Source: Marasmitruncus massiliensis (GTDB lineage: Bacteria > Bacillota > Clostridia > Oscillospirales > Ruminococcaceae). Taken from it: 64,000 nucleotides of DNA. A model generated the notes under the pieces. It saw only the letters and a list, made by a program, of their open reading frames with translations, did no database searches and was not told where the DNA came from. This document shows, piece by piece, positions 1 through 64,000 of this stretch. The DNA lies in contig NZ_FYDE01000005.1 of assembly GCF_900186535.1 (NCBI RefSeq), forward strand, positions 1,650,895-1,714,894, given 5' to 3'. Positions within the stretch are counted from its first letter, which is position 1, and the number at the start of each line of letters is the position of its first letter. Made by a program: the position numbers and the translations under genes.

Positions 1-753
1 ATAGGAACAACAAATTTCGCTGTATTGCTGCTTTTTACAAAGCGGAAATGGCGGCAGGTTGCCCGTGTGAGCGAAGTTGGATTTATGTTTTTACTGCTTG
101 CCATTTTTGTTCCGCTGACGGCAGTATCATTATCTGCCGGTCTGGGTATGAACATTGGCGAAAGTTTTCGGCGGGCATCGTTTGACGTTGTATCAGCGCT
201 GTCTACAACGGGGTACTCTACCATGAGCTATATGTCGTGGCCGCCGTTTGCAATCGGTGTTCTCATTCTGATGATGCTGATCGGCGGCGGGATCGGCTCT
301 ACTGCGGGCGGTATTAAAATGTCCCGTGTTTATATCATGCTGCGGTTGGCACTGCTGAACATACGCAAGAGGCTTTCCCCTTCACGGAAAATCGAGACTC
401 CCTATTATGTCAAAGCGCAGGGCAAAACACCTATTGATGATTCACTTGCATCGGATACCACGGGATTTGTCGTTTGTTATCTTGGTCTGTTCATTGTCGG
501 TGCGCTATTGACGACGATCACCGCAGGTTGCAGCTTAACAGAAGGGATGTTTGAATTTGCTTCCGCGCTTGGCACTGTAGGGCTTTCTATCGGCCTTACA
601 GGCCCGACCACTGGCGCGGGAACGTTGATCATTGAAATGTTCGGGATGATGCTGGGACGGCTTGAAATCTTTATCATATTAATTGGAATCTATTCCGGTA
701 TCAGTATTATCAGACAGCATATTAAAACTGGAACCTCGCGAGAGGAAATTTGA
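1..753 (+). CDS. trkH: TrkH-family potassium uptake protein, 3' part
   Basis: This is the C-terminal part of the membrane subunit of a Trk/Ktr potassium importer. The frame is open to the first base of the window, so the start lies outside. Two selectivity-filter-like loops are visible: SALSTTGYS near the beginning, and ASALGTVGLS about 120 residues later. The conserved GGGIGSTAGGIK segment lies between them, and the chain ends with MMLGRLEIFI and a hydrophobic helix, all typical of TrkH. It would import K+ with a cytoplasmic TrkA/KtrA NAD-binding partner, which probably lies upstream. The stop overlaps a possible small downstream frame by a TTGA junction. Family assignment is firm; TrkH versus KtrB cannot be settled from the fragment. 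Confidence 0.93.
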   Translation: MGTTNFAVLLLFTKRKWRQVARVSEVGFMFLLLAIFVPLTAVSLSAGLGMNIGESFRRASFDVVSALSTTGYSTMSYMSWPPFAIGVLILMMLIGGGIGSTAGGIKMSRVYIMLRLALLNIRKRLSPSRKIETPYYVKAQGKTPIDDSLASDTTGFVVCYLGLFIVGALLTTITAGCSLTEGMFEFASALGTVGLSIGLTGPTTGAGTLIIEMFGMMLGRLEIFIILIGIYSGISIIRQHIKTGTSREEI

Positions 754-965
754 GCATAAGCCAATTTCTATTCGGAGACGGGCGTGAATTTTCCAACGCG
801 CTGAGCTTAAAACAAGCCCGTCCTCTGTGGAAGATGGTGGAACTGTCCTGCCTATATCAGATATCCAGTGTTGTGTCGCGGGGGAAAGCCAAATCCAACG
901 GATTTGTGACTCTGCGGTTTGCACTGAAGGATTCTGAAAAGGCGGCCCGGATATGGCGGCTGTAG
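750..965 (+). CDS. Possible small protein, 71 residues, unknown
   Basis: A short open frame starts with TTG inside the trkH stop (TTGA overlap, compatible with translational coupling) and ends about 20 bases before a terminator hairpin. I recognise no domain. The product is soluble-looking and basic at the C terminus. The position argues for a real tail gene of the trk operon; the lack of an ATG or a clear ribosome site, and the unremarkable composition, argue against. It could equally be the degraded end of an older gene. Confidence 0.25.
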   Translation: MSISQFLFGDGREFSNALSLKQARPLWKMVELSCLYQISSVVSRGKAKSNGFVTLRFALKDSEKAARIWRL

Positions 966-983
966 TTTACGTTATAAAAGTTA

Positions 984-1033
984 AAAACAGGAAGACATGG
1001 CGGATAACCGACGTGCCTTCCTGTTTTATTTTC
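984..1033 (+). terminator. Rho-independent terminator after trkH
   Basis: An 11-base stem, AAAACAGGAAG (984-994) pairing with CTTCCTGTTTT (1017-1027), is followed by ATTTTC. It closes the trkH transcript and separates it from the sugar cluster. Confidence 0.7.
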
Positions 1034-1208
1034 ACGGATACGGCTGAATGCGTAAAAACCAGGCTTTGGACAAGGGTATTTGCAATTGAACAACACCCTG
1101 TCAAACCGCATATAGTGAAGAAGTTGGCTATTTTGCTTTTATTACGGAAGTTTGATTTTATCAATGGAAATAGGAGGATAGCTCATAAAATTTAAGGGTG
1201 GTGCTACC

Positions 1209-1979
1209 ATGAAAATAGTCATACTTTGCGGAGGCAAGGGTACGAGGATGCGCGAGGAGACCGAGTTTCGTCCCAAACCGCTGGTGCGCATTGGGGAAAA
1301 ACCGATTATCTGGCACATCATGAAACTATATTCCTATTACGGTTTTTACGATTTTGTGCTGTGTGTCGGCTATAAGGGCGATATGATCAAGCATTATTTT
1401 ATGGAAATGCCATGGCTGAACAATGATTTTACGATTACTACGGGAGTACAATCCAAGGTTCAATTCCACACGGAAAATAATGAAAACTGGAACGTAACCA
1501 TTGTAGATACCGGGCTGGAAACGCAGACCGGAAAGCGGATCCGGCAGATTGAAAAATATATTGACACTGATGATTTTATGCTGACCTATGGCGACGGGCT
1601 CAGCAATGTGAATATTCCGAAACTGTATGAAACGCATAAAAAATCCGGGAAGATTGCGACACTGACAGGGGTGAACCCCAATTCGCCGTTCGGCGTGTTC
1701 AAAACGCAGGATGGTGTTGTGACCTCCTTTAAGGAAAAGCCGGTCTTGGAGGATACCATCAACGGGGGATATATGGTACTGAACAAACGGGTATTCGATT
1801 ATATCCCCGATACCGATTGCTCGTTTGAGCAGGAGCCGCTGCATCGTCTGGCGCTTGACGGCGAGATATCCATTTTTAAGCACGATGGTTTTTGGATGGC
1901 GATCGATACCTATAAAGATATCGAAAAGGTCAACGGGCTCTGGAATACGGGGGAATCTCCATGGAAACTGTGGGATTAA
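1209..1979 (+). CDS. rfbF: Glucose-1-phosphate cytidylyltransferase
   Basis: Makes CDP-glucose from CTP and glucose 1-phosphate, the entry step to CDP-3,6-dideoxysugars. The 256-residue length is normal. The nucleotidyltransferase signature GGKGTRM is at residues 8-14, followed by FRPKPLVRIGEKPI with the conserved lysine, and the GDGLSNV segment of the sugar-nucleotide site is near residue 128. The first gene of a tight plus-strand cluster; its 3' end overlaps rfbG by 19 bases, which implies coupled translation. The ATG is preceded by a modest AAGGGTGG. Known also as DdhA/AscA. Cytidylyl rather than thymidylyl specificity rests on overall resemblance to RfbF and on the rfbG/rfbH neighbours. 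Confidence 0.95.
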   Translation: MKIVILCGGKGTRMREETEFRPKPLVRIGEKPIIWHIMKLYSYYGFYDFVLCVGYKGDMIKHYFMEMPWLNNDFTITTGVQSKVQFHTENNENWNVTIVDTGLETQTGKRIRQIEKYIDTDDFMLTYGDGLSNVNIPKLYETHKKSGKIATLTGVNPNSPFGVFKTQDGVVTSFKEKPVLEDTINGGYMVLNKRVFDYIPDTDCSFEQEPLHRLALDGEISIFKHDGFWMAIDTYKDIEKVNGLWNTGESPWKLWD

Positions 1980-3040
1980 ATTTTGCCCGGCTGTTTGACG
2001 GCGCTTTTTATGGAAAAAAGGTGCTCGTGACAGGAGACACCGGGTTCAAAGGCTCGTGGCTTTCCCTGTGGCTTTATTTGATGGGCGCCCGGGTGTACGG
2101 CTACGCGCTTGCACCTGTTTGTGCCGCTGACAATTTTACCCTGTGCGCGCTGGATCAAAAAATAACCGATATACGCGGAGATATCAGGGACCGGGAACAC
2201 CTGAAAGCGGTGTTTGACACTTATCAGCCGGAACTGGTATTCCATCTCGCCGCCCAGCCGATTGTCCGGCTTTCGTATGAACTTCCGGCTGAGACGCTGG
2301 AAACCAACATCATGGGTACCGTGAACGTGCTCGAGTGCATCCGGACATCTGAGAGCGTCCTTGCCGGAGTGATCGTCACTTCAGACAAATGTTACGAAAA
2401 CAGGGAACAACTCTGGGGTTACCGGGAGGACGACGCCATGGGCGGCTTCGACCCGTACAGCGCCAGCAAGGGCTGCGCCGAGCTGGTGACAGCGGCATAC
2501 CGGAACTCCTTTCCCCGGAAGGCGCTTTCTTCCGCAAGGGCGGGCAATGTGGTTGGCGGAGGGGATTGGTCGGCGGACAGAATTCTCCCCGACTGCGTAC
2601 GCGCGTTGGAGAGCGGAAGAGCGGTGGACGTGAGAAATCCGTATGCCGTGCGGCCCTGGCAATTTGTGCTGGAACCCCTATACGGATACCTGCTGCTTGC
2701 GTCTAAGCTGCTCAGGGATTCCAAAAAATATGCGGGCGCCTGGAATTTCGGCCCGGAATCCGATTCGATTGTCCCCGTAAAAGAGCTTGTCGAATCGGCA
2801 GTCCGGATTTGGGGGAGCGGGAAATGGAACGATCTGTCCGCTAAAGGCGGCGTGCATGAAGCGTCGCTGCTGAATCTTGACTGCACCAAGGCGAAAATCC
2901 TGCTGGGATGGAAACCGAGGCTTACTCTGGACGAAACGCTGGAGTGGACACTGGAGTGGTATAAAGCTTATAAAAGCGAAGATGTCTGCCAGCTTTGCGA
3001 GAGGCAGATTAAAGACTATTGTTTAAAGGGCCATATGTAA
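1961..3040 (+). CDS. rfbG: CDP-glucose 4,6-dehydratase
   Basis: Converts CDP-glucose to CDP-4-keto-6-deoxyglucose with bound NAD+. It is an extended short-chain dehydrogenase: the Rossmann motif GDTGFKG is at residues 25-31, the catalytic YSASK at 166-170 (Tyr166, Lys170), and an upstream TSDKC gives the conserved Thr/Ser. The length of 359 residues is typical. The opening FYGKKVLVTGDTGFKGSWL is characteristic of RfbG rather than RmlB or GalE. It overlaps rfbF and precedes a thiamine-diphosphate enzyme. Known as DdhB/AscB in Yersinia. Confidence 0.95.
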   Translation: METVGLNFARLFDGAFYGKKVLVTGDTGFKGSWLSLWLYLMGARVYGYALAPVCAADNFTLCALDQKITDIRGDIRDREHLKAVFDTYQPELVFHLAAQPIVRLSYELPAETLETNIMGTVNVLECIRTSESVLAGVIVTSDKCYENREQLWGYREDDAMGGFDPYSASKGCAELVTAAYRNSFPRKALSSARAGNVVGGGDWSADRILPDCVRALESGRAVDVRNPYAVRPWQFVLEPLYGYLLLASKLLRDSKKYAGAWNFGPESDSIVPVKELVESAVRIWGSGKWNDLSAKGGVHEASLLNLDCTKAKILLGWKPRLTLDETLEWTLEWYKAYKSEDVCQLCERQIKDYCLKGHM

Positions 3041-3077
3041 TTTTTATGTATGTTAGTGGGAAAGGTTGGCTCGAAGG

Positions 3078-4814
3078 ATGAAATTATCGGATTATATTGC
3101 CGAATTTCTAATAAAAAACGGTTGTACCCATGTTTTTGGCTATCAGGGCGGCGCGGTAACTCATATCGTTGATTCGCTGTACCGGTATCCCAAGATCAAA
3201 TTTGTGGGAACCTATCACGAACAGGCGGCGGCTTTCGCGGCGGAAGGGTATGCGCGTGTAAAAAACAGTATCGGTGTGGCGGTCGCTACCAGCGGCCCCG
3301 GCGCGACGAACCTGATTACCGGGATCGGCAGCGCCTATTTCGATTCGGTTCCCTGCCTTTATTTGACGGGGCAGGTGAACACCTATGAGTATAAGGGTGA
3401 ACTCAAGGTGAGGCAATTAGGCTTCCAGGAAACCGATATTGTAAGCATCGTAAAACCCATTACGAAATATGCGGTTCAGATCACAGATCCTTCTACGATC
3501 AGATATGAACTGGAAAAAGCAGTAGCAATCGCGTCATCGGGCAGAAAGGGGCCGGTGCTGCTGGATATCCCCATGGATATTCAGCGTGCGCAGGTAGACG
3601 AACCCAGCCTGCCGCCATACCATTTACAGGAGGCGCCGCATAGCGAAATTAACATCGACCGGATTGTGGAGCTGCTCAACGGCTCGCAGCGACCGGTTAT
3701 CCTTGTGGGGGGCGGCGTCAGGCTGTCGGGCGCAGCGGAGCTTTTCGGCAAGGTTTCCGCCCGGTTTCAAGTTCCTGTCGTCAGCTCGCTGATGGGGCTT
3801 GACGCGGCAAGCCGCGCCGGGGACCGTTATTTTGGGATGATCGGTGTTTACGGCAGCCGCTGCGCCAATTTCACAATCGCAAACAGCGACCTGATACTCG
3901 CACTCGGCACAAGGCTGGACACGAGACAGACGGGAACAAACCCGGAGAGCTTTGCGCGTGCCGCGAAACTGATCCGGATAGATATCGACTCGGATGAGCT
4001 TTCAAGAAAAGTAAAGCCGGACGAATACGCGGTGCGGGCCGATGCCGGGGAGTTTCTTGCGGCGCTTTATGAACATCTTGACCGTGTTTCTGTCTGTCCG
4101 CAAGCTTGGCTGGAAAAAGCGCGGGAATATCGAAACAGGTATCCCTCGTTTTCCGAACAGGAGATCACAGATCCGAATTTCGCGGTGGCGAAGCTTTCGG
4201 AGCTTATGGATAGGGATACAGTCATTTGCCTGGATGTCGGGCAAAACCAGATGTGGGGCGCGCAGTCGCTGGGACTCGCGGACGGTCGAAGGCTGCTGAC
4301 TTCCGGAGGGATGGGCTCGATGGGCTTTGCACTGCCCTGTGCAATCGGCGCGTACTACGCCGGAAACCGCAAAACTGTGTATGCGGTTGCGGGCGACGGC
4401 GGCATCCAGATGAATGTGCAGGAGCTGGAGCTCCTCAAAAGAAACCGTATACCGGTCAAGGTTATCATCCTGAATAATCGCAGTCTCGGCATGATCCGGC
4501 ATTTCCAGGAAATGTATTTTGAAAGCCGGTATGTCGCCACCGTTACGGATTACGCCGCCCCGGATTTTTGCAGCCTTGCGAAAGCATACGGCATCGAAAG
4601 CATGCGGGTGGAAAACAGCGGGGAGTTTGAAAAAATGAGAAGTCTGCTGGCGGATGCAGAGCCCGCTGTCATCGAGATCATGCTTCCGCAAATAACCCAT
4701 GTCATTCCCAAGCTCGCGGTGGGCAGGCCGATAGAGGAACAGGAACCGCTGCTGGACCGCGCGGAATTTCTCAGCAATATGCTGATCGAACCATTCGAAG
4801 CTGATAATGGGTGA
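3078..4814 (+). CDS. ThDP-dependent acetolactate-synthase-like enzyme (YerE-type candidate)
   Basis: A full-length pyruvate-oxidase/acetohydroxyacid-synthase fold protein of 578 residues. The ThDP-activating Glu is in HEQ (Glu48), a central FAD/NAD-like domain follows, and the C-terminal ThDP motif runs from GDGG near residue 439 to the NN about 27 residues later. Housekeeping acetolactate synthases sit with ilv genes; here the gene lies between rfbG and rfbH. In Yersinia the relative YerE joins an acetyl group from pyruvate to C4 of CDP-3,6-dideoxy-4-ketoglucose to give a branched sugar (yersiniose). That role is inferred from context. I chose ATG 3078 over an upstream TTG because GAAAGG is too close to the TTG. 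Generic acetolactate synthase activity remains possible. Confidence 0.8.
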   Translation: MKLSDYIAEFLIKNGCTHVFGYQGGAVTHIVDSLYRYPKIKFVGTYHEQAAAFAAEGYARVKNSIGVAVATSGPGATNLITGIGSAYFDSVPCLYLTGQVNTYEYKGELKVRQLGFQETDIVSIVKPITKYAVQITDPSTIRYELEKAVAIASSGRKGPVLLDIPMDIQRAQVDEPSLPPYHLQEAPHSEINIDRIVELLNGSQRPVILVGGGVRLSGAAELFGKVSARFQVPVVSSLMGLDAASRAGDRYFGMIGVYGSRCANFTIANSDLILALGTRLDTRQTGTNPESFARAAKLIRIDIDSDELSRKVKPDEYAVRADAGEFLAALYEHLDRVSVCPQAWLEKAREYRNRYPSFSEQEITDPNFAVAKLSELMDRDTVICLDVGQNQMWGAQSLGLADGRRLLTSGGMGSMGFALPCAIGAYYAGNRKTVYAVAGDGGIQMNVQELELLKRNRIPVKVIILNNRSLGMIRHFQEMYFESRYVATVTDYAAPDFCSLAKAYGIESMRVENSGEFEKMRSLLADAEPAVIEIMLPQITHVIPKLAVGRPIEEQEPLLDRAEFLSNMLIEPFEADNG

Positions 4815-4856
4815 ATCAGTGCTTGAAAGAAGGGAACAAAACTGAACAGTTATCAA

Positions 4857-5465
4857 ATGTTTATTGAAAATACCTTCAACAGTTTTAAATGCAAAAGCAG
4901 GGAGGATTTTTTGACCTGTATTCCGGTTTATGACGAAAAAGACAAAATCCGCGGCTGGCTGCGGCCGATTACCCTGGATTACCGCGTCACAATGCCGTGG
5001 TGTGCACAGCTTCTGGCCGGATGGCGCAATGAAAATCCGTCCATGTCGTCGGAGCGCTTTACGGCCACAACTGCGGGAACTGAACGGTGGCTGGACGAGA
5101 AGGTGATCGACAGGAGCGACAGAATCCTGTTTCTAATTGCCACGGTTGACGGGCATAACATTGGGCATATTGGTTTTTCCTCCTTTGACTGGGAGGAAAA
5201 AAGCTGTGAGGTGGACGCAGTCCTTCGGGGCGAAAAATCCACGCATCCCGGTCTGATGACCCATGCCATGCGCGCGCTGCTCGATTGGGGCCTTTGGGAT
5301 TTGCAGATTGAAATGATCCGGCTGCGTGTACTTCCGGACAATTTTCACGCCATCCGTTTTTATAAAAAGAACCATTTTATGATCGAAAGAGAAAACCCGC
5401 AGGAGAAATTCACGGTGATGCGGTTCGTGAAAGGCCATGCGGAGAATGCCGTTTATGACGAATAA
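4857..5465 (+). CDS. GNAT-family N-acetyltransferase
   Basis: A 202-residue protein with the GNAT layout. A central strand pair ends in DGHNIGHIGF. The acetyl-CoA loop is less canonical than usual (GEKSTHPGLMTHAMRALL, around residues 122-139). A C-terminal MIRLRVLPDNFHAIRFYKKN matches the motif-B region where most GNATs carry N-x-x-A-x-x-x-Y. In this cluster it would acylate an amino group placed on the sugar by one of the neighbouring aminotransferases; that is inference. The ATG at 4857 lacks a good ribosome site; an in-frame CTG at 4842 sits 7 bases after AAGGG and could be the true start. Confidence 0.75.
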   Translation: MFIENTFNSFKCKSREDFLTCIPVYDEKDKIRGWLRPITLDYRVTMPWCAQLLAGWRNENPSMSSERFTATTAGTERWLDEKVIDRSDRILFLIATVDGHNIGHIGFSSFDWEEKSCEVDAVLRGEKSTHPGLMTHAMRALLDWGLWDLQIEMIRLRVLPDNFHAIRFYKKNHFMIERENPQEKFTVMRFVKGHAENAVYDE

Positions 5466-5494
5466 CCACAGTAAAAGCACAGGAGGATTCTATT

Positions 5495-6658
5495 TTGAAA
5501 GAACGAATCAGTGAAAGGGTCCGTAATCTGGAACAATCACAAATACGGAACATGTCGATTGAATGCGATAAAATAGGCGGGATCAATCTCTCGCAGGGGA
5601 TTTGCAGCCTGCCTCTGCCGCCCGTGTTGGCCGAAGAAGCCAAGGCGGCGATTGATGGCGGCAAAAACCACTATACCAGGTATGATGGAATTAGTGAGCT
5701 GCGCGAGGCTCTGGCCGGCAAGCTCGCCGGCTATAATGGGGTACAGGCGAACCCCGAGACGGATATCGTCGTTACTTCCGGTTCGACGGGCGCGTTTTAC
5801 TGCACGTGCATGGCCCTGCTGAACCCCGGTGACGAGGTGATTTTGTTTGAACCTTACTATGGCTATCATGAATATACGCTGAAAGCGCTTGACATGGTGC
5901 CTGTTTATATAAAGTTGACCCCTCCGGAGTGGAGCTTCCAGCCGGAGGAAATCGAACGCGCGGTCACCGCGCACACCAGGGCGATTTTGATCAATACGCC
6001 CGCAAATCCCTCCGGCAAGGTCTTTTCCGAAAAAGAGCTCGAGCTGCTGGCGGAAATCTGCATCCGGTACGATCTGCTTGTTTTTACGGATGAAATCTAT
6101 GAGTATATTGTATACGACGGCTTTTCCCACATCAGCCCCGGAGCATTCAAGAACATTCAGGACAGGGTGGTCACGATATCGGGGTATTCTAAGACGTTCA
6201 GCATTACCGGCTGGCGCGTCGGGTATTGCGCCTGCCGTGAGGAGCTTGCCCGGCCCATCGGCTGCGCGAACGATCTTGTTTATGTCTGCGCCCCCTCCCC
6301 TTTGCAGGTAGGGGTAAGCCGCGCCATTGCCAGACTGCCGGATAGCTTTTACGGGTCGCTGCGCGGGCAGTATCAAAGAAAAAGGGATCTTCTGTGCGGC
6401 GCGCTGCGGGAAGCTTCACTCACCCCGTATGTACCGCAGGGGGCCTATTATGTCCTGGCGGATATCAGCGGAATACCCGGTGACACGAGCAGGGAAAAGG
6501 CGATGTATCTGCTGGAGAAAACAGGGGTGGCGGTTGTGCCGGGCAGCGCCTTTTACCGCAGCGGCGGCGAGAATCTGGCAAGGCTCTGCTTTGCGAAAGA
6601 CGATCAGGAATTGGAGCAAGCCTGCGAAAGGCTTCAAAAGCTAAAATTCCTTTTGTAA
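5495..6658 (+). CDS. Class I/II PLP-dependent aminotransferase
   Basis: A fold-type I aminotransferase of 387 residues resembling aspartate/aromatic aminotransferases. The PLP lysine is in SGYSKTFSITGWRVGY near residue 232, the PLP-phosphate loop is TSGSTGAF near 91, NTPANPSGK supplies the conserved Asn, and FTDEIYEYIVY the Asp and Tyr. Translation starts at TTG 5495, nine bases after AGGAGG, with no better ATG. It sits in the same direction as, and closely between, the GNAT and a DegT-type gene. Its substrate may be an amino/keto acid feeding the cluster rather than the nucleotide sugar, because sugar aminotransferases are usually DegT-type. Family is certain, substrate unknown. Confidence 0.9.
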   Translation: MKERISERVRNLEQSQIRNMSIECDKIGGINLSQGICSLPLPPVLAEEAKAAIDGGKNHYTRYDGISELREALAGKLAGYNGVQANPETDIVVTSGSTGAFYCTCMALLNPGDEVILFEPYYGYHEYTLKALDMVPVYIKLTPPEWSFQPEEIERAVTAHTRAILINTPANPSGKVFSEKELELLAEICIRYDLLVFTDEIYEYIVYDGFSHISPGAFKNIQDRVVTISGYSKTFSITGWRVGYCACREELARPIGCANDLVYVCAPSPLQVGVSRAIARLPDSFYGSLRGQYQRKRDLLCGALREASLTPYVPQGAYYVLADISGIPGDTSREKAMYLLEKTGVAVVPGSAFYRSGGENLARLCFAKDDQELEQACERLQKLKFLL

Positions 6659-6751
6659 TATGATAAAATCCGGGCGGTAATGCGTCCGTTTGCAGCACGA
6701 CCATCCGGGTTTTTCTGAGGAAACAGCATGAATTTTCAGGGAGGGGATCAT

Positions 6752-7861
6752 TTGAAGAAAAGAATCAGTTTTGCCGGGCCGTCCATTACGGAAAAAGAGC
6801 TTTCCTATGTGCTGGATGCCGCAAAGAACGGATGGTACGAACATTATGACGATTATACAAAAAGGCTGGAGAGAACCTTCGCCGATTATATAGGTGTCAG
6901 ATACGCCCTCGCCACCCACTGCTGTACGCAGGCTCTGCATCTCGCGGCGGCGGCATTGGGGCTGGATGAAAACGATGAAGTGATTGTCACCGATTTCAGT
7001 TGGGTCGCCACAGCTTATGCGGTGGCTTATACGGGTGCGAAATGTGTATTTGTGGACATCGATCCTGAAACATGGACGATCGATCCGGCATGTATCAGAA
7101 AAGCGATCACGAAGAAAACGAAAGCGGTCATGCTGGTGCATACCTTCGGCCATCCCGCCGACATGGATGAAATTATGAAGATCGCGCGGGAATATGGCCT
7201 GTTTGTCATCGAGGACGCCGCGCCCGCCGTCGGGGCGGAATATAAGGGCAGGCGTGTGGGTTCCTTTGGGGATGTTTCCTGTTTCAGCTTTCAGGGTGCA
7301 AAGATGACGGTGAGCGGGGAGGGCGGCATCCTGCTGACCGATAACGAGGAGGTTTACAGGCGCGCCTGCCTGCTTGCCTCGATGGGCAGGACCGACAGCA
7401 AGTCTGTTTTCTGGTCGGATGCGCTGGGCTATCAGTATACCATGGGTAATCTGGCGGCTTCCCTCGCGCTCGCCCAGCTCGAGCGGGTGGATGAGCTGAT
7501 GGATAAGAAGCGGGAACTGTTTGACGGCTATGATAAACGCCTGAAGGACATTCCGGGAATCCGGATGATTCGAGAAAAAGAAGGCTGCAAAAGCAACTAC
7601 TGCTATCCGTCCATCCTGCTGGAAAATAAAACGCAGGAACAACGGGACGCCATTCTGGCGGGACTCAAAGCGTGCAATATCCATGCAAGGCCGGGATTTC
7701 CGCGTATGAGCCGGTTCCCCGTGTTCGAGCAGCGGTTTGAAAACCCGGTTGCGGCAAGCGTGGAACAAAAGGGCGTTTCTCTGCCGTCCGCGGCGAACCT
7801 GACGGACGAGGATGTCGGTTTTGTGTGCGAAACCCTGTTAAGCCTGCTTAAAACCGTGTGA
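6752..7861 (+). CDS. DegT/DnrJ/EryC1-type sugar aminotransferase
   Basis: A PLP-dependent nucleotide-sugar aminotransferase of 369 residues. The PLP lysine is present in SFQGAKMTVSGEGG, and VIEDAAPAVGAEYKGRRVGSFGDV is the diagnostic Asp region of the family. The retained lysine separates it from the neighbouring RfbH dehydratase, which has His instead. I prefer the TTG at 6752, six bases after AGGGAGGGG, to an ATG at 6728 with no ribosome site. It would aminate a keto-sugar of the CDP pathway, perhaps the 4-keto position or the keto group of a branch added by the ThDP enzyme; the position is not readable from sequence. Confidence 0.9.
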   Translation: MKKRISFAGPSITEKELSYVLDAAKNGWYEHYDDYTKRLERTFADYIGVRYALATHCCTQALHLAAAALGLDENDEVIVTDFSWVATAYAVAYTGAKCVFVDIDPETWTIDPACIRKAITKKTKAVMLVHTFGHPADMDEIMKIAREYGLFVIEDAAPAVGAEYKGRRVGSFGDVSCFSFQGAKMTVSGEGGILLTDNEEVYRRACLLASMGRTDSKSVFWSDALGYQYTMGNLAASLALAQLERVDELMDKKRELFDGYDKRLKDIPGIRMIREKEGCKSNYCYPSILLENKTQEQRDAILAGLKACNIHARPGFPRMSRFPVFEQRFENPVAASVEQKGVSLPSAANLTDEDVGFVCETLLSLLKTV

Positions 7862-7877
7862 TTTGAGGTGCGTTGTT

Positions 7878-9197
7878 ATGAGTTCTGAAAAGCAGTTAAG
7901 AGAAGAAATACTCGAAAGAGTCGCCCGGCTTTATGCACTGCGTACACAAAACCAGGCCTTTGTGCCGGGTAAATCCAAGGTGCATTACGCGGGTAGGGTT
8001 TTCGATGAAAAAGAGATGCAGGCTATGGTGGACAGCGTGCTGGATTTCTGGCTGACGCTGGGCAGGCGGGGAAACCGGTTTGTCTCGGATTTTCTGGCCA
8101 TGACAGGCATGAAATACGGGCTCGTGGTGAATTCAGGCTCCTCGGCGAATCTCGTTGCGGTCAGCGCACTGTGTTCTCCGAACATACCCCGTCCAATGGT
8201 GCCCGGCGATGAAGTAATCACCACGGCGCTCGCTTTTCCCACGACACTCAACCCAATCCTGCAGAACGGACTGGTTCCTGTGTTCGTCGATGTGGAAGAG
8301 GACACCTACAATATAGACGCCTCAAAACTCGAGCAGGCGCTGTCTGAGCGCACGCGCGCGGTGATGTTCGCGCACACGCTGGGCAATCCGGCCCAGATGG
8401 ATGTAATTATGGAATTTGCGCGCAAATATGATCTTTATGTGATCGAGGACACCTGCGATGCGCTGGATTCTTTTTATAAAGGAAAACGCTGCGGTACCTT
8501 CGGCGACCTTTCAACCTACAGTTTCTATGCGGCGCACCATATCACCATGGGCGAGGGCGGGGCTTTGCTCACAAACAGCCCTCAAATTTACAGGCAGGCG
8601 CTGTCGATCAGGGACTGGGGCAGGGCCTGTTACTGCCAGACGGGTGAGGAAAATCCGAACGGAGCCTGCGGCCATCGGTTTGACCAGCACTTTGAAGGCC
8701 TGCCGGACGGCTATGACCATAAATATGTATACAGCAACATCGGATATAATCTGAAACCTCTTGATATCCAATGTGCGATGGGGGTAGAGCAGCTTAAAAA
8801 GCTCCCGGAGTTTACAAAAAAGCGTAAGGAGCATTTCGACAGGCTTTATGACGGCCTGCGAAAGCATGAAGCGTATTTTGTCCTCCCCCGGGCGCTGGAA
8901 GGCGCCGAGCCTTCCTGGTTTTCCATGCCGCTTACGGTACGGGACGGCGGCGCCTTTTCCCGGAAGGACATCGTGACGCACCTGGAAAACCGCGGGATCG
9001 AGACAAGGATGCTTTTCGCGGGAAATGTGCTCAGGCAGCCTGCCTACCGCCATATCAGACACCGCGTGAGCGGAGGGCTTGTCAATACCGAAAAAGTGTT
9101 CAACGGCACGTTTTTTATCGGCGTATATCCCGGCTTGACCGATGAGATGCTCGCGTATGTCATAGATACGATCGATCAATTTATAGCAGGCGTTTAG
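7878..9197 (+). CDS. rfbH: CDP-4-keto-6-deoxyglucose 3-dehydratase (E1)
   Basis: Removes the C3 hydroxyl of CDP-4-keto-6-deoxyglucose, using pyridoxamine phosphate and a [2Fe-2S] cluster. In YSFYAAHHITMGEGG the usual PLP lysine is replaced by His (His220, with His221 next to it), the hallmark of E1. Cluster cysteines fit the family pattern closely: Cys193, then Cys251 (57 residues between) and Cys253, then Cys264; the last gap is 10 residues where 7 is the published pattern as I recall it. ATG 7878 was chosen because GAGGTG lies seven bases upstream. Known as DdhC/AscC. Its reductase partner E3 (DdhD/AscD) is not in this window. Confidence 0.93.
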   Translation: MSSEKQLREEILERVARLYALRTQNQAFVPGKSKVHYAGRVFDEKEMQAMVDSVLDFWLTLGRRGNRFVSDFLAMTGMKYGLVVNSGSSANLVAVSALCSPNIPRPMVPGDEVITTALAFPTTLNPILQNGLVPVFVDVEEDTYNIDASKLEQALSERTRAVMFAHTLGNPAQMDVIMEFARKYDLYVIEDTCDALDSFYKGKRCGTFGDLSTYSFYAAHHITMGEGGALLTNSPQIYRQALSIRDWGRACYCQTGEENPNGACGHRFDQHFEGLPDGYDHKYVYSNIGYNLKPLDIQCAMGVEQLKKLPEFTKKRKEHFDRLYDGLRKHEAYFVLPRALEGAEPSWFSMPLTVRDGGAFSRKDIVTHLENRGIETRMLFAGNVLRQPAYRHIRHRVSGGLVNTEKVFNGTFFIGVYPGLTDEMLAYVIDTIDQFIAGV

Positions 9198-9231
9198 AAG
9201 GCGCTGTTTTAGGAAGGAGAGGACCGGTTTG

Positions 9232-10470
9232 ATGGAAGATACCGAAATTGTCGGCAAAAAGGAAGCTGAAACGCCGCTGGTCAGCGTTGTGGTGCTCGCG
9301 TATAACCATCTGGATTATACGAAGCTGTGCATTGAAAGCCTGTACCGGTATACAACCGATGTTGATTTCGAGCTGATTACCGTCAACAACGGTTCGACAG
9401 ATGGAACAGAGGAATATTTCAACAGTCTGCCCAATGAGAAAAAACTGAACTTTCCCGAAAATATCGGGGTTGACAAGGCGGTGAATCAGGGCTTTCGGAT
9501 GGCGCAGGGCAAATATACCCTGAACCTGAGTAATGATATTGTTGTTACCAGTCGTTGGCTGAGCAATCTGGTCGCCTGCATGGAATCCGACGATAAAATC
9601 GGAATGGTGGTTCCCGTGTGCGGATTCTCATCCAATAACCAGCAGGTCAACCTGTACTACCATACGCTGGAAGAAATGCAGCTTATCGCACAAGTCTACA
9701 ACAAAAGCAATCCCGATTTGTGGGAGGAACGGATGAAGCTGGTCACCTACACCTGCCTTTTCAGGACGGATGTGCAGAAAGCGATCGGCGGATTCGACGA
9801 GGATTTCAACCCCGGTGCCTATGATGACGACGCGATCAGCTTCCGTATACGGAGGATGGGATACAGGCTGATCCTTGCAAAGGATACCTATGTGCACCAT
9901 TTCGGTTCGGTTACCTTTAACGCCGAATATGCAAAAAACAATCTTGCCCAAAGGAATATGCGACTCTTTATGCAAAAATTCGGCGTGAATTCCTGGGTTG
10001 CCAGCATGATCGACTTTCATGTTGTGGATATCGCGGACTACAGCCCGCGGGGAGAGATTTGCATTTTGGGAATCGGAAGCTCCTGCGGGCCCACGCTGCT
10101 GCAAATAAAAAACAGGTTCCGGAGTAAGGGTGTGCGGGATGTAAAGCTCTTTTATCTTTCCGACCAGGAAAGCAGCATGCCCGACCTCAGAAGCATTTGC
10201 GATACCTGCGTATGCGCTTCCGACAAGGAGCTGGAGGAATACTTCGGGAGCCGGCTTTATGACATTGCGGTTGTGGAGAGCGAAACGGATAAGCTGCAAA
10301 ATCCCGGACGCTTTTTTGACAGCCTGAGCAGGCTGCTCAAAAAGAATGGGCAGCTTATTTTGACCGCTCCTGCCGCTTTTTACCCAAAGGCGGCGCAGCT
10401 TCTGGAGGAACGGGAATTTGTCTTTTCCAAAAGTGCGCGGGAATATTATTATGCCTTTACAAAACAATAA
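9232..10470 (+). CDS. Family 2 glycosyltransferase with methyltransferase-like C-terminal domain
   Basis: The N-terminal part (about residues 15-265) is a GT2 domain: PLVSVVVLAYNHLDYT, VNNGSTDGT for nucleotide binding, LSNDIVV as the DxD-type metal site, and a C-terminal acceptor loop with GAYDDDAISFRIRRMGY. From about residue 275 a second domain begins with ICILGIGSSCG. It continues with YDIAVVESETDKLQNPGRFF and LLKKNGQLILTAP, which looks like the second half of a class I SAM methyltransferase, though a clean GxGxG is not visible. It is probably the enzyme that transfers the cluster's CDP-sugar. ATG 9232 follows AGGAAGGAGAGG. Last gene of the cluster, followed by a terminator. Confidence 0.88.
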   Translation: MEDTEIVGKKEAETPLVSVVVLAYNHLDYTKLCIESLYRYTTDVDFELITVNNGSTDGTEEYFNSLPNEKKLNFPENIGVDKAVNQGFRMAQGKYTLNLSNDIVVTSRWLSNLVACMESDDKIGMVVPVCGFSSNNQQVNLYYHTLEEMQLIAQVYNKSNPDLWEERMKLVTYTCLFRTDVQKAIGGFDEDFNPGAYDDDAISFRIRRMGYRLILAKDTYVHHFGSVTFNAEYAKNNLAQRNMRLFMQKFGVNSWVASMIDFHVVDIADYSPRGEICILGIGSSCGPTLLQIKNRFRSKGVRDVKLFYLSDQESSMPDLRSICDTCVCASDKELEEYFGSRLYDIAVVESETDKLQNPGRFFDSLSRLLKKNGQLILTAPAAFYPKAAQLLEEREFVFSKSAREYYYAFTKQ

Positions 10471-10481
10471 TCCGCAAAAAT

Positions 10482-10520
10482 AAAAGGACGCTTTTCCATA
10501 AAAAAGTGTCCTTTTATTTT
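10482..10520 (+). terminator. Terminator of the CDP-sugar cluster
   Basis: AAAAGGACGCTTTT pairs with AAAAGTGTCCTTTT (about 10483-10516) and is followed by ATTTTG. It lies directly after the glycosyltransferase stop. Confidence 0.75.
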
Positions 10521-10612
10521 GTACAATAGGGCGGGTTACAATTACGTTGAGGAGAGGGCGTCTTTTACAGCGATGTCGAGGAACCGGGAAACATCCAAAT
10601 ACGAGAAAAGCA

Positions 10613-10649
10613 AGGAGAGGCGTTATCCGTGAGGGATAATGTCTCTCCT
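10613..10649 (-). terminator. Hairpin after the TauE-like gene
   Basis: An imperfect inverted repeat, AGGAGAGGCGTTATCC with GGATAATGTCTCTCCT and a four-base loop, lies downstream of the minus-strand TauE gene. On the minus strand it is followed by a T-rich stretch (TTGCTTTTCT), so it probably ends that transcript. Confidence 0.5.
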
Positions 10650-10690
10650 GCTTACTAAACATGTTTTATACAATCCTCCAGCCGAGGGCT

Positions 10691-11416
10691 TTATCCGGCA
10701 ATCAGTAAATAAAATCCGAACACGACCATTAAACCATAAACAACTTTGCGGATTACCGGAAAGGTGATTCTTTTAAATATTTTAAAGCCAATGAAAGCTC
10801 CGAGAACGATCCCAATCAAAGAGACTCCACAATACTGCGCTATTTGCACATTAAAATTGCCCATTAATAGGTGAAGTATGAGAACTAGGCTGCCGTTTAA
10901 AGCAAAATAGCATTGTAAAGTTGCATTATATTCCATTTTATCGTCAGTCGTTGATAGAAAGTAAATCACCATAGGCGGTCCGCCCATATTAAACAATCCG
11001 CTTAATATTCCGCTGACAGAACCGATGATTAAGCCGTTTACCGGCGTTTGCCTGACCCGTATTTTTTGATTAAAAAAGATAAAATAAATCGATAGCAATA
11101 TCAGGATCAACCCTAAAATTCTCCGCATGAAGCCATCTGGGCTGGACATCATAACCGCAACCCCTGCCAAACTGGTGATAGTGGAGGAAATCAGGGGATA
11201 CAGCATCAGCTTAAAATTAATTTGCCTGCGCAAGTTAAAGGCGAAGCTGGCTACCATAAAAAAGGAACTGATTGCCGTTACCGCCGCCGCATATTTGAGC
11301 GGCATCGCTAACGGCATTAATGTCATCGCAATAATAGAAAAGCCAAATCCTGTACATCCCTGTATAAAAGCGGACAGCAGGGTAATGAGGCCAATCATAA
11401 CAAAGCTGTATCCCAT
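10691..11416 (-). CDS. TauE/SafE-family membrane exporter
   Basis: A 241-residue integral membrane protein with about eight hydrophobic helices. The two inverted repeats of the family are visible: IQGCTGFGFSIIAM in the first helix pair and SGLFNMGGPPMVIYFL in the second. Members move sulfite, sulfoacetate or other small organic anions, possibly by proton coupling. ATG 11416 follows GAAAGG at nine bases; the longer frame start 30 bases upstream has no ribosome site. It runs in the direction of the larA operon but is separated from it by about 270 bases without a gene, so co-transcription is uncertain. The substrate cannot be predicted; export of an organic anion from the adjoining pathway is one option. 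Confidence 0.85.
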   Translation of the reverse strand: MGYSFVMIGLITLLSAFIQGCTGFGFSIIAMTLMPLAMPLKYAAAVTAISSFFMVASFAFNLRRQINFKLMLYPLISSTITSLAGVAVMMSSPDGFMRRILGLILILLSIYFIFFNQKIRVRQTPVNGLIIGSVSGILSGLFNMGGPPMVIYFLSTTDDKMEYNATLQCYFALNGSLVLILHLLMGNFNVQIAQYCGVSLIGIVLGAFIGFKIFKRITFPVIRKVVYGLMVVFGFYLLIAG

Positions 11417-11688
11417 ATCGTTTACCTTTCGATCTAAATCAATCACAGCCGCACAAAGAGATTATCATGCCCAGAACATCCGCTTGGCTTTCCCAATAGA
11501 CGCCTTGCCAATAAAAGATCAACGGCACTACATAATTCCCGCTTTTTTAAAATAGTGCAGTATTTAGCACGGCGGCGCCGTGTACCGATTTGATCACGAC
11601 GCCACCAATGCAGCCAATGCCTGAAAAGAAAAAGCAACGAGATACAAAAGCCTGTCAGGCCGGCATTTATAGTTTAATCTTTAGCAGG

Positions 11689-13173
11689 TCAGCCATGAAA
11701 TCCACAATCCGCAAAACCGTTGGTACCATCGTACGGCTCATCTTTCATGCAAAGATGCACGGAAGCCGTTTTAAAGGTAAGCGGCAGTGCCAGAATATTC
11801 GGGTTATCGCCCACATATTTCTTTTTGGCATCCGCCAAAGCCTCTTCAAAAGTTGCTCTGGTTTTTAGCCCCATACCCCGTGCCAGACCGGGCTTCTCGG
11901 CGCCGACAATATAAATTGCAGAGGTGTTCTCCTCGGCGATATGCCCGCAGCTCATCATGGAAAATCCATGAAATGGATGAAACGCATTGCAGTACCGATA
12001 TTGACGGATGTATTCCTCGTCGGTTGCAAAATATTCTCCATAGCGATTCAAGTCGGGCAGCTTGTTCATATAATCGGTTTGGAACATATCATATAGTTTA
12101 GGAAGATAGGGCCATAACTCCTCATGAAAATATCCGTTGCAGATAGAAGAACAGATAATCACGCAGTGATCCTTTAAAATACGTTTATGACGTATCACCT
12201 GCGCGGATAGTGCCTGCATCATCATGATCGGGTTGGTACCCATGCCGTCGCCGTAATGGAAAAATTGAGGCATGCCAAATACGACGACATCATATTTCTT
12301 CTCCGCCCAATTGACATAGGTTCGTTTGTCAGCGGTAATCCATGATTTTGGCTGCATTTCTCTTGCATATCCGCTGTTAATCTCAATTTGACGGGACTTG
12401 GTATCCAGGACAGCGTCACAGCAGAAAAATTTCTTGCCCATGCATTGTTCCATATGCTCACCGATCTCGTCAAACTTTGAGCGCATCAGGGAATGTCCGC
12501 TGACAGGAGTAAAGTCCTTCCGATGCATAACTTCAGGAACATGATGAGAAGCAATGCAGCGCCAATGTGTAATGCCGGTGGCGCAGTGTTTATAACCGCC
12601 TGAATATCCGCCGTATGGGTTTCCCTGCGTGTGACCGATCAAAATTGCCACATCGGAATCATAGACATACTTATTCATCAAAACAGGGTCGCCGCGCTCT
12701 GTTGTGCCCAGATCAACCAAATGCTCATAGTCTTCACTGTCGTGGTTGATGATCTGATGCGTAAACCAGAATTCATGAAAGAGTTCCGGACCCAAAACAT
12801 GAAAGATTTCTTCCTTCGTATTTTTACGGTGCAAGCCGTTAGAGCAAATCAGTAAAATGTCTTTTTTCTCAACGCCTGCTTTATAAAGCTCCTCCAAAAT
12901 AATCGGAATGGATATTTTACGGTGAGCAGTGGGCTGCTCGCCGCCTTTTACTCTGTCCGGGAAGATAATTGTGACTTTTGAGCCTTTCTTTGCCAGATTG
13001 GAAAGCGGCTCCATTCCAATAGGATGCAAAATGGATTCCCTGGTCGCCTCGATCAGCCTGTCTTCAGGAATAAAAGGTGGATCGGGCACTGTCACTCCGG
13101 GTATAAATACATCGGTTGTATCCGGCAAATCAGCGGACATGGTACCTTGGCCGTATTCAAATTCCAGTTTCAT
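11689..13173 (-). CDS. LarA-like nickel-pincer racemase/epimerase
   Basis: A 494-residue DUF2088/LarA-superfamily protein. LarA uses a covalently bound nickel-pincer nucleotide to racemise or epimerise 2-hydroxyacids by hydride transfer. Visible landmarks are SNGLHRKNT (the His region), YGGYSGGYKHCATGI with the lysine expected to carry the cofactor, and HHVPEVMH. The stretch corresponding to the DxxR substrate site reads FPDRVKGG, so the arginine is apparently replaced. It is longer than lactate racemase (about 425 residues). It is the last gene of an aldolase/kinase operon, which points to a sugar-acid or sugar-derived hydroxyacid rather than lactate. ATG 13173 has AAGGA upstream. No larB/C/E cofactor genes are seen here. 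Confidence 0.82.
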   Translation of the reverse strand: MKLEFEYGQGTMSADLPDTTDVFIPGVTVPDPPFIPEDRLIEATRESILHPIGMEPLSNLAKKGSKVTIIFPDRVKGGEQPTAHRKISIPIILEELYKAGVEKKDILLICSNGLHRKNTKEEIFHVLGPELFHEFWFTHQIINHDSEDYEHLVDLGTTERGDPVLMNKYVYDSDVAILIGHTQGNPYGGYSGGYKHCATGITHWRCIASHHVPEVMHRKDFTPVSGHSLMRSKFDEIGEHMEQCMGKKFFCCDAVLDTKSRQIEINSGYAREMQPKSWITADKRTYVNWAEKKYDVVVFGMPQFFHYGDGMGTNPIMMMQALSAQVIRHKRILKDHCVIICSSICNGYFHEELWPYLPKLYDMFQTDYMNKLPDLNRYGEYFATDEEYIRQYRYCNAFHPFHGFSMMSCGHIAEENTSAIYIVGAEKPGLARGMGLKTRATFEEALADAKKKYVGDNPNILALPLTFKTASVHLCMKDEPYDGTNGFADCGFHG

Positions 13174-13197
13174 AACTTTCAATCCTTTCTTAAACAG

Positions 13198-14127
13198 CTA
13201 AGCGCTGTATTGATCCATAATGGATTTAAGCTCGTTCACATAAAAACCGATCTCACCTGAAAAACGGGTAAGTGCAACTAACCCGCCATCAATGGTGTTA
13301 ATGCCGGAAATCATTGCTGCGTTCTCTTCTTTGAGTCCTCCACCGTAAACAACCGGGATATCGAATCCGAATTGCGTCTTAACGATATCTTTCATCAAAG
13401 CGGAGACAAACTGAATATAATCCTTTCCGGGAGGAGTCTTACCGGGACCGATTGCCCAAATCGGTTCATATCCAATCACAATCGCTCTGTCCGGCAAAAA
13501 TTTAGTGATGCCTTCCAGACCGCGCAATAATTGATCGGACAGTACCTTCTTAATACGAACTTGCTGTTCCTCAAAATCTCCGCCGCCCCGTTCTTCCGCG
13601 GTTTCGCCGATACAAAGCAGTACGTCCATGCCCTGCTGCATCGCGGAAAGCACCTCGCGATTGATGATACGGTCAACGGCCGATGAACATTTTTCGCGCG
13701 TCGATTGGTTTAGATTCCAGTCGGGCTGGTAGAAACCGATCACTTCCTGCTTATCGCGGCGTTCTTCAGAATGGCCGATGATCGACCAGCGGCAGCCTAT
13801 CTGATAGGCGCTGGCGGCCGGCAGATTGGAAGTAAACGCACCAAAATTTTTGCCCGGAAGAACATTATCGCGGAAAACGCTTTGGCAGCCGATTTCAAGC
13901 CGGCCTCTCCTGTTTTCGGGATAAGACGCAAGGGCCTCCTGTGCTGGAATAATCAAAGCTTCAGGGATGAAATAAACGACATGAATATCTTGTAATAATC
14001 CAATGCCCAAATCTATGCTGTCCTGTATCACTTTTCGAATCCAATCTCCCGGATTGTCACAGGGGCAAACACCGCCTTTATCGCGCGGAACGTCAAACCG
14101 CTTTAAGTTAACAAATATACTTTTCAA
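13198..14127 (-). CDS. Triosephosphate-isomerase-like protein (possible tetrulose-phosphate isomerase)
   Basis: A TIM-barrel protein of 309 residues, longer than the usual 250 for TpiA. Catalytic residues are all there: FVNLKRF gives Asn7 and Lys9, SIIGHSEERR gives His119, VIGYEPIWAIGPGK gives Glu221, and the phosphate loop is VYGGGLKEENA with INTIDGGLVA. The phosphate loop and insertions differ from housekeeping TpiA. Relatives such as EryH act on erythrulose phosphates, and the aldolase/kinase context makes such a non-triose role plausible. I chose TTG 14127 because AAAGGAG lies eight bases upstream; the TTG 36 bases further up has no ribosome site. It lies between the PFK-like and LarA genes. 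Confidence 0.82.
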   Translation of the reverse strand: MKSIFVNLKRFDVPRDKGGVCPCDNPGDWIRKVIQDSIDLGIGLLQDIHVVYFIPEALIIPAQEALASYPENRRGRLEIGCQSVFRDNVLPGKNFGAFTSNLPAASAYQIGCRWSIIGHSEERRDKQEVIGFYQPDWNLNQSTREKCSSAVDRIINREVLSAMQQGMDVLLCIGETAEERGGGDFEEQQVRIKKVLSDQLLRGLEGITKFLPDRAIVIGYEPIWAIGPGKTPPGKDYIQFVSALMKDIVKTQFGFDIPVVYGGGLKEENAAMISGINTIDGGLVALTRFSGEIGFYVNELKSIMDQYSA

Positions 14128-14168
14128 ATTCTCAACTCCTTTTAGCGTAACTTTTTCCAGCAATGCAT

Positions 14169-15329
14169 TTATTGGTTAAACCAGGCAAACTCAAGTAAAT
14201 CCCCGCCGATTAGAGGGCGGCACCACTCCTTGAATTTATCTGTAACTCCACTGCCGTCCTCTGCAATAAACTCCGCCGGTATGGGCCGCTCATGCAGCAT
14301 GACCTCTTCAATCGGAATTTCAATTACCTGGATAGAATAGGGCGACGAACTGATGCGTTTAAATCCGATCATGACACCCGTTTTGCCCGAAAGAGCGGCT
14401 TTGCAGGCCTGCTCTCCTGCCAAAATAGCTTCTTTGCGGTCGACTGAGGATTGATACAAAACAGACGCCCTTCCCAGAATCCCCGGTTTTTCACTTCTGG
14501 CTTTGATTCCCAGCCGCTTAATAACCAGCTCCGCCAAATGAGCGCCTACATCTCCAAAATACGTTGATCTGCCGATTTGCATAATCGGGTCGACAATCGG
14601 GGAACCATCTGCCTTTTTTAGCCCTTCACTTGCAACGATGACGGCACAGCCATATTTGTTATACAAATCCCTGACATCCTGCAAATAGTTTTCTTCATCA
14701 AAAGCGATCTCCGGAAGATAAATCCGATGCGGCCCCGCTTCTACGTCTCCTTTTGACAGCGACGCGGCAGCGGTAATCCAGCCGGCATTTCTGCCCATAG
14801 CTTCAATAATACAGACATGAATCGGCATTGAGCGTACATCCTGCGAAATTTCCGCTGTAGCTTGCGCCAAAAATCGGGCTGCGCTGCCGTAACCGGGGCA
14901 ATGGTCAGTGATAGCGATATCATTATCCACCGTCTTTGGAATGCCGATGACAAAAATATCCTTACCCTGCGCGGCTCGATATATCTTACCGCAGGTATCC
15001 ATCGTACCGTTTCCGCCGTTAAAAAGCACATAGCGAATATGATGCTTTTTTATAATGGCAATCATTTTCTGATAATCTTCCGTTTCCAGATGGGTACGGG
15101 ATGTCCCGATTGCCGTTGCGGGCGTTTGTTTCAGCAGTTCAAGTTCGTTCTGCGATACTGTGGAAAAATCGATAAATTTCTCAGCCAGCAGACCTGCCGT
15201 TCCGCCAAGCGCCCCGTATACTGTCCCAATTTCATGGTGTTTTCTCGCTTCCATAATAGAACCGTACAGCGAGCAATTGATCACAGTTGTCGGGCCGCCG
15301 CCGTGTACAATCAACATATTTCCTTTCAT
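14169..15329 (-). CDS. 6-phosphofructokinase-family kinase
   Basis: A PfkA-superfamily protein of 386 residues. GGGPTTVINCSLYG is the N-terminal donor loop, GGNGTMDT replaces the usual GGDGS, PKTVDNDI carries the catalytic Asp, and EAMGRNAGW matches the fructose-6-phosphate site. The lysine in PKTVDND is found in pyrophosphate-dependent and some atypical ATP-dependent enzymes, while the glycine in GGNG favours ATP; the expected metal-binding Asp is Asn. The phosphoryl donor and the substrate are therefore uncertain. ATG 15329 follows AAAGGAG. In this operon it would phosphorylate a ketose phosphate before cleavage by the class II aldolase. Confidence 0.88.
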   Translation of the reverse strand: MKGNMLIVHGGGPTTVINCSLYGSIMEARKHHEIGTVYGALGGTAGLLAEKFIDFSTVSQNELELLKQTPATAIGTSRTHLETEDYQKMIAIIKKHHIRYVLFNGGNGTMDTCGKIYRAAQGKDIFVIGIPKTVDNDIAITDHCPGYGSAARFLAQATAEISQDVRSMPIHVCIIEAMGRNAGWITAAASLSKGDVEAGPHRIYLPEIAFDEENYLQDVRDLYNKYGCAVIVASEGLKKADGSPIVDPIMQIGRSTYFGDVGAHLAELVIKRLGIKARSEKPGILGRASVLYQSSVDRKEAILAGEQACKAALSGKTGVMIGFKRISSSPYSIQVIEIPIEEVMLHERPIPAEFIAEDGSGVTDKFKEWCRPLIGGDLLEFAWFNQ

Positions 15330-15333
15330 TCCG

Positions 15334-15453
15334 TCATCTCCTTTTATCAGCAGAGACCTTTCGGTATCTTTCAGCCATTTCATCTAACGACACACGTTCA
15401 ACCAGCGGGGCTTTTCCAACTGAGCCGAATTCTACAATCAGCGTACCGACCAC
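15334..15453 (-). CDS. Short coding-like frame before the PFK gene, unidentified
   Basis: In the 267-base gap between the DUF3842 gene and the kinase, a GTG-to-TGA frame of 39 codons reads VEFGSVGKAPLVERVSLDEM and onward, which looks protein-like. It ends within the ribosome site of the kinase gene. Further upstream in the gap another short frame contains ATSIVFVQQEAGYATEA. I recognise neither. There is no good ribosome site for the GTG. A leader peptide is possible, but the remains of a deleted operon gene seem more likely. Confidence 0.25.
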   Translation of the reverse strand: MVGTLIVEFGSVGKAPLVERVSLDEMAERYRKVSADKRR

Positions 15454-15596
15454 TTTTTAGTTTTCTTTCGTTTCATTCTGTCATAACAAATACAAAAATT
15501 ATTTTCGGATAGTTTTCCTATGTAGCTTCTGTCGCATATCCCGCTTCTTGCTGAACAAAAACGATCGATGTTGCTCCATATAGCCAGCGGAAAAGG

Positions 15597-16013
15597 TTAA
15601 TTGATCATGCCTTTGAGCTGCTCAACCGCATCTTGAACCAACCGGTTAACCGGCAGGCCTGGTACACCCGCGACAAAAGTATTGCAGTGGCTGACAGGAA
15701 TCAGGACGCGCTTCGCGTTACTTTGCCCGGCGGCTACCGCCATGCGGGGCGTAATCTCGCCGAATAGGGAATCTGCAATCACAATGCCGATAGGGCCGAC
15801 AATGATGTCTGCTTGGCGACAACCAACCACAACAGCATTTTCGCCCGTGGCGGCATTATCAGCGCCGGCTTTCAGCATAGCATTCGTTGCCACGCTGTTC
15901 GTGCCTATGGCGGTAATTTCCGCGCAAGGGAATGCCGGTTTTATCGCCAAGACTAGTTGTTTGCCAAGCCCGCCGCCCTGACCGTCGATGATTAGAATTT
16001 TTATGAAAAGCAC
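15597..16013 (-). CDS. DUF3842 family protein
   Basis: A protein of about 138 residues matching the DUF3842 pattern: ILIIDGQGGGLGK as a nucleotide-binding-like loop at the N terminus, GTNSVATNAMLKAGA, ADIIVGPIGIV and KRVLIPVSHCN. The function is unknown; the glycine loop suggests a Rossmann-like fold. It lies between the aldolase and kinase genes. The start is unclear: GTG 16013 is used here, but its ribosome site overlaps it. A strong GAGGTG sits six bases before an ATA codon at 16004-16002, which coincides with the usual N terminus of the family (IKILIIDGQGGG). Confidence 0.8.
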   Translation of the reverse strand: MLFIKILIIDGQGGGLGKQLVLAIKPAFPCAEITAIGTNSVATNAMLKAGADNAATGENAVVVGCRQADIIVGPIGIVIADSLFGEITPRMAVAAGQSNAKRVLIPVSHCNTFVAGVPGLPVNRLVQDAVEQLKGMIN

Positions 16014-16091
16014 CTCTCTTCTAAAAACAATGGAAAACGTTTTGAAACTAAAGCTTTCCAAGCGATAACCATACCCCGCAAGTAGAGAAGC

Positions 16092-16943
16092 TTATGCTTT
16101 CCCCTCAGAACCGGAAAGACGAATGATATTCTTTACATCTTCACACAGCGCGTTGCTCGCATACTGTGAAAGCTTCCACGAATGCCCTTGATGATCAAGA
16201 TTCCTGAGTGCTTCTTCATAATGCTGTACATATTTGTAGCGGATTTCGGTGCCGAAATTGATTTTTGCTACCCCTAAACCGATTGCTTCTTTCACAATAC
16301 CTTCGTCCATGCCTGTACACCCGTGCAGGACCAGTGGAATATCGGTAAATTTACGCACCTCGCGCAAAACATCTAATTTGATGTCAGGCTTGCCTTTATA
16401 ATATCCATGTGCATTTCCGATGCCGATAGCCAGCGTATCGGGCGTGCACATGGATAAAAATTGTTTTACCTGTTCGGGGTCGGCAACATTTTTGTTTTCC
16501 TGCACAATCCCATTATCCAGCCGTTGCAGTTCACCAATCTCGGCCTCCACGGGAACTCCGAAGCACTGTGCAACCTCAACAACCTTTTGAGTAAGCGCGG
16601 CGTTTTCTTTAATCGGCATTGTGGAGCCGTCAATCATTACGGATGAAAAACCCAGTTTCAATGCTTCCATGCAGATAGGGAATCCATCTCCGTGGTCGAG
16701 GTGAATGGAAATGGGTACGGAAACCTTATTTGCACACCACTTTGCAACAGCTACAAACCAGTCATTTCCTGAGTATGCTCCGGTTGAAACATAATGCGCC
16801 AAAATGATCGGCGATTGCAGCTCATCTGCCGCCTTGCAGATGCTCATAATGATATCATAATTACCGCCCTGCGTATTAATAGCCGGTATAGCATAGCCTT
16901 CGCGTGCGGCTTTATGTATCTGGTCGAGATTGGTTGTTAACAT
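16092..16943 (-). CDS. Class II fructose-bisphosphate aldolase family (GatY/KbaY/FbaA-like)
   Basis: A zinc-dependent aldolase of 283 residues that splits or forms a ketose 1,6-bisphosphate or 1-phosphate. The catalytic Asp83 and zinc ligand His84 are in HLDHGDG, the other zinc ligands are His179 (GNAHGYYKGKP) and His207 (LHGCTGM), and the phosphate-binding INFGTEIR follows. ATG 16943 has AAGGAG at nine bases. It is the first gene of the minus-strand operon, with a clear promoter and a perfect palindromic operator over the start of transcription. Together with the kinase and the TIM-like protein it forms the lower part of a ketose pathway. Whether the substrate is fructose-, tagatose- or another bisphosphate is open. 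Confidence 0.92.
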   Translation of the reverse strand: MLTTNLDQIHKAAREGYAIPAINTQGGNYDIIMSICKAADELQSPIILAHYVSTGAYSGNDWFVAVAKWCANKVSVPISIHLDHGDGFPICMEALKLGFSSVMIDGSTMPIKENAALTQKVVEVAQCFGVPVEAEIGELQRLDNGIVQENKNVADPEQVKQFLSMCTPDTLAIGIGNAHGYYKGKPDIKLDVLREVRKFTDIPLVLHGCTGMDEGIVKEAIGLGVAKINFGTEIRYKYVQHYEEALRNLDHQGHSWKLSQYASNALCEDVKNIIRLSGSEGKA

Positions 16944-16985
16944 GAAGAACACTCCTTAAATTACACTTTGGCACACTATTGGCTG

Positions 16986-17003
16986 AATACACTCGAGTGT
17001 ATT
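16986..17003. promoter_or_regulatory. LacI-type operator, perfect palindrome (copy 1 of 4)
   Basis: AATACACTCGAGTGTATT is a perfect 18-base palindrome covering the expected transcription start of the aldolase operon. Near-identical sites occur at 18368, 18443 and 25689. The LacI-family gene that starts 160 bases away is the natural candidate to bind it. Confidence 0.8.
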
Positions 17004-17006
17004 GAT

Positions 17007-17035
17007 AGTATACAACCTGATTTCTGATTCGTCAA
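17007..17035 (-). promoter_or_regulatory. Sigma-A promoter of the aldolase operon
   Basis: On the minus strand, TTGACG (17035-17030), a 17-base spacer and TATACT (17012-17007) lie just upstream of the palindromic operator and about 65 bases before the aldolase ATG. Confidence 0.7.
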
Positions 17036-17103
17036 CACTGTTTTTTATAAAAATAGCCAGAACATAATTTCTTCACAAATTTACTTGTTTTATCATTTTA
17101 CGG

Positions 17104-17133
17104 TTGACGCTTCATTCCAGGCATGTGTATAAT
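17104..17133 (+). promoter_or_regulatory. Promoter of the first LacI gene
   Basis: TTGACG (17104-17109), an 18-base spacer and TATAAT (17128-17133) lie 30 bases before the regulator ATG. It is about 100 bases from the palindromic operator, so autoregulation would need looping. Confidence 0.65.
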
Positions 17134-17163
17134 GATGATAATCCAAACAGGGGAGGCGCTTAT

Positions 17164-18174
17164 ATGAATCAGAATAGAAGTACGCCGACGCGCAAAGACG
17201 TTGCACAGCTTGCCGGAGTATCAGAGACGATCGTTTCTTATGTGCTGAACAACAATCGGTATGTGGCACAGGAAAAGCGCATCCGGGTTTTGCAGGCGGT
17301 AAAGCAGTTGCATTATCACCCCAACACAGTTGCGCGTGCACTGAGGGGCAAAAAAAGCAATCATATTCTTTTTATTGCTGATAATATTTCCAACGAGCAT
17401 TTCGGAAAAATCGTAGAAGAGATGGATCGTATTGCCTACGACAAAGGCTATTTGATTTCGCTCTTAGCGGATCGCAACGACAGCGAATTTGTAGCGCAGG
17501 TAAACAGTCGTTTGGTAGACGGCATTGTAATAAGCTCCACAGGATTTGAAGAAAAGTATGTGATGGATCTTATCCAATCGGAAGTGCCGATGGTACTGCT
17601 GATGAACCGTGAATATAACATGGTTGGCAATAAAGCAAGCAGAATTTATACCGGATTACAGCAAGGCGTAAAGGAATGTGTAAAACTCCTTGTTGAAAAG
17701 GGACGCCGGAACATTTTATACATTGACAGGGTAAGTCAGCATCATCGGTACAGCACAACAGACGACCTGCGCTATAATGGGTTTTGCACACAGATGGCAG
17801 AGTACGGCCTGCCTGTTTCTTCCGAGAATGTTATTTCCGGTTACCGTTCCGAAGAAGAATTATATGTTGGCTTGCAGAATCGTATCCACAATGGACTAAA
17901 GGTTGACGGTATCGTTGGACGCAACGACAATCTGGCTTGTGTCGCAATGGCCGCCGTAATGGCATGTGGGCTTAAAGTGCCGCAGGATATTTCTATCATA
18001 GGGTTTGACAATTCCCGCATGAGTAATTATGTGAAGCCCACTCTCACGAGCATGGAAATTGATCGGACTGGGATCGCGCGGGCAATTATTACGATGCTGG
18101 ACGAAATGATTGCCGGGAATCCGCCGTCCGTACAAGCCTTTGACACAAAATTAATTGAGCGGGAAAGCACATAA
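17164..18174 (+). CDS. LacI-family transcriptional regulator
   Basis: A 336-residue regulator. The N-terminal HTH reads RKDVAQLAGVSETIVSYVLNN, with the hinge YHPNTVARALRGKK. A periplasmic-binding-protein-like effector domain follows, ending with DISIIGFDNSRMSNYVKPTLTSME, a standard LacI landmark. ATG 17164 follows GGGGAGG. The gene lies between the minus-strand aldolase operon and the first CUT1 importer, and both have the same operator. It most likely represses both, and the second CUT1 importer, until a sugar or sugar phosphate is bound. Confidence 0.93.
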   Translation: MNQNRSTPTRKDVAQLAGVSETIVSYVLNNNRYVAQEKRIRVLQAVKQLHYHPNTVARALRGKKSNHILFIADNISNEHFGKIVEEMDRIAYDKGYLISLLADRNDSEFVAQVNSRLVDGIVISSTGFEEKYVMDLIQSEVPMVLLMNREYNMVGNKASRIYTGLQQGVKECVKLLVEKGRRNILYIDRVSQHHRYSTTDDLRYNGFCTQMAEYGLPVSSENVISGYRSEEELYVGLQNRIHNGLKVDGIVGRNDNLACVAMAAVMACGLKVPQDISIIGFDNSRMSNYVKPTLTSMEIDRTGIARAIITMLDEMIAGNPPSVQAFDTKLIEREST

Positions 18175-18332
18175 GCAGCCGTTTTATTTTGAATATCATA
18201 AGATATACGGCATAAGCCGCGATAGAGTGTTTTATAAAAACGCTTTCTCTTACAAAAGCGATAAAAACAGGGCAATGCCCACAAAATACACTTAAGTTTA
18301 ATGGAAATTTTCACAAATGCGCTAAAACTCCA

Positions 18333-18361
18333 TTGACAGACGATTCCAGCATCGTTATAAT
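18333..18361 (+). promoter_or_regulatory. Consensus promoter of the first CUT1 operon
   Basis: TTGACA (18333-18338), 17 bases, TATAAT (18356-18361) is a perfect sigma-A promoter. The 350-base region 18175-18526 between the regulator and the binding-protein gene otherwise holds two operators and a weak A/T-rich hairpin near 18226-18246; I see no gene in it. Confidence 0.85.
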
Positions 18362-18367
18362 TTAGAG

Positions 18368-18385
18368 TATACACACGAGTTTATT
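18368..18385. promoter_or_regulatory. LacI-type operator (copy 2)
   Basis: TATACACACGAGTTTATT begins at the expected +1 of the promoter at 18333-18361. It matches the palindrome at 16986 in 15 of 18 positions. Confidence 0.75.
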
Positions 18386-18442
18386 GCTACTTTTCAGGAA
18401 ATTGCTTATTTTAAAACTGTAGTGGCGATTATTTGGAACGGA

Positions 18443-18460
18443 TATACACACGAGTTTATT
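18443..18460. promoter_or_regulatory. LacI-type operator (copy 3)
   Basis: The same 18 bases as copy 2, exactly 75 bases downstream. The spacing is about seven helical turns, which suits looping by a tetramer or paired dimers. Confidence 0.75.
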
Positions 18461-18526
18461 CGGCGTTCCGGTTTCAGAGCATCATTCGTCTTGACGATTG
18501 AAATTCATTAGATTATGGAGGAAACT

Positions 18527-19885
18527 ATGAAAAAGTTACTTGCTTTCGTTCTTGCAACAGTCCTGGCATTTAGCATGGCCGCTTGTGGCGGAAACAGTGC
18601 GGCGTCCACGTCCACCTCGACCGCATCGTCTACATCGGCTTCAACTGGTACAGAGGGTGCATCGGCAGCCGAGCAGGAAAATGTAACGCTTCGCTTTTAT
18701 AACTATGCGCTCTCTGAAACAGCAAAAGCTGACTGGTGGGAAAATACCATTAAAAACTTTGAGGCTGAAAACACTGGGATTGATATTGAAACAGTCACTG
18801 TTGACTATAACAGTATGATTTCTACTTTCACCAATGACCTCGCATCAGGCTTATCAGTGGATATGATCTATGGCGAAGTAAACTGGATTCCGGCACTTGT
18901 GGAAGGAGGGTTTATTCAGCGTCCGTCACAGGTAATTGATCCTGATTTTTACAACGGTTACTATGATTATGTTTTGAACCAATTCCAATATGATGGCGCT
19001 GTTTATGGTGTGCCTCATTACTACACCAATTCTGTTATTTTTGTAAATAAGGATTTGGTCGAAGCCGCCGGCCTTTCTATGGACCAATTTCCAACCACCC
19101 TTGATGGTTTAAAACAATGGATTGAACAGTTAAACGAATACTATAAGAATGATGACAGCATTTCAACCATATTTGGTCTGACAACTGCCGAGGTTCCGGC
19201 AACAGGCTCGAATATCAATGCGATCTATACTGCATTTGGCGGAACGCTTATCAATGAAGATGGAACGCTGGCGGATATAACTGCAGAACCCAACAAAACC
19301 GCAATGACCGAAACGCTTGACTTCTATAAATATCTGATCGGAAACGGTTACACGCAGGAAAATCAGAAGCTTAAGGATTACCGTGCAGCTTTTGGTGCAG
19401 GCAACGTGTGTATGTATGTTGACTCCTCATGGGGCTATGCACAGATTGGAGAAGTCGATCCCAACGCGGCAAACTTCACAGCCACAGCAGCGCTTCCCAC
19501 AAGTATGGGTACAAACGGAAAGGGTTCCTCGCTTGTTGAGTCTCACTGCTTCCTCATTGGCGCTGATCTGTCCGATGCACAAAAGAAAGCTGTAAACCTC
19601 TTCGTTCAGTATTGCACCAGAACCGACACAATGCAGGAATATCTCAATAAAATCGGGTTGGCCTTTGTTGCACACGAAGGTATGGCAGACTGCCAGATCT
19701 CTCCGATTCTTGATGGTGCTGTAAAGGGTGTTGATAACGTTGTTTATCAGCCGCAGATTGCCCCGATTATCAGCGTGCAGCAGCAGTTAGCTACCACTGT
19801 TCTGAATTATACAGTAAATGGTATGAGCGCAGACGATGCGATCGCGGATTATATCAAACAAGCGGATTATTATATCAACCAATAA
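18527..19885 (+). CDS. CUT1 ABC importer, substrate-binding lipoprotein
   Basis: An extracellular solute-binding protein of family 1, 452 residues. The lipoprotein signal peptide ends SMAAC with the lipidated Cys20, then a Ser/Thr-rich linker precedes the mature domain (VTLRFYNYALSETAKADWW). It delivers a sugar to the two permeases downstream. ATG 18527 follows GGAGG; an ATG 12 bases upstream contains the ribosome site itself. A strong hairpin separates it from the permease genes. CUT1 proteins often bind oligosaccharides or polyols; the ligand is not predictable here. Confidence 0.93.
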   Translation: MKKLLAFVLATVLAFSMAACGGNSAASTSTSTASSTSASTGTEGASAAEQENVTLRFYNYALSETAKADWWENTIKNFEAENTGIDIETVTVDYNSMISTFTNDLASGLSVDMIYGEVNWIPALVEGGFIQRPSQVIDPDFYNGYYDYVLNQFQYDGAVYGVPHYYTNSVIFVNKDLVEAAGLSMDQFPTTLDGLKQWIEQLNEYYKNDDSISTIFGLTTAEVPATGSNINAIYTAFGGTLINEDGTLADITAEPNKTAMTETLDFYKYLIGNGYTQENQKLKDYRAAFGAGNVCMYVDSSWGYAQIGEVDPNAANFTATAALPTSMGTNGKGSSLVESHCFLIGADLSDAQKKAVNLFVQYCTRTDTMQEYLNKIGLAFVAHEGMADCQISPILDGAVKGVDNVVYQPQIAPIISVQQQLATTVLNYTVNGMSADDAIADYIKQADYYINQ

Positions 19886-19906
19886 GCGCGGCTACTGATG
19901 ATCTCA

Positions 19907-19944
19907 AAGAAGGGTGGGTGAACATCACCCACCCTTCTTTTTTC
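19907..19944 (+). terminator. Intercistronic terminator-like hairpin
   Basis: A perfect 15-base stem, AAGAAGGGTGGGTGA (19907-19921) with TCACCCACCCTTCTT (19925-19939), then a T run. It lies between the binding-protein gene and the permease genes and should keep permease mRNA below binding-protein mRNA or protect the upstream 3' end. Confidence 0.8.
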
Positions 19945-19961
19945 GGGGAAGGGGACAGGCA

Positions 19962-20912
19962 ATGCATTCCAGTAAAACGAAAATTGCAGATACGCACAGG
20001 TTGGGATTTCTGAATCTGCATTCAAAAAAACAACAGGATATTTTATTTTGCGCAGTTTTATTGCTGCCGGCAATGATTCTCTGCGTTGCATTTATTATTA
20101 TTCCGATCATTGACTCTGTCATAATGAGCTTTACTACATACAAAATTGGAAATCTTACCAATAATCAACCCGGTGAATGGAATAACTTTGCAAATTATAT
20201 CAGATTGTGGAATTCCGGCAAGTTACAGTCCGCGACATCGATAACCGTTGCATTTGTAGGCATTACAGTTGCTCTGACTTTTGTGTTCAGCATGACATTG
20301 GCGCTGCTTTTAAACACAAAAATTGTCGGTGCACGTTTTCTGCGCAGCATTATGATGATTCCATGGGTAATCCCTACAGTAATTGCAGGTCTGCTTTGGT
20401 CATGGATTTACGCAAACCCCTATGGACTGCTGCAGTATCTTATCAGTATGTTCACTCATGGACAGGTGAATAATTTCGCTATTTTGAGCAATCAGGATAC
20501 GGCTTTATGGGGAATCATCGTTGCTGCCTTATGGAAACAGATTCCGCTGATGACGCTGCTATTGTTGTCGGGCATGCAAAGTATTCCAGATGATATTTTG
20601 GAAGCGGCTAAAATCGATGGTGCCGGTTATTTTACGCGGCTGATCCATATCCTGATTCCCTATATGCGCAGCGTAATAGCAGTTACCGTGTCCATGTGTA
20701 TCATTGAAAACTTTAAACAATACCCGCTGTTTGCAACGCTGACAAACGGAGGCCCTACCGGCGCAACAACTACGTTTGCCGTTCTTTCGTATGATGAAGC
20801 TTTCGTGAACTATAACTATGGGTCGGGTGCTGCCGTTACCACCGTGTGGCTGCTGCTCATGATTATTGTGGTGTTCATCTTCAATCGTATTTTTAAGAAA
20901 GACGACGCTTGA
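19962..20912 (+). CDS. CUT1 ABC importer permease (MalF-type)
   Basis: A 316-residue permease with six predicted membrane helices. The ATPase-contact loop is DDILEAAKIDGAGYFTRLIHILIP, the EAA motif. It pairs with the next gene. ATG 19962 follows GGGGAAGGGGA. No ATP-binding subunit is encoded in this operon, so a shared MsmK/MsiK-type ATPase elsewhere is expected. Confidence 0.92.
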   Translation: MHSSKTKIADTHRLGFLNLHSKKQQDILFCAVLLLPAMILCVAFIIIPIIDSVIMSFTTYKIGNLTNNQPGEWNNFANYIRLWNSGKLQSATSITVAFVGITVALTFVFSMTLALLLNTKIVGARFLRSIMMIPWVIPTVIAGLLWSWIYANPYGLLQYLISMFTHGQVNNFAILSNQDTALWGIIVAALWKQIPLMTLLLLSGMQSIPDDILEAAKIDGAGYFTRLIHILIPYMRSVIAVTVSMCIIENFKQYPLFATLTNGGPTGATTTFAVLSYDEAFVNYNYGSGAAVTTVWLLLMIIVVFIFNRIFKKDDA

Positions 20913-20928
20913 AGGAGAGGAATTAGCT

Positions 20929-21792
20929 ATGAATACAACGAATCGGCTTTTTGCAAAGCGAAAAGCATTGTGCTTCAGCGGTGAATTTCTAAAGTATTTA
21001 GCGATACTTTTCATTTTCTTATTTCTGCTTTTCCCGGTATACTGGATGGTTGTTACTTCTTTAAAGATAAACACAGAATCTTATCGTATGGTGCCCACCT
21101 TATGGCCGCAAAACGTTTCTTTTGAAGGCTATCTCACCCTGCTGAAGGATGGGAAATTCTTTGTCTACTATAAAAACAATCTGATAATTTCAGCCTTGGC
21201 TGCGGCGATTATTTGTTTTATTTCTGTTTTTGCGGGATATGCGCTCAGCCGTTTCCATTTCAAGTGGAACAAAATTTTATTTGCCGCATTTGCATTTGCA
21301 CAAATGATGCCTGTGATCAGCCGGTTGATTTCATTGTACACAATATTGCGAAAGCTGAACCTTACGGATACACATCTTGGCCTGGTTCTTGCCATCAGCG
21401 CAACGCAGGTGCCTTTTACGGTTTCTTTGATGGCGTCGTTTTTTGACGGAATACCAAGAGATCTGGAGGAGGCTGCGTCGGTAGATGGAAGCAAACGGCT
21501 GCAAACCTTATTCCGTATCATTATCCCCCTCGTCGTACCAGGCCTTTTGGCGGTAGGGGTTTATAGTTTCCTAATGACCTGGGATGATTATCTCCATGCA
21601 ATTACCCTCATTCGTTCCCCTGAATTGTGGACGTTATCTCAGGGGTTGAAACTCACCTATCTGGGCGAAGTGAGTGACTGGCAATTAATTAATTCTGCGT
21701 CCACATTAGGTACAGTCCCAATGATATTTGTCTTCTTCTTTTTCCAAAAATATATGATCAAAGGGCTTGTTTCAGGAGCGGTGAAAGGGTAA
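20929..21792 (+). CDS. CUT1 ABC importer permease (MalG-type)
   Basis: A 287-residue permease. The EAA loop reads RDLEEAASVDGSKRLQTLFRIIIP, and the C terminus (FFQKYMIKGLVSGAVKG) is typical of MalG-type subunits. ATG 20929 follows GAAGGAGAGG, 16 bases after the previous stop. It forms the membrane heterodimer with the preceding permease. Confidence 0.92.
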   Translation: MNTTNRLFAKRKALCFSGEFLKYLAILFIFLFLLFPVYWMVVTSLKINTESYRMVPTLWPQNVSFEGYLTLLKDGKFFVYYKNNLIISALAAAIICFISVFAGYALSRFHFKWNKILFAAFAFAQMMPVISRLISLYTILRKLNLTDTHLGLVLAISATQVPFTVSLMASFFDGIPRDLEEAASVDGSKRLQTLFRIIIPLVVPGLLAVGVYSFLMTWDDYLHAITLIRSPELWTLSQGLKLTYLGEVSDWQLINSASTLGTVPMIFVFFFFQKYMIKGLVSGAVKG

Positions 21793-21900
21793 AGGGTCTG
21801 CTGCGCCAGTGAATAAGGCAGATCGTTTCAATATGCATGGCATCCCAGCATATAGATGTTTTTGAATGGGTTGTACAAAAAGCTGAAAAGAGGATTGATT

Positions 21901-23247
21901 ATGAATAAGCTGCTCAAGATTGGATTTATGGTAACAGTATCCGGGCGTTGGCCTCGTGATTTGCCGGAAAAACGGCTGAAAGAATATGGTGAGTGGGTAA
22001 ATACACAGTTGGCGCATTCCAGTGTCCATAAATTCTCACGCTTAGTGAGTACAAAAGAAGACATGATGGAATGTATTGAGGACTTTAAAAAGAATGAAAT
22101 AGACGTAGTGATTCTGGTATACGGTGCTTTTACCGGCGATGATATTTGCTGCGGCATCGCGGATGCACTGAAATGCCCGATCATTTTGTGGGCGCCGAGA
22201 GAAGAAAAATGGGAGCGCCAGGACCGCCTGTATGCAAATGCATTGTGCAGCGCCACAATGAACGGCGCAAGTCTGATGCGTATTCATGCGCGGTATCATA
22301 TCGTATACGGCAATAAGGAAGAACCCCGTGTGGCAAAAGAGCTTAGCGATATGATCAGTGCTTATGCGGCTGCGAAAAATATGAATGGCCTTACCTTCGG
22401 CCTGTTTGGCTATCGTCCTACGGCGTTTTATAATTGCGCTTTTGATGAGGTCGTGATTCGGCGTACATTTGGCATCAACTTTGAAGAAACGGATCTCAAA
22501 GTCGTTTTTGATACCATGGCGGAATTGGACTGGTCAGATGTAGAAGCCGAGATGAAGAAAACAGCCGAAACGTGGGATACGGCAGCGCTTCCAGACGGCC
22601 ATCTGGAAAACCATGCACGACTTTACCTTGCGCTTAAAAAGCTGTATCCGATGCAGGGTTATGACTATGCCGTAATCAAGTGCTGGCCTGAAATGGGAAA
22701 CCTGCATACTACGCCGTGCGCGGTGCTCGGCCGTCTCGCGGATGAAGGCATAAACATCGGCTGCGAAGGCGATGTTGACGCAGGTCTGGCAGCCATCACA
22801 CAGAATATCCTGACGGGTCTGCCCACTTTCATAACAGATTTGATCAACATTGACGAAGAAAATAATACGGTTTCCTTTTGGCATTGTGGAAATGCGGCGC
22901 CCAGTCTGCACAATGCTGCCGACGGAGTCACTATGTGCAACCATCCTTTGGCTGGACAAGGCACTGCCTTCTGGTGCGCTTTGAAACCGGGCCCGGTTAC
23001 AGCAGCACGGTTTACCAATATAGACGGGCAGTATCGTCTGTTTGTTCTGCGCGGTATTGCGCAGCCGACAACCCGCAACACGCGCGGAGCCATGGTAAAC
23101 GTGAAGGTCAACACGCCTGTTATGGAATTAGTATCCAAAATTGCTGAAAATGGGATGAGCCATCATTACAGTGTGGTATGGCAGGATATTGCCGATCAAA
23201 TGACCGGCTTGGCAAAAGTACTGAATATTCCTGTAATTGAACTATAA
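21901..23247 (+). CDS. L-fucose/L-arabinose isomerase-family protein
   Basis: A 448-residue protein related to the FucI/AraA superfamily of aldose-ketose isomerases. Candidate metal and catalytic residues occur in CEGDVDAGLA, SFWHCGNAAPSLH and the C-terminal SHHYSVVWQD. It is shorter than FucI (about 590). ATG 21901 follows AGAGGA at about seven bases. As the last gene of the importer operon it probably turns the imported aldose into a ketose, which the kinase, aldolase and TIM-like protein of the co-regulated minus-strand operon would then process. The sugar is not identified. Some relatives act only as sugar-binding or uncharacterised enzymes. Confidence 0.82.
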   Translation: MNKLLKIGFMVTVSGRWPRDLPEKRLKEYGEWVNTQLAHSSVHKFSRLVSTKEDMMECIEDFKKNEIDVVILVYGAFTGDDICCGIADALKCPIILWAPREEKWERQDRLYANALCSATMNGASLMRIHARYHIVYGNKEEPRVAKELSDMISAYAAAKNMNGLTFGLFGYRPTAFYNCAFDEVVIRRTFGINFEETDLKVVFDTMAELDWSDVEAEMKKTAETWDTAALPDGHLENHARLYLALKKLYPMQGYDYAVIKCWPEMGNLHTTPCAVLGRLADEGINIGCEGDVDAGLAAITQNILTGLPTFITDLINIDEENNTVSFWHCGNAAPSLHNAADGVTMCNHPLAGQGTAFWCALKPGPVTAARFTNIDGQYRLFVLRGIAQPTTRNTRGAMVNVKVNTPVMELVSKIAENGMSHHYSVVWQDIADQMTGLAKVLNIPVIEL

Positions 23248-23279
23248 CAGCAGCTGATACATTTGCACTTCATTAATAA

Positions 23280-23342
23280 GCTCCCTTCTTATTGGACAGT
23301 GGAAAAAACAAAAACCACTGAAAAATGAGAAGGGAGCATTTT
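23280..23342. terminator. Bidirectional terminator between convergent genes
   Basis: GCTCCCTTCT (23280-23289) pairs with AGAAGGGAGC (23328-23337), with an inner CAGTGG/CCACTG stem. T runs follow on the plus side and the structure overlaps the stop of the minus-strand regulator. Confidence 0.65.
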
Positions 23343-25513
23343 TATATACCGCAATGCGAAGATTGCTTCTGCTCCTGCCGGTATTGGCCGGGCGTCACAC
23401 CTTCAGTGCTTTTAAATTTCCGCATAAAGTTTGTAAGGTCGTTGTATCCCGCTTTAGTTATAATCTCTTTAATGGGTAAATCGGTATCAATTAACTGCTG
23501 TTTAATATGACGGAACCTCAGCTGTGTGAGATAGGAAAGGAAAGGCCGCCCGGTTTCTTCTTTAAATACTTTGCTGATATAGGCATATGAAAGTCCAAAT
23601 TCTGTTGCAAACCGATCCAAAGAAAGATCATTTTCTTTAAAATGCTCCTGCATATAGTTGATAAGGGCATATTTAATGCTGACCTGCTGCTGCTTCTTGG
23701 TTTCATTTTCAACATCAACCAGCCTTTGCAGGATGGTGCAAAGATGCTCTTTCAAAGCCTTCGTTGTGTCCCAACTGGACAACTGTGATATCTCCGTGGC
23801 TGAAAGAGGCTGATTGATAGATGCTGCAACTTTTACAACCATATTGATAATATCAAATCTCAGGCACTTCTGAATAAGCATTGATTGTTCCATGTTTTCG
23901 ATTTTTTCCAAAACATGCAGTACAGAATGAATTGCTATTTCCGCATTACCGTTTTTGATGCTCTGCTCAATTAATGCCTGCTCCGCATACGGATATTGAT
24001 AGCTTTTCTCGTCATTATGTTCTGGTTTTTCGCCGTAGAGGAAGCAACCATTTGTCTGAGGATTTAATTTTTCGCTCACTGAAACAACCGCTTCCACATA
24101 GGAGTTATCAATTTTAAACGCTGAATGATGAATACGCCCGCATCCTATTGAAAAGTTATGCAGATAGAGAGGCGTCAACGCATCATAAATAAGTTCCAAA
24201 TAGCCAATGCGGTCTCCTTGCTCCCCGTTACAATTGATAATTGCCGCTATTCCGTTATTGTCCTGCAATTGTACCGGATAAAGTTGCGCACTTTCAAGTG
24301 CAGTATTTTTCAACTGCTCCATGATTTGTGCAAAAATAATGTCTGATATCGTTAGATCATAAAACATACAAAGAACAACAACAAAATCAGGATAAATAAA
24401 ATGCAGATCGGCACAGGTCAAATTATAGTTTAACGTTTGTGAATCGTCATTTTCAATCGTGCCGCGCAGCAGACGCCGAAGCACCATTTCCTGCATTAAA
24501 TTATTCCGGCTGCTCAATTCTGCGGAAATCATTGCGTTTTCCCTGTCGGCTTGTATCATACTGTTGTAATACGAGCGTACGAGAGACAGTGCCGTTAAAA
24601 CGCTCAAGATCAGCATGATGACAACCAGAATGGTCAGCGTGGCAGCATTGCCTGCATTGCTTTTGTAAAAAATAGTTCGCGGGATAAAAACAGCATAATT
24701 TACCCCAGTATTACTGGAAACGCTGCGAAGCAAAATATACCGTTCTCCATTTATATCCAGACTCATGACGCCAGCCTGCACGTTACTTTGCATCAGCTTT
24801 TGCATTTGCGTTTCGCTGTATAGATGGGAGGCACTGTTATAAATTGTATTACCGTTGTTATCCATCACAAAAACACAAGCGTTCATATTAGGAAAATACT
24901 GTTGAATCATTTTCTCTGCGTAAGACCTCGAAATTAAAAAGCAGACGGTACTGCGCGGGTTTTCGGCAATTTCGGGAACCGGATAAAAGATTGCCGCGCA
25001 GTACCTTGTGGAATTGGTGTCATTGCTGATACCAACTAATCGTTTCGACGCAACGCTGTTAAGGCTGAGGTATAAATCAGCCTGTCCCAGCTCAGGTTCA
25101 TAATCCTCGCTGACAATAAAGTCCTCGTAGGGAAAAAATTTTTGATTCGCATAAATGTTTTTCCCTCCGCGCAGATAAAAAAGCATGGAGACATCTGCTG
25201 GAAGATTACTTTCATAAGAACGCAGCAGACCAAAAATTTTTGTTGCCGTATATGTAGTAGGGTCAAAGCTTGCGGCATCCAACGAAACCAGCCGGTCATT
25301 TCCCGACATATGCAATGCCGTAGATTGCATCTTTGCACTGAACCAATCGATCTGGGCTCCGGCTTGTGTCAACTGCCCAAGCGCATCTTTTTGTGTAGAA
25401 GCGTAACGATTTGACACATCATTATATAATAACAGGATAGCCATGCACAGGATAGGAACAGAGAAAGCAATGAGATATCGCAAAAAATATTTTGCGCTTT
25501 TTTTGAATTTCAC
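23342..25513 (-). CDS. Membrane-anchored sensor/AraC-family regulator
   Basis: A one-component regulator of 723 residues. A helix near residues 10-30 and a second (LTILVVIMLILSVLTALSLV, near 290-310) enclose an extracellular Cache-like domain. A cytoplasmic linker then leads to a C-terminal AraC HTH pair with FGLSYAYISKVFKEETGRPF and the second helix-turn-helix ending GVTPGQYR. Such proteins in Firmicutes sense extracellular or binding-protein-presented sugar and activate CUT1 importers. It lies between two CUT1 operons and is divergent from the second. I chose GTG 25513 because AAAGGA lies nine bases upstream; the longest frame starts 69 bases earlier without a ribosome site. Confidence 0.9.
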   Translation of the reverse strand: MKFKKSAKYFLRYLIAFSVPILCMAILLLYNDVSNRYASTQKDALGQLTQAGAQIDWFSAKMQSTALHMSGNDRLVSLDAASFDPTTYTATKIFGLLRSYESNLPADVSMLFYLRGGKNIYANQKFFPYEDFIVSEDYEPELGQADLYLSLNSVASKRLVGISNDTNSTRYCAAIFYPVPEIAENPRSTVCFLISRSYAEKMIQQYFPNMNACVFVMDNNGNTIYNSASHLYSETQMQKLMQSNVQAGVMSLDINGERYILLRSVSSNTGVNYAVFIPRTIFYKSNAGNAATLTILVVIMLILSVLTALSLVRSYYNSMIQADRENAMISAELSSRNNLMQEMVLRRLLRGTIENDDSQTLNYNLTCADLHFIYPDFVVVLCMFYDLTISDIIFAQIMEQLKNTALESAQLYPVQLQDNNGIAAIINCNGEQGDRIGYLELIYDALTPLYLHNFSIGCGRIHHSAFKIDNSYVEAVVSVSEKLNPQTNGCFLYGEKPEHNDEKSYQYPYAEQALIEQSIKNGNAEIAIHSVLHVLEKIENMEQSMLIQKCLRFDIINMVVKVAASINQPLSATEISQLSSWDTTKALKEHLCTILQRLVDVENETKKQQQVSIKYALINYMQEHFKENDLSLDRFATEFGLSYAYISKVFKEETGRPFLSYLTQLRFRHIKQQLIDTDLPIKEIITKAGYNDLTNFMRKFKSTEGVTPGQYRQEQKQSSHCGI

Positions 25514-25688
25514 ATCCGTCGTTCCTTTCTGATTTGGAATATGCGGATTTCTTATGATATTGCACTTTTTACGATGGGGCAAAAATTAGCATTATTTTAG
25601 TCAAACCCTCAAAATCGCATATTGCACAGCTCGCAAAGGATATGCTACAGTTTGGTTGCAAAGGACGGCTACTTTACTTTGCAGCAGA

Positions 25689-25706
25689 AATACACACGAG
25701 TGTCTA
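25689..25706. promoter_or_regulatory. LacI-type operator (copy 4)
   Basis: AATACACACGAGTGTCTA matches the perfect palindrome at 16986 in 15 of 18 positions. It lies about 40 bases upstream of the second CUT1 binding-protein gene. I see no convincing consensus promoter next to it, which fits a need for an activator. Confidence 0.7.
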
Positions 25707-25744
25707 TGCCTATTATAATTTATTTTTTAGGAGGATTCAACAAA

Positions 25745-27064
25745 ATGAAAAAATTAATCGCATTATTGTTGACTTTGACGTTTTGTTTGCTTCTTGCGTC
25801 ATGCGGAACCAAAACAGAGCCAGAGGCAACAGTTCCGCCGGAGGTCAATTCCGCGAGCACGGATTCGGAAGAACCGACAGAGCTTGTATTCTGGACCATG
25901 TGGGACGGTGGTGACGTTACTGTTGCCAGTTTGATCTTTGATGAGTACAACCAAACCCATCCAGATGTACACATTGATTTCCAGCAGCAGGATTTTAACC
26001 AGTTTGCTACCAAACTTAAAACCGGCATGATGAGCGGACAAGGTCCTGACTTTGCCATTTCCTACATTGGCGGTTTTGTAACCGGTTTGCAGGCTGACGA
26101 TATGCTTGTGTCCATTAGCGGAGAAGCGGCGCGTCTGGGTGTAAATATTGATTTTGGCGGTTACACACCGGCCGCAATGGAGGCCGCAAAGGTGGACGGC
26201 GAATACTATGCGGTTCCCTGCGATAATTTGATCCGTGTTTTGATGTATAATAAAGAATTGCTTGCGGGAACCAGTGTGCTGAACGATGACGGCACTTTAA
26301 AGCTGGAGCCTGGATATGACAACTTCATGAACATGCTGGGGACCGCTGCCAAAGAAACAGGCATTGCGGATCCTCTGGCGCTTACCATGCGCCCGCCTCA
26401 GCTTGTGCTGGGCTGGCTCACAATGTATGAGCAACTCGGCGGGCATGACTTTATCGATCTTGAAAACCGCACCTGCGTTTTCGATGATGAGATTGCTGTG
26501 AAGGCGCTGACTGAATATCAGAAAATTTATGCAGATTACGTTCCGGAAAATCTCGCGCCACCCGCAGATCTGGATATGTTTAAGGCCGGCAAGCTTCCTT
26601 TCTATATTGACGGCTCCTGGAACGTAGCGGCTGCCGCAGATGCGCTTGGCGATGCGTTTGGCGTTACCACTTTCCCACAGCTGGGCGAGAAAAATGCACT
26701 TGTGACCACAAACCATGCATTCATTATTCCTAAAAATAGTGAAATGAGCGATGCAAAGACAAAAGCGATTCTTGAATTTATTAAATGGTGGGGCGAAAAC
26801 AATTACAGATGGTCTGAGGCCGGTCATCTGCCCGCTTATATTCCATCTACCGAAACCGAGGAATTTAAGAACATGCCGTGGCCGCAGTACTACAAATCCA
26901 CTTTAGGTGTGGCCGTGCCCATCTACACGATTCCTAATGCAAATCTGCATCAGATTGCAGAAGTAAGAGATCCCATCCAGCAGGGGATGCTGGGCACAAT
27001 CACACAGGAAGAAGCGGTCAAACAGGTAAAAGATAATTTGAATCAGCTCCTGCCCAATTTGTAA
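25745..27064 (+). CDS. Second CUT1 importer, substrate-binding lipoprotein
   Basis: An extracellular solute-binding protein of family 1, 439 residues. The signal peptide ends LLASC with the lipidated Cys20, and the mature part opens TELVFWTMWDGGD. ATG 25745 follows AGGAGG. It belongs with the two permeases that follow and shares an operator with the first CUT1 operon, so the two importers are probably induced together for related sugars. Confidence 0.93.
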   Translation: MKKLIALLLTLTFCLLLASCGTKTEPEATVPPEVNSASTDSEEPTELVFWTMWDGGDVTVASLIFDEYNQTHPDVHIDFQQQDFNQFATKLKTGMMSGQGPDFAISYIGGFVTGLQADDMLVSISGEAARLGVNIDFGGYTPAAMEAAKVDGEYYAVPCDNLIRVLMYNKELLAGTSVLNDDGTLKLEPGYDNFMNMLGTAAKETGIADPLALTMRPPQLVLGWLTMYEQLGGHDFIDLENRTCVFDDEIAVKALTEYQKIYADYVPENLAPPADLDMFKAGKLPFYIDGSWNVAAAADALGDAFGVTTFPQLGEKNALVTTNHAFIIPKNSEMSDAKTKAILEFIKWWGENNYRWSEAGHLPAYIPSTETEEFKNMPWPQYYKSTLGVAVPIYTIPNANLHQIAEVRDPIQQGMLGTITQEEAVKQVKDNLNQLLPNL

Positions 27065-27090
27065 TAGGGACATCGGCTTATAACTTGCTC

Positions 27091-27129
27091 CGGGAACAAC
27101 TTCCTGTATGGCGGTTGTTCCCGGTTTTT
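27091..27129 (+). terminator. Intercistronic terminator-like hairpin
   Basis: CGGGAACAAC (27091-27100) pairs with GTTGTTCCCG (27114-27123), followed by GTTTTTTAT. It is in the same place, after the binding-protein gene, as the hairpin in the first CUT1 operon. Confidence 0.75.
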
Positions 27130-27152
27130 TATCAAAGGGAGGAGACAAAAAA

Positions 27153-28070
27153 GTGCAAAAATCGACAACTTTGCCGGTGGCAGGCCGCAGCAGGCACTTT
27201 TACAAAGTGAAAGACTCAGCCATTGGCTATTTGTTTTTGCTGCCGTTTTTATTTTTTTATGCTGTGTTTAGTTTATACCCGATGGTGCAGGGATTTGTTA
27301 TTAGCTTTTTCAAGTGGAATATAACAGGCGCAAAAACCTTTGTTGGGATTGCCAATTACGCCAAACTGTTTCAGGATCCGGTTTTCTGGAAAGCCTTGAC
27401 GAATACGCTCGTGTATGTCTTTGTCTCGACGCCAATCTTCATGTTGGGTTCTCTCATCTTAGCGTTGATTGTAGATAGTAAAATGCTTCGGGGTAAAACG
27501 TTCGTTCGCTCTACGTTTTTTCTTCCTAACATACTTGCCGTATCAATTACAGCTGTAATATGGCTGAATATTTTTCAGCCTTACACGGGGCTTATGAATG
27601 CGGCCACACACGCCTTGGGCGTTAAAAATGAAATATTCTGGCTTAGCAACCTCAGCCTTGTATGGCCTTCTATCATTCTGGTAACCTTTTGGTGGAACAC
27701 AGGGTACTATATGCTCATCTATCTTGCGGGTCTGCAGGAGATCCCTGTCGAGCAGTACGAGGCTGCATCTATTGACGGAGCTACTGGATTTCAGCGTATT
27801 TGGCGTATTACCGTACCCTGCCTGAAGCGTACACATTTGCTTGTTCTTTTTCTTCAAGTAATTGCTTCCTTCAAAATATTTGGGCAGGTCTTTTTAATTA
27901 CGGAAGGAGGCCCCGGCGGCGCAAGCCGGACGCTTCTACAGTACATTTACGAGACGGGATTTACAACTTTCCAAATGGGGCAGGCATCTGCCGCATCTTT
28001 TATCCTGCTGGCGATTATCCTTATTGTCTCCTTATTTCAACTTAAAATTATGAATAAGCAGGAGGACTGA
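27153..28070 (+). CDS. Second CUT1 importer, permease (MalF-type)
   Basis: A 305-residue permease with six predicted helices and the EAA loop VEQYEAASIDGATGFQRIWRITVP. GTG 27153 follows GGGAGGAG at the proper distance, while the longer frame starts inside the hairpin. It is followed immediately by its partner permease. No ATPase gene accompanies it. Confidence 0.92.
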   Translation: MQKSTTLPVAGRSRHFYKVKDSAIGYLFLLPFLFFYAVFSLYPMVQGFVISFFKWNITGAKTFVGIANYAKLFQDPVFWKALTNTLVYVFVSTPIFMLGSLILALIVDSKMLRGKTFVRSTFFLPNILAVSITAVIWLNIFQPYTGLMNAATHALGVKNEIFWLSNLSLVWPSIILVTFWWNTGYYMLIYLAGLQEIPVEQYEAASIDGATGFQRIWRITVPCLKRTHLLVLFLQVIASFKIFGQVFLITEGGPGGASRTLLQYIYETGFTTFQMGQASAASFILLAIILIVSLFQLKIMNKQED

Positions 28071-28072
28071 CA

Positions 28073-28912
28073 GTGGAAAAAACTAATAAAAAGTTTTATA
28101 CGGAATGGCTGTTCAATCTGCTTACATATGGACTTTGCATCCTATGGCTTGTTCCGATTGTCTGGATGGCTGTTGTAACATTTAAGCCGGAATCGGTGGA
28201 TGTTACAAAGGTATCAAACTGGTTTCAGCCTCCGTTTACGCTGGAGAATGTCAAAGCGGTCCTCAATCATCCACAGGCGGATGTATTTCGATGGATTGCG
28301 AACAGTGCCATTATTTCCACGATTACCACATGTGGAGTTTTGCTGATATGCACTCTTGCCGCTTTTGCATTTTCACGCATTTCATTTCGAGGAAAAAATA
28401 TTTTGTTTATAGTTATCATGGCGGGGATGATGATTCCGCGTGAGGCTACACTTGTGCCACTTTACACACTATTCCAAAGTACAGGTATGCTAAACACAAG
28501 ATTTTCCCTCATTGCGCCTTCTCTTGCTGCGCCGTTTGCTATTATAATACTTAAAAACTTCTTTGACGGATTACCTAATGCGCTTTTTGAAGCGGCCCAA
28601 ATTGATGGCTGTGGCTGGTTTCGCACATGTTTTGGAATTGCAGCACCGCTATCAAAATCTGCCTTATCATCTTTGGCTATTCTCGTTTTCATGCAGAGCT
28701 GGAATGACTTTTTGTGGCCGTTTATTTCGATTACTAAACCAGAACTGGTAACAATCCCTGTCGGGCTTCCGGTTTTCCGTTCACAATATCTTACCGGTAT
28801 GGGGTTAACTATGGCGGCAGGTGCACTGCTTGCTGCTCCTATTATACTTGTTTTTATTGTTTTTCAAAAGAATATTGTGAAGGGAATTGCTTCTGCAGGC
28901 ATCAAAGGCTAA
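28073..28912 (+). CDS. Second CUT1 importer, permease (MalG-type)
   Basis: A 279-residue permease with the EAA loop NALFEAAQIDGCGWFRTCFGIAAP and the MalG-type C terminus VFQKNIVKGIASAGIKG. GTG 28073 has GCAGGAGG just upstream and lies two bases after the previous stop. Last recognisable gene of the operon. Confidence 0.92.
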   Translation: MEKTNKKFYTEWLFNLLTYGLCILWLVPIVWMAVVTFKPESVDVTKVSNWFQPPFTLENVKAVLNHPQADVFRWIANSAIISTITTCGVLLICTLAAFAFSRISFRGKNILFIVIMAGMMIPREATLVPLYTLFQSTGMLNTRFSLIAPSLAAPFAIIILKNFFDGLPNALFEAAQIDGCGWFRTCFGIAAPLSKSALSSLAILVFMQSWNDFLWPFISITKPELVTIPVGLPVFRSQYLTGMGLTMAAGALLAAPIILVFIVFQKNIVKGIASAGIKG

Positions 28913-29470
28913 CAAGTAGCACTAAAACAATTAGTAAAGGCACGCTTGTAGTTGTTTCGCAGAAGCTATTAATAATATCATTTAATCCCAATGAACGATG
29001 AACGAAGCAGTCAACGATTAAAGCTTAAACGCAGGGAAAGGATGGACCGATCGGTCTGATTCGCAATCCTGTCTACTATGTGTCCTGCAAAAATACCAAG
29101 AAGCTTCTGTTTCTCAAACCAGTCTACACTTTCAGCCTCATCTTGGCCAACCGCTATGGTAGATTTGTGAATGGCTCTGCAAAAATGATAAAAGAATTTG
29201 GATCGACAAATACAATAGATACGAAGAAAGTGCGTTTTCAGGATATGGAAACGCACTTTTTAGGTACGATTCGCTTTTTCCAGACCACCGAAACAAGGGC
29301 GAAAAGAAACGCTCACCGACCTGCAAAAAATACTGTTTATGTATATCCCCAGAAAATTTTTCCTCCTTGCCCGATAAGAAATCACGATTGATAAGGGCAG
29401 ATTTTTTTATTATTTTTCAGACACTACTCCAGATTTTACGCCACAATGTGAAAAAGAATGAAAGAGGCTA
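28913..29470. other. Intergenic region with an unidentified coding-like stretch and a hairpin
   Basis: About 560 bases without a recognisable gene. On the minus strand, 29011-29256 reads as open frame with a protein-like run (ESVDWFEKQKLLGIFAGHIV), which I cannot identify. A hairpin AAAGTGCGTTT (29227-29237)/AAACGCACTTT (29249-29259) with a following T run points right. The stretch may be gene debris. Confidence 0.35.
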
Positions 29471-29499
29471 TTGACATGTTGACTATAATTTTACATAAT
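29471..29499 (+). promoter_or_regulatory. Promoter of the second LacI gene
   Basis: TTGACA (29471-29476), a 17-base spacer and CATAAT (29494-29499). The operator at 29545 lies about 40 bases downstream of the expected start of transcription. Confidence 0.7.
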
Positions 29500-29544
29500 G
29501 ATATAGTTTAAATGCGATTAGTAAATAGACGTTTTTCGTTTAGT

Positions 29545-29560
29545 TTCGTTTAACAAACAA
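29545..29560. promoter_or_regulatory. Second LacI-type operator motif (copy 1 of 4)
   Basis: TTCGTTTAACAAACAA, in the leader of the second LacI gene, matches TTTGTTTAATAAACAA in 14 of 16 positions. The motif recurs at 30654, 30805 and 30839. Confidence 0.6.
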
Positions 29561-29582
29561 GGAAAAGCACGGGGGAAAGGAT

Positions 29583-30596
29583 ATGACGATAAGAGAGCTG
29601 GCCAAATTGATCGACGTTTCACCGGCTACGATTTCGATCGTTTTGAACAGGAAAAAGGGTGTCAGTGAAGAAACCCGCAAAAGGGTGCTTGAAGCGATAG
29701 AAACTCATCACTATATGCCGTCGGTTCAAAAAGTCGGCAAAACAAAAAGCGTGCTTTTGATGAAATACTGCAAAAGCGGTATGTTCGTGGAAGAAAACCA
29801 GGGTTTTATTTCTATGATCATCGATTCTATTGAGGAGCAACTGCGCATGGAGCATCTCGGTATGACCATGATGGTGGCAAAAACCGAGCTGAAAGCAGCC
29901 TTGAATGCGATCGATTACAGCAAATACTGCGGTATGATCGTCATTGCGACCGAGATCATGGAGGATAGTTACAGTGTGCTGCAAAGTATTCCCATCCCGT
30001 TCGTTGTAGTGGACAATACGGTGCCTAATTACGGGTACAACAGCGTTTGTATGAACAATTACGAAAATGTCTGGATGGCGCTGCAATATTGCCGGGAATG
30101 CGGCCATACCGAGATTGGCTATCTGGGAAGTATCTCCGACACCGAGAACTTCAAAGCGCGTTGCAAGGCATTCCGGATGTATGTCCCGGAATTCGGATTC
30201 CACTTTGATGAAAAATGGGAATTTCGTGTCACCCCAACGATGCTGGGCGCACATGACGATTTTATGAGCATCCTGGAAAAGAAGCCGGAACTGCCCTCCT
30301 GCTTTTTTGCGGAGAATGATACCATTGCCCTCGGCGTAATGAAGGCAATGAAGGAGGAGGGGTATAAGATTCCGCGCGATATTTCAATTATTGGGTTTGA
30401 TGATATTCCCTATGCTTCCATCAGCTCACCGACGCTCACAACGGTACATGTGCAGCGGAACATCATGGGCAAGCAGTCGGTGTTCCAGCTGTTGCAGCTG
30501 ATGGCGGACCCAAGGTTCAACCCGATAAAAACACGAATCACCGGCCGCCTTATGGTGCGCGACAGCGTAAAAGATCTGCGAAACAGCGAAAATTGA
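29583..30596 (+). CDS. LacI-family transcriptional regulator
   Basis: A 337-residue regulator. The HTH reads TIRELAKLIDVSPATISIVLNRKKGVSEETR, the effector domain is of the periplasmic-binding-protein type, and DISIIGFDDIPYASISSPTLTTV is conserved near the C terminus. ATG 29583 follows GGGGGAAAGG. It is transcribed in the direction of the long sugar operon, but a strong terminator separates them. The repeated TTTGTTTAATAAACAA sites upstream of itself and in the operon promoter suggest that it represses both. The effector is likely the operon's sugar or its phosphate. Confidence 0.93.
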   Translation: MTIRELAKLIDVSPATISIVLNRKKGVSEETRKRVLEAIETHHYMPSVQKVGKTKSVLLMKYCKSGMFVEENQGFISMIIDSIEEQLRMEHLGMTMMVAKTELKAALNAIDYSKYCGMIVIATEIMEDSYSVLQSIPIPFVVVDNTVPNYGYNSVCMNNYENVWMALQYCRECGHTEIGYLGSISDTENFKARCKAFRMYVPEFGFHFDEKWEFRVTPTMLGAHDDFMSILEKKPELPSCFFAENDTIALGVMKAMKEEGYKIPRDISIIGFDDIPYASISSPTLTTVHVQRNIMGKQSVFQLLQLMADPRFNPIKTRITGRLMVRDSVKDLRNSEN

Positions 30597-30610
30597 ATAC
30601 CATAAGTTTT

Positions 30611-30657
30611 AAGATAGCCTAAATCGCTTTTAAGCGATTTAGGCTATCTTCTTTTTG
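30611..30657 (+). terminator. Terminator of the second LacI gene
   Basis: A 19-base perfect inverted repeat, AAGATAGCCTAAATCGCTT (30611-30629) and its complement (30632-30650), is followed by CTTTTTG. Confidence 0.85.
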
Positions 30658-30669
30658 TTTAATAAACAT
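30654..30669. promoter_or_regulatory. Second operator motif (copy 2)
   Basis: TTTGTTTAATAAACAT matches the motif in 15 of 16 positions. It lies just after the lacI terminator and about 150 bases upstream of the operon promoter, a position suited to an auxiliary looping site. Confidence 0.6.
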
Positions 30670-30780
30670 AAAGCTTAATGATGAATTATGTTATTTGTAA
30701 AAAAGTGCTCATAGCAATGGACAAATCTACCAAAAAATCAAAAATCATCTGGCTAAAACGGTGAAATAAACTAAATCTTA

Positions 30781-30809
30781 TTGACAAGTTAAGGAAATAG
30801 TCGTATTGT
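30781..30809 (+). promoter_or_regulatory. Promoter of the DHAP-shunt-like operon
   Basis: TTGACA (30781-30786), a 17-base spacer and TATTGT (30804-30809). The -10 box is embedded in an operator copy. Confidence 0.7.
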
Positions 30810-30820
30810 TTACCAAACGG
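30805..30820. promoter_or_regulatory. Second operator motif (copy 3, over -10)
   Basis: ATTGTTTACCAAACGG is the weakest copy (11 of 16 positions) but keeps the GTTTA..AAAC core. It overlaps the -10 box. Confidence 0.5.
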
Positions 30821-30838
30821 AACCTATATGTTCCAACG

Positions 30839-30854
30839 ATTGTTTAATAAACAA
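30839..30854. promoter_or_regulatory. Second operator motif (copy 4, at the ribosome site)
   Basis: ATTGTTTAATAAACAA matches in 15 of 16 positions and includes the perfect palindrome TTGTTTAATAAACAA. It lies about 30 bases after the expected transcription start and runs into the AAAGGAGG of the binding-protein gene. Confidence 0.65.
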
Positions 30855-30872
30855 AGGAGGAAAAGACGTTTT

Positions 30873-32072
30873 ATGAGGAATTTTAAAAGGATTATCAGCC
30901 TGATTATTGTGGCGGCCATGGCGGTCTCGATGCTAACTGCCTGCGGCGGCACCACCGCGTCGCCCGCACCCGCATCCGCACCCTCAACATCTTCACAGGG
31001 CAGCTCCGCCCCGGCGGCCCCCACTGCTTCTGCGGATAACCCGGTACAAGGCAAGAAGGTAGCCTACATTATGCTGCTTCCTTCGGCAACCATCTTCCAG
31101 ATGTGGAAGGATTCCTGCGCAAAGCTGTGTGATTCGCTTGGCGTTCAGTTTGACTTCTTCTTCTGCGATGGCGACTTCAATAAGTGGCAGGATACCATCC
31201 GTACTTGTGCATCCGCAGGGTACGACGGTTTGCTGGTCAGCCACGGCAACCAGGATGGTTCCTATGTCTTCCTGAAAGAGATCACGGAACAGTACCCCGA
31301 CCTGAAGATCGCCACGTTTGATACCCAGTTCTATACTGACGGCGCGTACCAGAAGATTCCCGGCATAACCCAGATGTTCCAGCAGGATCAATCTCTTGTC
31401 ACCGTTCTGCTGGACCAGATGGTCGAAAAATATGGCGAAGGTGTTCGCCTCATCAAGGTTTGGAGAGGCCCGAACTACAACAGCCCGTTCGATCGCCGCG
31501 AAGTAGGCTGGCAAGAGTATGAAAAGGCCGGCAAGATCAAAACTGTCGGAGAGATCCAGCCGCTGCAGGATTCTGTAGATTCTGCCAATACCGTTACTGC
31601 GGCTTATCTGCAAAGCGTCAAGCGCGAAGATGTGGACGGCATCATTGCCTACTATGATATGTATGGTCAGGGCGTTTACAATGCGATCATCGAAAATGAC
31701 AATTTCAACGGCAAAAATGGTGAAGCCCTGCCGATGGCCTCCGTTGATATCGATCCGGTTGACGTAACCAATATGCAGACCAATCCCGAGATCTGGTCCG
31801 CGGCAGGCACCACTGACTGGACCATGAACGGCCAGATTGGAATGCGCATTCTGCTGCTGGAGCTGGCTGGCGAGTATGACAAAATCTACGACCCCGCGAC
31901 AGGTAAGACCGGTGTGGATGTCGTTGAAGTTCCCGGCACTGCCGTTAAAGCAACCGATCTTAAACCGGATTCTACGGTGGAGAACCTCGGAGATGTGGCG
32001 GGAGAAACCTATGGAAACCTCGATTATCTGTCCGAAGCGGCATGGATGCCGAAAGAACTGCTTTACAAATAA
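30873..32072 (+). CDS. CUT2 sugar importer, substrate-binding lipoprotein
   Basis: A 399-residue binding protein of the RbsB type. The signal peptide ends MLTAC with the lipidated Cys24, then an Ala/Ser/Pro linker, then VQGKKVAYIMLLPSATIFQMW and GYDGLLVSHGN typical of periplasmic sugar-binding domains. ATG 30873 follows AAAGGAGG. It is larger than RbsB (about 300 residues). It is the first gene of the long sugar operon and would capture the monosaccharide (by context a pentose derivative) for the ATPase and permease that follow. Confidence 0.9.
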   Translation: MRNFKRIISLIIVAAMAVSMLTACGGTTASPAPASAPSTSSQGSSAPAAPTASADNPVQGKKVAYIMLLPSATIFQMWKDSCAKLCDSLGVQFDFFFCDGDFNKWQDTIRTCASAGYDGLLVSHGNQDGSYVFLKEITEQYPDLKIATFDTQFYTDGAYQKIPGITQMFQQDQSLVTVLLDQMVEKYGEGVRLIKVWRGPNYNSPFDRREVGWQEYEKAGKIKTVGEIQPLQDSVDSANTVTAAYLQSVKREDVDGIIAYYDMYGQGVYNAIIENDNFNGKNGEALPMASVDIDPVDVTNMQTNPEIWSAAGTTDWTMNGQIGMRILLLELAGEYDKIYDPATGKTGVDVVEVPGTAVKATDLKPDSTVENLGDVAGETYGNLDYLSEAAWMPKELLYK

Positions 32073-32135
32073 GGGAAAGGTATAAAAGCAGAGCTTGCTT
32101 TTGACGTCAGGATCCAAGGGAATGTGTCTGACACA

Positions 32136-32170
32136 GGAAACGTCGGGTTTTGCTCCGACGTTTCCTTTTT
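32136..32170 (+). terminator. Intercistronic terminator-like hairpin
   Basis: GGAAACGTCGG (32136-32146) pairs with CCGACGTTTCC (32154-32164), followed by six Ts. It lies between the binding-protein and ATPase genes, again directly after a binding-protein gene. Confidence 0.8.
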
Positions 32171-32202
32171 TAGAACTGACTTTAACTGAAAAGAGGAACT
32201 CT

Positions 32203-33741
32203 ATGGACCGAATTAAACTTGAGACGAGGCATATCTCGATAGAATTTCCCGGTGTCAAAGCGCTCGACGACATCAATTTTTCAGTATCAACCGGAGAGAT
32301 ACGCGCAGTCGTCGGAGCCAACGGCGCCGGAAAATCTACTTTGATGAAGGTGCTGGCGGGTGCAAACCCATCCTATACCGGCGAAGTGCTGCTGAACGGT
32401 GAAAAAGTCCAACTGAGGACGCCGGTCGATGCAAAAAAGCTTGGGATCCAGATAGTCTATCAAGAAGTGGATACCGCGCTGTATCCTACCTTATCCGTTG
32501 CAGAAAACATTGTTCAGAACGATATGCTCATGGGTACAAGCGGATACATTGTAGACTGGAGAAAGGTTTATAAGCAGGGGCGGTCGGCGCTGGACAAATT
32601 GCATATCAGCCGCGAGCAGATCGACGAGCACGCACTGGTCCAGAACCTGTCTTTGGCGCAAAAGCAGATGGTGCTTATCGCCAAGGCGCTGCAGGCGCGG
32701 TGCAGCTTTTTGATTCTGGATGAACCGACTGCACCGCTGAGCAATACCGAAACCGAAGAGCTGTTCAGGGTTGTCCGTTATTTGCACAAGACGGAGAATA
32801 TCGCAATTCTTTTCATCTCACACCGCCTGTACGAGATACTGGAGATCTGCGAAAACTATACGGTTATGCGTAATGGTAAGCTGATCGGCAGTGCGCCGGT
32901 CATCCCGGAGACGACGACCAAAGAGATCGTGGAAAAGATGCTGGGCCGCAAGTTTGAAGAGAACTTCCCGAAAGAGAAGTGCAACATAGAGGATACGCTG
33001 TTTGAGGTGGAGCATCTGTCCGGTGCGGATGGCAAGGTGAAAGACGTTTCGCTGTACGTTAGGAGAGGTGAGATCGTCGGTATCGCCGGTCTGGTCGGCG
33101 CGGGGAAATCCGAACTTTGCAAAACGATTTTCGGCGCTTATAAAAAGACTCACGGCAGACTGATGATGAAAGGCAAAGTGTTGAGGATCGCAAGCCCATC
33201 CGACGCCGTGAAACAGCGTATGGCCCTGGTGCCGGAAGAGCGCCGCAAAGAGGGCGTGCTGGTCAACGAAAACGTCAGCTTCAACCTGTCTGTCAACTGC
33301 CTGTCAAAGTTCTGCATCGCTTCTTTTATTAATAACAGGCGGGTAAACGAGAACGCCAGAGCCTATGTGGCGGACTTGGGGATCACAACCCCGTCCATCA
33401 GGCAGATGGTCCGCAACCTTTCGGGCGGGAACCAGCAGAAGGTGGCCGTGGGCAAATGGCTCGCGTCAGATTGCGACCTCTACATCTTCGACGAACCGAC
33501 CAAGGGCGTCGACGTCGGCGCAAAGCAGGATATTTTCCATTTGATCAATGAGATCGCAAAGCAGGGGAACGGTGTGATCTATGCTTCCTGCGAAAATTCA
33601 GAGCTTTTATCCCTGACGGATCGAATGTATGTGATGTACAACGGAGCAGTAATGGCGGAATTGGAAACCGCAAAAACAACAGAAGACGAGATCATGAACT
33701 ATTCTGTTGGCGGTAGGGTCGATCAGTGCCTGAATGTATAA
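32203..33741 (+). CDS. CUT2 sugar importer, tandem ATP-binding protein
   Basis: An RbsA/MglA-type protein of 512 residues with two fused nucleotide-binding domains. In the first, Walker A is GANGAGKST, the Q-loop YQEVD, the signature NLSLAQKQM, and Walker B LILDEPTAPLS. In the second, a weaker Walker A GLVGAGKSE, the signature LSGGNQQK and IFDEPTKGVD. ATG 32203 has AGAGGAA upstream. An earlier in-frame TTG would lie before the hairpin and is not used. It energises the permease that follows. Confidence 0.95.
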   Translation: MDRIKLETRHISIEFPGVKALDDINFSVSTGEIRAVVGANGAGKSTLMKVLAGANPSYTGEVLLNGEKVQLRTPVDAKKLGIQIVYQEVDTALYPTLSVAENIVQNDMLMGTSGYIVDWRKVYKQGRSALDKLHISREQIDEHALVQNLSLAQKQMVLIAKALQARCSFLILDEPTAPLSNTETEELFRVVRYLHKTENIAILFISHRLYEILEICENYTVMRNGKLIGSAPVIPETTTKEIVEKMLGRKFEENFPKEKCNIEDTLFEVEHLSGADGKVKDVSLYVRRGEIVGIAGLVGAGKSELCKTIFGAYKKTHGRLMMKGKVLRIASPSDAVKQRMALVPEERRKEGVLVNENVSFNLSVNCLSKFCIASFINNRRVNENARAYVADLGITTPSIRQMVRNLSGGNQQKVAVGKWLASDCDLYIFDEPTKGVDVGAKQDIFHLINEIAKQGNGVIYASCENSELLSLTDRMYVMYNGAVMAELETAKTTEDEIMNYSVGGRVDQCLNV

Positions 33742-33761
33742 ACGGGAGGAATAGGGTAGTT

Positions 33762-34751
33762 ATGATTAAGCAAAAAAATTCAATACAGAGTGTGACAAAA
33801 TTTCTGGTAAACTGGGCGGCAGTTTTGTCCCTCATCGCCTGCTTTATCGCATTCTCGGCCATCAAGGGCAGTGCCTTCATGTCAGGCAGCAATATGGTCA
33901 ATATTTTACGGGCAATGGCAATCAATACCGTGTTTGGCATTGCGGCTACCATGACCATGGCACCGGACGGCTTTGATATGTCCGCCGGCACGCTGGCAAG
34001 CTGCTCTGCGTATGTATTCGTGTCCTCCTACCTCTGGTTTGGGCAGTCGCTGGGCATGTCCATCATCATCTGCATCCTGGTCACGTTGCTGATGTACCAG
34101 CTCACGATGTTCTTAATTCTGATCTGCAAGATTCCCGACATGCTGGCGACCTGCGCGCTGATGTTCGTACATCAGGGCCTGGGCCAGTGGTATATCGGCG
34201 GCGGCGCGGTTTCTACCGGTATGAAGGCCCCCTGGGGCGCGGCCCCGGTGCGTACCACCCTGTCAGATTCCTTTTCCGCCGTCGGCCGCGCGCCTTGGAT
34301 TATCATCATCATGCTGGGCTGTGTGCTGGTGGCGTATCTGTTTTTGAACTTTACCAAGCACGGCCGGTACCTGTATGCTATGGGCGGAAACCGTGAGGCG
34401 GCCAAACTCTCCGGTATCAATGTTAAAAAGTATCGTTATCTGGCCGGCATGCTTACAGCTGTATTCATTGCCATCGGTGGCATTCTGGTCGCATCCCGCG
34501 GCAGCTCGGCCCAGGTTATGTGCTGTGACAACTACCTGATGCCTTCTCTGGCGGCGGTCTTTGTCGGCCGTACTGTGGGCGGCGCGGAAAAACCCAACGC
34601 GCTCGGCACCATGATCGGCTCGATGCTGGTTTCTACTCTGGAGAACGGCCTTACCATCTGTGCCGTGCCGTTCTATGTATTGCCCGCAGTGAAAGGTGCA
34701 GTGCTGGCGCTTGCGCTGGTCGCAGCTTATGCATCCAAAAAAGAGAATTGA
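33762..34751 (+). CDS. CUT2 sugar importer, permease
   Basis: A 329-residue RbsC-type permease with about eight to ten hydrophobic segments. It has the characteristic YAMGGNREAAKLSGINVKKYR cytoplasmic loop, and PSLAAVFVGRTVGGAEKPNA near the C terminus. ATG 33762 follows GGGAGG. It lacks some of the polar glycine-rich central motif of RbsC (DLSVG is DMSAG here). Works with the binding protein and ATPase upstream. Confidence 0.93.
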   Translation: MIKQKNSIQSVTKFLVNWAAVLSLIACFIAFSAIKGSAFMSGSNMVNILRAMAINTVFGIAATMTMAPDGFDMSAGTLASCSAYVFVSSYLWFGQSLGMSIIICILVTLLMYQLTMFLILICKIPDMLATCALMFVHQGLGQWYIGGGAVSTGMKAPWGAAPVRTTLSDSFSAVGRAPWIIIIMLGCVLVAYLFLNFTKHGRYLYAMGGNREAAKLSGINVKKYRYLAGMLTAVFIAIGGILVASRGSSAQVMCCDNYLMPSLAAVFVGRTVGGAEKPNALGTMIGSMLVSTLENGLTICAVPFYVLPAVKGAVLALALVAAYASKKEN

Positions 34752-34764
34752 GGAGGAATGAACG

Positions 34765-35988
34765 ATGTCCCGCTTTGATCATTATTTTCAGATGAATGTA
34801 TGCGACGTGATTGAATATACGCTTGAAAAAGTCAGGGAGATTGATTGGGACCTCGGTTCGATGGAAGCGATCGTGCCGAAATCTCACGGCAACCTGAACT
34901 ATGTCTACCGGGTCTGGGATGGAAAGGGCCATTCCATCTATATCAAACAGGCGGGTACCGAGACCCGAATCTCCAAGGATATGAAGCCGTCTACCGACCG
35001 CAACCGTCTGGAGTCCGAAATTATCATGTTGGAAGACAAATTTGCGCCCGGCATGGTGCCCCATATTTACTTCTTTGATACTGTCATGTGCGCCTGCGGC
35101 ATGGAGGACTGCTCAGATTATGTCGTGATGCGCGACGCTATGTTACAGCATGAGATCTTTCCGCGGTTTGCGGATGACATTTCCACTTTTATGGTTGAGA
35201 CTCTGCTGCTGAGCAGCGATGTGGTGATGGATCACAAGGAGAAAAAAGAGCTGATCCGCAAATTTATTTCTCCGGACCTTTGCGATATCACCGAAAAGCT
35301 GGTTTTAATGGAGCCGTACAACGACCTGAATCACCGCAACAATGTATTTGCACCCAATGCGGATTTTGTAAAAAAAGAGCTCTACTCCGACGAGAAGCTG
35401 CATCTTGAGGTGGCAAAGCTGAAATTCAAATTTATGACCGAGGCGCAGGCGCTGATGCACGGCGACCTGCATACCGGCTCCATCTTTATCCGGCAGGATG
35501 CCACCAAGGTGTTTGATTCCGAGTTTGGCACCTATGCACCGATGGGCTATGACGTGGGCAACGTGGTGGCCAACCTGATCTTTGCCTATGACAATGGCCT
35601 TGCGGCGGGTGCGGCGGCGTTTTGCGACTGGATTCTGAAGACCATCGAAAAGACGATCGATCTTTTTATCGGGAAATTCAGCGAGCGGTTCGACGAAGCC
35701 GTCACCGAACCGATGGCAAAGGTTCCGGGGTTCAAAGAGTGGTATCTGGAAGGCATCCTCAACGACACCGCCGGTTACGCCGGGACCGAGCTGCACCGCA
35801 GAACGGTGGGCATGGCAAACGTCGTGGATGTCACCACGATCGCCGACGAGAAGAAACGCCTGCTGGCAGAACGGATCAACATCTTTGCGGGAAAAGACTA
35901 CATCATGCATCAAAGTTCCTTCCGCACGGGCGCTGATTTTACTGCGGCGGTGAAAAAGGCGAAAGAAGCGGCAGAAAGGACGCTTTGA
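34765..35988 (+). CDS. mtnK: 5-methylthioribose kinase-family sugar 1-kinase
   Basis: A 407-residue kinase that closely follows MtnK, which phosphorylates 5-methylthioribose at C1 with ATP. HGDLHTGS (His232, Asp234, His236) is the MtnK form of the catalytic loop, and DSEF (Asp251, Glu253) replaces the DPEF metal site. GNLNYVYRV, LCDITEKLVLMEPYND and ELHRRTVGMANV are further landmarks. The segment after the metal site (GTYAPMGYDVG) differs from the FAFYGP usual in MtnK, so substrate preference may be shifted, for instance to 5-deoxyribose. ATG 34765 follows GAGGAGG. It should feed the MtnA-like isomerase encoded next. Confidence 0.88.
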   Translation: MSRFDHYFQMNVCDVIEYTLEKVREIDWDLGSMEAIVPKSHGNLNYVYRVWDGKGHSIYIKQAGTETRISKDMKPSTDRNRLESEIIMLEDKFAPGMVPHIYFFDTVMCACGMEDCSDYVVMRDAMLQHEIFPRFADDISTFMVETLLLSSDVVMDHKEKKELIRKFISPDLCDITEKLVLMEPYNDLNHRNNVFAPNADFVKKELYSDEKLHLEVAKLKFKFMTEAQALMHGDLHTGSIFIRQDATKVFDSEFGTYAPMGYDVGNVVANLIFAYDNGLAAGAAAFCDWILKTIEKTIDLFIGKFSERFDEAVTEPMAKVPGFKEWYLEGILNDTAGYAGTELHRRTVGMANVVDVTTIADEKKRLLAERINIFAGKDYIMHQSSFRTGADFTAAVKKAKEAAERTL

Positions 35989-36036
35989 CCTTTGCTGCGG
36001 CAGGTGACAGGGTCCAATATCAAACGAAGGGGATAG

Positions 36037-37143
36037 ATGATTATGACGGTGGATGATTTTTTCGACAAGGTCATTACGGTTCGTATGGCACAAGATAAAA
36101 GCGCGGTGGACATTATAGACCAGACGCTGCTGCCCGGCACGATCAAAAGGATCGAAATCCGGACGAAAGAGGAGGTCTGGGATGCGATCAAAAAGCTGAA
36201 AGTACGCGGCGCACCTGCTATCGGCGTTGCCGCCGCTTACGGTATCGCGCTGCTGGCTTCGCAGATCGATGAAAACAGCTACGATGCGTTTTATGCAAAA
36301 TTCCGGGAGCTGAAAGACTATCTCGCGTCGTCGAGGCCGACAGCGGTCAACCTGTTTTGGGCGCTGAACCGCATGGAGGATACTGTCCAGAGAAACCAGA
36401 ACAAAACAATTCCAGAGATCAAGGAGATTCTGTTTGTTGAGGTAGAAAAAATCCGCGAAGAAGACGTGCAGATCAGCAGGAACATCGGCGAGATCGGCTT
36501 TAGGCTTTTGAAAGAGCTGAAAAAAGACGGTCGCGAGATTGGTATTCTGACCCACTGCAATGCAGGCACGCTGGCAACGGCAAAGTACGGCACGGCGACC
36601 GCCCCGATGTACCTTGCGCTCGAAAAGGGCTGGGCCGGCACCGATATGCATGTCTACTGCGACGAGACGAGACCGCTTTTGCAGGGGGCCAGACTGACCT
36701 CGTTTGAACTGTACAATGCCGGCATCACCACCACCCTGCAGTGTGACAATATGGCCTCCATTTTAATGAAATCGAAAAAAATTGACATCATCTTTGTCGG
36801 TTGTGACCGGGTTGCGAAAAACGGCGATGCCGCCAACAAGATCGGCACCAGCGGCGTTGCTATTCTTGCAAAGCACTACGGCATCCCGTTCTATGTCTGC
36901 GCGCCCAGTTCTACCATTGACCTTGCGACTCCGACCGGCGAGGAGATTCCAATTGAGATGCGCGACCCCGACGAAGTGACTGAGATGTGGTATAAAGAGC
37001 GCATGGCGCCAAAAGGCATCGGGGTTTTTAACCCGGCTTTTGATGTGACGGATCATTCCCTGATCACCGGCATCATTACGGAAAAGGGCATGTGCCACTC
37101 ACCGTTCGACCAGGCGTTTGCAGCCCTTGGCATCGGGAGGTGA
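36037..37143 (+). CDS. mtnA: MtnA/DrdI-like aldose-1-phosphate isomerase
   Basis: A 368-residue member of the eIF2B-alpha/MtnA family, which converts 5-methylthioribose 1-phosphate (or 5-deoxyribose 1-phosphate) to the ketose 1-phosphate. Catalytic Cys174 is in ILTHCNAGTLAT, catalytic Asp267 in IIFVGCDRVAKNGD, and RGAPAIGVAAAYG marks the phosphate site. The ATG at 36037 is four bases after AAGGGG; the ATG at 36043 is an equal candidate. The next gene starts five bases after the stop. No methionine-salvage genes such as mtnB, mtnC or mtnD follow, so the ketose phosphate is not heading back to methionine. Confidence 0.92.
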   Translation: MIMTVDDFFDKVITVRMAQDKSAVDIIDQTLLPGTIKRIEIRTKEEVWDAIKKLKVRGAPAIGVAAAYGIALLASQIDENSYDAFYAKFRELKDYLASSRPTAVNLFWALNRMEDTVQRNQNKTIPEIKEILFVEVEKIREEDVQISRNIGEIGFRLLKELKKDGREIGILTHCNAGTLATAKYGTATAPMYLALEKGWAGTDMHVYCDETRPLLQGARLTSFELYNAGITTTLQCDNMASILMKSKKIDIIFVGCDRVAKNGDAANKIGTSGVAILAKHYGIPFYVCAPSSTIDLATPTGEEIPIEMRDPDEVTEMWYKERMAPKGIGVFNPAFDVTDHSLITGIITEKGMCHSPFDQAFAALGIGR

Positions 37144-37147
37144 GCGC

Positions 37148-37591
37148 ATGCTGAAAGGAATTCCGGCCTGTGTTTCTCCGGAGCTGCTGAAGGTACTGCA
37201 CGAGATGGGCCACGGGGACACCATCGTGATCGGCGACGCCAATTTTCCCGCAGCCGCGATGGCCGAAGCGAAAAACCATGTCAACATCCGCTGTGACGGC
37301 CATCGCGCGACAGAAATGCTGGAAGGCATTTTGCAGCTGCTTCCACTGGATGAATTTGTGCCCCGGCCGGTTACCATTATGGATAAGATGGAAATGCACC
37401 GCGACCTTGACTGTCCGGTATGGGACGAATTCAAAGATATTGTGGCAAAGTATGATACGCGCGGAGCGGATGCGGTGGGCTTTCTGGATCGGTTCGCATT
37501 TTACGAAGCGGCCAAAGATGCCTATGCAGTGGTATCCACTACGGAAACGGCTTTCTATGCCTGCATTATTCTGAGAAAAGGCTGCCTTTGA
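37148..37591 (+). CDS. RbsD/FucU-family sugar mutarotase
   Basis: A 147-residue protein of the RbsD/FucU family, which speeds interconversion of sugar anomers or ring forms. It opens LKGIPACVSPELLKVLHEMGHGDTIVIGDANFPA, with the His and Asp of the family in the GHGD and GDAN motifs, and ends with a conserved aromatic segment (ETAFYACIILRKG). The length fits FucU better than RbsD. ATG 37148 follows GGGAGGTGA, which includes the mtnA stop. It would present the right anomer of the imported sugar to the kinase. Confidence 0.9.
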   Translation: MLKGIPACVSPELLKVLHEMGHGDTIVIGDANFPAAAMAEAKNHVNIRCDGHRATEMLEGILQLLPLDEFVPRPVTIMDKMEMHRDLDCPVWDEFKDIVAKYDTRGADAVGFLDRFAFYEAAKDAYAVVSTTETAFYACIILRKGCL

Positions 37592-37634
37592 CCTTGTATT
37601 GAAATGACGGCCGATCATAAAAAGGAGACAAATT

Positions 37635-38288
37635 ATGCTTGAAGAGTTGAAAAAACAAGTCGTGCGGGTGGCCAAAGAAGCGGACCGGCTTGGTATGTGC
37701 AAACATAAATCCGGCAATTTCAGCATCTATGACCCCGCCACCGGCTATGTGGTTGTCACACCCAGCGGCGTGGCAAGAGAAGTACTTACTCCTGAACATA
37801 TCTGCGTGATGGACCTCGATGCCAACGTCATCAAATGGAATCAAATAAACAAACCCTCCAGCGAAACACTGATGCACCTTTCGATCTACCGGGAGCGGAA
37901 AGATGTAAGGGCTGTGGTGCATACCCATGCACGCTATTCCACGGCGTTTGCAGTCCTGAACAAGTCGATCCCTCCTATCGTATACGAATTTTCCTACATC
38001 GGAAAATGCGGCACGATCCCCGTTGCGCCGTATGGCCGGCCGGGCACTGCGGATCTTGCGGAAAAGGTGGCAAAAACCTTGAAAAATACCGATTGCTGCC
38101 TGATGGAAAGCCACGGCGCGATCGCCGTCGGTGACGATATTGACGACGCCTTTATCAAGGCTCAATACATAGAAGAGGTAGCAGAGCTGTACTACATTGC
38201 GCTTGCTGTCCGCAATGGGCAGGAACCGCCGATCCTTGCGGAGGAAGAGTTGGCAAAGTGGGCTTATCCGAAAGAAATCAAGTTTTAA
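37635..38288 (+). CDS. Class II aldolase (FucA/DrdA/Ald2-like)
   Basis: A 217-residue zinc aldolase of the FucA/AraD family. The catalytic Glu77 is in PSSETLMH; zinc ligands are His96 and His98 (VVHTHARYS) and His160 (ESHGAIAVG). Relatives cleave fuculose 1-phosphate, or in the DHAP shunt 5-deoxyribulose 1-phosphate or 5-methylthioribulose 1-phosphate, giving DHAP plus lactaldehyde, acetaldehyde or methylthioacetaldehyde. Placement after an MtnK-like kinase and an MtnA-like isomerase makes the shunt role the best reading. MtnB dehydratase has the same fold, but the rest of the methionine salvage route is missing. ATG 37635 follows AAAAAGGAG. Confidence 0.88.
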   Translation: MLEELKKQVVRVAKEADRLGMCKHKSGNFSIYDPATGYVVVTPSGVAREVLTPEHICVMDLDANVIKWNQINKPSSETLMHLSIYRERKDVRAVVHTHARYSTAFAVLNKSIPPIVYEFSYIGKCGTIPVAPYGRPGTADLAEKVAKTLKNTDCCLMESHGAIAVGDDIDDAFIKAQYIEEVAELYYIALAVRNGQEPPILAEEELAKWAYPKEIKF

Positions 38289-38386
38289 GCGTCCCGGGTC
38301 AGGCGGCGGTACCGCGCAGCATCTGCTGCACAGGGTCCGGCGGCCTGTATCCCCAAAGCCGCGTGAAAGGCAAAGGAGGATCAACA

Positions 38387-39382
38387 ATGAAAAAATTGAT
38401 CAATGCACCGGAAAACTACACCGATGATATGCTCCGCGGGATCTACGCCGCGCACCCGAGCATGGTGAAATATGTAAATAATGATCTGCGCTGCTATTGT
38501 ACGGCGCGCAAAAAGTCCGGAAAGGTCGCCATCATCACCGGGGGCGGCACCGGGCACCTGCCTCTGTTTCTTGGCTATGTAGGTGAAAACCTGCTGGACG
38601 GCTGCGGTGTGGGCGGAGTGTTCCAGTCCCCTTCGAGCGAACAGATTTATCATGTGGCGAAAGAGGTGGAAGCGGGCGCCGGCGTGCTGTTTTTGTACGG
38701 TAACTACACCGGCGATATTATGAACTTTGATATGGCGGCTGAGATGCTGGATATGGACGATATCGCGTCCCAAAGTATCGTAGGCGCGGATGATGTGCTT
38801 TCCAATAAAAATACGCATGCCCGCCGCGGTGTAGCCGGGATTTTCTTTCTGTACAAATGTGCCGGCGCAAAAGCAGCCGAGATGGGCAGCCTGGACGAAG
38901 TACTGGCGGCCGCGCAAAAGGCAAAAGAGAACACCCGTACTGTCGGCTTTGCCCTGACCCCCTGTGTCATTCCTGAACTGGGTCATTCCAATTTCACGCT
39001 TGCAGAGAATGAGATGGCGTTCGGCATGGGCATCCACGGAGAGCCGGGGGTATGGAACGGCCCCGTTAAAACGGCAGAAGAACTGGCAAAAGAATCCCTG
39101 GAAGAGATTTTGGCTGATATGCCGCTTGCTGCTGGGGAAGAGGTCTGCGTCCTCATCAACGGGCTCGGCGCCACCAGCCAGGAGGAGCTGTATATCCTTT
39201 CCGGCAGTGTGCGGCACATTCTCGACAGAAGGGGTGTTCGTACCTACCGCACTTTTGTAGGAGAATATGCCACCAGCATGGAGATGGCAGGCGCGTCGAT
39301 CTCAGTTTGCCGCATGGCGGATAAAGAAATGAAAGAGTGGATCGATATGCCGGCCCACACACCGTTTTATACGCAGGTTTAA
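38387..39382 (+). CDS. dhaK: Dihydroxyacetone kinase subunit DhaK
   Basis: A 331-residue DhaK subunit. GGGTGHLPLF (52-60) is the N-terminal substrate loop, and His217 in GIHGEPGVW is the residue that binds the keto group covalently. ATG 38387 follows AAAGGAGG; a longer frame begins inside the aldolase gene and is not credible. It works with DhaL encoded next. No DhaM phosphocarrier lies nearby, so the phosphoryl donor could be ATP through DhaL or a DhaM elsewhere. The substrate may be dihydroxyacetone or another ketose such as erythrulose; DHAP itself would come from the aldolase. Confidence 0.93.
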   Translation: MKKLINAPENYTDDMLRGIYAAHPSMVKYVNNDLRCYCTARKKSGKVAIITGGGTGHLPLFLGYVGENLLDGCGVGGVFQSPSSEQIYHVAKEVEAGAGVLFLYGNYTGDIMNFDMAAEMLDMDDIASQSIVGADDVLSNKNTHARRGVAGIFFLYKCAGAKAAEMGSLDEVLAAAQKAKENTRTVGFALTPCVIPELGHSNFTLAENEMAFGMGIHGEPGVWNGPVKTAEELAKESLEEILADMPLAAGEEVCVLINGLGATSQEELYILSGSVRHILDRRGVRTYRTFVGEYATSMEMAGASISVCRMADKEMKEWIDMPAHTPFYTQV

Positions 39383-39409
39383 ACCACAGCGCGGGAGAGG
39401 AGATGCAAG

Positions 39410-40048
39410 GTGGTGGACCGCATAAGTTATGAACAACTCGCGGATTTTTTTAAAGGAGTTGCAGAGATTTTTGCAGAAAAAAAAGAAGAACTTTGCGAAA
39501 TGGACGCAAAGATGGGAGATGGCGATCTTGGGCTTACGATGCAGAAAGGGTTCAGTGCGCTTCCTCGACTGATTTTGGAAAACGGAGCATCCGGAGATAT
39601 CGGTAAAACGCTTCGCAAGGCCGGCATGAAAATGGCGAGCCTCGTTCCTTCCACCATGGGTACGCTGATGTCCAGCGGCATTATGGAAGGCGGTAAGGCG
39701 GTCGGCGAAACGGCAGAGATGGGGCCGAAAGAGCTGTCTGCATTTTTGACCGGCTTTGCGGCGGGTATCCAAAAAAGAGGAAAATGTCAACCCGGCGACC
39801 GCACGATACTGGATGCTGTGGATACCGGAGCAAAAAAGGCAGAACAGGCGTACGCCGCCGGGGCATCTCTTGCCGGCGTTATGCAGGCGGCGGTGCAGGG
39901 CGCGGAAGAGGGTGTTGAGGCAACCAAAGAGATGTTGCCCAAATACGGAAAAGCCGCAGTGTTTTCCGCCAAGGCAAAAGGAGTTCCCGATCAGGGCGCG
40001 ATGGCAGGCAAATATCTGTTTGAAGGCTTGGCGAGGTACTTTGCATGA
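39410..40048 (+). CDS. dhaL: Dihydroxyacetone kinase subunit DhaL
   Basis: A 212-residue DhaL subunit, the nucleotide-binding half of dihydroxyacetone kinase. MGDGDLGLTM holds the Asp residues that bind magnesium, STMGTLMSSGI and GDRTILDAV follow, and KGVPDQGAMAGKYLFEGL closes the domain. GTG 39410 follows GGGAGAGGAG. The stop overlaps the next gene as ATGA, so the kinase that follows is translationally coupled. Confidence 0.92.
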   Translation: MVDRISYEQLADFFKGVAEIFAEKKEELCEMDAKMGDGDLGLTMQKGFSALPRLILENGASGDIGKTLRKAGMKMASLVPSTMGTLMSSGIMEGGKAVGETAEMGPKELSAFLTGFAAGIQKRGKCQPGDRTILDAVDTGAKKAEQAYAAGASLAGVMQAAVQGAEEGVEATKEMLPKYGKAAVFSAKAKGVPDQGAMAGKYLFEGLARYFA

Positions 40049-40953
40049 AAATTTTAAATTTCGGCTCACTCAATATTGATCACGTCTACCGGGTAGACCA
40101 TTTTGTGCGGAAAGGTGAGACGATTTCCTCCAAATCCCTGACGCTGTTTTGCGGCGGCAAAGGCCTTAATCAGTCGGTCGCGCTCGGGCGCGCCGGTGTC
40201 GAGGTCTGGCATGCCGGGAGCATCGGAAAAGACGGGAAAATCCTTCTTGATATGCTGGCATCTGCGAATGTGGATAGTTCCTGTGTTGCGGTACTGGAAG
40301 AGGTTAGAACCGGGAACGCGATCATTCAGAACGACTCTGAAGGAGACAACTGCATCATCCTGTACGGCGGGGCGAACCGGCAGATCACAAAGCGGCAGGT
40401 GGATGAAACCCTTGCGGGTTTTTCTGCCGGAGATTTTTTGGTGCTGCAAAATGAGATCAACGAGCTGGCCTACATTGTGCAGAGGGCGTATGAAAAAGGG
40501 ATGAAGATTGTTCTGAATCCTTCACCGATGGACGAAAAAGTGCTTGAGGTGAATTTGAAACTCATAGATTGGTTTGTTTTAAACGAAATCGAGGCAGGCC
40601 AGCTTACCGGAAGTACCAACCTGAAAAGCGATAAGCTGATTTCGCTGCTGCGGGACAAATTTCCACAAGCAAAAATCGTGTTGACTTTAGGGACACTGGG
40701 TTCCTGCTATGCCGATGCGGAACGGGTCGTCACTCAAGGTATCTACCCGGTAAAAACAGTCGACACTACTGCGGCGGGGGACACGTTTACAGGTTACTTT
40801 CTGGCAGGGGTCGTGCAGGGGCGCAGCGTAGAAGAATCCTTAGATCTCGCGGCAAGAGCATCGGCGATCGCAGTTTCGCGTTTAGGTGCAGCACACTCTA
40901 TCCCCGCGATGGAAGAAGTTCTGAATGATAGAGCGTATGACCTACTATCATAA
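40045..40953 (+). CDS. PfkB/ribokinase-family sugar kinase
   Basis: A 302-residue PfkB-family kinase. The first signature GGKGLNQSVALGRAG begins at residue 37; the second is DTTAAGDTFTGYF with the catalytic base Asp246. The ATG overlaps the dhaL stop (ATGA). It resembles ribokinase in layout but not closely enough to name a substrate. A kinase for a side product, or for a second sugar brought in by the same importer, is possible. Last gene of the operon, followed by a terminator about 70 bases downstream. Confidence 0.92.
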   Translation: MKILNFGSLNIDHVYRVDHFVRKGETISSKSLTLFCGGKGLNQSVALGRAGVEVWHAGSIGKDGKILLDMLASANVDSSCVAVLEEVRTGNAIIQNDSEGDNCIILYGGANRQITKRQVDETLAGFSAGDFLVLQNEINELAYIVQRAYEKGMKIVLNPSPMDEKVLEVNLKLIDWFVLNEIEAGQLTGSTNLKSDKLISLLRDKFPQAKIVLTLGTLGSCYADAERVVTQGIYPVKTVDTTAAGDTFTGYFLAGVVQGRSVEESLDLAARASAIAVSRLGAAHSIPAMEEVLNDRAYDLLS

Positions 40954-41027
40954 AGCCGTAATACCTTGATGTAGCAATCTGACAAAACTTCATAGCCAAT
41001 AGACCTCATCTTATTTTTTATATACGA

Positions 41028-41056
41028 AGCAGGCTTTATTATAAGCCTGCTATTTT
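41028..41056 (+). terminator. Terminator of the DHAP-shunt-like operon
   Basis: AGCAGGCTT (41028-41036) pairs with AAGCCTGCT (41043-41051) with a six-base loop, followed by ATTTTTA. Confidence 0.8.
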
Positions 41057-41412
41057 TATGCCCTTTTTCATTTCTTAATAGTCCAAGAGTGCAATTATAC
41101 AGCCCTAATGTATTTTGAGACACTTCGATTGATTCGGATTTTTTCATGGTTAATCAGATCATATTTTGATTTTAACCCTTTAACAGTCATATCGAATTTT
41201 GGCTTCGATACGATCAATGCCTCAGATGTCGAAAATTTTAACCGACGTTTTTCCAGGGGCTTCCCATAAATGCAATTACACGCATATTTGTTCTCACCTT
41301 TATTTCTTGTTCAAATGTATCGGTCTGCATATACAACATCAACTTTTATTCAGATTTGGGCTGCAGCCGGCTGAAGGCTCTTATCCATTACATACAATTT
41401 TTTAAAAACGGT
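41057..41412. other. No gene seen between terminator and dehydratase remnant
   Basis: This roughly 350-base stretch has stops in all frames that matter and no ribosome site, hairpin or repeat that I could recognise. It is probably the scar of the deletion that removed most of the dehydratase gene. Confidence 0.4.
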
Positions 41413-41743
41413 ATGCCGCCCGATGAAATGTCTGGAAGGAATGGGCCTTGCCGGAGATTGTGCGATTGTTACGAATGGCCGCTTTTCCGGTTCAAACCGG
41501 GGCTTATTTGTGGGACACATCTCGCCCGAAGCTTACGAGGGCGGTCCGCTTGCGCTGGTGAAAGACGGCGATAAAATCACCATCGATCTGCCAAACCGTG
41601 ACTTGCATCTGCATGTGGACGGACAGGAATTGAAGCGGCGTAAAGATGTATGGGTACCTCCGGAAAAGGAACTATTGAACGGTTATCTGAAAACCTATTG
41701 CAAAATAAGCAAATCGGCTGCGGAAGGCGCGGTCGTAGAATAG
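41413..41743 (+). pseudogene. C-terminal remnant of an IlvD/Edd-family dehydratase
   Basis: About 105 codons encode the end of a dihydroxyacid or sugar-acid dehydratase: CLEGMGLAGDCAIVTNGRFSGSNRGLFVGHISPEAYEGGPLALV, in pieces recognisable as the IlvD/Edd C-terminal domain, with IDLPNRDLHLHV afterwards. A full protein has about 550 residues. Just upstream, a GMPPDEM run like the family's GMPEM lies in another frame, so there is both truncation and a frameshift. Product not functional. It precedes the RraA-like gene by 12 bases, so the pair was probably a sugar-acid operon. Confidence 0.8.
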
Positions 41744-41755
41744 GAGAAATGTAAA

Positions 41756-42448
41756 ATGGCAATCAAATGGAACAATGATAGAGCGCTGTTCGACATGATG
41801 CGAAAAGAGCTGTATTCCTCAGTCGTTGGCGATATCTTGGATAAAATGGGCAGGCTGCACCAGTTCCTGCCATGGCGAATCCAGCCGCTCGCGGAAGATA
41901 TGGTGGTAGCGGGACGCGCAATGCCGGTATTGGAGGCAGATACATTTGAGGAATTATCCGATGGGCAAAACCCAATTTTGAAAAAACCGTTTGGACTGAT
42001 GCTGGAGGCTCTGGATGATTTGAAAGAAAGTGAAGTGTATATTTGCACAGGCGCCTCCCCTTGCTATGCACTGGTGGGCGAACTCATGTGTACGCGGATG
42101 CAGGTCCTTAAAGCATCAGGCGCTGTGGTCAATGGATTCCACCGCGATACAAAGGGTATTTTAAATCTGGGATTTCCGTGTTTTTCCTATGGCCGCTATG
42201 CACAGGACCAGGCACCGCGCGGAAAAGTCATTGATTTCCGCGTACCGATTGAGATAGAAGGAGTCCGGGTGGTACCGGGTGATATCGTATTCGGCGACTT
42301 AGATGGGGTAGTCATTGTCCCGCAGGATATTGAAGAGGAAGTGATTCAGCGCGCCTATGCAAAAGCAACCGGAGAAAAAATGGTGGCGGAAGCGATTCTC
42401 AGCGGGATGGGGGCAAAGGAATCTTTTGATCAATATGGCATTCTGTAG
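41756..42448 (+). CDS. RraA-family protein
   Basis: A 230-residue member of the RraA/HMG-aldolase fold. Landmarks are SSVVGDILDKMGRLHQFLPWRI at the N terminus, GELMCTRMQVLKASGAVVNGFHRDTKGI around the substrate loop, and VRVVPGDIVFGDLDGVVIVPQD near the C terminus. Relatives act as 4-hydroxy-4-methyl-2-oxoglutarate aldolases, oxaloacetate decarboxylases or sugar-acid enzymes; few are RNase E regulators, and none would be in this setting. AGGAGA precedes the ATG. With the dehydratase remnant next to it, a 2-keto-3-deoxy sugar-acid substrate is plausible. It appears intact although its partner is broken. Confidence 0.85.
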   Translation: MAIKWNNDRALFDMMRKELYSSVVGDILDKMGRLHQFLPWRIQPLAEDMVVAGRAMPVLEADTFEELSDGQNPILKKPFGLMLEALDDLKESEVYICTGASPCYALVGELMCTRMQVLKASGAVVNGFHRDTKGILNLGFPCFSYGRYAQDQAPRGKVIDFRVPIEIEGVRVVPGDIVFGDLDGVVIVPQDIEEEVIQRAYAKATGEKMVAEAILSGMGAKESFDQYGIL

Positions 42449-42459
42449 TATCGTGTTTC

Positions 42460-43449
42460 CTATACGTTTCCGAACCGGTAACGGATAAAACGGCGGAATG
42501 TCTCCCCAGAGTGCAGCAGCGGCAGATCGTTGCCCAGCAGGCGGGGGGCATCCGGTACGAACTGCGGCTCAAAAGCCAGTGCGCATCCTGGCACAGCGGA
42601 GCTGCCGTTTGCCAGCGTTACGCCGGTGCCCAGAAAACCGCCGGAATAGAATACAAGGCACGGCGCATCCGTTTCCAGTGTCAGCTGCCGCCCACTGGCA
42701 GGGTTTGCCAGTACGGCGGCAGGCGAACCGACCAGTTCGAATGCATTGTTGTAGCCGCGCGCATTGGATAAATCCTGAGAACCGTTTTCCATAGCCTGCA
42801 AAAGGGTGCGCGGAGACCGAAAATCGAACGCGGTACCCTGCACCGGCTTGAGGCATACCGGAAGATGCTGCGCATCGTTATACCATACCCGCTGCGCGTT
42901 TATTGTCAGAATGTGATCATAAGCGGGACGTGTAAAATCACCCGAGAGATTCCAGTAGATATGGCTGGTGGGGTTTATAAAGGTATCGGCGTCCGTTTTC
43001 ATGCAAAATTCGATAGAAAGCGAATCCCCCACAAGCTTATACGTAACGGTAAGGACGCGGTTACCGGGCAGCCCGCAGGCACCGTCTGCAAGGTGTCCCT
43101 CCAGTACTGCACTGTCCGTGTCGGTTCGACGAATATCCCAGATGGTATGCCCCAGCGTTTCCGACCCGCTGTGCAGGCAGTTTGCGCCTTCGTTACATGG
43201 CATCGAATACATGCAGCCATGGATGGGCACGCGCCCGCCGCTTATCCGCCCCGCGACAGGGGCGACAATTGCACCGGCAAACACGGAAGGGGCTGTGCAG
43301 GAAAGCACAATATTTTCGAAAACCCCAGTTCGATCAGGTGTGTATAAAGCAGTCAGAGCCGCTCCTTCTGGACTCAGTTCCGCCGTTATTCCTGAGCCGC
43401 TATGCAGGCGCAATCGATGGTTATTTTTATCCGCGTATCTTTTTTTCAT
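42460..43449 (-). CDS. galM: Aldose 1-epimerase
   Basis: A 329-residue GalM-family mutarotase. NCLHSGSETLGH carries the first His, NPTSHIYWNLSG the catalytic His of the NxxxHxYxNL motif, and ALAFEPQFVPDAP the catalytic Glu. ATG 43449 has GAGGG eight bases upstream. It is convergent with the RraA-like gene (11 bases between stops, no terminator visible) and divergent from the second CUT2 importer, with which it shares a 230-base promoter region. It would interconvert anomers of the imported aldose. Confidence 0.9.
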   Translation of the reverse strand: MKKRYADKNNHRLRLHSGSGITAELSPEGAALTALYTPDRTGVFENIVLSCTAPSVFAGAIVAPVAGRISGGRVPIHGCMYSMPCNEGANCLHSGSETLGHTIWDIRRTDTDSAVLEGHLADGACGLPGNRVLTVTYKLVGDSLSIEFCMKTDADTFINPTSHIYWNLSGDFTRPAYDHILTINAQRVWYNDAQHLPVCLKPVQGTAFDFRSPRTLLQAMENGSQDLSNARGYNNAFELVGSPAAVLANPASGRQLTLETDAPCLVFYSGGFLGTGVTLANGSSAVPGCALAFEPQFVPDAPRLLGNDLPLLHSGETFRRFIRYRFGNV

Positions 43450-43678
43450 TTCAGATTCCCTCATCAGTATTGTTTTACTTTCAAAGAAAAGTTTATTATG
43501 TTTGGTGTGTTATGACAACAAAATAAATTTAAAAAGCAATTTTTTGGAATATATGCGCAAATTTTAAAAAACAAAATCCCGTAGATTCTGATAAAATAGA
43601 GGTCAAGAGAAACTAGGCATACAAAATTTTTTTAAATATCTGCAACAGGGAGGATTTCAGGAAAAGGAGGAAACGTGC

Positions 43679-45184
43679 ATGGGCAATGTGCTGGAATTCC
43701 AACACATCTCAAAATACTTTCCGGGTGTTAAGGCTTTGCATGATATTTGTTTTAAGGCATACAGCGGGGAAGTGCTGGCCTTTCTGGGAGAAAACGGTGC
43801 GGGCAAGTCGACTCTGCTCAAAGTTTTGAACGGCGACTACCAGCCGGAGGAAGGAAACTATCTGCTGAACGGTGAGGAAAAGCATTTTCGCACCCCACAC
43901 GAAGCGATCGAGGCAGGTATCAGCGTGATCTATCAGGAACGGCAGATTTTATTGGAACTGAGCGTTGCTGAAAATATTTATCTGGGCCGGATGCCCACAA
44001 AGCGGGCCGGCATTATTGACATACGCAAAGCAAATGCGATGGCACAGCGGATTATTGATGATTTTGGTTTGCAGATCAAGCCGACCACAAAGGTAAAAGA
44101 TTTAAGCATCGCCTACCAGCAGATGGTGGAAATCATGAAGGCTTACAGCCGGGATAACTTGAAAGTAATCTGTTTCGACGAGCCGACCGCCAGCCTTTCA
44201 GACTCCGAGATTGAAAGTCTGTTTGCCATCATCAAAAAGCTGAAGTCGGAGGATAAGATCATCCTGTACGTGTCTCACCGTATGAATGAGATTCAGCAAA
44301 TCACCGATAAGGCGGCCATCTTTAAAGACGGGTGTTATGTGGATACGGTGGCGACTGGCAAGGTGCCCGAGAGCATGATGATTAAAATGATGGTCGGACG
44401 TGACCTGGGTGACATTTATGCAAACCTTGACCGCGACAAGGACATCGGAGATGTGCTGCTGGATGTTCAGGGCGTGTCATCGGATTTCGTAAAGGAAAAT
44501 TCTTTTCAGCTTCATGCGGGAGAAATTTTAGGTTTTTCGGGGCTTGTCGGCGCAGGCCGTACCGAGCTGATGCGTGCCATTATCGGAGCCGATAAGCTCC
44601 GCACCGGAAGGATTCTGCTTGGAGGAAAGGAACTCGTGAATAAATCGCCCAAGGATGCCATGCGCAACGGGATCGTTCTGGTTCCGGAAGACCGTAAGCT
44701 GCAGGGTATTCTTGCAAACCTTTCGGTTTCCGGTAACATCAACATCTCACTGCTCGACCAAAACGCCAACCGTTTTGGTATCTTAAGCACAAAGAAGGAG
44801 GCAGCCGCGGCAGCGCAGGGTATTCGCGATTTTCATATCAAAACGCCGGACGCGGAAAAAAAGATTGTAGAGCTCTCCGGGGGAAATCAGCAAAAATGTA
44901 TTGTGGCGCGCTGGCTGGCCACGAATCCAAAGGTCCTGATTTTGGATGAGCCTACAAAGGGCATTGATGTGGGCGCAAAAGCGGAATTTTACCAGATGAT
45001 CTGCACGTTTGCGAAACGGGGGCTGGGTGTAATCCTCATCTCATCGGAATTGCCGGAAGTCATAGGTCTTTCGGACCGCATTATTGTTATGAAATCGCTT
45101 CGTATCGTGGATGAGGTATCCCGCGGGGAAGCTACGGAAGACAGGCTTTTGAGCCTCGGAATGATAGGAGAGAAAGCAGAATGA
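43679..45184 (+). CDS. Second CUT2 importer, tandem ATP-binding protein
   Basis: A 501-residue RbsA/MglA-type ATPase. Walker A of the first half is GENGAGKST with Walker B ICFDEPTASLS; the second half has GLVGAGRTE in place of Walker A, which is usual in this family, then LSGGNQQKC and LILDEPTKGID. GGAGGAAACGTGC precedes the ATG. The stop overlaps the permease gene as ATGA. Order here is ATPase, permease, binding protein, the reverse of the 31-kb operon. Confidence 0.95.
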   Translation: MGNVLEFQHISKYFPGVKALHDICFKAYSGEVLAFLGENGAGKSTLLKVLNGDYQPEEGNYLLNGEEKHFRTPHEAIEAGISVIYQERQILLELSVAENIYLGRMPTKRAGIIDIRKANAMAQRIIDDFGLQIKPTTKVKDLSIAYQQMVEIMKAYSRDNLKVICFDEPTASLSDSEIESLFAIIKKLKSEDKIILYVSHRMNEIQQITDKAAIFKDGCYVDTVATGKVPESMMIKMMVGRDLGDIYANLDRDKDIGDVLLDVQGVSSDFVKENSFQLHAGEILGFSGLVGAGRTELMRAIIGADKLRTGRILLGGKELVNKSPKDAMRNGIVLVPEDRKLQGILANLSVSGNINISLLDQNANRFGILSTKKEAAAAAQGIRDFHIKTPDAEKKIVELSGGNQQKCIVARWLATNPKVLILDEPTKGIDVGAKAEFYQMICTFAKRGLGVILISSELPEVIGLSDRIIVMKSLRIVDEVSRGEATEDRLLSLGMIGEKAE

Positions 45185-46209
45185 AACACAGTGCTGCGGC
45201 TAACCCGGCCAAAGGGAAAAAAGACAGTATTTTCGAACTTGTCACCAATGTAGTCGGCGGCGATAAGCTGGTGCTGATTGCGGCTATCGTCGTCGTATTC
45301 ATCGTCTTCACATCCATCAATAAAAATTTTCTCAGCTGGACCAACGTGATCAATCTGTTTGTGGCGGCTTCCCTGGTAGGTCTGGTGGCTATCGGCCACA
45401 CCTATCTGATTATCGCGGGGCAGAACGATCTGTCTCCCGGCTCGCTGGCCGCGATGTCCGGTGTGCTGGCAGCCCTGCTCGTCAGCTGGGGGGTGCCTTT
45501 ATGGATTTCGGTTATCATTACGCTTGTTGTTGGAGCGGGTGTCGGTCTGTTTAACGCGTGGATGGTCAATACGATCAAGCTCGAAGCGTTCATCGCAACA
45601 CTTGTCACCCAATCGATCGTGCGCGGTGTGGCCTACATACTTTGCGGCGGCAAGCCGGTAGCAATCAGTGACCCTGTATTTATCTATTTGGGCAAAGTGC
45701 GCTTCCTCAGGATTCCGCTGTCCGTATGGATTACAATTCTTTCTGTAGTCTTTTTCGGCTTCATCCTGGCAAAGACAAAATTCGGCCGCAGCATTTATGC
45801 AATTGGCGGCAACAAGGACGCTGCGCGTCTGGCGGGATTAAACCCGCAGCGTATTGTTGCAATCTGCTTTGTGATGATGGGTGTTTTGTGCGGAATCGGC
45901 GGCATTATCTTTGCAGCCCGTATGAATTCAGGCCAGCCCGCGGCCAACGTAAACCTTGAGTTTGATGCGATCACTGCCGTTATTCTGGGCGGCGTGTCCT
46001 TTACGGGCGGCGTAGGCAGTATGGGCGGTACTGTGCTGGGTATCATACTGATCCAGGCTTTCAATACCGGCCTGATTATGGTCAACGTGCCTACTTTCTG
46101 GCAGTATGTAGCGCGCGGCGCACTGCTGCTGTTCGCACTTACATCCGACTACCTGCGCAAACGCAACCGCACCAGAGAGCTGCTGGCAGCCAGCATGAAA
46201 AACGCATAA
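45181..46209 (+). CDS. Second CUT2 importer, permease
   Basis: A 342-residue RbsC-type permease. It has a hydrophobic N-terminal helix after a short basic tail, NDLSPGSLAAMSGVLAALLV (the family's DLSVG segment), YAIGGNKDAARLAGLNPQRI, and ILGGVSFTGGVGSMGGTVLG near the C terminus. The start overlaps the ATPase stop by four bases. It pairs with that ATPase and the following lipoprotein. Confidence 0.95.
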   Translation: MKHSAAANPAKGKKDSIFELVTNVVGGDKLVLIAAIVVVFIVFTSINKNFLSWTNVINLFVAASLVGLVAIGHTYLIIAGQNDLSPGSLAAMSGVLAALLVSWGVPLWISVIITLVVGAGVGLFNAWMVNTIKLEAFIATLVTQSIVRGVAYILCGGKPVAISDPVFIYLGKVRFLRIPLSVWITILSVVFFGFILAKTKFGRSIYAIGGNKDAARLAGLNPQRIVAICFVMMGVLCGIGGIIFAARMNSGQPAANVNLEFDAITAVILGGVSFTGGVGSMGGTVLGIILIQAFNTGLIMVNVPTFWQYVARGALLLFALTSDYLRKRNRTRELLAASMKNA

Positions 46210-46278
46210 TACGTTTCAAACCGGCGTCCGCCGGATGAATAAAATGCAACAAAATTGAAGAGTTTGGAGGAACATTAC

Positions 46279-47334
46279 ATGAAAAAGATTTTGGCAATCG
46301 CACTGTCGTTAACGCTATGCCTCCCCGCATTTGCGGCATGCAGCACTGATAGTTCTCCCTCCCCGGCTGCCCCCGCGTCTTCAACTTCCGAGCCTGCTCC
46401 TGAATCCGGCGGGGAAGCCCAGGACTCGAAAACGGGCGGCGTCATCTATGGCATTTATAAGGCCGGCGACCAGACCTGGTTTATCGACGAAGGGGACGCC
46501 GCCAAGAAAGCCGCCGAGGACGCCGGCTATACCTTTACTTATGTAGATGCGAAAATGAGCCCTGAAGAATATCTGAAGGCGATTGACAACGCGATAGCGA
46601 ATAATGCCGCCGGCGTTGTGACCTGCATCCCCGACCAGACGATGTCCCAGGCGGTTGCGGACAAGATGCTGGAAGCCGGTATCCCTGTTGTTGCCGCGGA
46701 TGACGCGCTGGAAGTAAACGGCGAGAAAATTGCGCCATGGGTAGGCATTAATGCTTATAAGATTGGGGAAGCAAACGGCGAATGGATTGCAAACTATGCC
46801 AAGGAAAACTCCCTTGTGGGCAAAGAGGACGTTGGCCTGCTTCTTATGACGATGGATACGGTTTCGTCCTGCGTGCCCCGCGCTGAAGGCGAATATGACA
46901 AATTTACGGAGCTGTGCCCGGACTTTGACACTTCCAGAATCTTCAAGGCTGACTATGACGGAACCACTGATAAGGGAAATACGGCCGCAGCAGCCGTAAT
47001 CACCGCGCATCCTGAAATTAAGACCTGGCTTGTAACGGGCGCGAACGAGGAAGGCTGCGTGGGTGCTGTCCGTGCGCTGGAGAGCGCCGGTCTGGACGCC
47101 AACGCCTGCGTAGTTGGCCTGGGCGCCTATATGGCAAAGGATGAATTCAAAAAAGAGGGCGGCTCCTGCATGAAGGCTTCCGCGTATTTCTCTGCCGAAT
47201 CCGTCGGCGCGGGTTCCATTCAGGTCCTGCTCGATGTGATCGGCGGCAAAGAGCCTGCTTTGGAGACCGCTGTGGATGCGGTGGTTGTAACTCCCGAAAA
47301 CTATAAAGAAGTCATGGGCAAATATGCGGAATAA
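46279..47334 (+). CDS. Second CUT2 importer, substrate-binding lipoprotein
   Basis: A 351-residue RbsB/AraF-like binding protein. The signal peptide ends AFAAC (Cys21), with a Phe in the position where Leu is common, followed by a Ser/Pro/Ala/Glu linker. The mature part has GVVTCIPDQTMSQAVADKMLEAGIPVVAADD and NEEGCVGAVRALESAG, which resemble L-arabinose-type binding proteins. ATG 46279 follows TTGGAGG. Last gene of the operon. Arabinose or galactose-like aldoses are plausible ligands because of the adjoining galM; not proven. Confidence 0.92.
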   Translation: MKKILAIALSLTLCLPAFAACSTDSSPSPAAPASSTSEPAPESGGEAQDSKTGGVIYGIYKAGDQTWFIDEGDAAKKAAEDAGYTFTYVDAKMSPEEYLKAIDNAIANNAAGVVTCIPDQTMSQAVADKMLEAGIPVVAADDALEVNGEKIAPWVGINAYKIGEANGEWIANYAKENSLVGKEDVGLLLMTMDTVSSCVPRAEGEYDKFTELCPDFDTSRIFKADYDGTTDKGNTAAAAVITAHPEIKTWLVTGANEEGCVGAVRALESAGLDANACVVGLGAYMAKDEFKKEGGSCMKASAYFSAESVGAGSIQVLLDVIGGKEPALETAVDAVVVTPENYKEVMGKYAE

Positions 47335-47353
47335 GTGACTCTGTTTCTTAAAA

Positions 47354-47390
47354 ACACACCGCCCGGAAAATACCGGACGGTGTGCTTTTT
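47354..47390. terminator. Bidirectional terminator
   Basis: CACACCGCCCGG and CCGGACGGTGTG form a 12-base stem with one mismatch, with T/A runs on both sides. It ends the CUT2 operon from the left and the AraC gene from the right. A second perfect hairpin (47403-47431) overlaps the AraC stop. Confidence 0.75.
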
Positions 47391-47415
47391 CTTACAGACA
47401 GGGAAAGTCCGCCGC

Positions 47416-48276
47416 CTAGGAGGCGGACTTTCGAAAGTTCAGCGGCGTTGTGCCTACTAAACGCTTAAACGTGGTGCAAAAGCTGGATTCACTGCAAAAT
47501 CCGCATTTATAGGTGATCTCTTTGATTGCCATACCTGTTGTTTTCAGATAAAATTTTGCCGCGTTTACGCGCGTAATGATGAGATATTCGTGCGGAGTAT
47601 AGCCGATTTCTTTTTTAAATTGACGCGTGAAATAATAGGGGCTCAGAGAAGCGCGTTTTGCAAGTTCGTTGAGTGAAAGCGGCAGGTGCAGGTTTTCTGT
47701 GATGTAGGTAAGCAATTCCTCCGGGATTACGGAAGTCTGCTGGGGGGCGACTGTGTTATGTGTAAGAAAATCAGTCAGCGCATTGACAATATATTTATTG
47801 GCCATAGGCTCGCTGCCCTGCCCTTCCGCGTGGTACATCATATATAATTTTTCCAGGTTGTATTGTGTAGTCTGCGGGTCCGGCGGAAGCAGTACCACGC
47901 AGTTTTCCCCCTTCGTAATGGCGTCAAAATAAATCCGGGACATGACACCGTCAAAATGCACCCAAAAGATTTCCCAGCCCTTGCGGGTCCCGTAGCGGTG
48001 CGGCGCATAGCAGTCGAGCAAAAAAATGTTTCCGGCCTCGACCGCTTGCTCCAGTTTCCCGCTCACAACATAGCCGCTGCCGCGCACCACATATAAAAGC
48101 AGAAAACTGTTGTAACTGTTGCGGTCTACAACATAACTGCTGTCGCAAATATAGTGGCCGGTGCAAAGCGGATAAAAATACAGGTTGCGTGCAATTTCAC
48201 TTTGCGTCTGAAAATAGAGGTTCGATGCAGGCAGTACACCCTGACTGTGAACTTTCAAACAGTACCCTTCTTCCAT
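47416..48276 (-). CDS. AraC-family regulator with cupin-like sensor domain
   Basis: A 286-residue regulator. The N-terminal cupin-like sugar-binding domain contains LLLYVVRGSGYVV, GNIFLLDCYAPHRYG and WVHFDG. The C-terminal HTH pair has LNELAKRASLSPYYFTRQFKKEIGYTP and ITYKCGFCSESSFCTTFKRLVGTTP. The ATG at 48276 has no clear ribosome site, so the start is uncertain. It is divergent from the DUF5107-TPR gene, whose promoter has a good -10 (TATAAT at 48424) but no -35 at the right distance, as expected for an activated promoter. Confidence 0.92.
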   Translation of the reverse strand: MEEGYCLKVHSQGVLPASNLYFQTQSEIARNLYFYPLCTGHYICDSSYVVDRNSYNSFLLLYVVRGSGYVVSGKLEQAVEAGNIFLLDCYAPHRYGTRKGWEIFWVHFDGVMSRIYFDAITKGENCVVLLPPDPQTTQYNLEKLYMMYHAEGQGSEPMANKYIVNALTDFLTHNTVAPQQTSVIPEELLTYITENLHLPLSLNELAKRASLSPYYFTRQFKKEIGYTPHEYLIITRVNAAKFYLKTTGMAIKEITYKCGFCSESSFCTTFKRLVGTTPLNFRKSAS

Positions 48277-48423
48277 GCAAGGCAATTTATATAAAAATAT
48301 TTCCGTACAGATTATAACATCTGTTTAGTTTTCTTGTCAATTGAACGACCTTTATAAAATACAAATCGCAATTTTTATAAATATCTTGGCAATAACAAAT
48401 AACTAAGCACGCATCCGGAATGT

Positions 48424-48429
48424 TATAAT
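48424..48429 (+). promoter_or_regulatory. -10 box of the DUF5107-TPR gene
   Basis: TATAAT lies 34 bases before the ATG. The nearest -35-like TTGGCA (48386) is too far away, so activation by the adjacent AraC protein is plausible. Confidence 0.45.
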
Positions 48430-48462
48430 CAAACCATAATAAGCTACAGAGGAGGTTTGACA

Positions 48463-51400
48463 ATGAAACATATTCCCGGGCAGGTTGAGGTGTGTCGCGA
48501 AAACATCACCATTCCCACCTATGGAGTGGGTAAACCGGATAAAAATCCAATGTTTTTAGAAAAGCGGGTTTATCAGGGCAGCTCCGGCAAGGTATATCCT
48601 TATCCCGTTATCGATAAAATACTTGATGAAAAAGAGGACAAAACTTACAATGCCGTTTGGCTGGAAAACGATTATCTGCGTGTGATGATTCTTCCGGAAC
48701 TGGGCGGACGTATCCAGCGCGCGTATGACAAGACCAACGGCTACGACTTCGTATATTATAACGAGGTCATTAAACCGGCGCTTGTGGGGCTCACAGGGCC
48801 GTGGGTCTCGGGCGGCATTGAGTTCAACTGGCCGCAGCACCACCGGCCGACAACTTTCGCTCCCACAGACTGCGTACTGCGTGAGAATGCCGACGGCAGC
48901 AAGACCGTGCAGGTGAGCGAAGTTGATCAGATGTACGGTACAAAAGGCATGGCATCATTTACGCTGTACCCGGACAGAGCCTACATAGAAATCAAGGGCC
49001 AGCTGTATAACCGCACCAACCTGCCGCAGACGTTTCTGTGGTGGGCAAACCCGGCGGTAGCTGTGAATGATGATACGCAGTCCATCTTTCCGCCTGACGT
49101 TCACGCGGTCATGGACCACGGCAAGAGAGATGTTTCAAAATTCCCGATTGCTACCGGTGTATATTACAAACACAATTATGGGGCAGGGGTGGATATCTCA
49201 CGCTATAAAAATATCCCTGTACCCACATCGTATATGGCATATCACTCGGATTATGATTTCGTGGGCGGCTATGACCACAGGCTGGAGGCCGGAATCCTGC
49301 ATGTCGCGGACCATCATATTTCGCCCGGAAAGAAACAATGGACATGGGGCTGCGGTGATTTCGGAAAAGCATGGGACCGCAACCTTACGGATGAAAATGG
49401 CCCCTATATCGAGCTGATGACCGGGATGTTCACGGATAACCAGCCAGACTTCACATGGCTCAAACCATTCGAGGAAAAAACATTTACCCAGTATTTCATG
49501 CCCTACAAAAAAGCCGCGAATGTCAAAAATGCCAGCACCGAAGTGGTATTAAACCTCGAGGTGGAGAATGGGCAGGCACGTGTGTGCGTCTACGCGACAT
49601 CACGTTATGAAAACGCGCGCGTCACGCTTGTAGATAACCAAACGCATTATCTGGACCGTACACTGACACTTTCGCCTGTAAATGTGCTGTGCGAAGCAGT
49701 GCCGCTGCCGGAAGGTATAACGCCGGAGAACCTTACGCTGTCGGTATACGACGCAGGCGGCCGCCTCATGCTGAACTATAAACCTGTGAAGGAAAAAATT
49801 GAAAAACAGCCTGAACCCGCGCAGGCCGCGAAGGACCCCTGCGACATTGCCACCTGCGAGGAACTGTATCTGACAGGGCTTCATATTGAACAATATCGCC
49901 ACGCGACCTGCCTCCCGGATGGTTATTATCTGGAAGGCCTGCGCCGCGACCCGGGAGATATCCGGTTGAATACGGCTTATGGATTACTGCTTTTGCGCCG
50001 GGGCCTGTTTAGAGACGCAGAGAAGCATTTCCGGAAAGCAACCGAGCGCCTTACATGGAAAAACCCGAACCCGTACGACAGTGAAGCATTTTTCAACCTT
50101 GGGCTTGCGCTGCTGTATCAGGAGCGGGACGACAAGGCGTTTGATGCATTTTATAAGGCGGCATGGTCAGCGGCACAGCAGGAAACAGCCTTCTACTATC
50201 TGGCGGCCATCGCTTGCAGGCGCGGAAACTACGACGAGGCGCTTGCGCATGTCGACCGTTCCCTGGTAAAGAATGCGCATAACCTTAAAGCCCTTGGCCT
50301 GCGGGCATCATTGCTCAGACTGATGGGCCGCGTGGACGAGGCAAAGCAGCAACTGCGTAAAAATTTAGTTCTGGATACGTTTGACTACCGCTCCCGTCTT
50401 GAGCTGGAGGAGATGGACGGCGTATCGCACGACGATACGCTTGCTCTGATGGGAGACCGCGCCAGCAGCTTTATCGAGTGCGCTATTGACTATGCGGATG
50501 CGGGTTTGTACAAAGACGTAAGGAACGTACTGCGCCTGTGCAAAAACGATTCCCCGATGCTTAAATATTACGAGGCTTTCTATTACGTGAAATCCGGCGG
50601 TGAAACCGGGCTGTCAGAAATACTTGCGCAGGCCGCGGCACGCAGCCCGCTGTATTGTTTCCCCAACCGGCTGGAAGATATTGCGGTGCTGACTTTCGCG
50701 CTGGAACTGAATCAGCAGGACGCGAAAGCCCCCTACTATCTCGGATGTTTGTTCTACGATAAACGGCGTTATCAGGAAGCACAGCGCTTGTGGGAACTTT
50801 CCGTGAAAATTGACGGCCGCTTTCCAACGGTGTGGCGTAATCTGGCGCTTACCTATTACAACAACTGCGGTGACCCGATTAAAGCGAAAAACGCGATGGA
50901 AAAGGCATTTGCGCTGGATACGGGCGACGCACGGATTTTTCTTGAGCTGGATCAGCTGTACAAAAAGCTGGGAATGCCGCCTGAGGGACGCTTAAAACAG
51001 TTTGAAACATATCAGGAAACCTTCCTCCGGCGTGACGACCTTTATACGGAATATGTGACGCTGCTCAATCTGCTTGGCCGCCATGAGCAGGCGTACTCCC
51101 TGCTCATGCAGCGAAAGTTCCACCCATGGGAGGGTGGGGAAGGCAAAGTTACCAAGCAATATACCGTCGCACTGACTCAAATGGCATATCAGGCTCTTTC
51201 TGCCGGTGATGCTGCCAAGGCGAAAGCACTGTTGGAAAAAGCGCTCGTATTCCCGGAAAACTTAGGTGAGGGCAAACTGGAGGGAGCAAAGGATAACGAT
51301 ATCTATTACGCACTGGGCCTTGCGGAAAGCGTACTGGAAAATGCTGAAGCTGCCCGGATAAATTTCGAGCGTGCGGCCGTGGGTGACGAGGAACCCGCAA

Positions 51401-51765
51401 GCATGATGTTCTACAATGATCAGCCTGCAGATATGATTTTGTATCAGGGGCTTGCCAACCGTGCGCTGGGACGTGAAGACGCAGCGAAAGCTCGGTTCCA
51501 TAAGCTGGTCGACTATGGTGAAAAACACCTGTTCGATACTATAAAAATTGATTATTTTGCTGTTTCACTTCCGGAACTGCAGCTCTTTAACGAGGACCTG
51601 ACACGCCGAAACCGGGCATACTGTTATTACCTGATGGGTCTCGGCAGTTATGGGCTTGGGGACAAAACGCGGGCGATGGATTACTATGAAAAAACACTTG
51701 CCATTGACTGCGCGCATTTGGGCGCAATTATGGAAACCCGAAACCTTCAGAATTTAAGTGAGTAA
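48463..51765 (+). CDS. DUF5107 and tetratricopeptide-repeat protein
   Basis: A 1,100-residue protein without a signal peptide, so cytoplasmic. Residues about 1-370 are a DUF5107 domain, a beta-rich fold that resembles the galactose-mutarotase superfamily (RVMILPELGGRIQRAYDKTNGYDFVYYN, and GGIEFNWPQHHRP, in parts). From about residue 480 to the end come TPR-like helical repeats (for example AYGLLLLRRGLFRDAEKHFR and AFFNLGLALLYQERDDKAFDAF). GGAGG lies seven bases before ATG 48463. The function is unknown; relatives accompany sugar-utilisation genes in Firmicutes. Here it is divergent from an AraC gene and follows a CUT2 importer and galM, so a carbohydrate-related role is likely. Confidence 0.85.
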   Translation: MKHIPGQVEVCRENITIPTYGVGKPDKNPMFLEKRVYQGSSGKVYPYPVIDKILDEKEDKTYNAVWLENDYLRVMILPELGGRIQRAYDKTNGYDFVYYNEVIKPALVGLTGPWVSGGIEFNWPQHHRPTTFAPTDCVLRENADGSKTVQVSEVDQMYGTKGMASFTLYPDRAYIEIKGQLYNRTNLPQTFLWWANPAVAVNDDTQSIFPPDVHAVMDHGKRDVSKFPIATGVYYKHNYGAGVDISRYKNIPVPTSYMAYHSDYDFVGGYDHRLEAGILHVADHHISPGKKQWTWGCGDFGKAWDRNLTDENGPYIELMTGMFTDNQPDFTWLKPFEEKTFTQYFMPYKKAANVKNASTEVVLNLEVENGQARVCVYATSRYENARVTLVDNQTHYLDRTLTLSPVNVLCEAVPLPEGITPENLTLSVYDAGGRLMLNYKPVKEKIEKQPEPAQAAKDPCDIATCEELYLTGLHIEQYRHATCLPDGYYLEGLRRDPGDIRLNTAYGLLLLRRGLFRDAEKHFRKATERLTWKNPNPYDSEAFFNLGLALLYQERDDKAFDAFYKAAWSAAQQETAFYYLAAIACRRGNYDEALAHVDRSLVKNAHNLKALGLRASLLRLMGRVDEAKQQLRKNLVLDTFDYRSRLELEEMDGVSHDDTLALMGDRASSFIECAIDYADAGLYKDVRNVLRLCKNDSPMLKYYEAFYYVKSGGETGLSEILAQAAARSPLYCFPNRLEDIAVLTFALELNQQDAKAPYYLGCLFYDKRRYQEAQRLWELSVKIDGRFPTVWRNLALTYYNNCGDPIKAKNAMEKAFALDTGDARIFLELDQLYKKLGMPPEGRLKQFETYQETFLRRDDLYTEYVTLLNLLGRHEQAYSLLMQRKFHPWEGGEGKVTKQYTVALTQMAYQALSAGDAAKAKALLEKALVFPENLGEGKLEGAKDNDIYYALGLAESVLENAEAARINFERAAVGDEEPASMMFYNDQPADMILYQGLANRALGREDAAKARFHKLVDYGEKHLFDTIKIDYFAVSLPELQLFNEDLTRRNRAYCYYLMGLGSYGLGDKTRAMDYYEKTLAIDCAHLGAIMETRNLQNLSE

Positions 51766-51816
51766 ACAGAAAGCCGCCTGTATGAGAAATCACCTGGGAA
51801 AGAGCATCGCCATGCG

Positions 51817-51909
51817 TCATCCATTCCAGCCTTTTTTCAGCTCTTGGCATTCCCGCTTGGTGCCAGTCCTCTTTTCCATGTAGACACAGTATACACCACC
51901 ATCATAACA
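51817..51909 (-). pseudogene. Possible 3' remnant of an unidentified gene
   Basis: In the 370-base gap between the TPR and response-regulator genes, a minus-strand frame of 30 codons reads CYDGGVYCVYMEKRTGTKRE and onward to a stop. It looks like the end of a protein but has no start or ribosome site. I could not identify it. Confidence 0.25.
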
Positions 51910-51948
51910 AATGCCCGTGAAATGTTTATTTCACGGGCATTTGTTTAG
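51906..51948. terminator. Terminator hairpin with 18-base perfect stem
   Basis: AACAAATGCCCGTGAAAT (51906-51923) and its complement (51928-51945) enclose a GTTT loop. A short T run follows on the plus strand. It ends transcripts coming from the TPR gene. Confidence 0.75.
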
Positions 51949-52133
51949 TCTCTGTATTAACAGGTTCCAGGTATCTTGCCACCTGGAACAAATAGAAAAC
52001 AACCATGCCAAATCGAATAGCGTGTCTTTCACAAAGACAATGTGCTATAATAACCTTATCGTGATGATTATCCGAAGAATATTTAATAGTTTCTCCCGAA
52101 CAGATTTAACGTATATTTTACGAGGAAGCGTCA

Positions 52134-52823
52134 ATGTATAAAATATTAATCGTGGAAGATGATCCTGTCATTTCAAAGGAAGTGGCCCGTGGGCTGACAA
52201 AATGGGGATATGAGGCAAAAGAGGCCACAAATTTTTCGAAAGTCCTGACCGAGTTTGTGGATTTTGATCCTCATTTGGTGCTGATGGATATCTCGCTTCC
52301 GTTTTACAACGGATATCATTGGTGTCAGGAAATCCGGCGCGTTTCAAAGGTTCCGATTATGTTTCTTTCTTCCGCCTGCGAAAAAATGAACATTATTATG
52401 GCAGTCAATATGGGAGGTGACGATTTTGTCACCAAGCCTTTTGATATGGACATGCTGTCGGCAAAAATTCAGGCACTTTTGCGGCGCTCGTATGATTTTC
52501 AGCTTCACACTGCCGTTGTAGAACACAAGGGTGCCATTCTGAACCTTTCCGATGGCACTCTGGTATATGATGGAAAAAAGATTGAGCTAACCCGCAATGA
52601 ATTTCGAATGCTTCAACTGTTCTTTGAAAATAAAGGTATTACCGTTTCGCGGGAATCCCTTATGAAGCGCCTGTGGGAAAGTGACTGCTTTATTGATGAC
52701 AATACCCTCACCGTCAATATCACACGGCTCCGAAAGAAGCTGGAAGATGCAGGTCTTTCCAATTTTATCAGCACGAAAAAAGGGGTCGGGTATCTTTTGG
52801 AGGATGGTTATGAGCAAACATAA
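52134..52823 (+). CDS. BceR-like response regulator (OmpR family)
   Basis: A 229-residue response regulator. The receiver domain has Asp9-Asp10 (VEDDPV), the phospho-acceptor Asp in LVLMDISLPFYNG and the Lys in FVTKPF. The winged-helix domain includes ELTRNEFRMLQLFFENKG and DDNTLTVNITRLRKKL. A TATAAT at 52046-52051 marks the likely promoter. The gene overlaps the histidine kinase. The kinase and ABC transporter that follow fit a Bce-type detoxification module for peptide antibiotics. Confidence 0.93.
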   Translation: MYKILIVEDDPVISKEVARGLTKWGYEAKEATNFSKVLTEFVDFDPHLVLMDISLPFYNGYHWCQEIRRVSKVPIMFLSSACEKMNIIMAVNMGGDDFVTKPFDMDMLSAKIQALLRRSYDFQLHTAVVEHKGAILNLSDGTLVYDGKKIELTRNEFRMLQLFFENKGITVSRESLMKRLWESDCFIDDNTLTVNITRLRKKLEDAGLSNFISTKKGVGYLLEDGYEQT

Positions 52824-53829
52824 TGGTTTGCAGCTATTGTTGAAATGGATAGTTTTTCGTTGCAAATTTTTGCTGGCAGTGACAAGCGGAAGCATCTTGT
52901 TTGTTATTCTGTCGCTATTGTCGCATGTAGATGCTCGTCCATCCGTATATGGAGCTGGTTTGTGTCTGTTTGTAACATTGATTTGGAGTATTTATGATTT
53001 TATAAAATTCACACATAAGAGCAGTCAGCTTGCCCGCATGCTTCATTATTCTCAAACTGCACTTGAGCCGCTTCCTGACCCCTTTGACTTTATCGAAGAG
53101 CAGTACCAGCAGTTGATCATGGAATTATATCATGACCTGACGGCCAAAATTTCAGAAGAAGAAAAGATCAAAAGCGACCGGGAAGATTACTATACCCTTT
53201 GGGTACATCAAATAAAGACTCCTATTTCAGCACTGCGGCTTCTCCTGCACTCGGATGACCTGCAAAAAAATGCTTTTGCTATGGAGCAGGAACTGTTTAA
53301 AATTGAGCAATATGCAGAAATGGTGCTCCAGTATCTGCGGCTGGAGAGCCTGTCCTGCGACCTTCTTTTGCAGGAATATTCCCTGTACACACTGGTAAAG
53401 CAAGCTGTGAAGAAATATGCCGGTGCCTTTATCAGCAGGGGTTTGTCTTTGAATCTGGCGGAATTCGGCTTTTTTGTTATTACCGACGAAAAATGGCTGT
53501 GCTTCGTGCTGGAGCAGCTCCTGTCCAACAGCGTAAAATATACCTTTAAGGGAGGCGTGAATATTTGCATGGATCCTGAAAGTGACCGCACGCTGCTCAT
53601 CACGGATACGGGTATAGGCATCAGGGAGGAAGATCTTCCGCGCGTTTTCGACCGCGGCTTCACCGGTTATAATGGCCGTATGGACAGGGTATCCACGGGA
53701 ATCGGACTTTACCTGTGCAAGCGCGTGACGGACCGTCTGGGTATCACGCTCCACATTTCCTCCAAATGCAACAAGGGCACCCAGTACCGCATTTATTTTC
53801 CACCCACACCCGGCGCCTTACAAAAATGA
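52810..53829 (+). CDS. BceS-like intramembrane-sensing histidine kinase
   Basis: A 339-residue kinase. Two N-terminal helices are joined by a very short external loop, the hallmark of intramembrane-sensing kinases. The phospho-accepting His is in LWVHQIKTPISAL, the N box is EQLLSNSVKYT, and ITDTGIGI and STGIGLYLC are the G boxes. ATG 52810 has GGAGG six bases upstream and overlaps the regulator by 14 bases. Such kinases lack their own ligand-binding domain and sense through the BceAB transporter encoded next. Confidence 0.92.
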   Translation: MSKHNGLQLLLKWIVFRCKFLLAVTSGSILFVILSLLSHVDARPSVYGAGLCLFVTLIWSIYDFIKFTHKSSQLARMLHYSQTALEPLPDPFDFIEEQYQQLIMELYHDLTAKISEEEKIKSDREDYYTLWVHQIKTPISALRLLLHSDDLQKNAFAMEQELFKIEQYAEMVLQYLRLESLSCDLLLQEYSLYTLVKQAVKKYAGAFISRGLSLNLAEFGFFVITDEKWLCFVLEQLLSNSVKYTFKGGVNICMDPESDRTLLITDTGIGIREEDLPRVFDRGFTGYNGRMDRVSTGIGLYLCKRVTDRLGITLHISSKCNKGTQYRIYFPPTPGALQK

Positions 53830-53922
53830 AAGGTTCAGCCTCTGATTGTAAGCCAAAGTTAAGGCAGAAATTCCTATGCTTTGCTATACTTAAAACCAGA
53901 ACGGCAAAGGAGGAATTTGCAC

Positions 53923-54690
53923 TTGACGCTTCTTGAAGTAAAAAATTTAAAAAAAGTATACGCGACTCGGTTTGCCGGGAACACTGTGCAAGCGCTGGAA
54001 AATGTGAGCTTTTCGGTAGAAAACGGAGAATATGTAGCCATCATGGGCGAATCCGGCTCGGGAAAAACAACTTTGCTTAATCTCCTTGCTTCTCTGGATA
54101 AGCCAACCAGCGGGGAAATTTATCTTGAGGGAAAGGCCTTTTCAACGATTAAACCTAAGGCACTCTGCGCTTTTCGCCGGGATAATCTGGGCTTTGTTTT
54201 TCAAGACTTCAATTTGCTGGACAGTTTTTCGTTGCAGGATAACATTGTGCTGCCGCTGGTGCTGCAAGGTGCCCATTATAACGAGATGCTCCAACGGCTG
54301 AGCGGATTAGCTGAACAGCTGGGCATTGCGGAAATTTTGCAGAAATATCCCTATGAGGTATCCGGGGGACAAAAACAGCGAGCGGCAGCAGCGCGGGCCC
54401 TGATTACCAGTCCGAAACTGGTTTTAGCAGATGAACCAACAGGTGCGCTTGATTCTAAAGCCGCGTCGCAGCTGCTGAATCTGTTTTCCGATATCAACCG
54501 ACAGGGCCAGACCATCGTGATGGTTACACACAGCGTGCAGGCTGCCAGCCATGCCAAACGTGTGCTTTTTATTAAGCACGGCAGCCTCTTCAACCAAATC
54601 TATCGGGGCGAAAAGTCATATGATGCAATGTTCCGCATGATTTCCGATACGTTGTCCATCCTGCAGGCGGGAGGCGGCAGTCATGCATAA
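53923..54690 (+). CDS. BceA-like ABC transporter ATP-binding protein
   Basis: A 255-residue MacB/BceA-type ATPase. Walker A is GESGSGKTT, the signature VSGGQKQR, Walker B LVLADEPTGALDS. Start at TTG 53923, nine bases after AAAGGAGG; another TTG at 53917 is too close. Overlaps the permease gene by eight bases. Confidence 0.94.
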   Translation: MTLLEVKNLKKVYATRFAGNTVQALENVSFSVENGEYVAIMGESGSGKTTLLNLLASLDKPTSGEIYLEGKAFSTIKPKALCAFRRDNLGFVFQDFNLLDSFSLQDNIVLPLVLQGAHYNEMLQRLSGLAEQLGIAEILQKYPYEVSGGQKQRAAAARALITSPKLVLADEPTGALDSKAASQLLNLFSDINRQGQTIVMVTHSVQAASHAKRVLFIKHGSLFNQIYRGEKSYDAMFRMISDTLSILQAGGGSHA

Positions 54691-56653
54691 AGCCTGTATT
54701 CTTCCGCGGCTGGCGTTTAACAGCATTAAAAAAAGTGCGCCTTCTTATCTTCCGTACATTTTTGCAACATCGTTTGCCGTATCGGTATTTTTCATTTTCA
54801 GTTCGATTGTCAGCAATCCGATGATTCAGAATATGCCGCATGCGGGCTATCTTTCGATGCTGATGCAGATTGGCAAGGTGCTTTTGGGATTGGTCCTGAT
54901 TCCCTTCTGTTTTTACACAAATAGCTTTTTGATGAAGCGGCGCAGAAGGGAAATCGGCCTTTACAGCCTTTTGGGGCTTGAAAAGTGCCACATCGGTTTT
55001 ATTATCGCTGCGGAAACGGTGATGGTATATCTTGCGTCCGTTATTCTTGGAATTGTGACTGCGCTGGTTTTTTCGCGGCTTATTTTTTTGCTGCTGCTCA
55101 ACATTACCAAGCTCCCGATAGATGTCCGGTTTACAGCCGATCCTTCCTGCTATATCGGGACTGCCGCCTTTTTCGGAAGCGTTTTTCTGCTCAATCTGTT
55201 GATTAATTTGATTCAGATCTCGAAAACCAATCCAGTCGAGTTGTTTCGAAGCGCGCGGCATGGCGAAAAGCAGCCAAAACGCTTATGGCCTTCCGCTTTG
55301 CTGGGCGCAGCCGCTCTGGGCGGCGGCTATTATCTCGCGGTCAATTTTAAACTGGACAGCTATTTTCTGCTGACGATTTTCGGGGCCATTCTGCTGGTTT
55401 TGATCGGCACCTACTGCCTGTTTGCTTCGGGGATGATTGCTTTGCTGCGCCTGCTCAAAAAGAACCGTAATTTTTACTATAATAAGAAAAATTTTGTTAC
55501 GGTATCTGGGATGCTCTACCGGATGCGCAAAAATGCCGCGAGCCTGTCCAACATATGCATATTCAGCACAATGGTCATCATAACACTGGTGTGCACGGTT
55601 TCTCTGTTTAAAGGGCTGGACAACATTGCGGATTATAGCTATCCCTTCGATGTGGACATCCGCTTTGTCAATGGGCAGTTCACCCAAAGGGAGGCGCTGC
55701 AGGAAGAAATTCTGGCACAGGCACAAACTCAAAATGTTGCTGTTTCCGATCTGATCGGGTTTGAATATATGAGCATGCGCCTTACAAATCGCGGCGACGC
55801 TTTTGTACCGGCGGAGGACACAGATGGTTACGGCCACAGCTATACTGTTCGCGTTTTAAGGCTGTCCGACTATAACCGGATTGAAAATGTACAGGAGTCC
55901 CTGGACGATGGCGAGCTTCTGTTTTTCAGCACCGGCGCGAACTCAGGCTATCAGGAGCTTTCGCTTGCGGGAAAAACCTACAAGGTCAAGAAAGAGCTGG
56001 AATCCCTGTGCTTTGAAACAAAAGAGCCAAAAGCTCCAATGGAAAGCTACTATTTGGTGGTGCCAGATGAAAAAGAGCAGGCGTATCTTTATGATACGAT
56101 GAATCGCACGGAAGACCAGTGGGTTTACACCGTCCGCTTTAACCTGAGCGGAAAGCAGGAAAACCAGGAACAATTTCTTGCAAATATCAGTCAGGGAACG
56201 GCGCAGATGCCGGGCTTTAGCTGGTTTGACAGCCGCATTGAAGGCGAGCAAGAGGATGCGGCAATTCTGGGCGGGCTGCTCTTTCTCGGGATTTTTTTCG
56301 GGATTATTTTTATGGTATGCCTGATTATGATCATGTACTATAAGCAACTGTCAGAAGGTTTTGAAGACAAAACCAATTTCGATGTCATGCAGCAGGTGGG
56401 AATGAGCCAGCCTGAGGTAAAGTCGGCGATACGCAGGCAAATATTAACAGTCTTTTTCCTGCCGCTATTGATGGCGCTGCTGCATACTGTTATCGCCATA
56501 GGGCCGATAGAAACGCTGCTGAACACACTGAACCTGTTTAACCGCAGGTTGGTTATATTCAGCGCGGTTGGCGTCTCTGCTATGTTTGCCGCTGTTTATA
56601 GCTTAAGCTATCATATGACAGCGAAAGCCTATTATCGGATTGTTCACCGCTGA
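54683..56653 (+). CDS. BceB-like ABC transporter permease
   Basis: A 656-residue FtsX-type permease. The first four helices include FLMKRRRREIGLYSLLGLEK, the typical cytoplasmic loop, and a large extracellular domain (about residues 310-510) lies before the last three helices. This layout is that of BceB/VraG proteins, which free lipid-II-cycle targets from peptide antibiotics such as bacitracin, nisin-like lantibiotics or actagardine. With the ATPase and the two-component genes it makes a complete module. No bacteriocin gene is seen nearby. Confidence 0.92.
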   Translation: MHKACILPRLAFNSIKKSAPSYLPYIFATSFAVSVFFIFSSIVSNPMIQNMPHAGYLSMLMQIGKVLLGLVLIPFCFYTNSFLMKRRRREIGLYSLLGLEKCHIGFIIAAETVMVYLASVILGIVTALVFSRLIFLLLLNITKLPIDVRFTADPSCYIGTAAFFGSVFLLNLLINLIQISKTNPVELFRSARHGEKQPKRLWPSALLGAAALGGGYYLAVNFKLDSYFLLTIFGAILLVLIGTYCLFASGMIALLRLLKKNRNFYYNKKNFVTVSGMLYRMRKNAASLSNICIFSTMVIITLVCTVSLFKGLDNIADYSYPFDVDIRFVNGQFTQREALQEEILAQAQTQNVAVSDLIGFEYMSMRLTNRGDAFVPAEDTDGYGHSYTVRVLRLSDYNRIENVQESLDDGELLFFSTGANSGYQELSLAGKTYKVKKELESLCFETKEPKAPMESYYLVVPDEKEQAYLYDTMNRTEDQWVYTVRFNLSGKQENQEQFLANISQGTAQMPGFSWFDSRIEGEQEDAAILGGLLFLGIFFGIIFMVCLIMIMYYKQLSEGFEDKTNFDVMQQVGMSQPEVKSAIRRQILTVFFLPLLMALLHTVIAIGPIETLLNTLNLFNRRLVIFSAVGVSAMFAAVYSLSYHMTAKAYYRIVHR

Positions 56654-56854
56654 TTGAAGAGCCTTGGATAAGACATGTTCAATGTCAAAAATGCACCCGT
56701 ATGCTGCGGTACTGGCTTTATAGTAACAGACAGGTTCAGGGGTATTGCCCCCAATTATTAGACAGTACGATATGCTGGACTTGCCGATGGTTCCATTGCC
56801 AGAAACACAAGGATCAATGAGTATGGGTCAAAAGAGCGTGAGAAAAACGAACTG

Positions 56855-56890
56855 AAAACCCTCTGCAAGTATTTGCTTGCAGAGGGTTTT
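56855..56890. terminator. Bidirectional terminator between convergent genes
   Basis: AAAACCCTCTGCAAG (56855-56869) pairs with CTTGCAGAGGGTTTT (56876-56890). It lies 20 bases beyond the stop of the minus-strand AraC gene. The rest of the gap from 56654 shows no gene. Confidence 0.85.
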
Positions 56891-56912
56891 GCAGGGAATG
56901 CGGTCTTTTACG

Positions 56913-57767
56913 TTACCGAAAATCATTTAAATGGACATCTTTTTTGTACTGTTTTGGTGTCACACCATATTTTTCCTTGAAAACGCTAATAAAATGAGAA
57001 ATATTTTCATATCCCAGATCGAAAGCCGTATCTGTAACACTTTCATGCATAATGATCTTTTTGGCTTTCTCCATTTTAATATTTGTAAGGTATTCTTTCG
57101 GACTGATGCCGGTAATTTTTTTAAAGTATTGGCAGAAGTTTGCCTCCGACATGTTCATCTCCTGCGAAATTTGTTTAATGCTAATTGCCGTCATGCATTC
57201 ATCGTTCATATATTTGATTGCCTTGTTGACTGGATTGTCAGGTTCGGAGTTTACTAACTGGTGTACGCCCTTTATTTTCAAAAGATTATAAACAAGTTCC
57301 TGAGCGTATAAATCCAAAATATATTTTATATCCTTGTCTTTAGTAATAAGTAACGCGTTTATTTTATTAAGAATATCCTTAAATTCGACATTTTCCTGTG
57401 AGCATAAAATCTGATTTTTGACCAGTAAATCATAATCGATATCATAATTAATGCTCACATTTTCACTGACTTGTTTGATTAGCGAGTCATTGAGTTCGAA
57501 AACGAGTGCTTTTGTAGGCTTATCTATTGTCATATGAATATTCGAATTAGGAGGAATCAATAAAAACTGATGGGTGTCATAATGAAATGAATCTGATTGA
57601 TTGGCTAATATTTGTTTTTCACCTTCAAGAATTGTGCATAGTCTTGTATATTCATAAGATTTATAAGAATCGGAATATTTTTGGGGGAAATCGTAATACA
57701 GTATCCTTAAATAATTTGTCTCCATTCTGTCGGATAACTCAAGCTCTCTGTTGAAATTATGCAACAT
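56913..57767 (-). CDS. AraC-family regulator
   Basis: A 284-residue regulator with an N-terminal ligand-binding domain of cupin type (HQFLLIPPNSNIHMTI) and a C-terminal double HTH (IKQISQEMNMSEANFCQYFKKITGISP and DTAFDLGYENISHFISVFKEKYGVTP). ATG 57767 is five bases after AGGGGTG, and the longer frame has no ribosome site. It reads as more A/T-rich than its left neighbours. It faces the aldehyde dehydrogenase gene across a 340-base region and probably controls it. Confidence 0.92.
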   Translation of the reverse strand: MLHNFNRELELSDRMETNYLRILYYDFPQKYSDSYKSYEYTRLCTILEGEKQILANQSDSFHYDTHQFLLIPPNSNIHMTIDKPTKALVFELNDSLIKQVSENVSINYDIDYDLLVKNQILCSQENVEFKDILNKINALLITKDKDIKYILDLYAQELVYNLLKIKGVHQLVNSEPDNPVNKAIKYMNDECMTAISIKQISQEMNMSEANFCQYFKKITGISPKEYLTNIKMEKAKKIIMHESVTDTAFDLGYENISHFISVFKEKYGVTPKQYKKDVHLNDFR

Positions 57768-57932
57768 AAAGACACCCCTGAAACGAATATAGCACGAATT
57801 TATATATATTACAATCGAGTTCATTGAAAAAGTTGATAGTTTTTTTAATTATTGGTTAGAATTTTTGTTATATTTAGTATATGGTTATTGTAAAGAAAGT
57901 CCATCTGTATAAAATCAATAAAAAATAAGATC

Positions 57933-57951
57933 AATTTTGTCGTACAAAATT
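57933..57951. promoter_or_regulatory. Palindrome fitting a FadR/GntR-type operator
   Basis: AATTTTGT-CGT-ACAAAATT has 8-base arms around three bases. Its core TTGTCGTACAA fits the FadR-subfamily consensus TNGTNNNACNA. It lies 155 bases before the aldehyde dehydrogenase ATG in the divergent region 57768-58106, which otherwise holds no gene. A GntR/FCD gene is present at 63.1 kb, but binding by it is only a guess. Confidence 0.4.
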
Positions 57952-58106
57952 TGCATAGTTCTCTATTTTTTATTTTTCAAAAGGAGATGATACTTTTCTG
58001 TTTTTTAGACCATTAGGACGGAGGAGGCGAATAAAAAGCAAATCTAACAGCATCGAGAAGTCTTTCAACAGCCGGTATTTTAATATTTTATAAAGGAGGA
58101 ACAATT

Positions 58107-59582
58107 ATGGCAAACATCATTGATGAGAACTACAAACTATTTATTGATGGTAAATGGGTGGACGGCAAGGATGGTAAAACGTTTAAAGCTTATAACCCGT
58201 CAAACGGGGAGCTGTTAGCTACCTGTGTTGACGCAGGAAAAGAGGATGTAGATCTTGCTGTTAAAGCCTCATGGAAAGCCTTCGAGAGCTGGAAAAATGT
58301 CAGCCCCAAGGATCGTTCCCTCATGCTGTTGAAAATTGCGGACCTTATCGATGAGAATACGGATAAACTGGCCATGGTGGAAACACTTGATAACGGCAAG
58401 CCGATTCGTGAAACCATGGCAATTGATGTTCCTCTTAGCTCCGACCATTTCCGCTATTTCGCAGGTGCCATCAGGGCAGACGAAGGGGAAGCGGTTATGA
58501 TTGATAAAGACACCTTGAGTATCATTTTAAGAGAGCCTTTGGGTGTTGTAGGTCAAATCGTACCATGGAACTTTCCGCTTCTAATGGCCGCATGGAAACT
58601 CGCTCCTGCTTTGGCAGCCGGAAACTGCATCGTTTTCAAACCTTCGTCCACAACATCCCTGAGTGTCCTTGAACTTGTTAAACTGATGAGTCAGGTTTTA
58701 CCTGCGGGAGTTGTGAATATTATTACCGGCAGAGGATCTGTTTCAGGCAACTATATGCTGGAGCATGATGGGTTTAGAAAACTTGCTTTCACCGGTTCAA
58801 CAGATATCGGCTATACGGTTGCTGAAGCGGCGGCAAAGAAGATCATTCCGTCAACGCTTGAATTAGGAGGAAAATCAGCAAACATATATTTCCCGGATGC
58901 TCCGTGGGAAAAGGCAATCGAAGGTCTGCAAATGGGCATACTGTTCAATCAGGGACAGGTCTGCTGCGCAGGCTCAAGGGCGTTTGTACATGAGTCAATC
59001 TATGATCAATTCCTTGCTGAAGCGGTCAAAGCTTTCGAAAACGTTAAAGTGGGTCTGCCGTGGGAGAAAGACACCATTATGGGTTCGCAAGTCAACGAGG
59101 GCCAGTTGAAACAGATTTTGGAATATGTTGAAATCGGCAAAAATGAAGGTGCCAGAGTTGCTACAGGCGGCTATAGAATCACGGAAAATGGGCTGGATAA
59201 AGGCTGCTTCATGAAACCGACGATTTTGGCGGATGTTGATAACAAGATGAGGGTCGCGCAGGAAGAAATTTTTGGACCGGTAGTTTGCTTTATCAAGTTC
59301 AAGGATGAAGAGGAAGTCATTAACATGGCGAATGACAGTGAATACGGCCTTGGCGGAGCGGTATGGACTAAGGATATTAACCGTGCCTTCCGTGTTGCCA
59401 GAGGAGTAGAGACCGGCAGAATGTGGGTGAATAACTATAATAACCTGCCTGCTCATGCGCCTTTTGGAGGCTATAAGAAATCGGGTATCGGCCGCGAGAC
59501 ACATAAAGTCATTCTTGATCACTATACACAGATGAAGAACATCTATATTAGTCTCACTGAAAATAAATTCGGTCTTTATTGA
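58107..59582 (+). CDS. NAD(P)+-dependent aldehyde dehydrogenase
   Basis: A 491-residue ALDH-superfamily enzyme that oxidises an aldehyde to its acid. PWNFPLLMAAWKLAPALA is the substrate and cofactor region, FTGSTDIGYTV the NAD-binding loop, Glu252 in LELGG the general base, and Cys286 in NQGQVCCAGSR the nucleophile. AAAGGAGG precedes the ATG. It lies in front of the nfnA-nfnB pair with an intercistronic hairpin between. The aldehyde is unknown; glycolaldehyde, lactaldehyde, betaine aldehyde or aromatic aldehydes are all possible for this subfamily. Confidence 0.95.
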   Translation: MANIIDENYKLFIDGKWVDGKDGKTFKAYNPSNGELLATCVDAGKEDVDLAVKASWKAFESWKNVSPKDRSLMLLKIADLIDENTDKLAMVETLDNGKPIRETMAIDVPLSSDHFRYFAGAIRADEGEAVMIDKDTLSIILREPLGVVGQIVPWNFPLLMAAWKLAPALAAGNCIVFKPSSTTSLSVLELVKLMSQVLPAGVVNIITGRGSVSGNYMLEHDGFRKLAFTGSTDIGYTVAEAAAKKIIPSTLELGGKSANIYFPDAPWEKAIEGLQMGILFNQGQVCCAGSRAFVHESIYDQFLAEAVKAFENVKVGLPWEKDTIMGSQVNEGQLKQILEYVEIGKNEGARVATGGYRITENGLDKGCFMKPTILADVDNKMRVAQEEIFGPVVCFIKFKDEEEVINMANDSEYGLGGAVWTKDINRAFRVARGVETGRMWVNNYNNLPAHAPFGGYKKSGIGRETHKVILDHYTQMKNIYISLTENKFGLY

Positions 59583-59603
59583 TTCACTCGGTTGTCGCTA
59601 TTG

Positions 59604-59638
59604 GCCATGATGCAGGGCAACCTGCATCATGGCTTTCC
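59604..59638 (+). terminator. Terminator-like hairpin after the aldehyde dehydrogenase
   Basis: GCCATGATGCAGG (59604-59616) and CCTGCATCATGGC (59621-59633) form a perfect 13-base stem, then TTTCC. The following T run is short, so read-through into nfnA is likely. Confidence 0.65.
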
Positions 59639-59729
59639 TATATTCAATACCACGCGACATGAAATAGAGAGGGCGACCGGATCGAAAGTTTTTTATTGAC
59701 GGACTGAACGGAAAGAAGGGAATGACTTT

Positions 59730-60575
59730 ATGTACCAGATTATCAAGAAGGTGGTTTTAACTCCAAGCATAAAGCTGATGGAAGTTGATGCGCCTGATAT
59801 TGCTCGAAAAGTTGAGCCGGGGCAATTCATTATCCTTAGAATCCACGAAGGCGGTGAGAGAATACCACTGACGGTTGCCGATTTTGACCGGGAAAAAGGT
59901 ACAGTTACAATCATATTCCAGGAGATTGGCAAGACTACGCTGATGCTGGGAACCCTTGAAGAGGGAGAGTGCATCCTGGATTTTGTAGGGCCATTGGGCG
60001 TGCCGTCCAACTTTGAAGGCGTGAAGAAAGCCGCTGTGATCGGGGGCGGGCTTGGCACTGCAATTGCCTATCCGCAGGCTAAAAAGCTGCATGGGATGGG
60101 GGTAATGGTGGATACGATTGTCGGTTTCCGCAACAAGGATATGATTATTTTTGAAAAGGAAATCGCACAGGTGAGCGACAGACTCTTTGTAACGACCGAC
60201 GATGGGTCCAACGGCCGTAAAGGATTTGTATCGGATGTTTTGAGAATATTGATTGAAGATGGAAATAAATATGATTTGGTTGTCGCGATCGGCCCGCTGA
60301 TTATGATGAAGGTCGTCAGTAATCTTACCAGAGAGTACGGAATAAAAACCATTGTCAGTATGAATCCTGTTATGATAGATGGAACGGGAATGTGCGGCGG
60401 ATGCCGGGTCACGGTGGGCGGAAAAACAAAATTTGCTTGTGTAGACGGGCCCGATTTTGACGGGCATGAAGTGGATTTCGATGAGGCCATGAGACGACAG
60501 TCCATATATAAGAATGAGGAAAAGATTTCTCTTGAACAACATCTTTGCCGACTGGGAGGTGTGCTGAATGCCTAA
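59730..60575 (+). CDS. nfnA: NfnA-type ferredoxin-NADP+ oxidoreductase subunit
   Basis: A 281-residue flavoprotein of the dihydroorotate-dehydrogenase electron-transfer/NfnA family. The FAD domain is marked by RIPLTVADFD, the NAD domain by VIGGGLGTAIAYPQAK, and the C-terminal [2Fe-2S] site by GTGMCGGCRVTVGG then FACVDGPDFDGHEVDF; three Cys are visible there. With NfnB it couples ferredoxin, NADH and NADPH by electron bifurcation or transhydrogenation. Its 3' end overlaps nfnB by eight bases. It could instead be the small subunit of a sulfide dehydrogenase-like enzyme; the two types are not separable here. Confidence 0.85.
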   Translation: MYQIIKKVVLTPSIKLMEVDAPDIARKVEPGQFIILRIHEGGERIPLTVADFDREKGTVTIIFQEIGKTTLMLGTLEEGECILDFVGPLGVPSNFEGVKKAAVIGGGLGTAIAYPQAKKLHGMGVMVDTIVGFRNKDMIIFEKEIAQVSDRLFVTTDDGSNGRKGFVSDVLRILIEDGNKYDLVVAIGPLIMMKVVSNLTREYGIKTIVSMNPVMIDGTGMCGGCRVTVGGKTKFACVDGPDFDGHEVDFDEAMRRQSIYKNEEKISLEQHLCRLGGVLNA

Positions 60576-61968
60576 CATGTCTTTCAATAAAGCACCTATG
60601 CCCGAACAAGATCCACGGGAAAGAAGCCGGAATTTTTCCGAGGTGTCTATGGGATATACCGAAACTCTTGCAAAATCGGAGGCTTTAAGATGCCTTCAGT
60701 GCAAGGGCAGCCCCTGTATGCAGGGATGTCCGGTAAATGTCAGAATTCCGGAATTTATCAACCTTGTAGCCGAAGGAAGCTATGAAGAAGCCTATCAAGT
60801 AATCAGGGACACCAATAGTCTGCCTGCCATATGCGGAAGGGTATGCCCTCAGGAAACGCAATGCGAACAGTATTGCGTCCGGGGGAAAAAGGGCGAGCCG
60901 GTTGGCATTGGAAGACTTGAAAGATTTGTTGCGGACTGGCACATGGCTCATGTCCAAGACACGGTCGGTGCTGTAAAGAAATCCGGAAAGAAAGTTGCTG
61001 TAATCGGGTCCGGCCCTTCCGGACTGACCTGTGCCGGTGATCTTGCAAAAAAAGGCTACGATGTAACCGTATTTGAAGCGTTTCATGCTCCGGGCGGCGT
61101 TTTGATGTATGGTATTCCTGAGTTCAGGCTTCCAAAAGCACTGGTACTGAAAGAAATTGAAACCGTAAAACAGCTCGGGGTTCAGTTTGAAATGAATATG
61201 GTCGTAGGCAGAATCCATTCGCTGGATGAGTTGACAGAGGCTGGTTATGAAGCAATCTTTATTGGCACAGGTGCCGGCTTACCTTCGTTTATGGGCATTC
61301 CCGGTGAAAACCTGAATGGGGTTTATTCGGCAAATGAATTTTTAACCAGGGTAAATCTTATGAAGGCGTATCAATTTCCAGAGAGCGATACACCTATAAA
61401 AAGAGGGAAAAATGTTGCTGTTATCGGCGGGGGGAATGTTGCAATGGACTCTGCCAGATGTGCCAAGCGGCTTGGCGCCGATCATGTTTATATTATCTAC
61501 AGGCGCTCAGAAGTTGAACTCCCCGCAAGGCGTGAAGAAGTCCACCACGCAAAAGAGGAAGGAATCCAATTTAAATTGCTGACAAATCCGATTAGAATTC
61601 TCGGTACGGAAAAAGGCTGGGTCAATTGTATTGAATGTGTAAGCATGGAACTTGGTGAGCCTGATGTATCCGGCAGAAGAAGACCGATTGAAGTGAAAGG
61701 TTCGGAGCACTCTTTTGATGTCGACATTGTCATTATTGCCATTGGGACAAGTCCGAATCCCTTGATTAAGATGACTACACCGGGACTTAACACTCAAAAG
61801 TGGGGAGGAATTATCGTTAATGAAGAGACCGGAGCAACGAGCAGAGAAGGTGTATATGCCGGGGGAGACGCGGTTACAGGAGCCGCAACCGTGATTTTAG
61901 CGATGGGAGCAGGCAAAAAGGCTGCGACCGCAATTGATGAATTTATCAAAAATAAATCCGGCAGATAA
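60568..61968 (+). CDS. nfnB: NfnB-type (glutamate-synthase small-subunit-like) subunit
   Basis: A 466-residue protein. The N-terminal domain binds two [4Fe-4S] clusters through CLQCKGSPCMQGCPV and CGRVCPQETQCEQYC. The FAD site is VAVIGSGPSGLTCAGDLAKK and the NADPH site VAVIGGGNVAMDSARCAKR, with YRRSEVELPARREE binding the NADP phosphate. The C-terminal GVYAGGDAVTGAATVILAMGAGK completes the FAD fold. No large glutamate synthase subunit is near, and the partner upstream is NfnA-like, so NADPH/ferredoxin balancing is favoured over glutamate synthesis. Confidence 0.88.
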   Translation: MPNMSFNKAPMPEQDPRERSRNFSEVSMGYTETLAKSEALRCLQCKGSPCMQGCPVNVRIPEFINLVAEGSYEEAYQVIRDTNSLPAICGRVCPQETQCEQYCVRGKKGEPVGIGRLERFVADWHMAHVQDTVGAVKKSGKKVAVIGSGPSGLTCAGDLAKKGYDVTVFEAFHAPGGVLMYGIPEFRLPKALVLKEIETVKQLGVQFEMNMVVGRIHSLDELTEAGYEAIFIGTGAGLPSFMGIPGENLNGVYSANEFLTRVNLMKAYQFPESDTPIKRGKNVAVIGGGNVAMDSARCAKRLGADHVYIIYRRSEVELPARREEVHHAKEEGIQFKLLTNPIRILGTEKGWVNCIECVSMELGEPDVSGRRRPIEVKGSEHSFDVDIVIIAIGTSPNPLIKMTTPGLNTQKWGGIIVNEETGATSREGVYAGGDAVTGAATVILAMGAGKKAATAIDEFIKNKSGR

Positions 61969-62003
61969 CTGTACATCGTTTAGTTATTTGTAGTAAAATT
62001 CAC

Positions 62004-62052
62004 AAAAAAACCGTTTGAGCTCGCTGCATATGCGAGTTCAGGCGGTTTTTCG
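62004..62052 (+). terminator. Terminator of the nfnAB transcript
   Basis: AAAAACCG...TGAGCTCG pairs with GCGAGTTCA...CGGTTTTT (arms about 62004-62022 and 62032-62050, imperfect), followed by TCG. It lies 36 bases after the nfnB stop. Confidence 0.7.
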
Positions 62053-62135
62053 TTATCGCGTGACGTCGTCATTGGATGGATTCGCAGCATTATAAAGAAT
62101 ATTACAAAGGACGTATATATTACTGCGGAAAATAA

Positions 62136-62327
62136 GGGCACCATGAGAAACGGTATGCACCGGATTATATCACAAGAGAATTCCAAAGAGTGCTTAAAAA
62201 TGGCCATCTTCCCCAATTGAGGTTCCATGATCTTCGTCACAGTACGGCCAACATTTTATATGATAAAGTCTGAAGCTTAAAAGATATTCAAGAGTGGTTG
62301 GGACATGCAGATTTTTTTCATAGTTAA
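62136..62327 (+). pseudogene. Decayed phage/transposon tyrosine integrase, C-terminal part
   Basis: The frame encodes the end of a tyrosine recombinase: KRYAPDYITREFQRVL, then LRFHDLRHSTANILYDKV with the H-x-x-R box, a stop codon, then SLKDIQEWLGHADFF with the WLGH box, and a second stop before the expected catalytic Tyr segment. Upstream there is another stop. Only about 60 codons remain. It marks a former integrated element; the flanking hairpins are close on both sides. Confidence 0.8.
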
Positions 62328-62407
62328 GATGCGGATAAAAAGAATTCAGGACACATTTGTTAGCGCTGGTAGACATTTATGTTGGAACTACCGGAAAAGA
62401 AGAAAAA

Positions 62408-62456
62408 GTAAAACCCGCAGAACAGCTTGATAAGCTAATCTACGGGTTTTACTTTT
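62408..62456 (+). terminator. Terminator-like hairpin at the integrase/dctM junction
   Basis: GTAAAACCCG (62408-62417) pairs with CGGGTTTTAC (62443-62452), with an inner AGCTT/AAGCT stem, followed by TTTT. The dctM-like reading frame begins right at its end, so the hairpin probably came with the inserted element. Confidence 0.65.
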
Positions 62457-62967
62457 GGTGGCAGGCGTGTTTACCTCCACTGAGTCCGCTGCAATTGCCT
62501 GTGTATATGCGCTAATTATTACCTTTGCAGTCTACCATGAAATCTCAATCAGGGAAATGATCCCGATTATGAAGCGCAGTATTAAAACCTTGGCAATGGT
62601 TATGGCGCTGATTGGGATATCTTCCGCATTTGGTTGGGTAGTTTCTTATCTGCAGATTCCTGCAAAAATGTCTGGATTGCTTCTAAGCATTTCGTCCAAT
62701 AAAATAATAATTTTACTGATTATTAATCTGATGCTTTTGATTTTGGGTACAATGATGGACATGATTTGCAGTATCCTACTTGTAACCCCCATTCTATTGC
62801 CTGTGGTAACAGCATTAGGCATAGGCCCAATCCAGCTGGGCATTATCATGATTCTAAATTTAGGAATAGGCCTGATTACTCCACCTGTCGGTGTACTGTT
62901 ATTTGTGTGCAGCGCGACCTCAAAACGGTCCATAGAACAATTGACAAAGGCTATGCTACCTCATTAG
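62455..62967 (+). pseudogene. 5'-truncated TRAP transporter large permease (DctM-like)
   Basis: About 170 codons match the C-terminal part of DctM, the 12-helix subunit of TRAP organic-acid importers (about 430 residues when whole). VAGVFTSTESAAIACVYALI is the typical central motif, LILGTMMDMICSILLVTPILLPV and GLITPPVGVLLFV the late helices. The first half is missing, replaced by the integrase remnant and hairpin. There is no ribosome site, so it is very likely non-functional. No dctP or dctQ is found in the window. Confidence 0.8.
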
Positions 62968-63078
62968 AGGTGTCATAATATGCGATTATGGTTTTTGAGA
63001 CTTTTCATACCGTTATCCATAAAAATGGTCATAGCTGAATTTTTGCGTCAATGTCTTATAAAATATGCAACGGTCTGC

Positions 63079-63804
63079 TCAACCTAGTCGGGAGCGTTCG
63101 TCAATCTTATGGATGATGCTACGAATATGTTTACCCATAGCCTCGCAGGCGCGGTCTGCATCGCGGCCAATTAGGGCTTCATAAATACGCCGGTGATGCA
63201 AATCCGTGCCGTCCAATGTAAGGTCCAAATCAAAATATTCCGCAATGGCAGCAAAGCAGTATTTCTTTACCACATACATGGACTGTATGAGCAAATCGCT
63301 TTTGGAGGCTTCTGCGATCGCCAGATGGAAATCAAAGTCAAATGCAGGGTAGTTCTGCAAATCATGATTATTCTGTTCACAGATATGCATTTTTTCTTCG
63401 ATCAGGCATAAGTCATTCGCCGTAGCCCGCATAGCGGCGTAACGTGCTGCAGTAGACTCGATACTCTCACGGAATTCCAAAATTTTGGCCACATCGGTTT
63501 TTCCAGTAAAGAGATAGGGAATCAGGAAATCGATGTATAAGGCGACACCTGTACCCTTTACATAATTGCCGTCACCTCGCCGTGTTTCCAAAATGCCCAG
63601 CATGTTGAGATTGGTAATGGCGGAGCGCACGGTATGGCGGCTTACGCCGAGCATTTCTTTGAGCTCGTTTTCCGACGGAATTTTTTCGCCTTGTTTCCAA
63701 GTACCGTCCATCACCTTACCCAAGAGAGTATCAAAAGTGGCTTGGCTTACATTCACTTTTGGAATTTTTAAAATATCGGAAGTAGAAAATTGATTTTCCG
63801 GCAT
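63079..63804 (-). CDS. GntR-family regulator, FadR/FCD type
   Basis: A 241-residue regulator. The winged HTH reads KVMDGTWKQGEKIPSENELKEMLGVSRHTVRSAITNLNMLGIL. The FCD effector domain carries the metal-binding residues in FDFDFHLAIAEAS, LHHRRIYEAL and MGKHIRSI. FCD regulators usually respond to sugar acids or short organic acids, which matches the adjacent TRAP permease; since that gene is broken, this regulator has probably lost its original local target. ATG 63804 has GGGAGCG about 10 bases upstream. The 196 bases to the window end are A/T-rich and hold its promoter but no gene. Confidence 0.92.
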   Translation of the reverse strand: MPENQFSTSDILKIPKVNVSQATFDTLLGKVMDGTWKQGEKIPSENELKEMLGVSRHTVRSAITNLNMLGILETRRGDGNYVKGTGVALYIDFLIPYLFTGKTDVAKILEFRESIESTAARYAAMRATANDLCLIEEKMHICEQNNHDLQNYPAFDFDFHLAIAEASKSDLLIQSMYVVKKYCFAAIAEYFDLDLTLDGTDLHHRRIYEALIGRDADRACEAMGKHIRSIIHKIDERSRLG

Positions 63805-64000
63805 TAGCCTGACACGCTCCCACCTAAGATTCTATATTTGTAAGCGTACCAGCTCCACGTATGGAGAAGTCCACCGCCCCAAAATATAAGTATATGTTAT
63901 TGTAGGGAATATTTGTAAAAGGAAAAATCTTTTACGATATTTATTATACTTCAAAAAAAGTGGATGTCAAACAAGATACAAGCAGATTTTTAAAAAAATA

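Follow-up and report, generated by a model that had tools for sequence, protein, structure and literature searches.

What are the closest described relatives of the sugar operon analysed here? In the DHAP shunt (DrdK-DrdI-DrdA, or mtnK-mtnA-ald2), a kinase, an isomerase and a class II aldolase are encoded in one operon, and the textbook route needs neither DhaKL nor a PfkB kinase. Methionine salvage (mtnK-mtnA-mtnB-mtnC-mtnD) is another reference system. The sugars concerned, 5-deoxyribose and 5-methylthioribose (MTR), are waste of radical-SAM enzymes and MTA-forming reactions. Escherichia coli excretes MTR (PMC3228920) and Synechococcus excretes 5-deoxyribose (PMC8261047); here and below, publications are cited for individual passages. 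The mtnK-linked importer MtrACB, uncharacterised in a 2011 paper, was predicted there to be the probable MTR transporter (PMC3228920). Four of the DrdKIA-type clusters that have been drawn include sugar-transporter genes, and one drawn cluster includes a fucose-mutarotase homologue (PMC6079011), and the E. coli shunt operon includes a putative transporter (PMC12632272; compare our locus L123). A dedicated importer and a mutarotase, both called unusual in the first-pass annotation of the present DNA, thus have published precedents.

The window, by which we mean the whole 64,000-nucleotide stretch of Marasmitruncus massiliensis DNA analysed, comes from a bacterium that is kin of gut anaerobes. 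It contains a real and complete operon for an importer, MtnK, MtnA, a FucU/RbsD protein, a class II aldolase, DhaK, DhaL and a PfkB kinase, and every gene previously claimed is found in frame, in order and on the plus strand. Like the published shunt operons, it unites kinase, isomerase and class II aldolase; it differs from them by LacI control, an MtrACB-type importer, a GHLP-type DhaKL and the PfkB kinase. With methionine salvage it shares the first two enzymes, but it has the aldolase in place of mtnB, mtnC and mtnD (mtnB, mtnC/W/X and mtnD are absent from the operon at the level of its annotation). The earlier description, DHAP-shunt-like with a dedicated importer, is well supported, with mtnK, mtnA and the aldolase gene encoded together, and the operon is a new variant of a shunt whose core pathway is already known. 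The gene order is not due to chance; across 44 compared loci, the permease gene lies directly 5' of mtnK in 35 and mtnA directly 3' of it in 43. (Longest-frame ORF calling masked genes behind antisense frames in L024, L032-L034, L107, L108 and L146, the last of which was re-read with one-strand ORFs and tblastn.) We consider it fairly probable that this is a LacI-controlled operon for the scavenging and catabolism of 5-modified riboses from outside the cell, with 5-deoxyribose, MTR or both as the likeliest substrates. Gene content, homology, conserved motifs, the operator and synteny are read from the sequence; all substrates and fluxes, and what the mutarotase, DhaKL and PfkB do, are inferred.

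The probable regulator is a LacI-family protein (29583..30596, plus strand), the orthologues of which adjoin the importer in relatives. Its putative operator, TTGTTTAATAAACA, occurs in two exact copies, at 30655..30668 and at 30840..30853, the second just 3' of a putative sigma-70-like promoter on the plus strand (TTGACA-17-TATTGT, 30781..30809, a 10/12 match); a weaker putative copy with 2 mismatches lies 5' of lacI (29546..29559). All 10 examined loci with a nearby LacI have the operator 5' of the binding-protein gene, and none of five without LacI does; the five loci of the Lachnoanaerobaculum type nearly duplicate one another and carry little weight in this count. In this region promoter-like sites show no excess over shuffles (14 versus a mean of 12.0, sd 3.4), while terminator-like hairpins are commoner than in shuffles (23 versus 14.2, sd 3.8). 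Plus-strand hairpins of this kind lie between the binding-protein and ATPase genes (32135..32166) and at the operon end (41028..41051). An IlvD fragment and RraA (41423-42448) lie 3' of the latter and are excluded as operon members. A known riboswitch was rejected, as an Rfam scan of the window returned no family at gathering score, SAM riboswitches included.

What does the importer carry? It consists of a lipoprotein sugar-binding protein (30873..32072, a start preferred over position 30828, where the listed ORF begins), a CUT2-type ATPase (32203..33741) and a CUT2-type permease (33759..34751), all on the plus strand. The binding protein belongs to Pfam Peripla_BP_4, has a Yersinia protein and 4RY8 as its nearest matches, and by three measures is nearer to an MTR-binding protein than to ribose-binding proteins. 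First, profile scores are 352 bits for 5ulb, 195 for 4ry8 and 85 for the best ribose-binding protein. Second, Foldseek ranks 5ulb first and 4ry8 next. Third, of 20 family-invariant columns (21 less L372, which was left out), 5ulb and Klebsiella MtrB share 19 each, 4ry8 16, AlsB 9 and RbsB 8. Identity to 4ry8 and 5ulb is 18-22% by model match, and the ligand of 4ry8 is the one named in its entry title, '5-methylthioribose transporter solute binding protein'. Similarly, the nearest ATPases are mtnK-linked, and the permease falls among 19 mtnK-linked rows (17 drawn from the 35 importer loci, together with L125 and the Klebsiella importer) that a 100/100 branch splits from eight E. coli CUT2 references. 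A ribose operon is not our first choice, since permease and binding protein group with mtnK-linked importers and not with RbsC and RbsB. Window and MtrACB thus have permease and binding-protein families in common; the Klebsiella importer, however, adjoins oxygen-using methionine salvage genes (mtnK, mtnA, mtnB and mtnD), whereas that of the window adjoins the aldolase route.

Kinship with MtrACB, a predicted MTR carrier (PMC3228920), together with the 4ry8 title, would also suit an operon for sulfur salvage, in which MTR is the substrate, the methylthio group the target and DHAP a by-product. The genome moreover encodes an MTA/SAH nucleosidase, by which MTR also arises inside the cell. Against this, no gene for handling a methylthio fragment was recognised in the operon, the Rfam scan gave no SAM riboswitch, and related microcompartment loci, described below, point to an acetaldehyde-like product; we judge sulfur salvage to be quite unlikely. 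Another reading starts from the importer's divergence. In the permease tree the window-type importer has a long stem of 1.39 changes per site, and mutarotase, DhaKL and PfkB were seen only with this type (none of 15 loci of the other type has them). The long stem, the low identity of the binding protein and the restriction of the accessory genes are also compatible with a changed substrate, a sugar whose tail is hydroxylated (ribose or some other pentose, or else a hexose as furanose), the freed hydroxyaldehyde of which would be phosphorylated by DhaKL, and perhaps PfkB, so that both halves enter glycolysis. The importer's pocket columns, however, follow the MTR family, and L006, L014 and L018 have the importer and the kinase but no DhaKL in the stretch. 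With the kinase evidence that follows, such a shift seems unlikely to us.

The MtnK-family kinase (34765..35988, plus strand) scores 344 bits against the NCBIfam MTRK model (cut-off 275), and the MtnA-family isomerase (36037..37143, plus strand) 429 bits against salvage_mtnA (cut-off 279). MtnA has a Cys and an Asp, which we take to be its active-site residues, aligned with those of 2yrf. MtnK retains HGD, DXEF and RR, which have described roles as MTR-kinase motifs (PMC2194712). The first-pass annotation had argued for a new substrate from an altered metal-site flank, GTYAPMGYDVG. The flank is indeed changed, but DXE, the metal motif, is intact together with the Phe that follows, and the same flank recurs, among the kinases listed (40 of 45 in the pocket comparison), in importer-less mtnK-mtnA pairs, whose genomes yielded no second MtnK. 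We have therefore dropped this argument. The question whether the kinase lies inside methionine-salvage clades is answered in part: it exceeds the MTRK cut-off, and a tree of close relatives places it in a group of 24 rows with six forks below 95/80.

The one pocket change seen concerns the W-loop, where a tryptophan caps the 5-methylthio group; it is semi-conserved and so not strictly defining (PMC2194712). In the window kinase, the loop is one residue shorter than in the shunt kinase and lacks the tryptophan, with Met at its column and Lys there in an ungapped alignment. This loss fits a shifted substrate. The tryptophan is also lost, however, in the importer-less pairs, where the same kinase type is the sole MtnK detected in the genome, and the shunt kinase DrdK rejects ribose (PMC6079011); in the microcompartment loci the W-loop is not uniform. 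Nor do we treat the change as proving 5-deoxyribose rather than MTR: the shunt kinase of E. coli retains the tryptophan, yet growth on 5-deoxyribose is described for E. coli that has the shunt (PMC10986504).

How might the scavenging of 5-modified riboses proceed? We propose that the MtrACB-type ABC importer takes up the sugar and that the FucU/RbsD-family mutarotase (37148..37591, plus strand) speeds anomer exchange. MTR kinase binds MTR as the alpha-anomer (PMC2194712), and this higher-energy alpha-furanose would give the mutarotase its role. MtnK would then form the alpha-1-phosphate, MtnA would convert this to the ketose-1-phosphate, and the class II aldolase (37635..38288, plus strand; FucA/DrdA/Ald2-like) would release DHAP, bound for glycolysis, and a two-carbon aldehyde. 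A fucose operon was rejected, as the mutarotase (Pfam RbsD_FucU 139 bits; FucU 103 and RbsD 29) is a superfamily member below the FucU equivalog cut-off of 141, and the aldolase (Pfam Aldolase_II, matching FucA and 6btd) scores 129 bits against a fucA cut-off of 400. Both proteins thus belong to superfamilies of the L-fucose pathway but fall short of its equivalogs, and the operon has neither fucose isomerase nor fuculokinase. Relatives of the aldolase adjoin MtnK and MtnA in L147 and L148 and MtnA in L149; importer loci without an aldolase in the stretch are L006, L009, L010, L013, L014, L015, L020, L023 and L041.

The two-carbon product, acetaldehyde or 2-methylthioacetaldehyde, would be processed elsewhere in the cell; within the operon itself, neither an aldehyde dehydrogenase nor an aldehyde reductase was recognised. 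Microcompartment (BMC) shell genes, found by clustering, are present in eleven relatives that share the kinase-isomerase-importer core, together with an acylating-type aldehyde dehydrogenase, named by model, as expected for an acetaldehyde-like product. The literature matches listed on microcompartments with methylthioribose or 5-deoxyribose do not describe this variant; an Acetobacterium woodii BMC cluster is reported with an adjoining methylthioribose kinase gene, called unrelated in the passage concerned (PMC7593272).

The remaining genes encode a DhaK-type subunit (38387..39382; Pfam Dak1, 375 bits), a DhaL-type subunit (39410..40048; Dak2, 134 bits) and a PfkB/ribokinase-family kinase (40045..40953; PfkB, 163 bits), all on the plus strand. 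They had been counted as three further kinases but amount to two, DhaK and DhaL being subunits of one. The first-pass suspicion of something new is fair, but its basis is DhaKL and PfkB, not MtnK. The DhaK loop, which reads GHEPxH in the E. coli and Lactococcus proteins, is GHLPLF here and in all 16 DhaK homologues near mtnK, whereas the two other DhaK proteins of this genome read GHEP.

Could a DHAP shunt simply share its transcript with a dihydroxyacetone kinase and a ribokinase of the ordinary kind? The His, Asp and covalent His of DhaK and the GDGD of DhaL, which we take to be catalytic, are kept within the same two-subunit family, and the PfkB-DhaK-DhaL genes of L011 are encoded on the other strand. 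However, the loop change is uniform near mtnK, the genome already has its two GHEP-type proteins, no DhaM was recognised in the operon, and scores fall below equivalog cut-offs (DhaK 340.8 versus 406.25, DhaL 106.4 versus 138.3, PfkB 234 against a ribokinase cut-off of 300). We regard such a combination of two unrelated functions as very unlikely.

More tentatively, and with considerable doubt, we suggest that the GHLP DhaKL is a kinase of new specificity that partners the aldolase, and not a dihydroxyacetone kinase; the operon would then be an extended DHAP shunt, and the pair would also serve PTS-imported sugars in bacteria that lack MtnK. In the scavenging reading DhaKL and PfkB would be accessory kinases, and our best inference for DhaKL, shared by the new-specificity reading, is that it acts on a free ketose, yielding a ketose-1-phosphate that the aldolase could then use, or on a hydroxyaldehyde set free by that enzyme. 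GHLP-DhaKL occurs with a relative of the window aldolase in genome G116, and no MtnK was found in G116 or in four other genomes with a GHLP-type DhaK; this raises the new-specificity and shifted-substrate readings and lowers the scavenging reading that we prefer. Likewise, the distinctness of the GHLP subfamily from the genome's GHEP proteins fits a shifted substrate, as does the placing of aldolase and GHLP-DhaKL under a PTS in L078, from a genome in which no MtnK was found, and in Olsenella L146; the Olsenella genome, however, has MtnK and MtnA elsewhere (L005). Other GHLP neighbourhoods have other importers, with FGGY-type kinases in L109 (by Pfam) and L110, and name no substrate. Among the literature matches listed on DhaK homologues with new substrates and on apulose-type pathways, none concerned the GHLP subfamily.

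Finally, in the many anaerobes concerned, judged by organism names to be of oral, gut and rumen origin, a DHAP shunt supplied by an importer would turn excreted 5-deoxyribose and MTR into cross-fed carbon. The DhaK subfamily with the changed loop offers an entry point to a candidate new kinase activity and, if the extended shunt is real, it would bring a broader set of sugars into glycolysis, both halves of each molecule included.

What does the operon encode, and which part of it is new? The plus-strand unit (30781-41051) opens with a promoter-like site and a LacI operator, continues with genes for the lipoprotein sugar-binding protein (SBP), the ABC ATPase and the permease of the importer, then for MtnK, MtnA, the FucU/RbsD protein, the class II aldolase, DhaK, DhaL and a PfkB kinase, and ends in a terminator-like hairpin. 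Directly upstream lies lacI (29583-30596), with a terminator-like hairpin of its own behind it. MtnK and MtnA exceed the NCBIfam curated cut-offs and share this single unit with the aldolase and the importer, which upholds the first-pass reading of a DHAP-shunt operon with its own importer. Because matches to the FucU, FucA, DhaK, DhaL and ribokinase models fall below cut-off, the FucU/RbsD, aldolase, DhaK, DhaL and PfkB products are superfamily members without assignment of the named functions; PfkB is closest to the ribokinase model. A strong terminator-like hairpin between the SBP and ATPase genes (32135-32166) is as expected if the SBP is produced in excess. Past the operon's terminal hairpin, an IlvD/Edd dehydratase of which just the C-terminal part is present and, after it, an RraA-like gene (41423-42448) look like a decayed neighbour, and upstream of lacI two genes resemble, by eye, CUT1-type sugar permeases (27108-28912).

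The MtnK protein, used as query against the species genomes of GTDB, retrieved 44 loci (L numbers denote loci in other genomes). The permease lies immediately 5' of MtnK in 35 of the 44 and MtnA immediately 3' in 43, so the permease-MtnK-MtnA core is conserved; FucU/RbsD (12/44), DhaK with DhaL (16/44) and PfkB (12/44) occur in a minority, these three counts being lower bounds since several stretches stop at contig ends. The second half of the operon is variable. The window's aldolase type (identity at least 66%) occurs in L001, L002, L003, L018 and L039; L007, L008, L011, L012, L016, L024, L028, L032 and most more distant loci have other class II aldolases, and no aldolase was found within the stretches of importer loci L006, L009, L010, L013, L014, L015, L020, L023 and L041. 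Another importer type is present in 15 of the 35 importer loci (L025-L027, L029-L031, L033, L035-L038, L040-L042, L044), and FucU/RbsD, DhaKL and PfkB are absent from all 15 stretches, of which three (L029, L040, L041) reach less far on one side. Finally, seven close relatives (L004, L005, L016, L017, L019, L021, L022) have mtnK-mtnA with no importer in the stretch, and these fall within the window's 24-row MtnK tree group (100/100).

The first-pass annotation considered the dedicated importer and the mutarotase unusual; both have precedents. In a tree of 32 permeases, a 100/100 branch separates the 19 rows labelled mtnK-linked from eight E. coli CUT2 references, and the window's permease falls among these rows. 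The 19 come from 17 of the 35 importer loci, from Acetoanaerobium L125 and from Klebsiella aerogenes, whose importer adjoins mtnK, mtnA (split in two by the annotation), mtnB, enolase-phosphatase and mtnD. In a 2011 paper this importer is named mtrACB, a probable 5-methylthioribose (MTR) transporter then uncharacterised (PMC3228920). Likewise, a profile of 21 binding proteins scores 5ulb (a Yersinia sugar ABC transporter) at 352 bits and 4ry8 (entitled 5-methylthioribose transporter solute binding protein) at 195 bits, the best ribose-binding protein, 2ioy, reaching 85 bits; a fold search with the SBP AlphaFold model (mean pLDDT 85) also places 5ulb and 4ry8 first. Of 20 of the 21 invariant alignment columns (L372 omitted), 5ulb and Klebsiella MtrB share 19, 4ry8 16, AlsB 9 and RbsB 8; because the columns were picked for invariance within the family, it is the difference between proteins that carries information rather than the count itself. 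The long stem of the window-type permeases (1.39) and the 18-22% identity of the window SBP to 5ulb and 4ry8 speak against a simple transfer. For the mutarotase, PMC6079011 already shows a fucose-mutarotase homologue in the Denitrovibrio cluster, and PMC2194712 states that MTR kinase binds the alpha-anomer, which is higher in energy. We propose that the FucU/RbsD protein would speed anomer exchange and so partner MtnK, permitting fast growth on imported sugar.

All ten loci examined that have LacI nearby (the window, L001, L002, L009, L010, L013, L015, L018, L020, L039), five of which are Lachnoanaerobaculum-type near copies and one of which, L020, has a lacI-like gene that is not adjacent, carry a putative LacI operator, TGTTTAnTAAACA, with 0-1 mismatch and at most 400 bases from the start of the SBP gene. 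For each of these loci no more than 7 of the 300 single-base shuffles did equally well; in all five loci without LacI (L006, L007, L008, L011, L014) the best match has 3-4 mismatches, and at least 77 of 300 shuffles equalled it. In the window the operator occurs without mismatch at 30655 and at 30840, and with two mismatches before lacI at 29546. Counting the palindrome on both strands gives five matches; 100 shuffles averaged 0.83, and a single one of them reached five.

What might the kinase accept? We mapped the residues discussed in PMC2194712 by alignment to B. subtilis MtnK. The window MtnK retains HGD, DXE with the next Phe, RR and Leu180, so the catalytic motifs are intact as first read, and the altered metal-site flank reported alongside them leaves DXE and its Phe in place; the first HGD residue is Gln in L002, L006 and L018. 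The W-loop, whose Trp caps the 5-methylthio group, is one residue shorter in the window, and the Trp column is Met, where an ungapped alignment would place Lys. Among the kinases listed, this column is Met, Ile or Leu in the window's group, importer-less pairs included, and in microcompartment (BMC) loci L025-L027, L031 and L035; it is Phe in L033, L036, L037, L038 and L125, and Trp is kept in L040 and L041 (also BMC loci), L043, Klebsiella and the E. coli shunt kinase. In its hydrophobic cap, therefore, the window pocket departs from that of a classical MTR kinase. Of the 44 genomes, 34 (of unstated completeness) were searched, and each yielded a single MtnK match. Because of this, and because the window's genome (one full-length MtnK, plus two weak partial matches elsewhere) encodes an MTA/SAH nucleosidase, the single MtnK would also have to serve sugar produced inside the cell. 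The B. thuringiensis shunt kinase DrdK accepts 5-deoxyribose and MTR, not ribose (PMC6079011).

The DhaK belongs to a subfamily with GHLPLFLGYVG, found in the window and in 16 DhaK near mtnK; E. coli and Lactococcus DhaK have GHEPxH, and the two other DhaK of the window's genome GHEP. The residues that we take to be catalytic are kept. The motif was confirmed, beside other importers, in L107-L114, L117 and L119, and not confirmed for L115, L116, L118 and L120-L122; MtnK was not found in genomes G055, G476, G395 and G560. Genome G116 combines an aldolase sharing 57% identity with that of the window, a DhaK of the GHLP type (57%) and DhaL with an EIIC-GAT-family PTS (L078:6709-15469); this stretch encodes neither MtnK nor MtnA, and the genome (reported 100% complete) has no MtnK. 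Olsenella profusa has the same PTS set (L146:6273-16086; aldolase 55%, DhaK 75%, DhaL 58%), with no MtnK or MtnA nearby and away from its mtnK-mtnA pair at L005; this set is followed by a longer gene that is DhaK-like in part. Directly 5' of mtnK, at L005:9769, is a short match to the window aldolase (22% of length, 49% identity), perhaps a remnant, the full-length relative lying elsewhere in that genome, at L146. Relatives of the window aldolase adjoin MtnK and MtnA in L147 and L148, or MtnA in L149, with DhaKL absent from the stretches; those in L150-L153 have none of the operon's other enzymes. Since L078 and L146 pair the aldolase with DhaKL, and L147-L149 pair it with MtnK/MtnA minus DhaKL, these are separable pairings, united in the window's operon.

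The core also occurs in other settings. BMC shell genes, identified by clustering, are present in 11 loci (L025, L026, L027, L030, L031, L035, L037, L040, L041, L042, L044), where importer, MtnK and MtnA are followed by shell genes, a PRK15398-type (EutE/PduP-like) aldehyde dehydrogenase and in most PTAC; the dehydrogenase cluster is common to 13 loci and the PTAC cluster to 10, one representative of each of the three kinds of cluster having been checked. This variant is possibly a 5-deoxyribose microcompartment. Elsewhere, split transketolase genes and a RuBisCO-like protein follow MtnA (L014:6669-9776) or lie past a regulator gene after it (L011:13543-16663, by clustering alone), and the RuBisCO-like cluster is present in L033 too, which suggests a ketose-1-phosphate route needing no aldolase. 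We note that in Lactobacillus intestinalis (L124), Fusobacterium vincentii (L127) and Enterococcus raffinosus (L128), in records catalogued as plasmids, a class II aldolase is encoded close to mtnK and mtnA; in the last two, inspection by eye also suggests a permease of another kind and an alcohol dehydrogenase of the iron type.

Among the open-licence full-text papers listed, neither an mtnK-mtnA operon that includes DhaKL nor a BMC containing these genes came up; aldolase-containing BMCs of other types are described in PMC8217296. At its core the operon joins two systems of known kind, a DHAP shunt and an MtrACB-type importer; what appears new is their combination with the mutarotase and GHLP-DhaKL/PfkB. 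The significance of the operon comes mainly from the unexplained kinase and the idea of cross-feeding.
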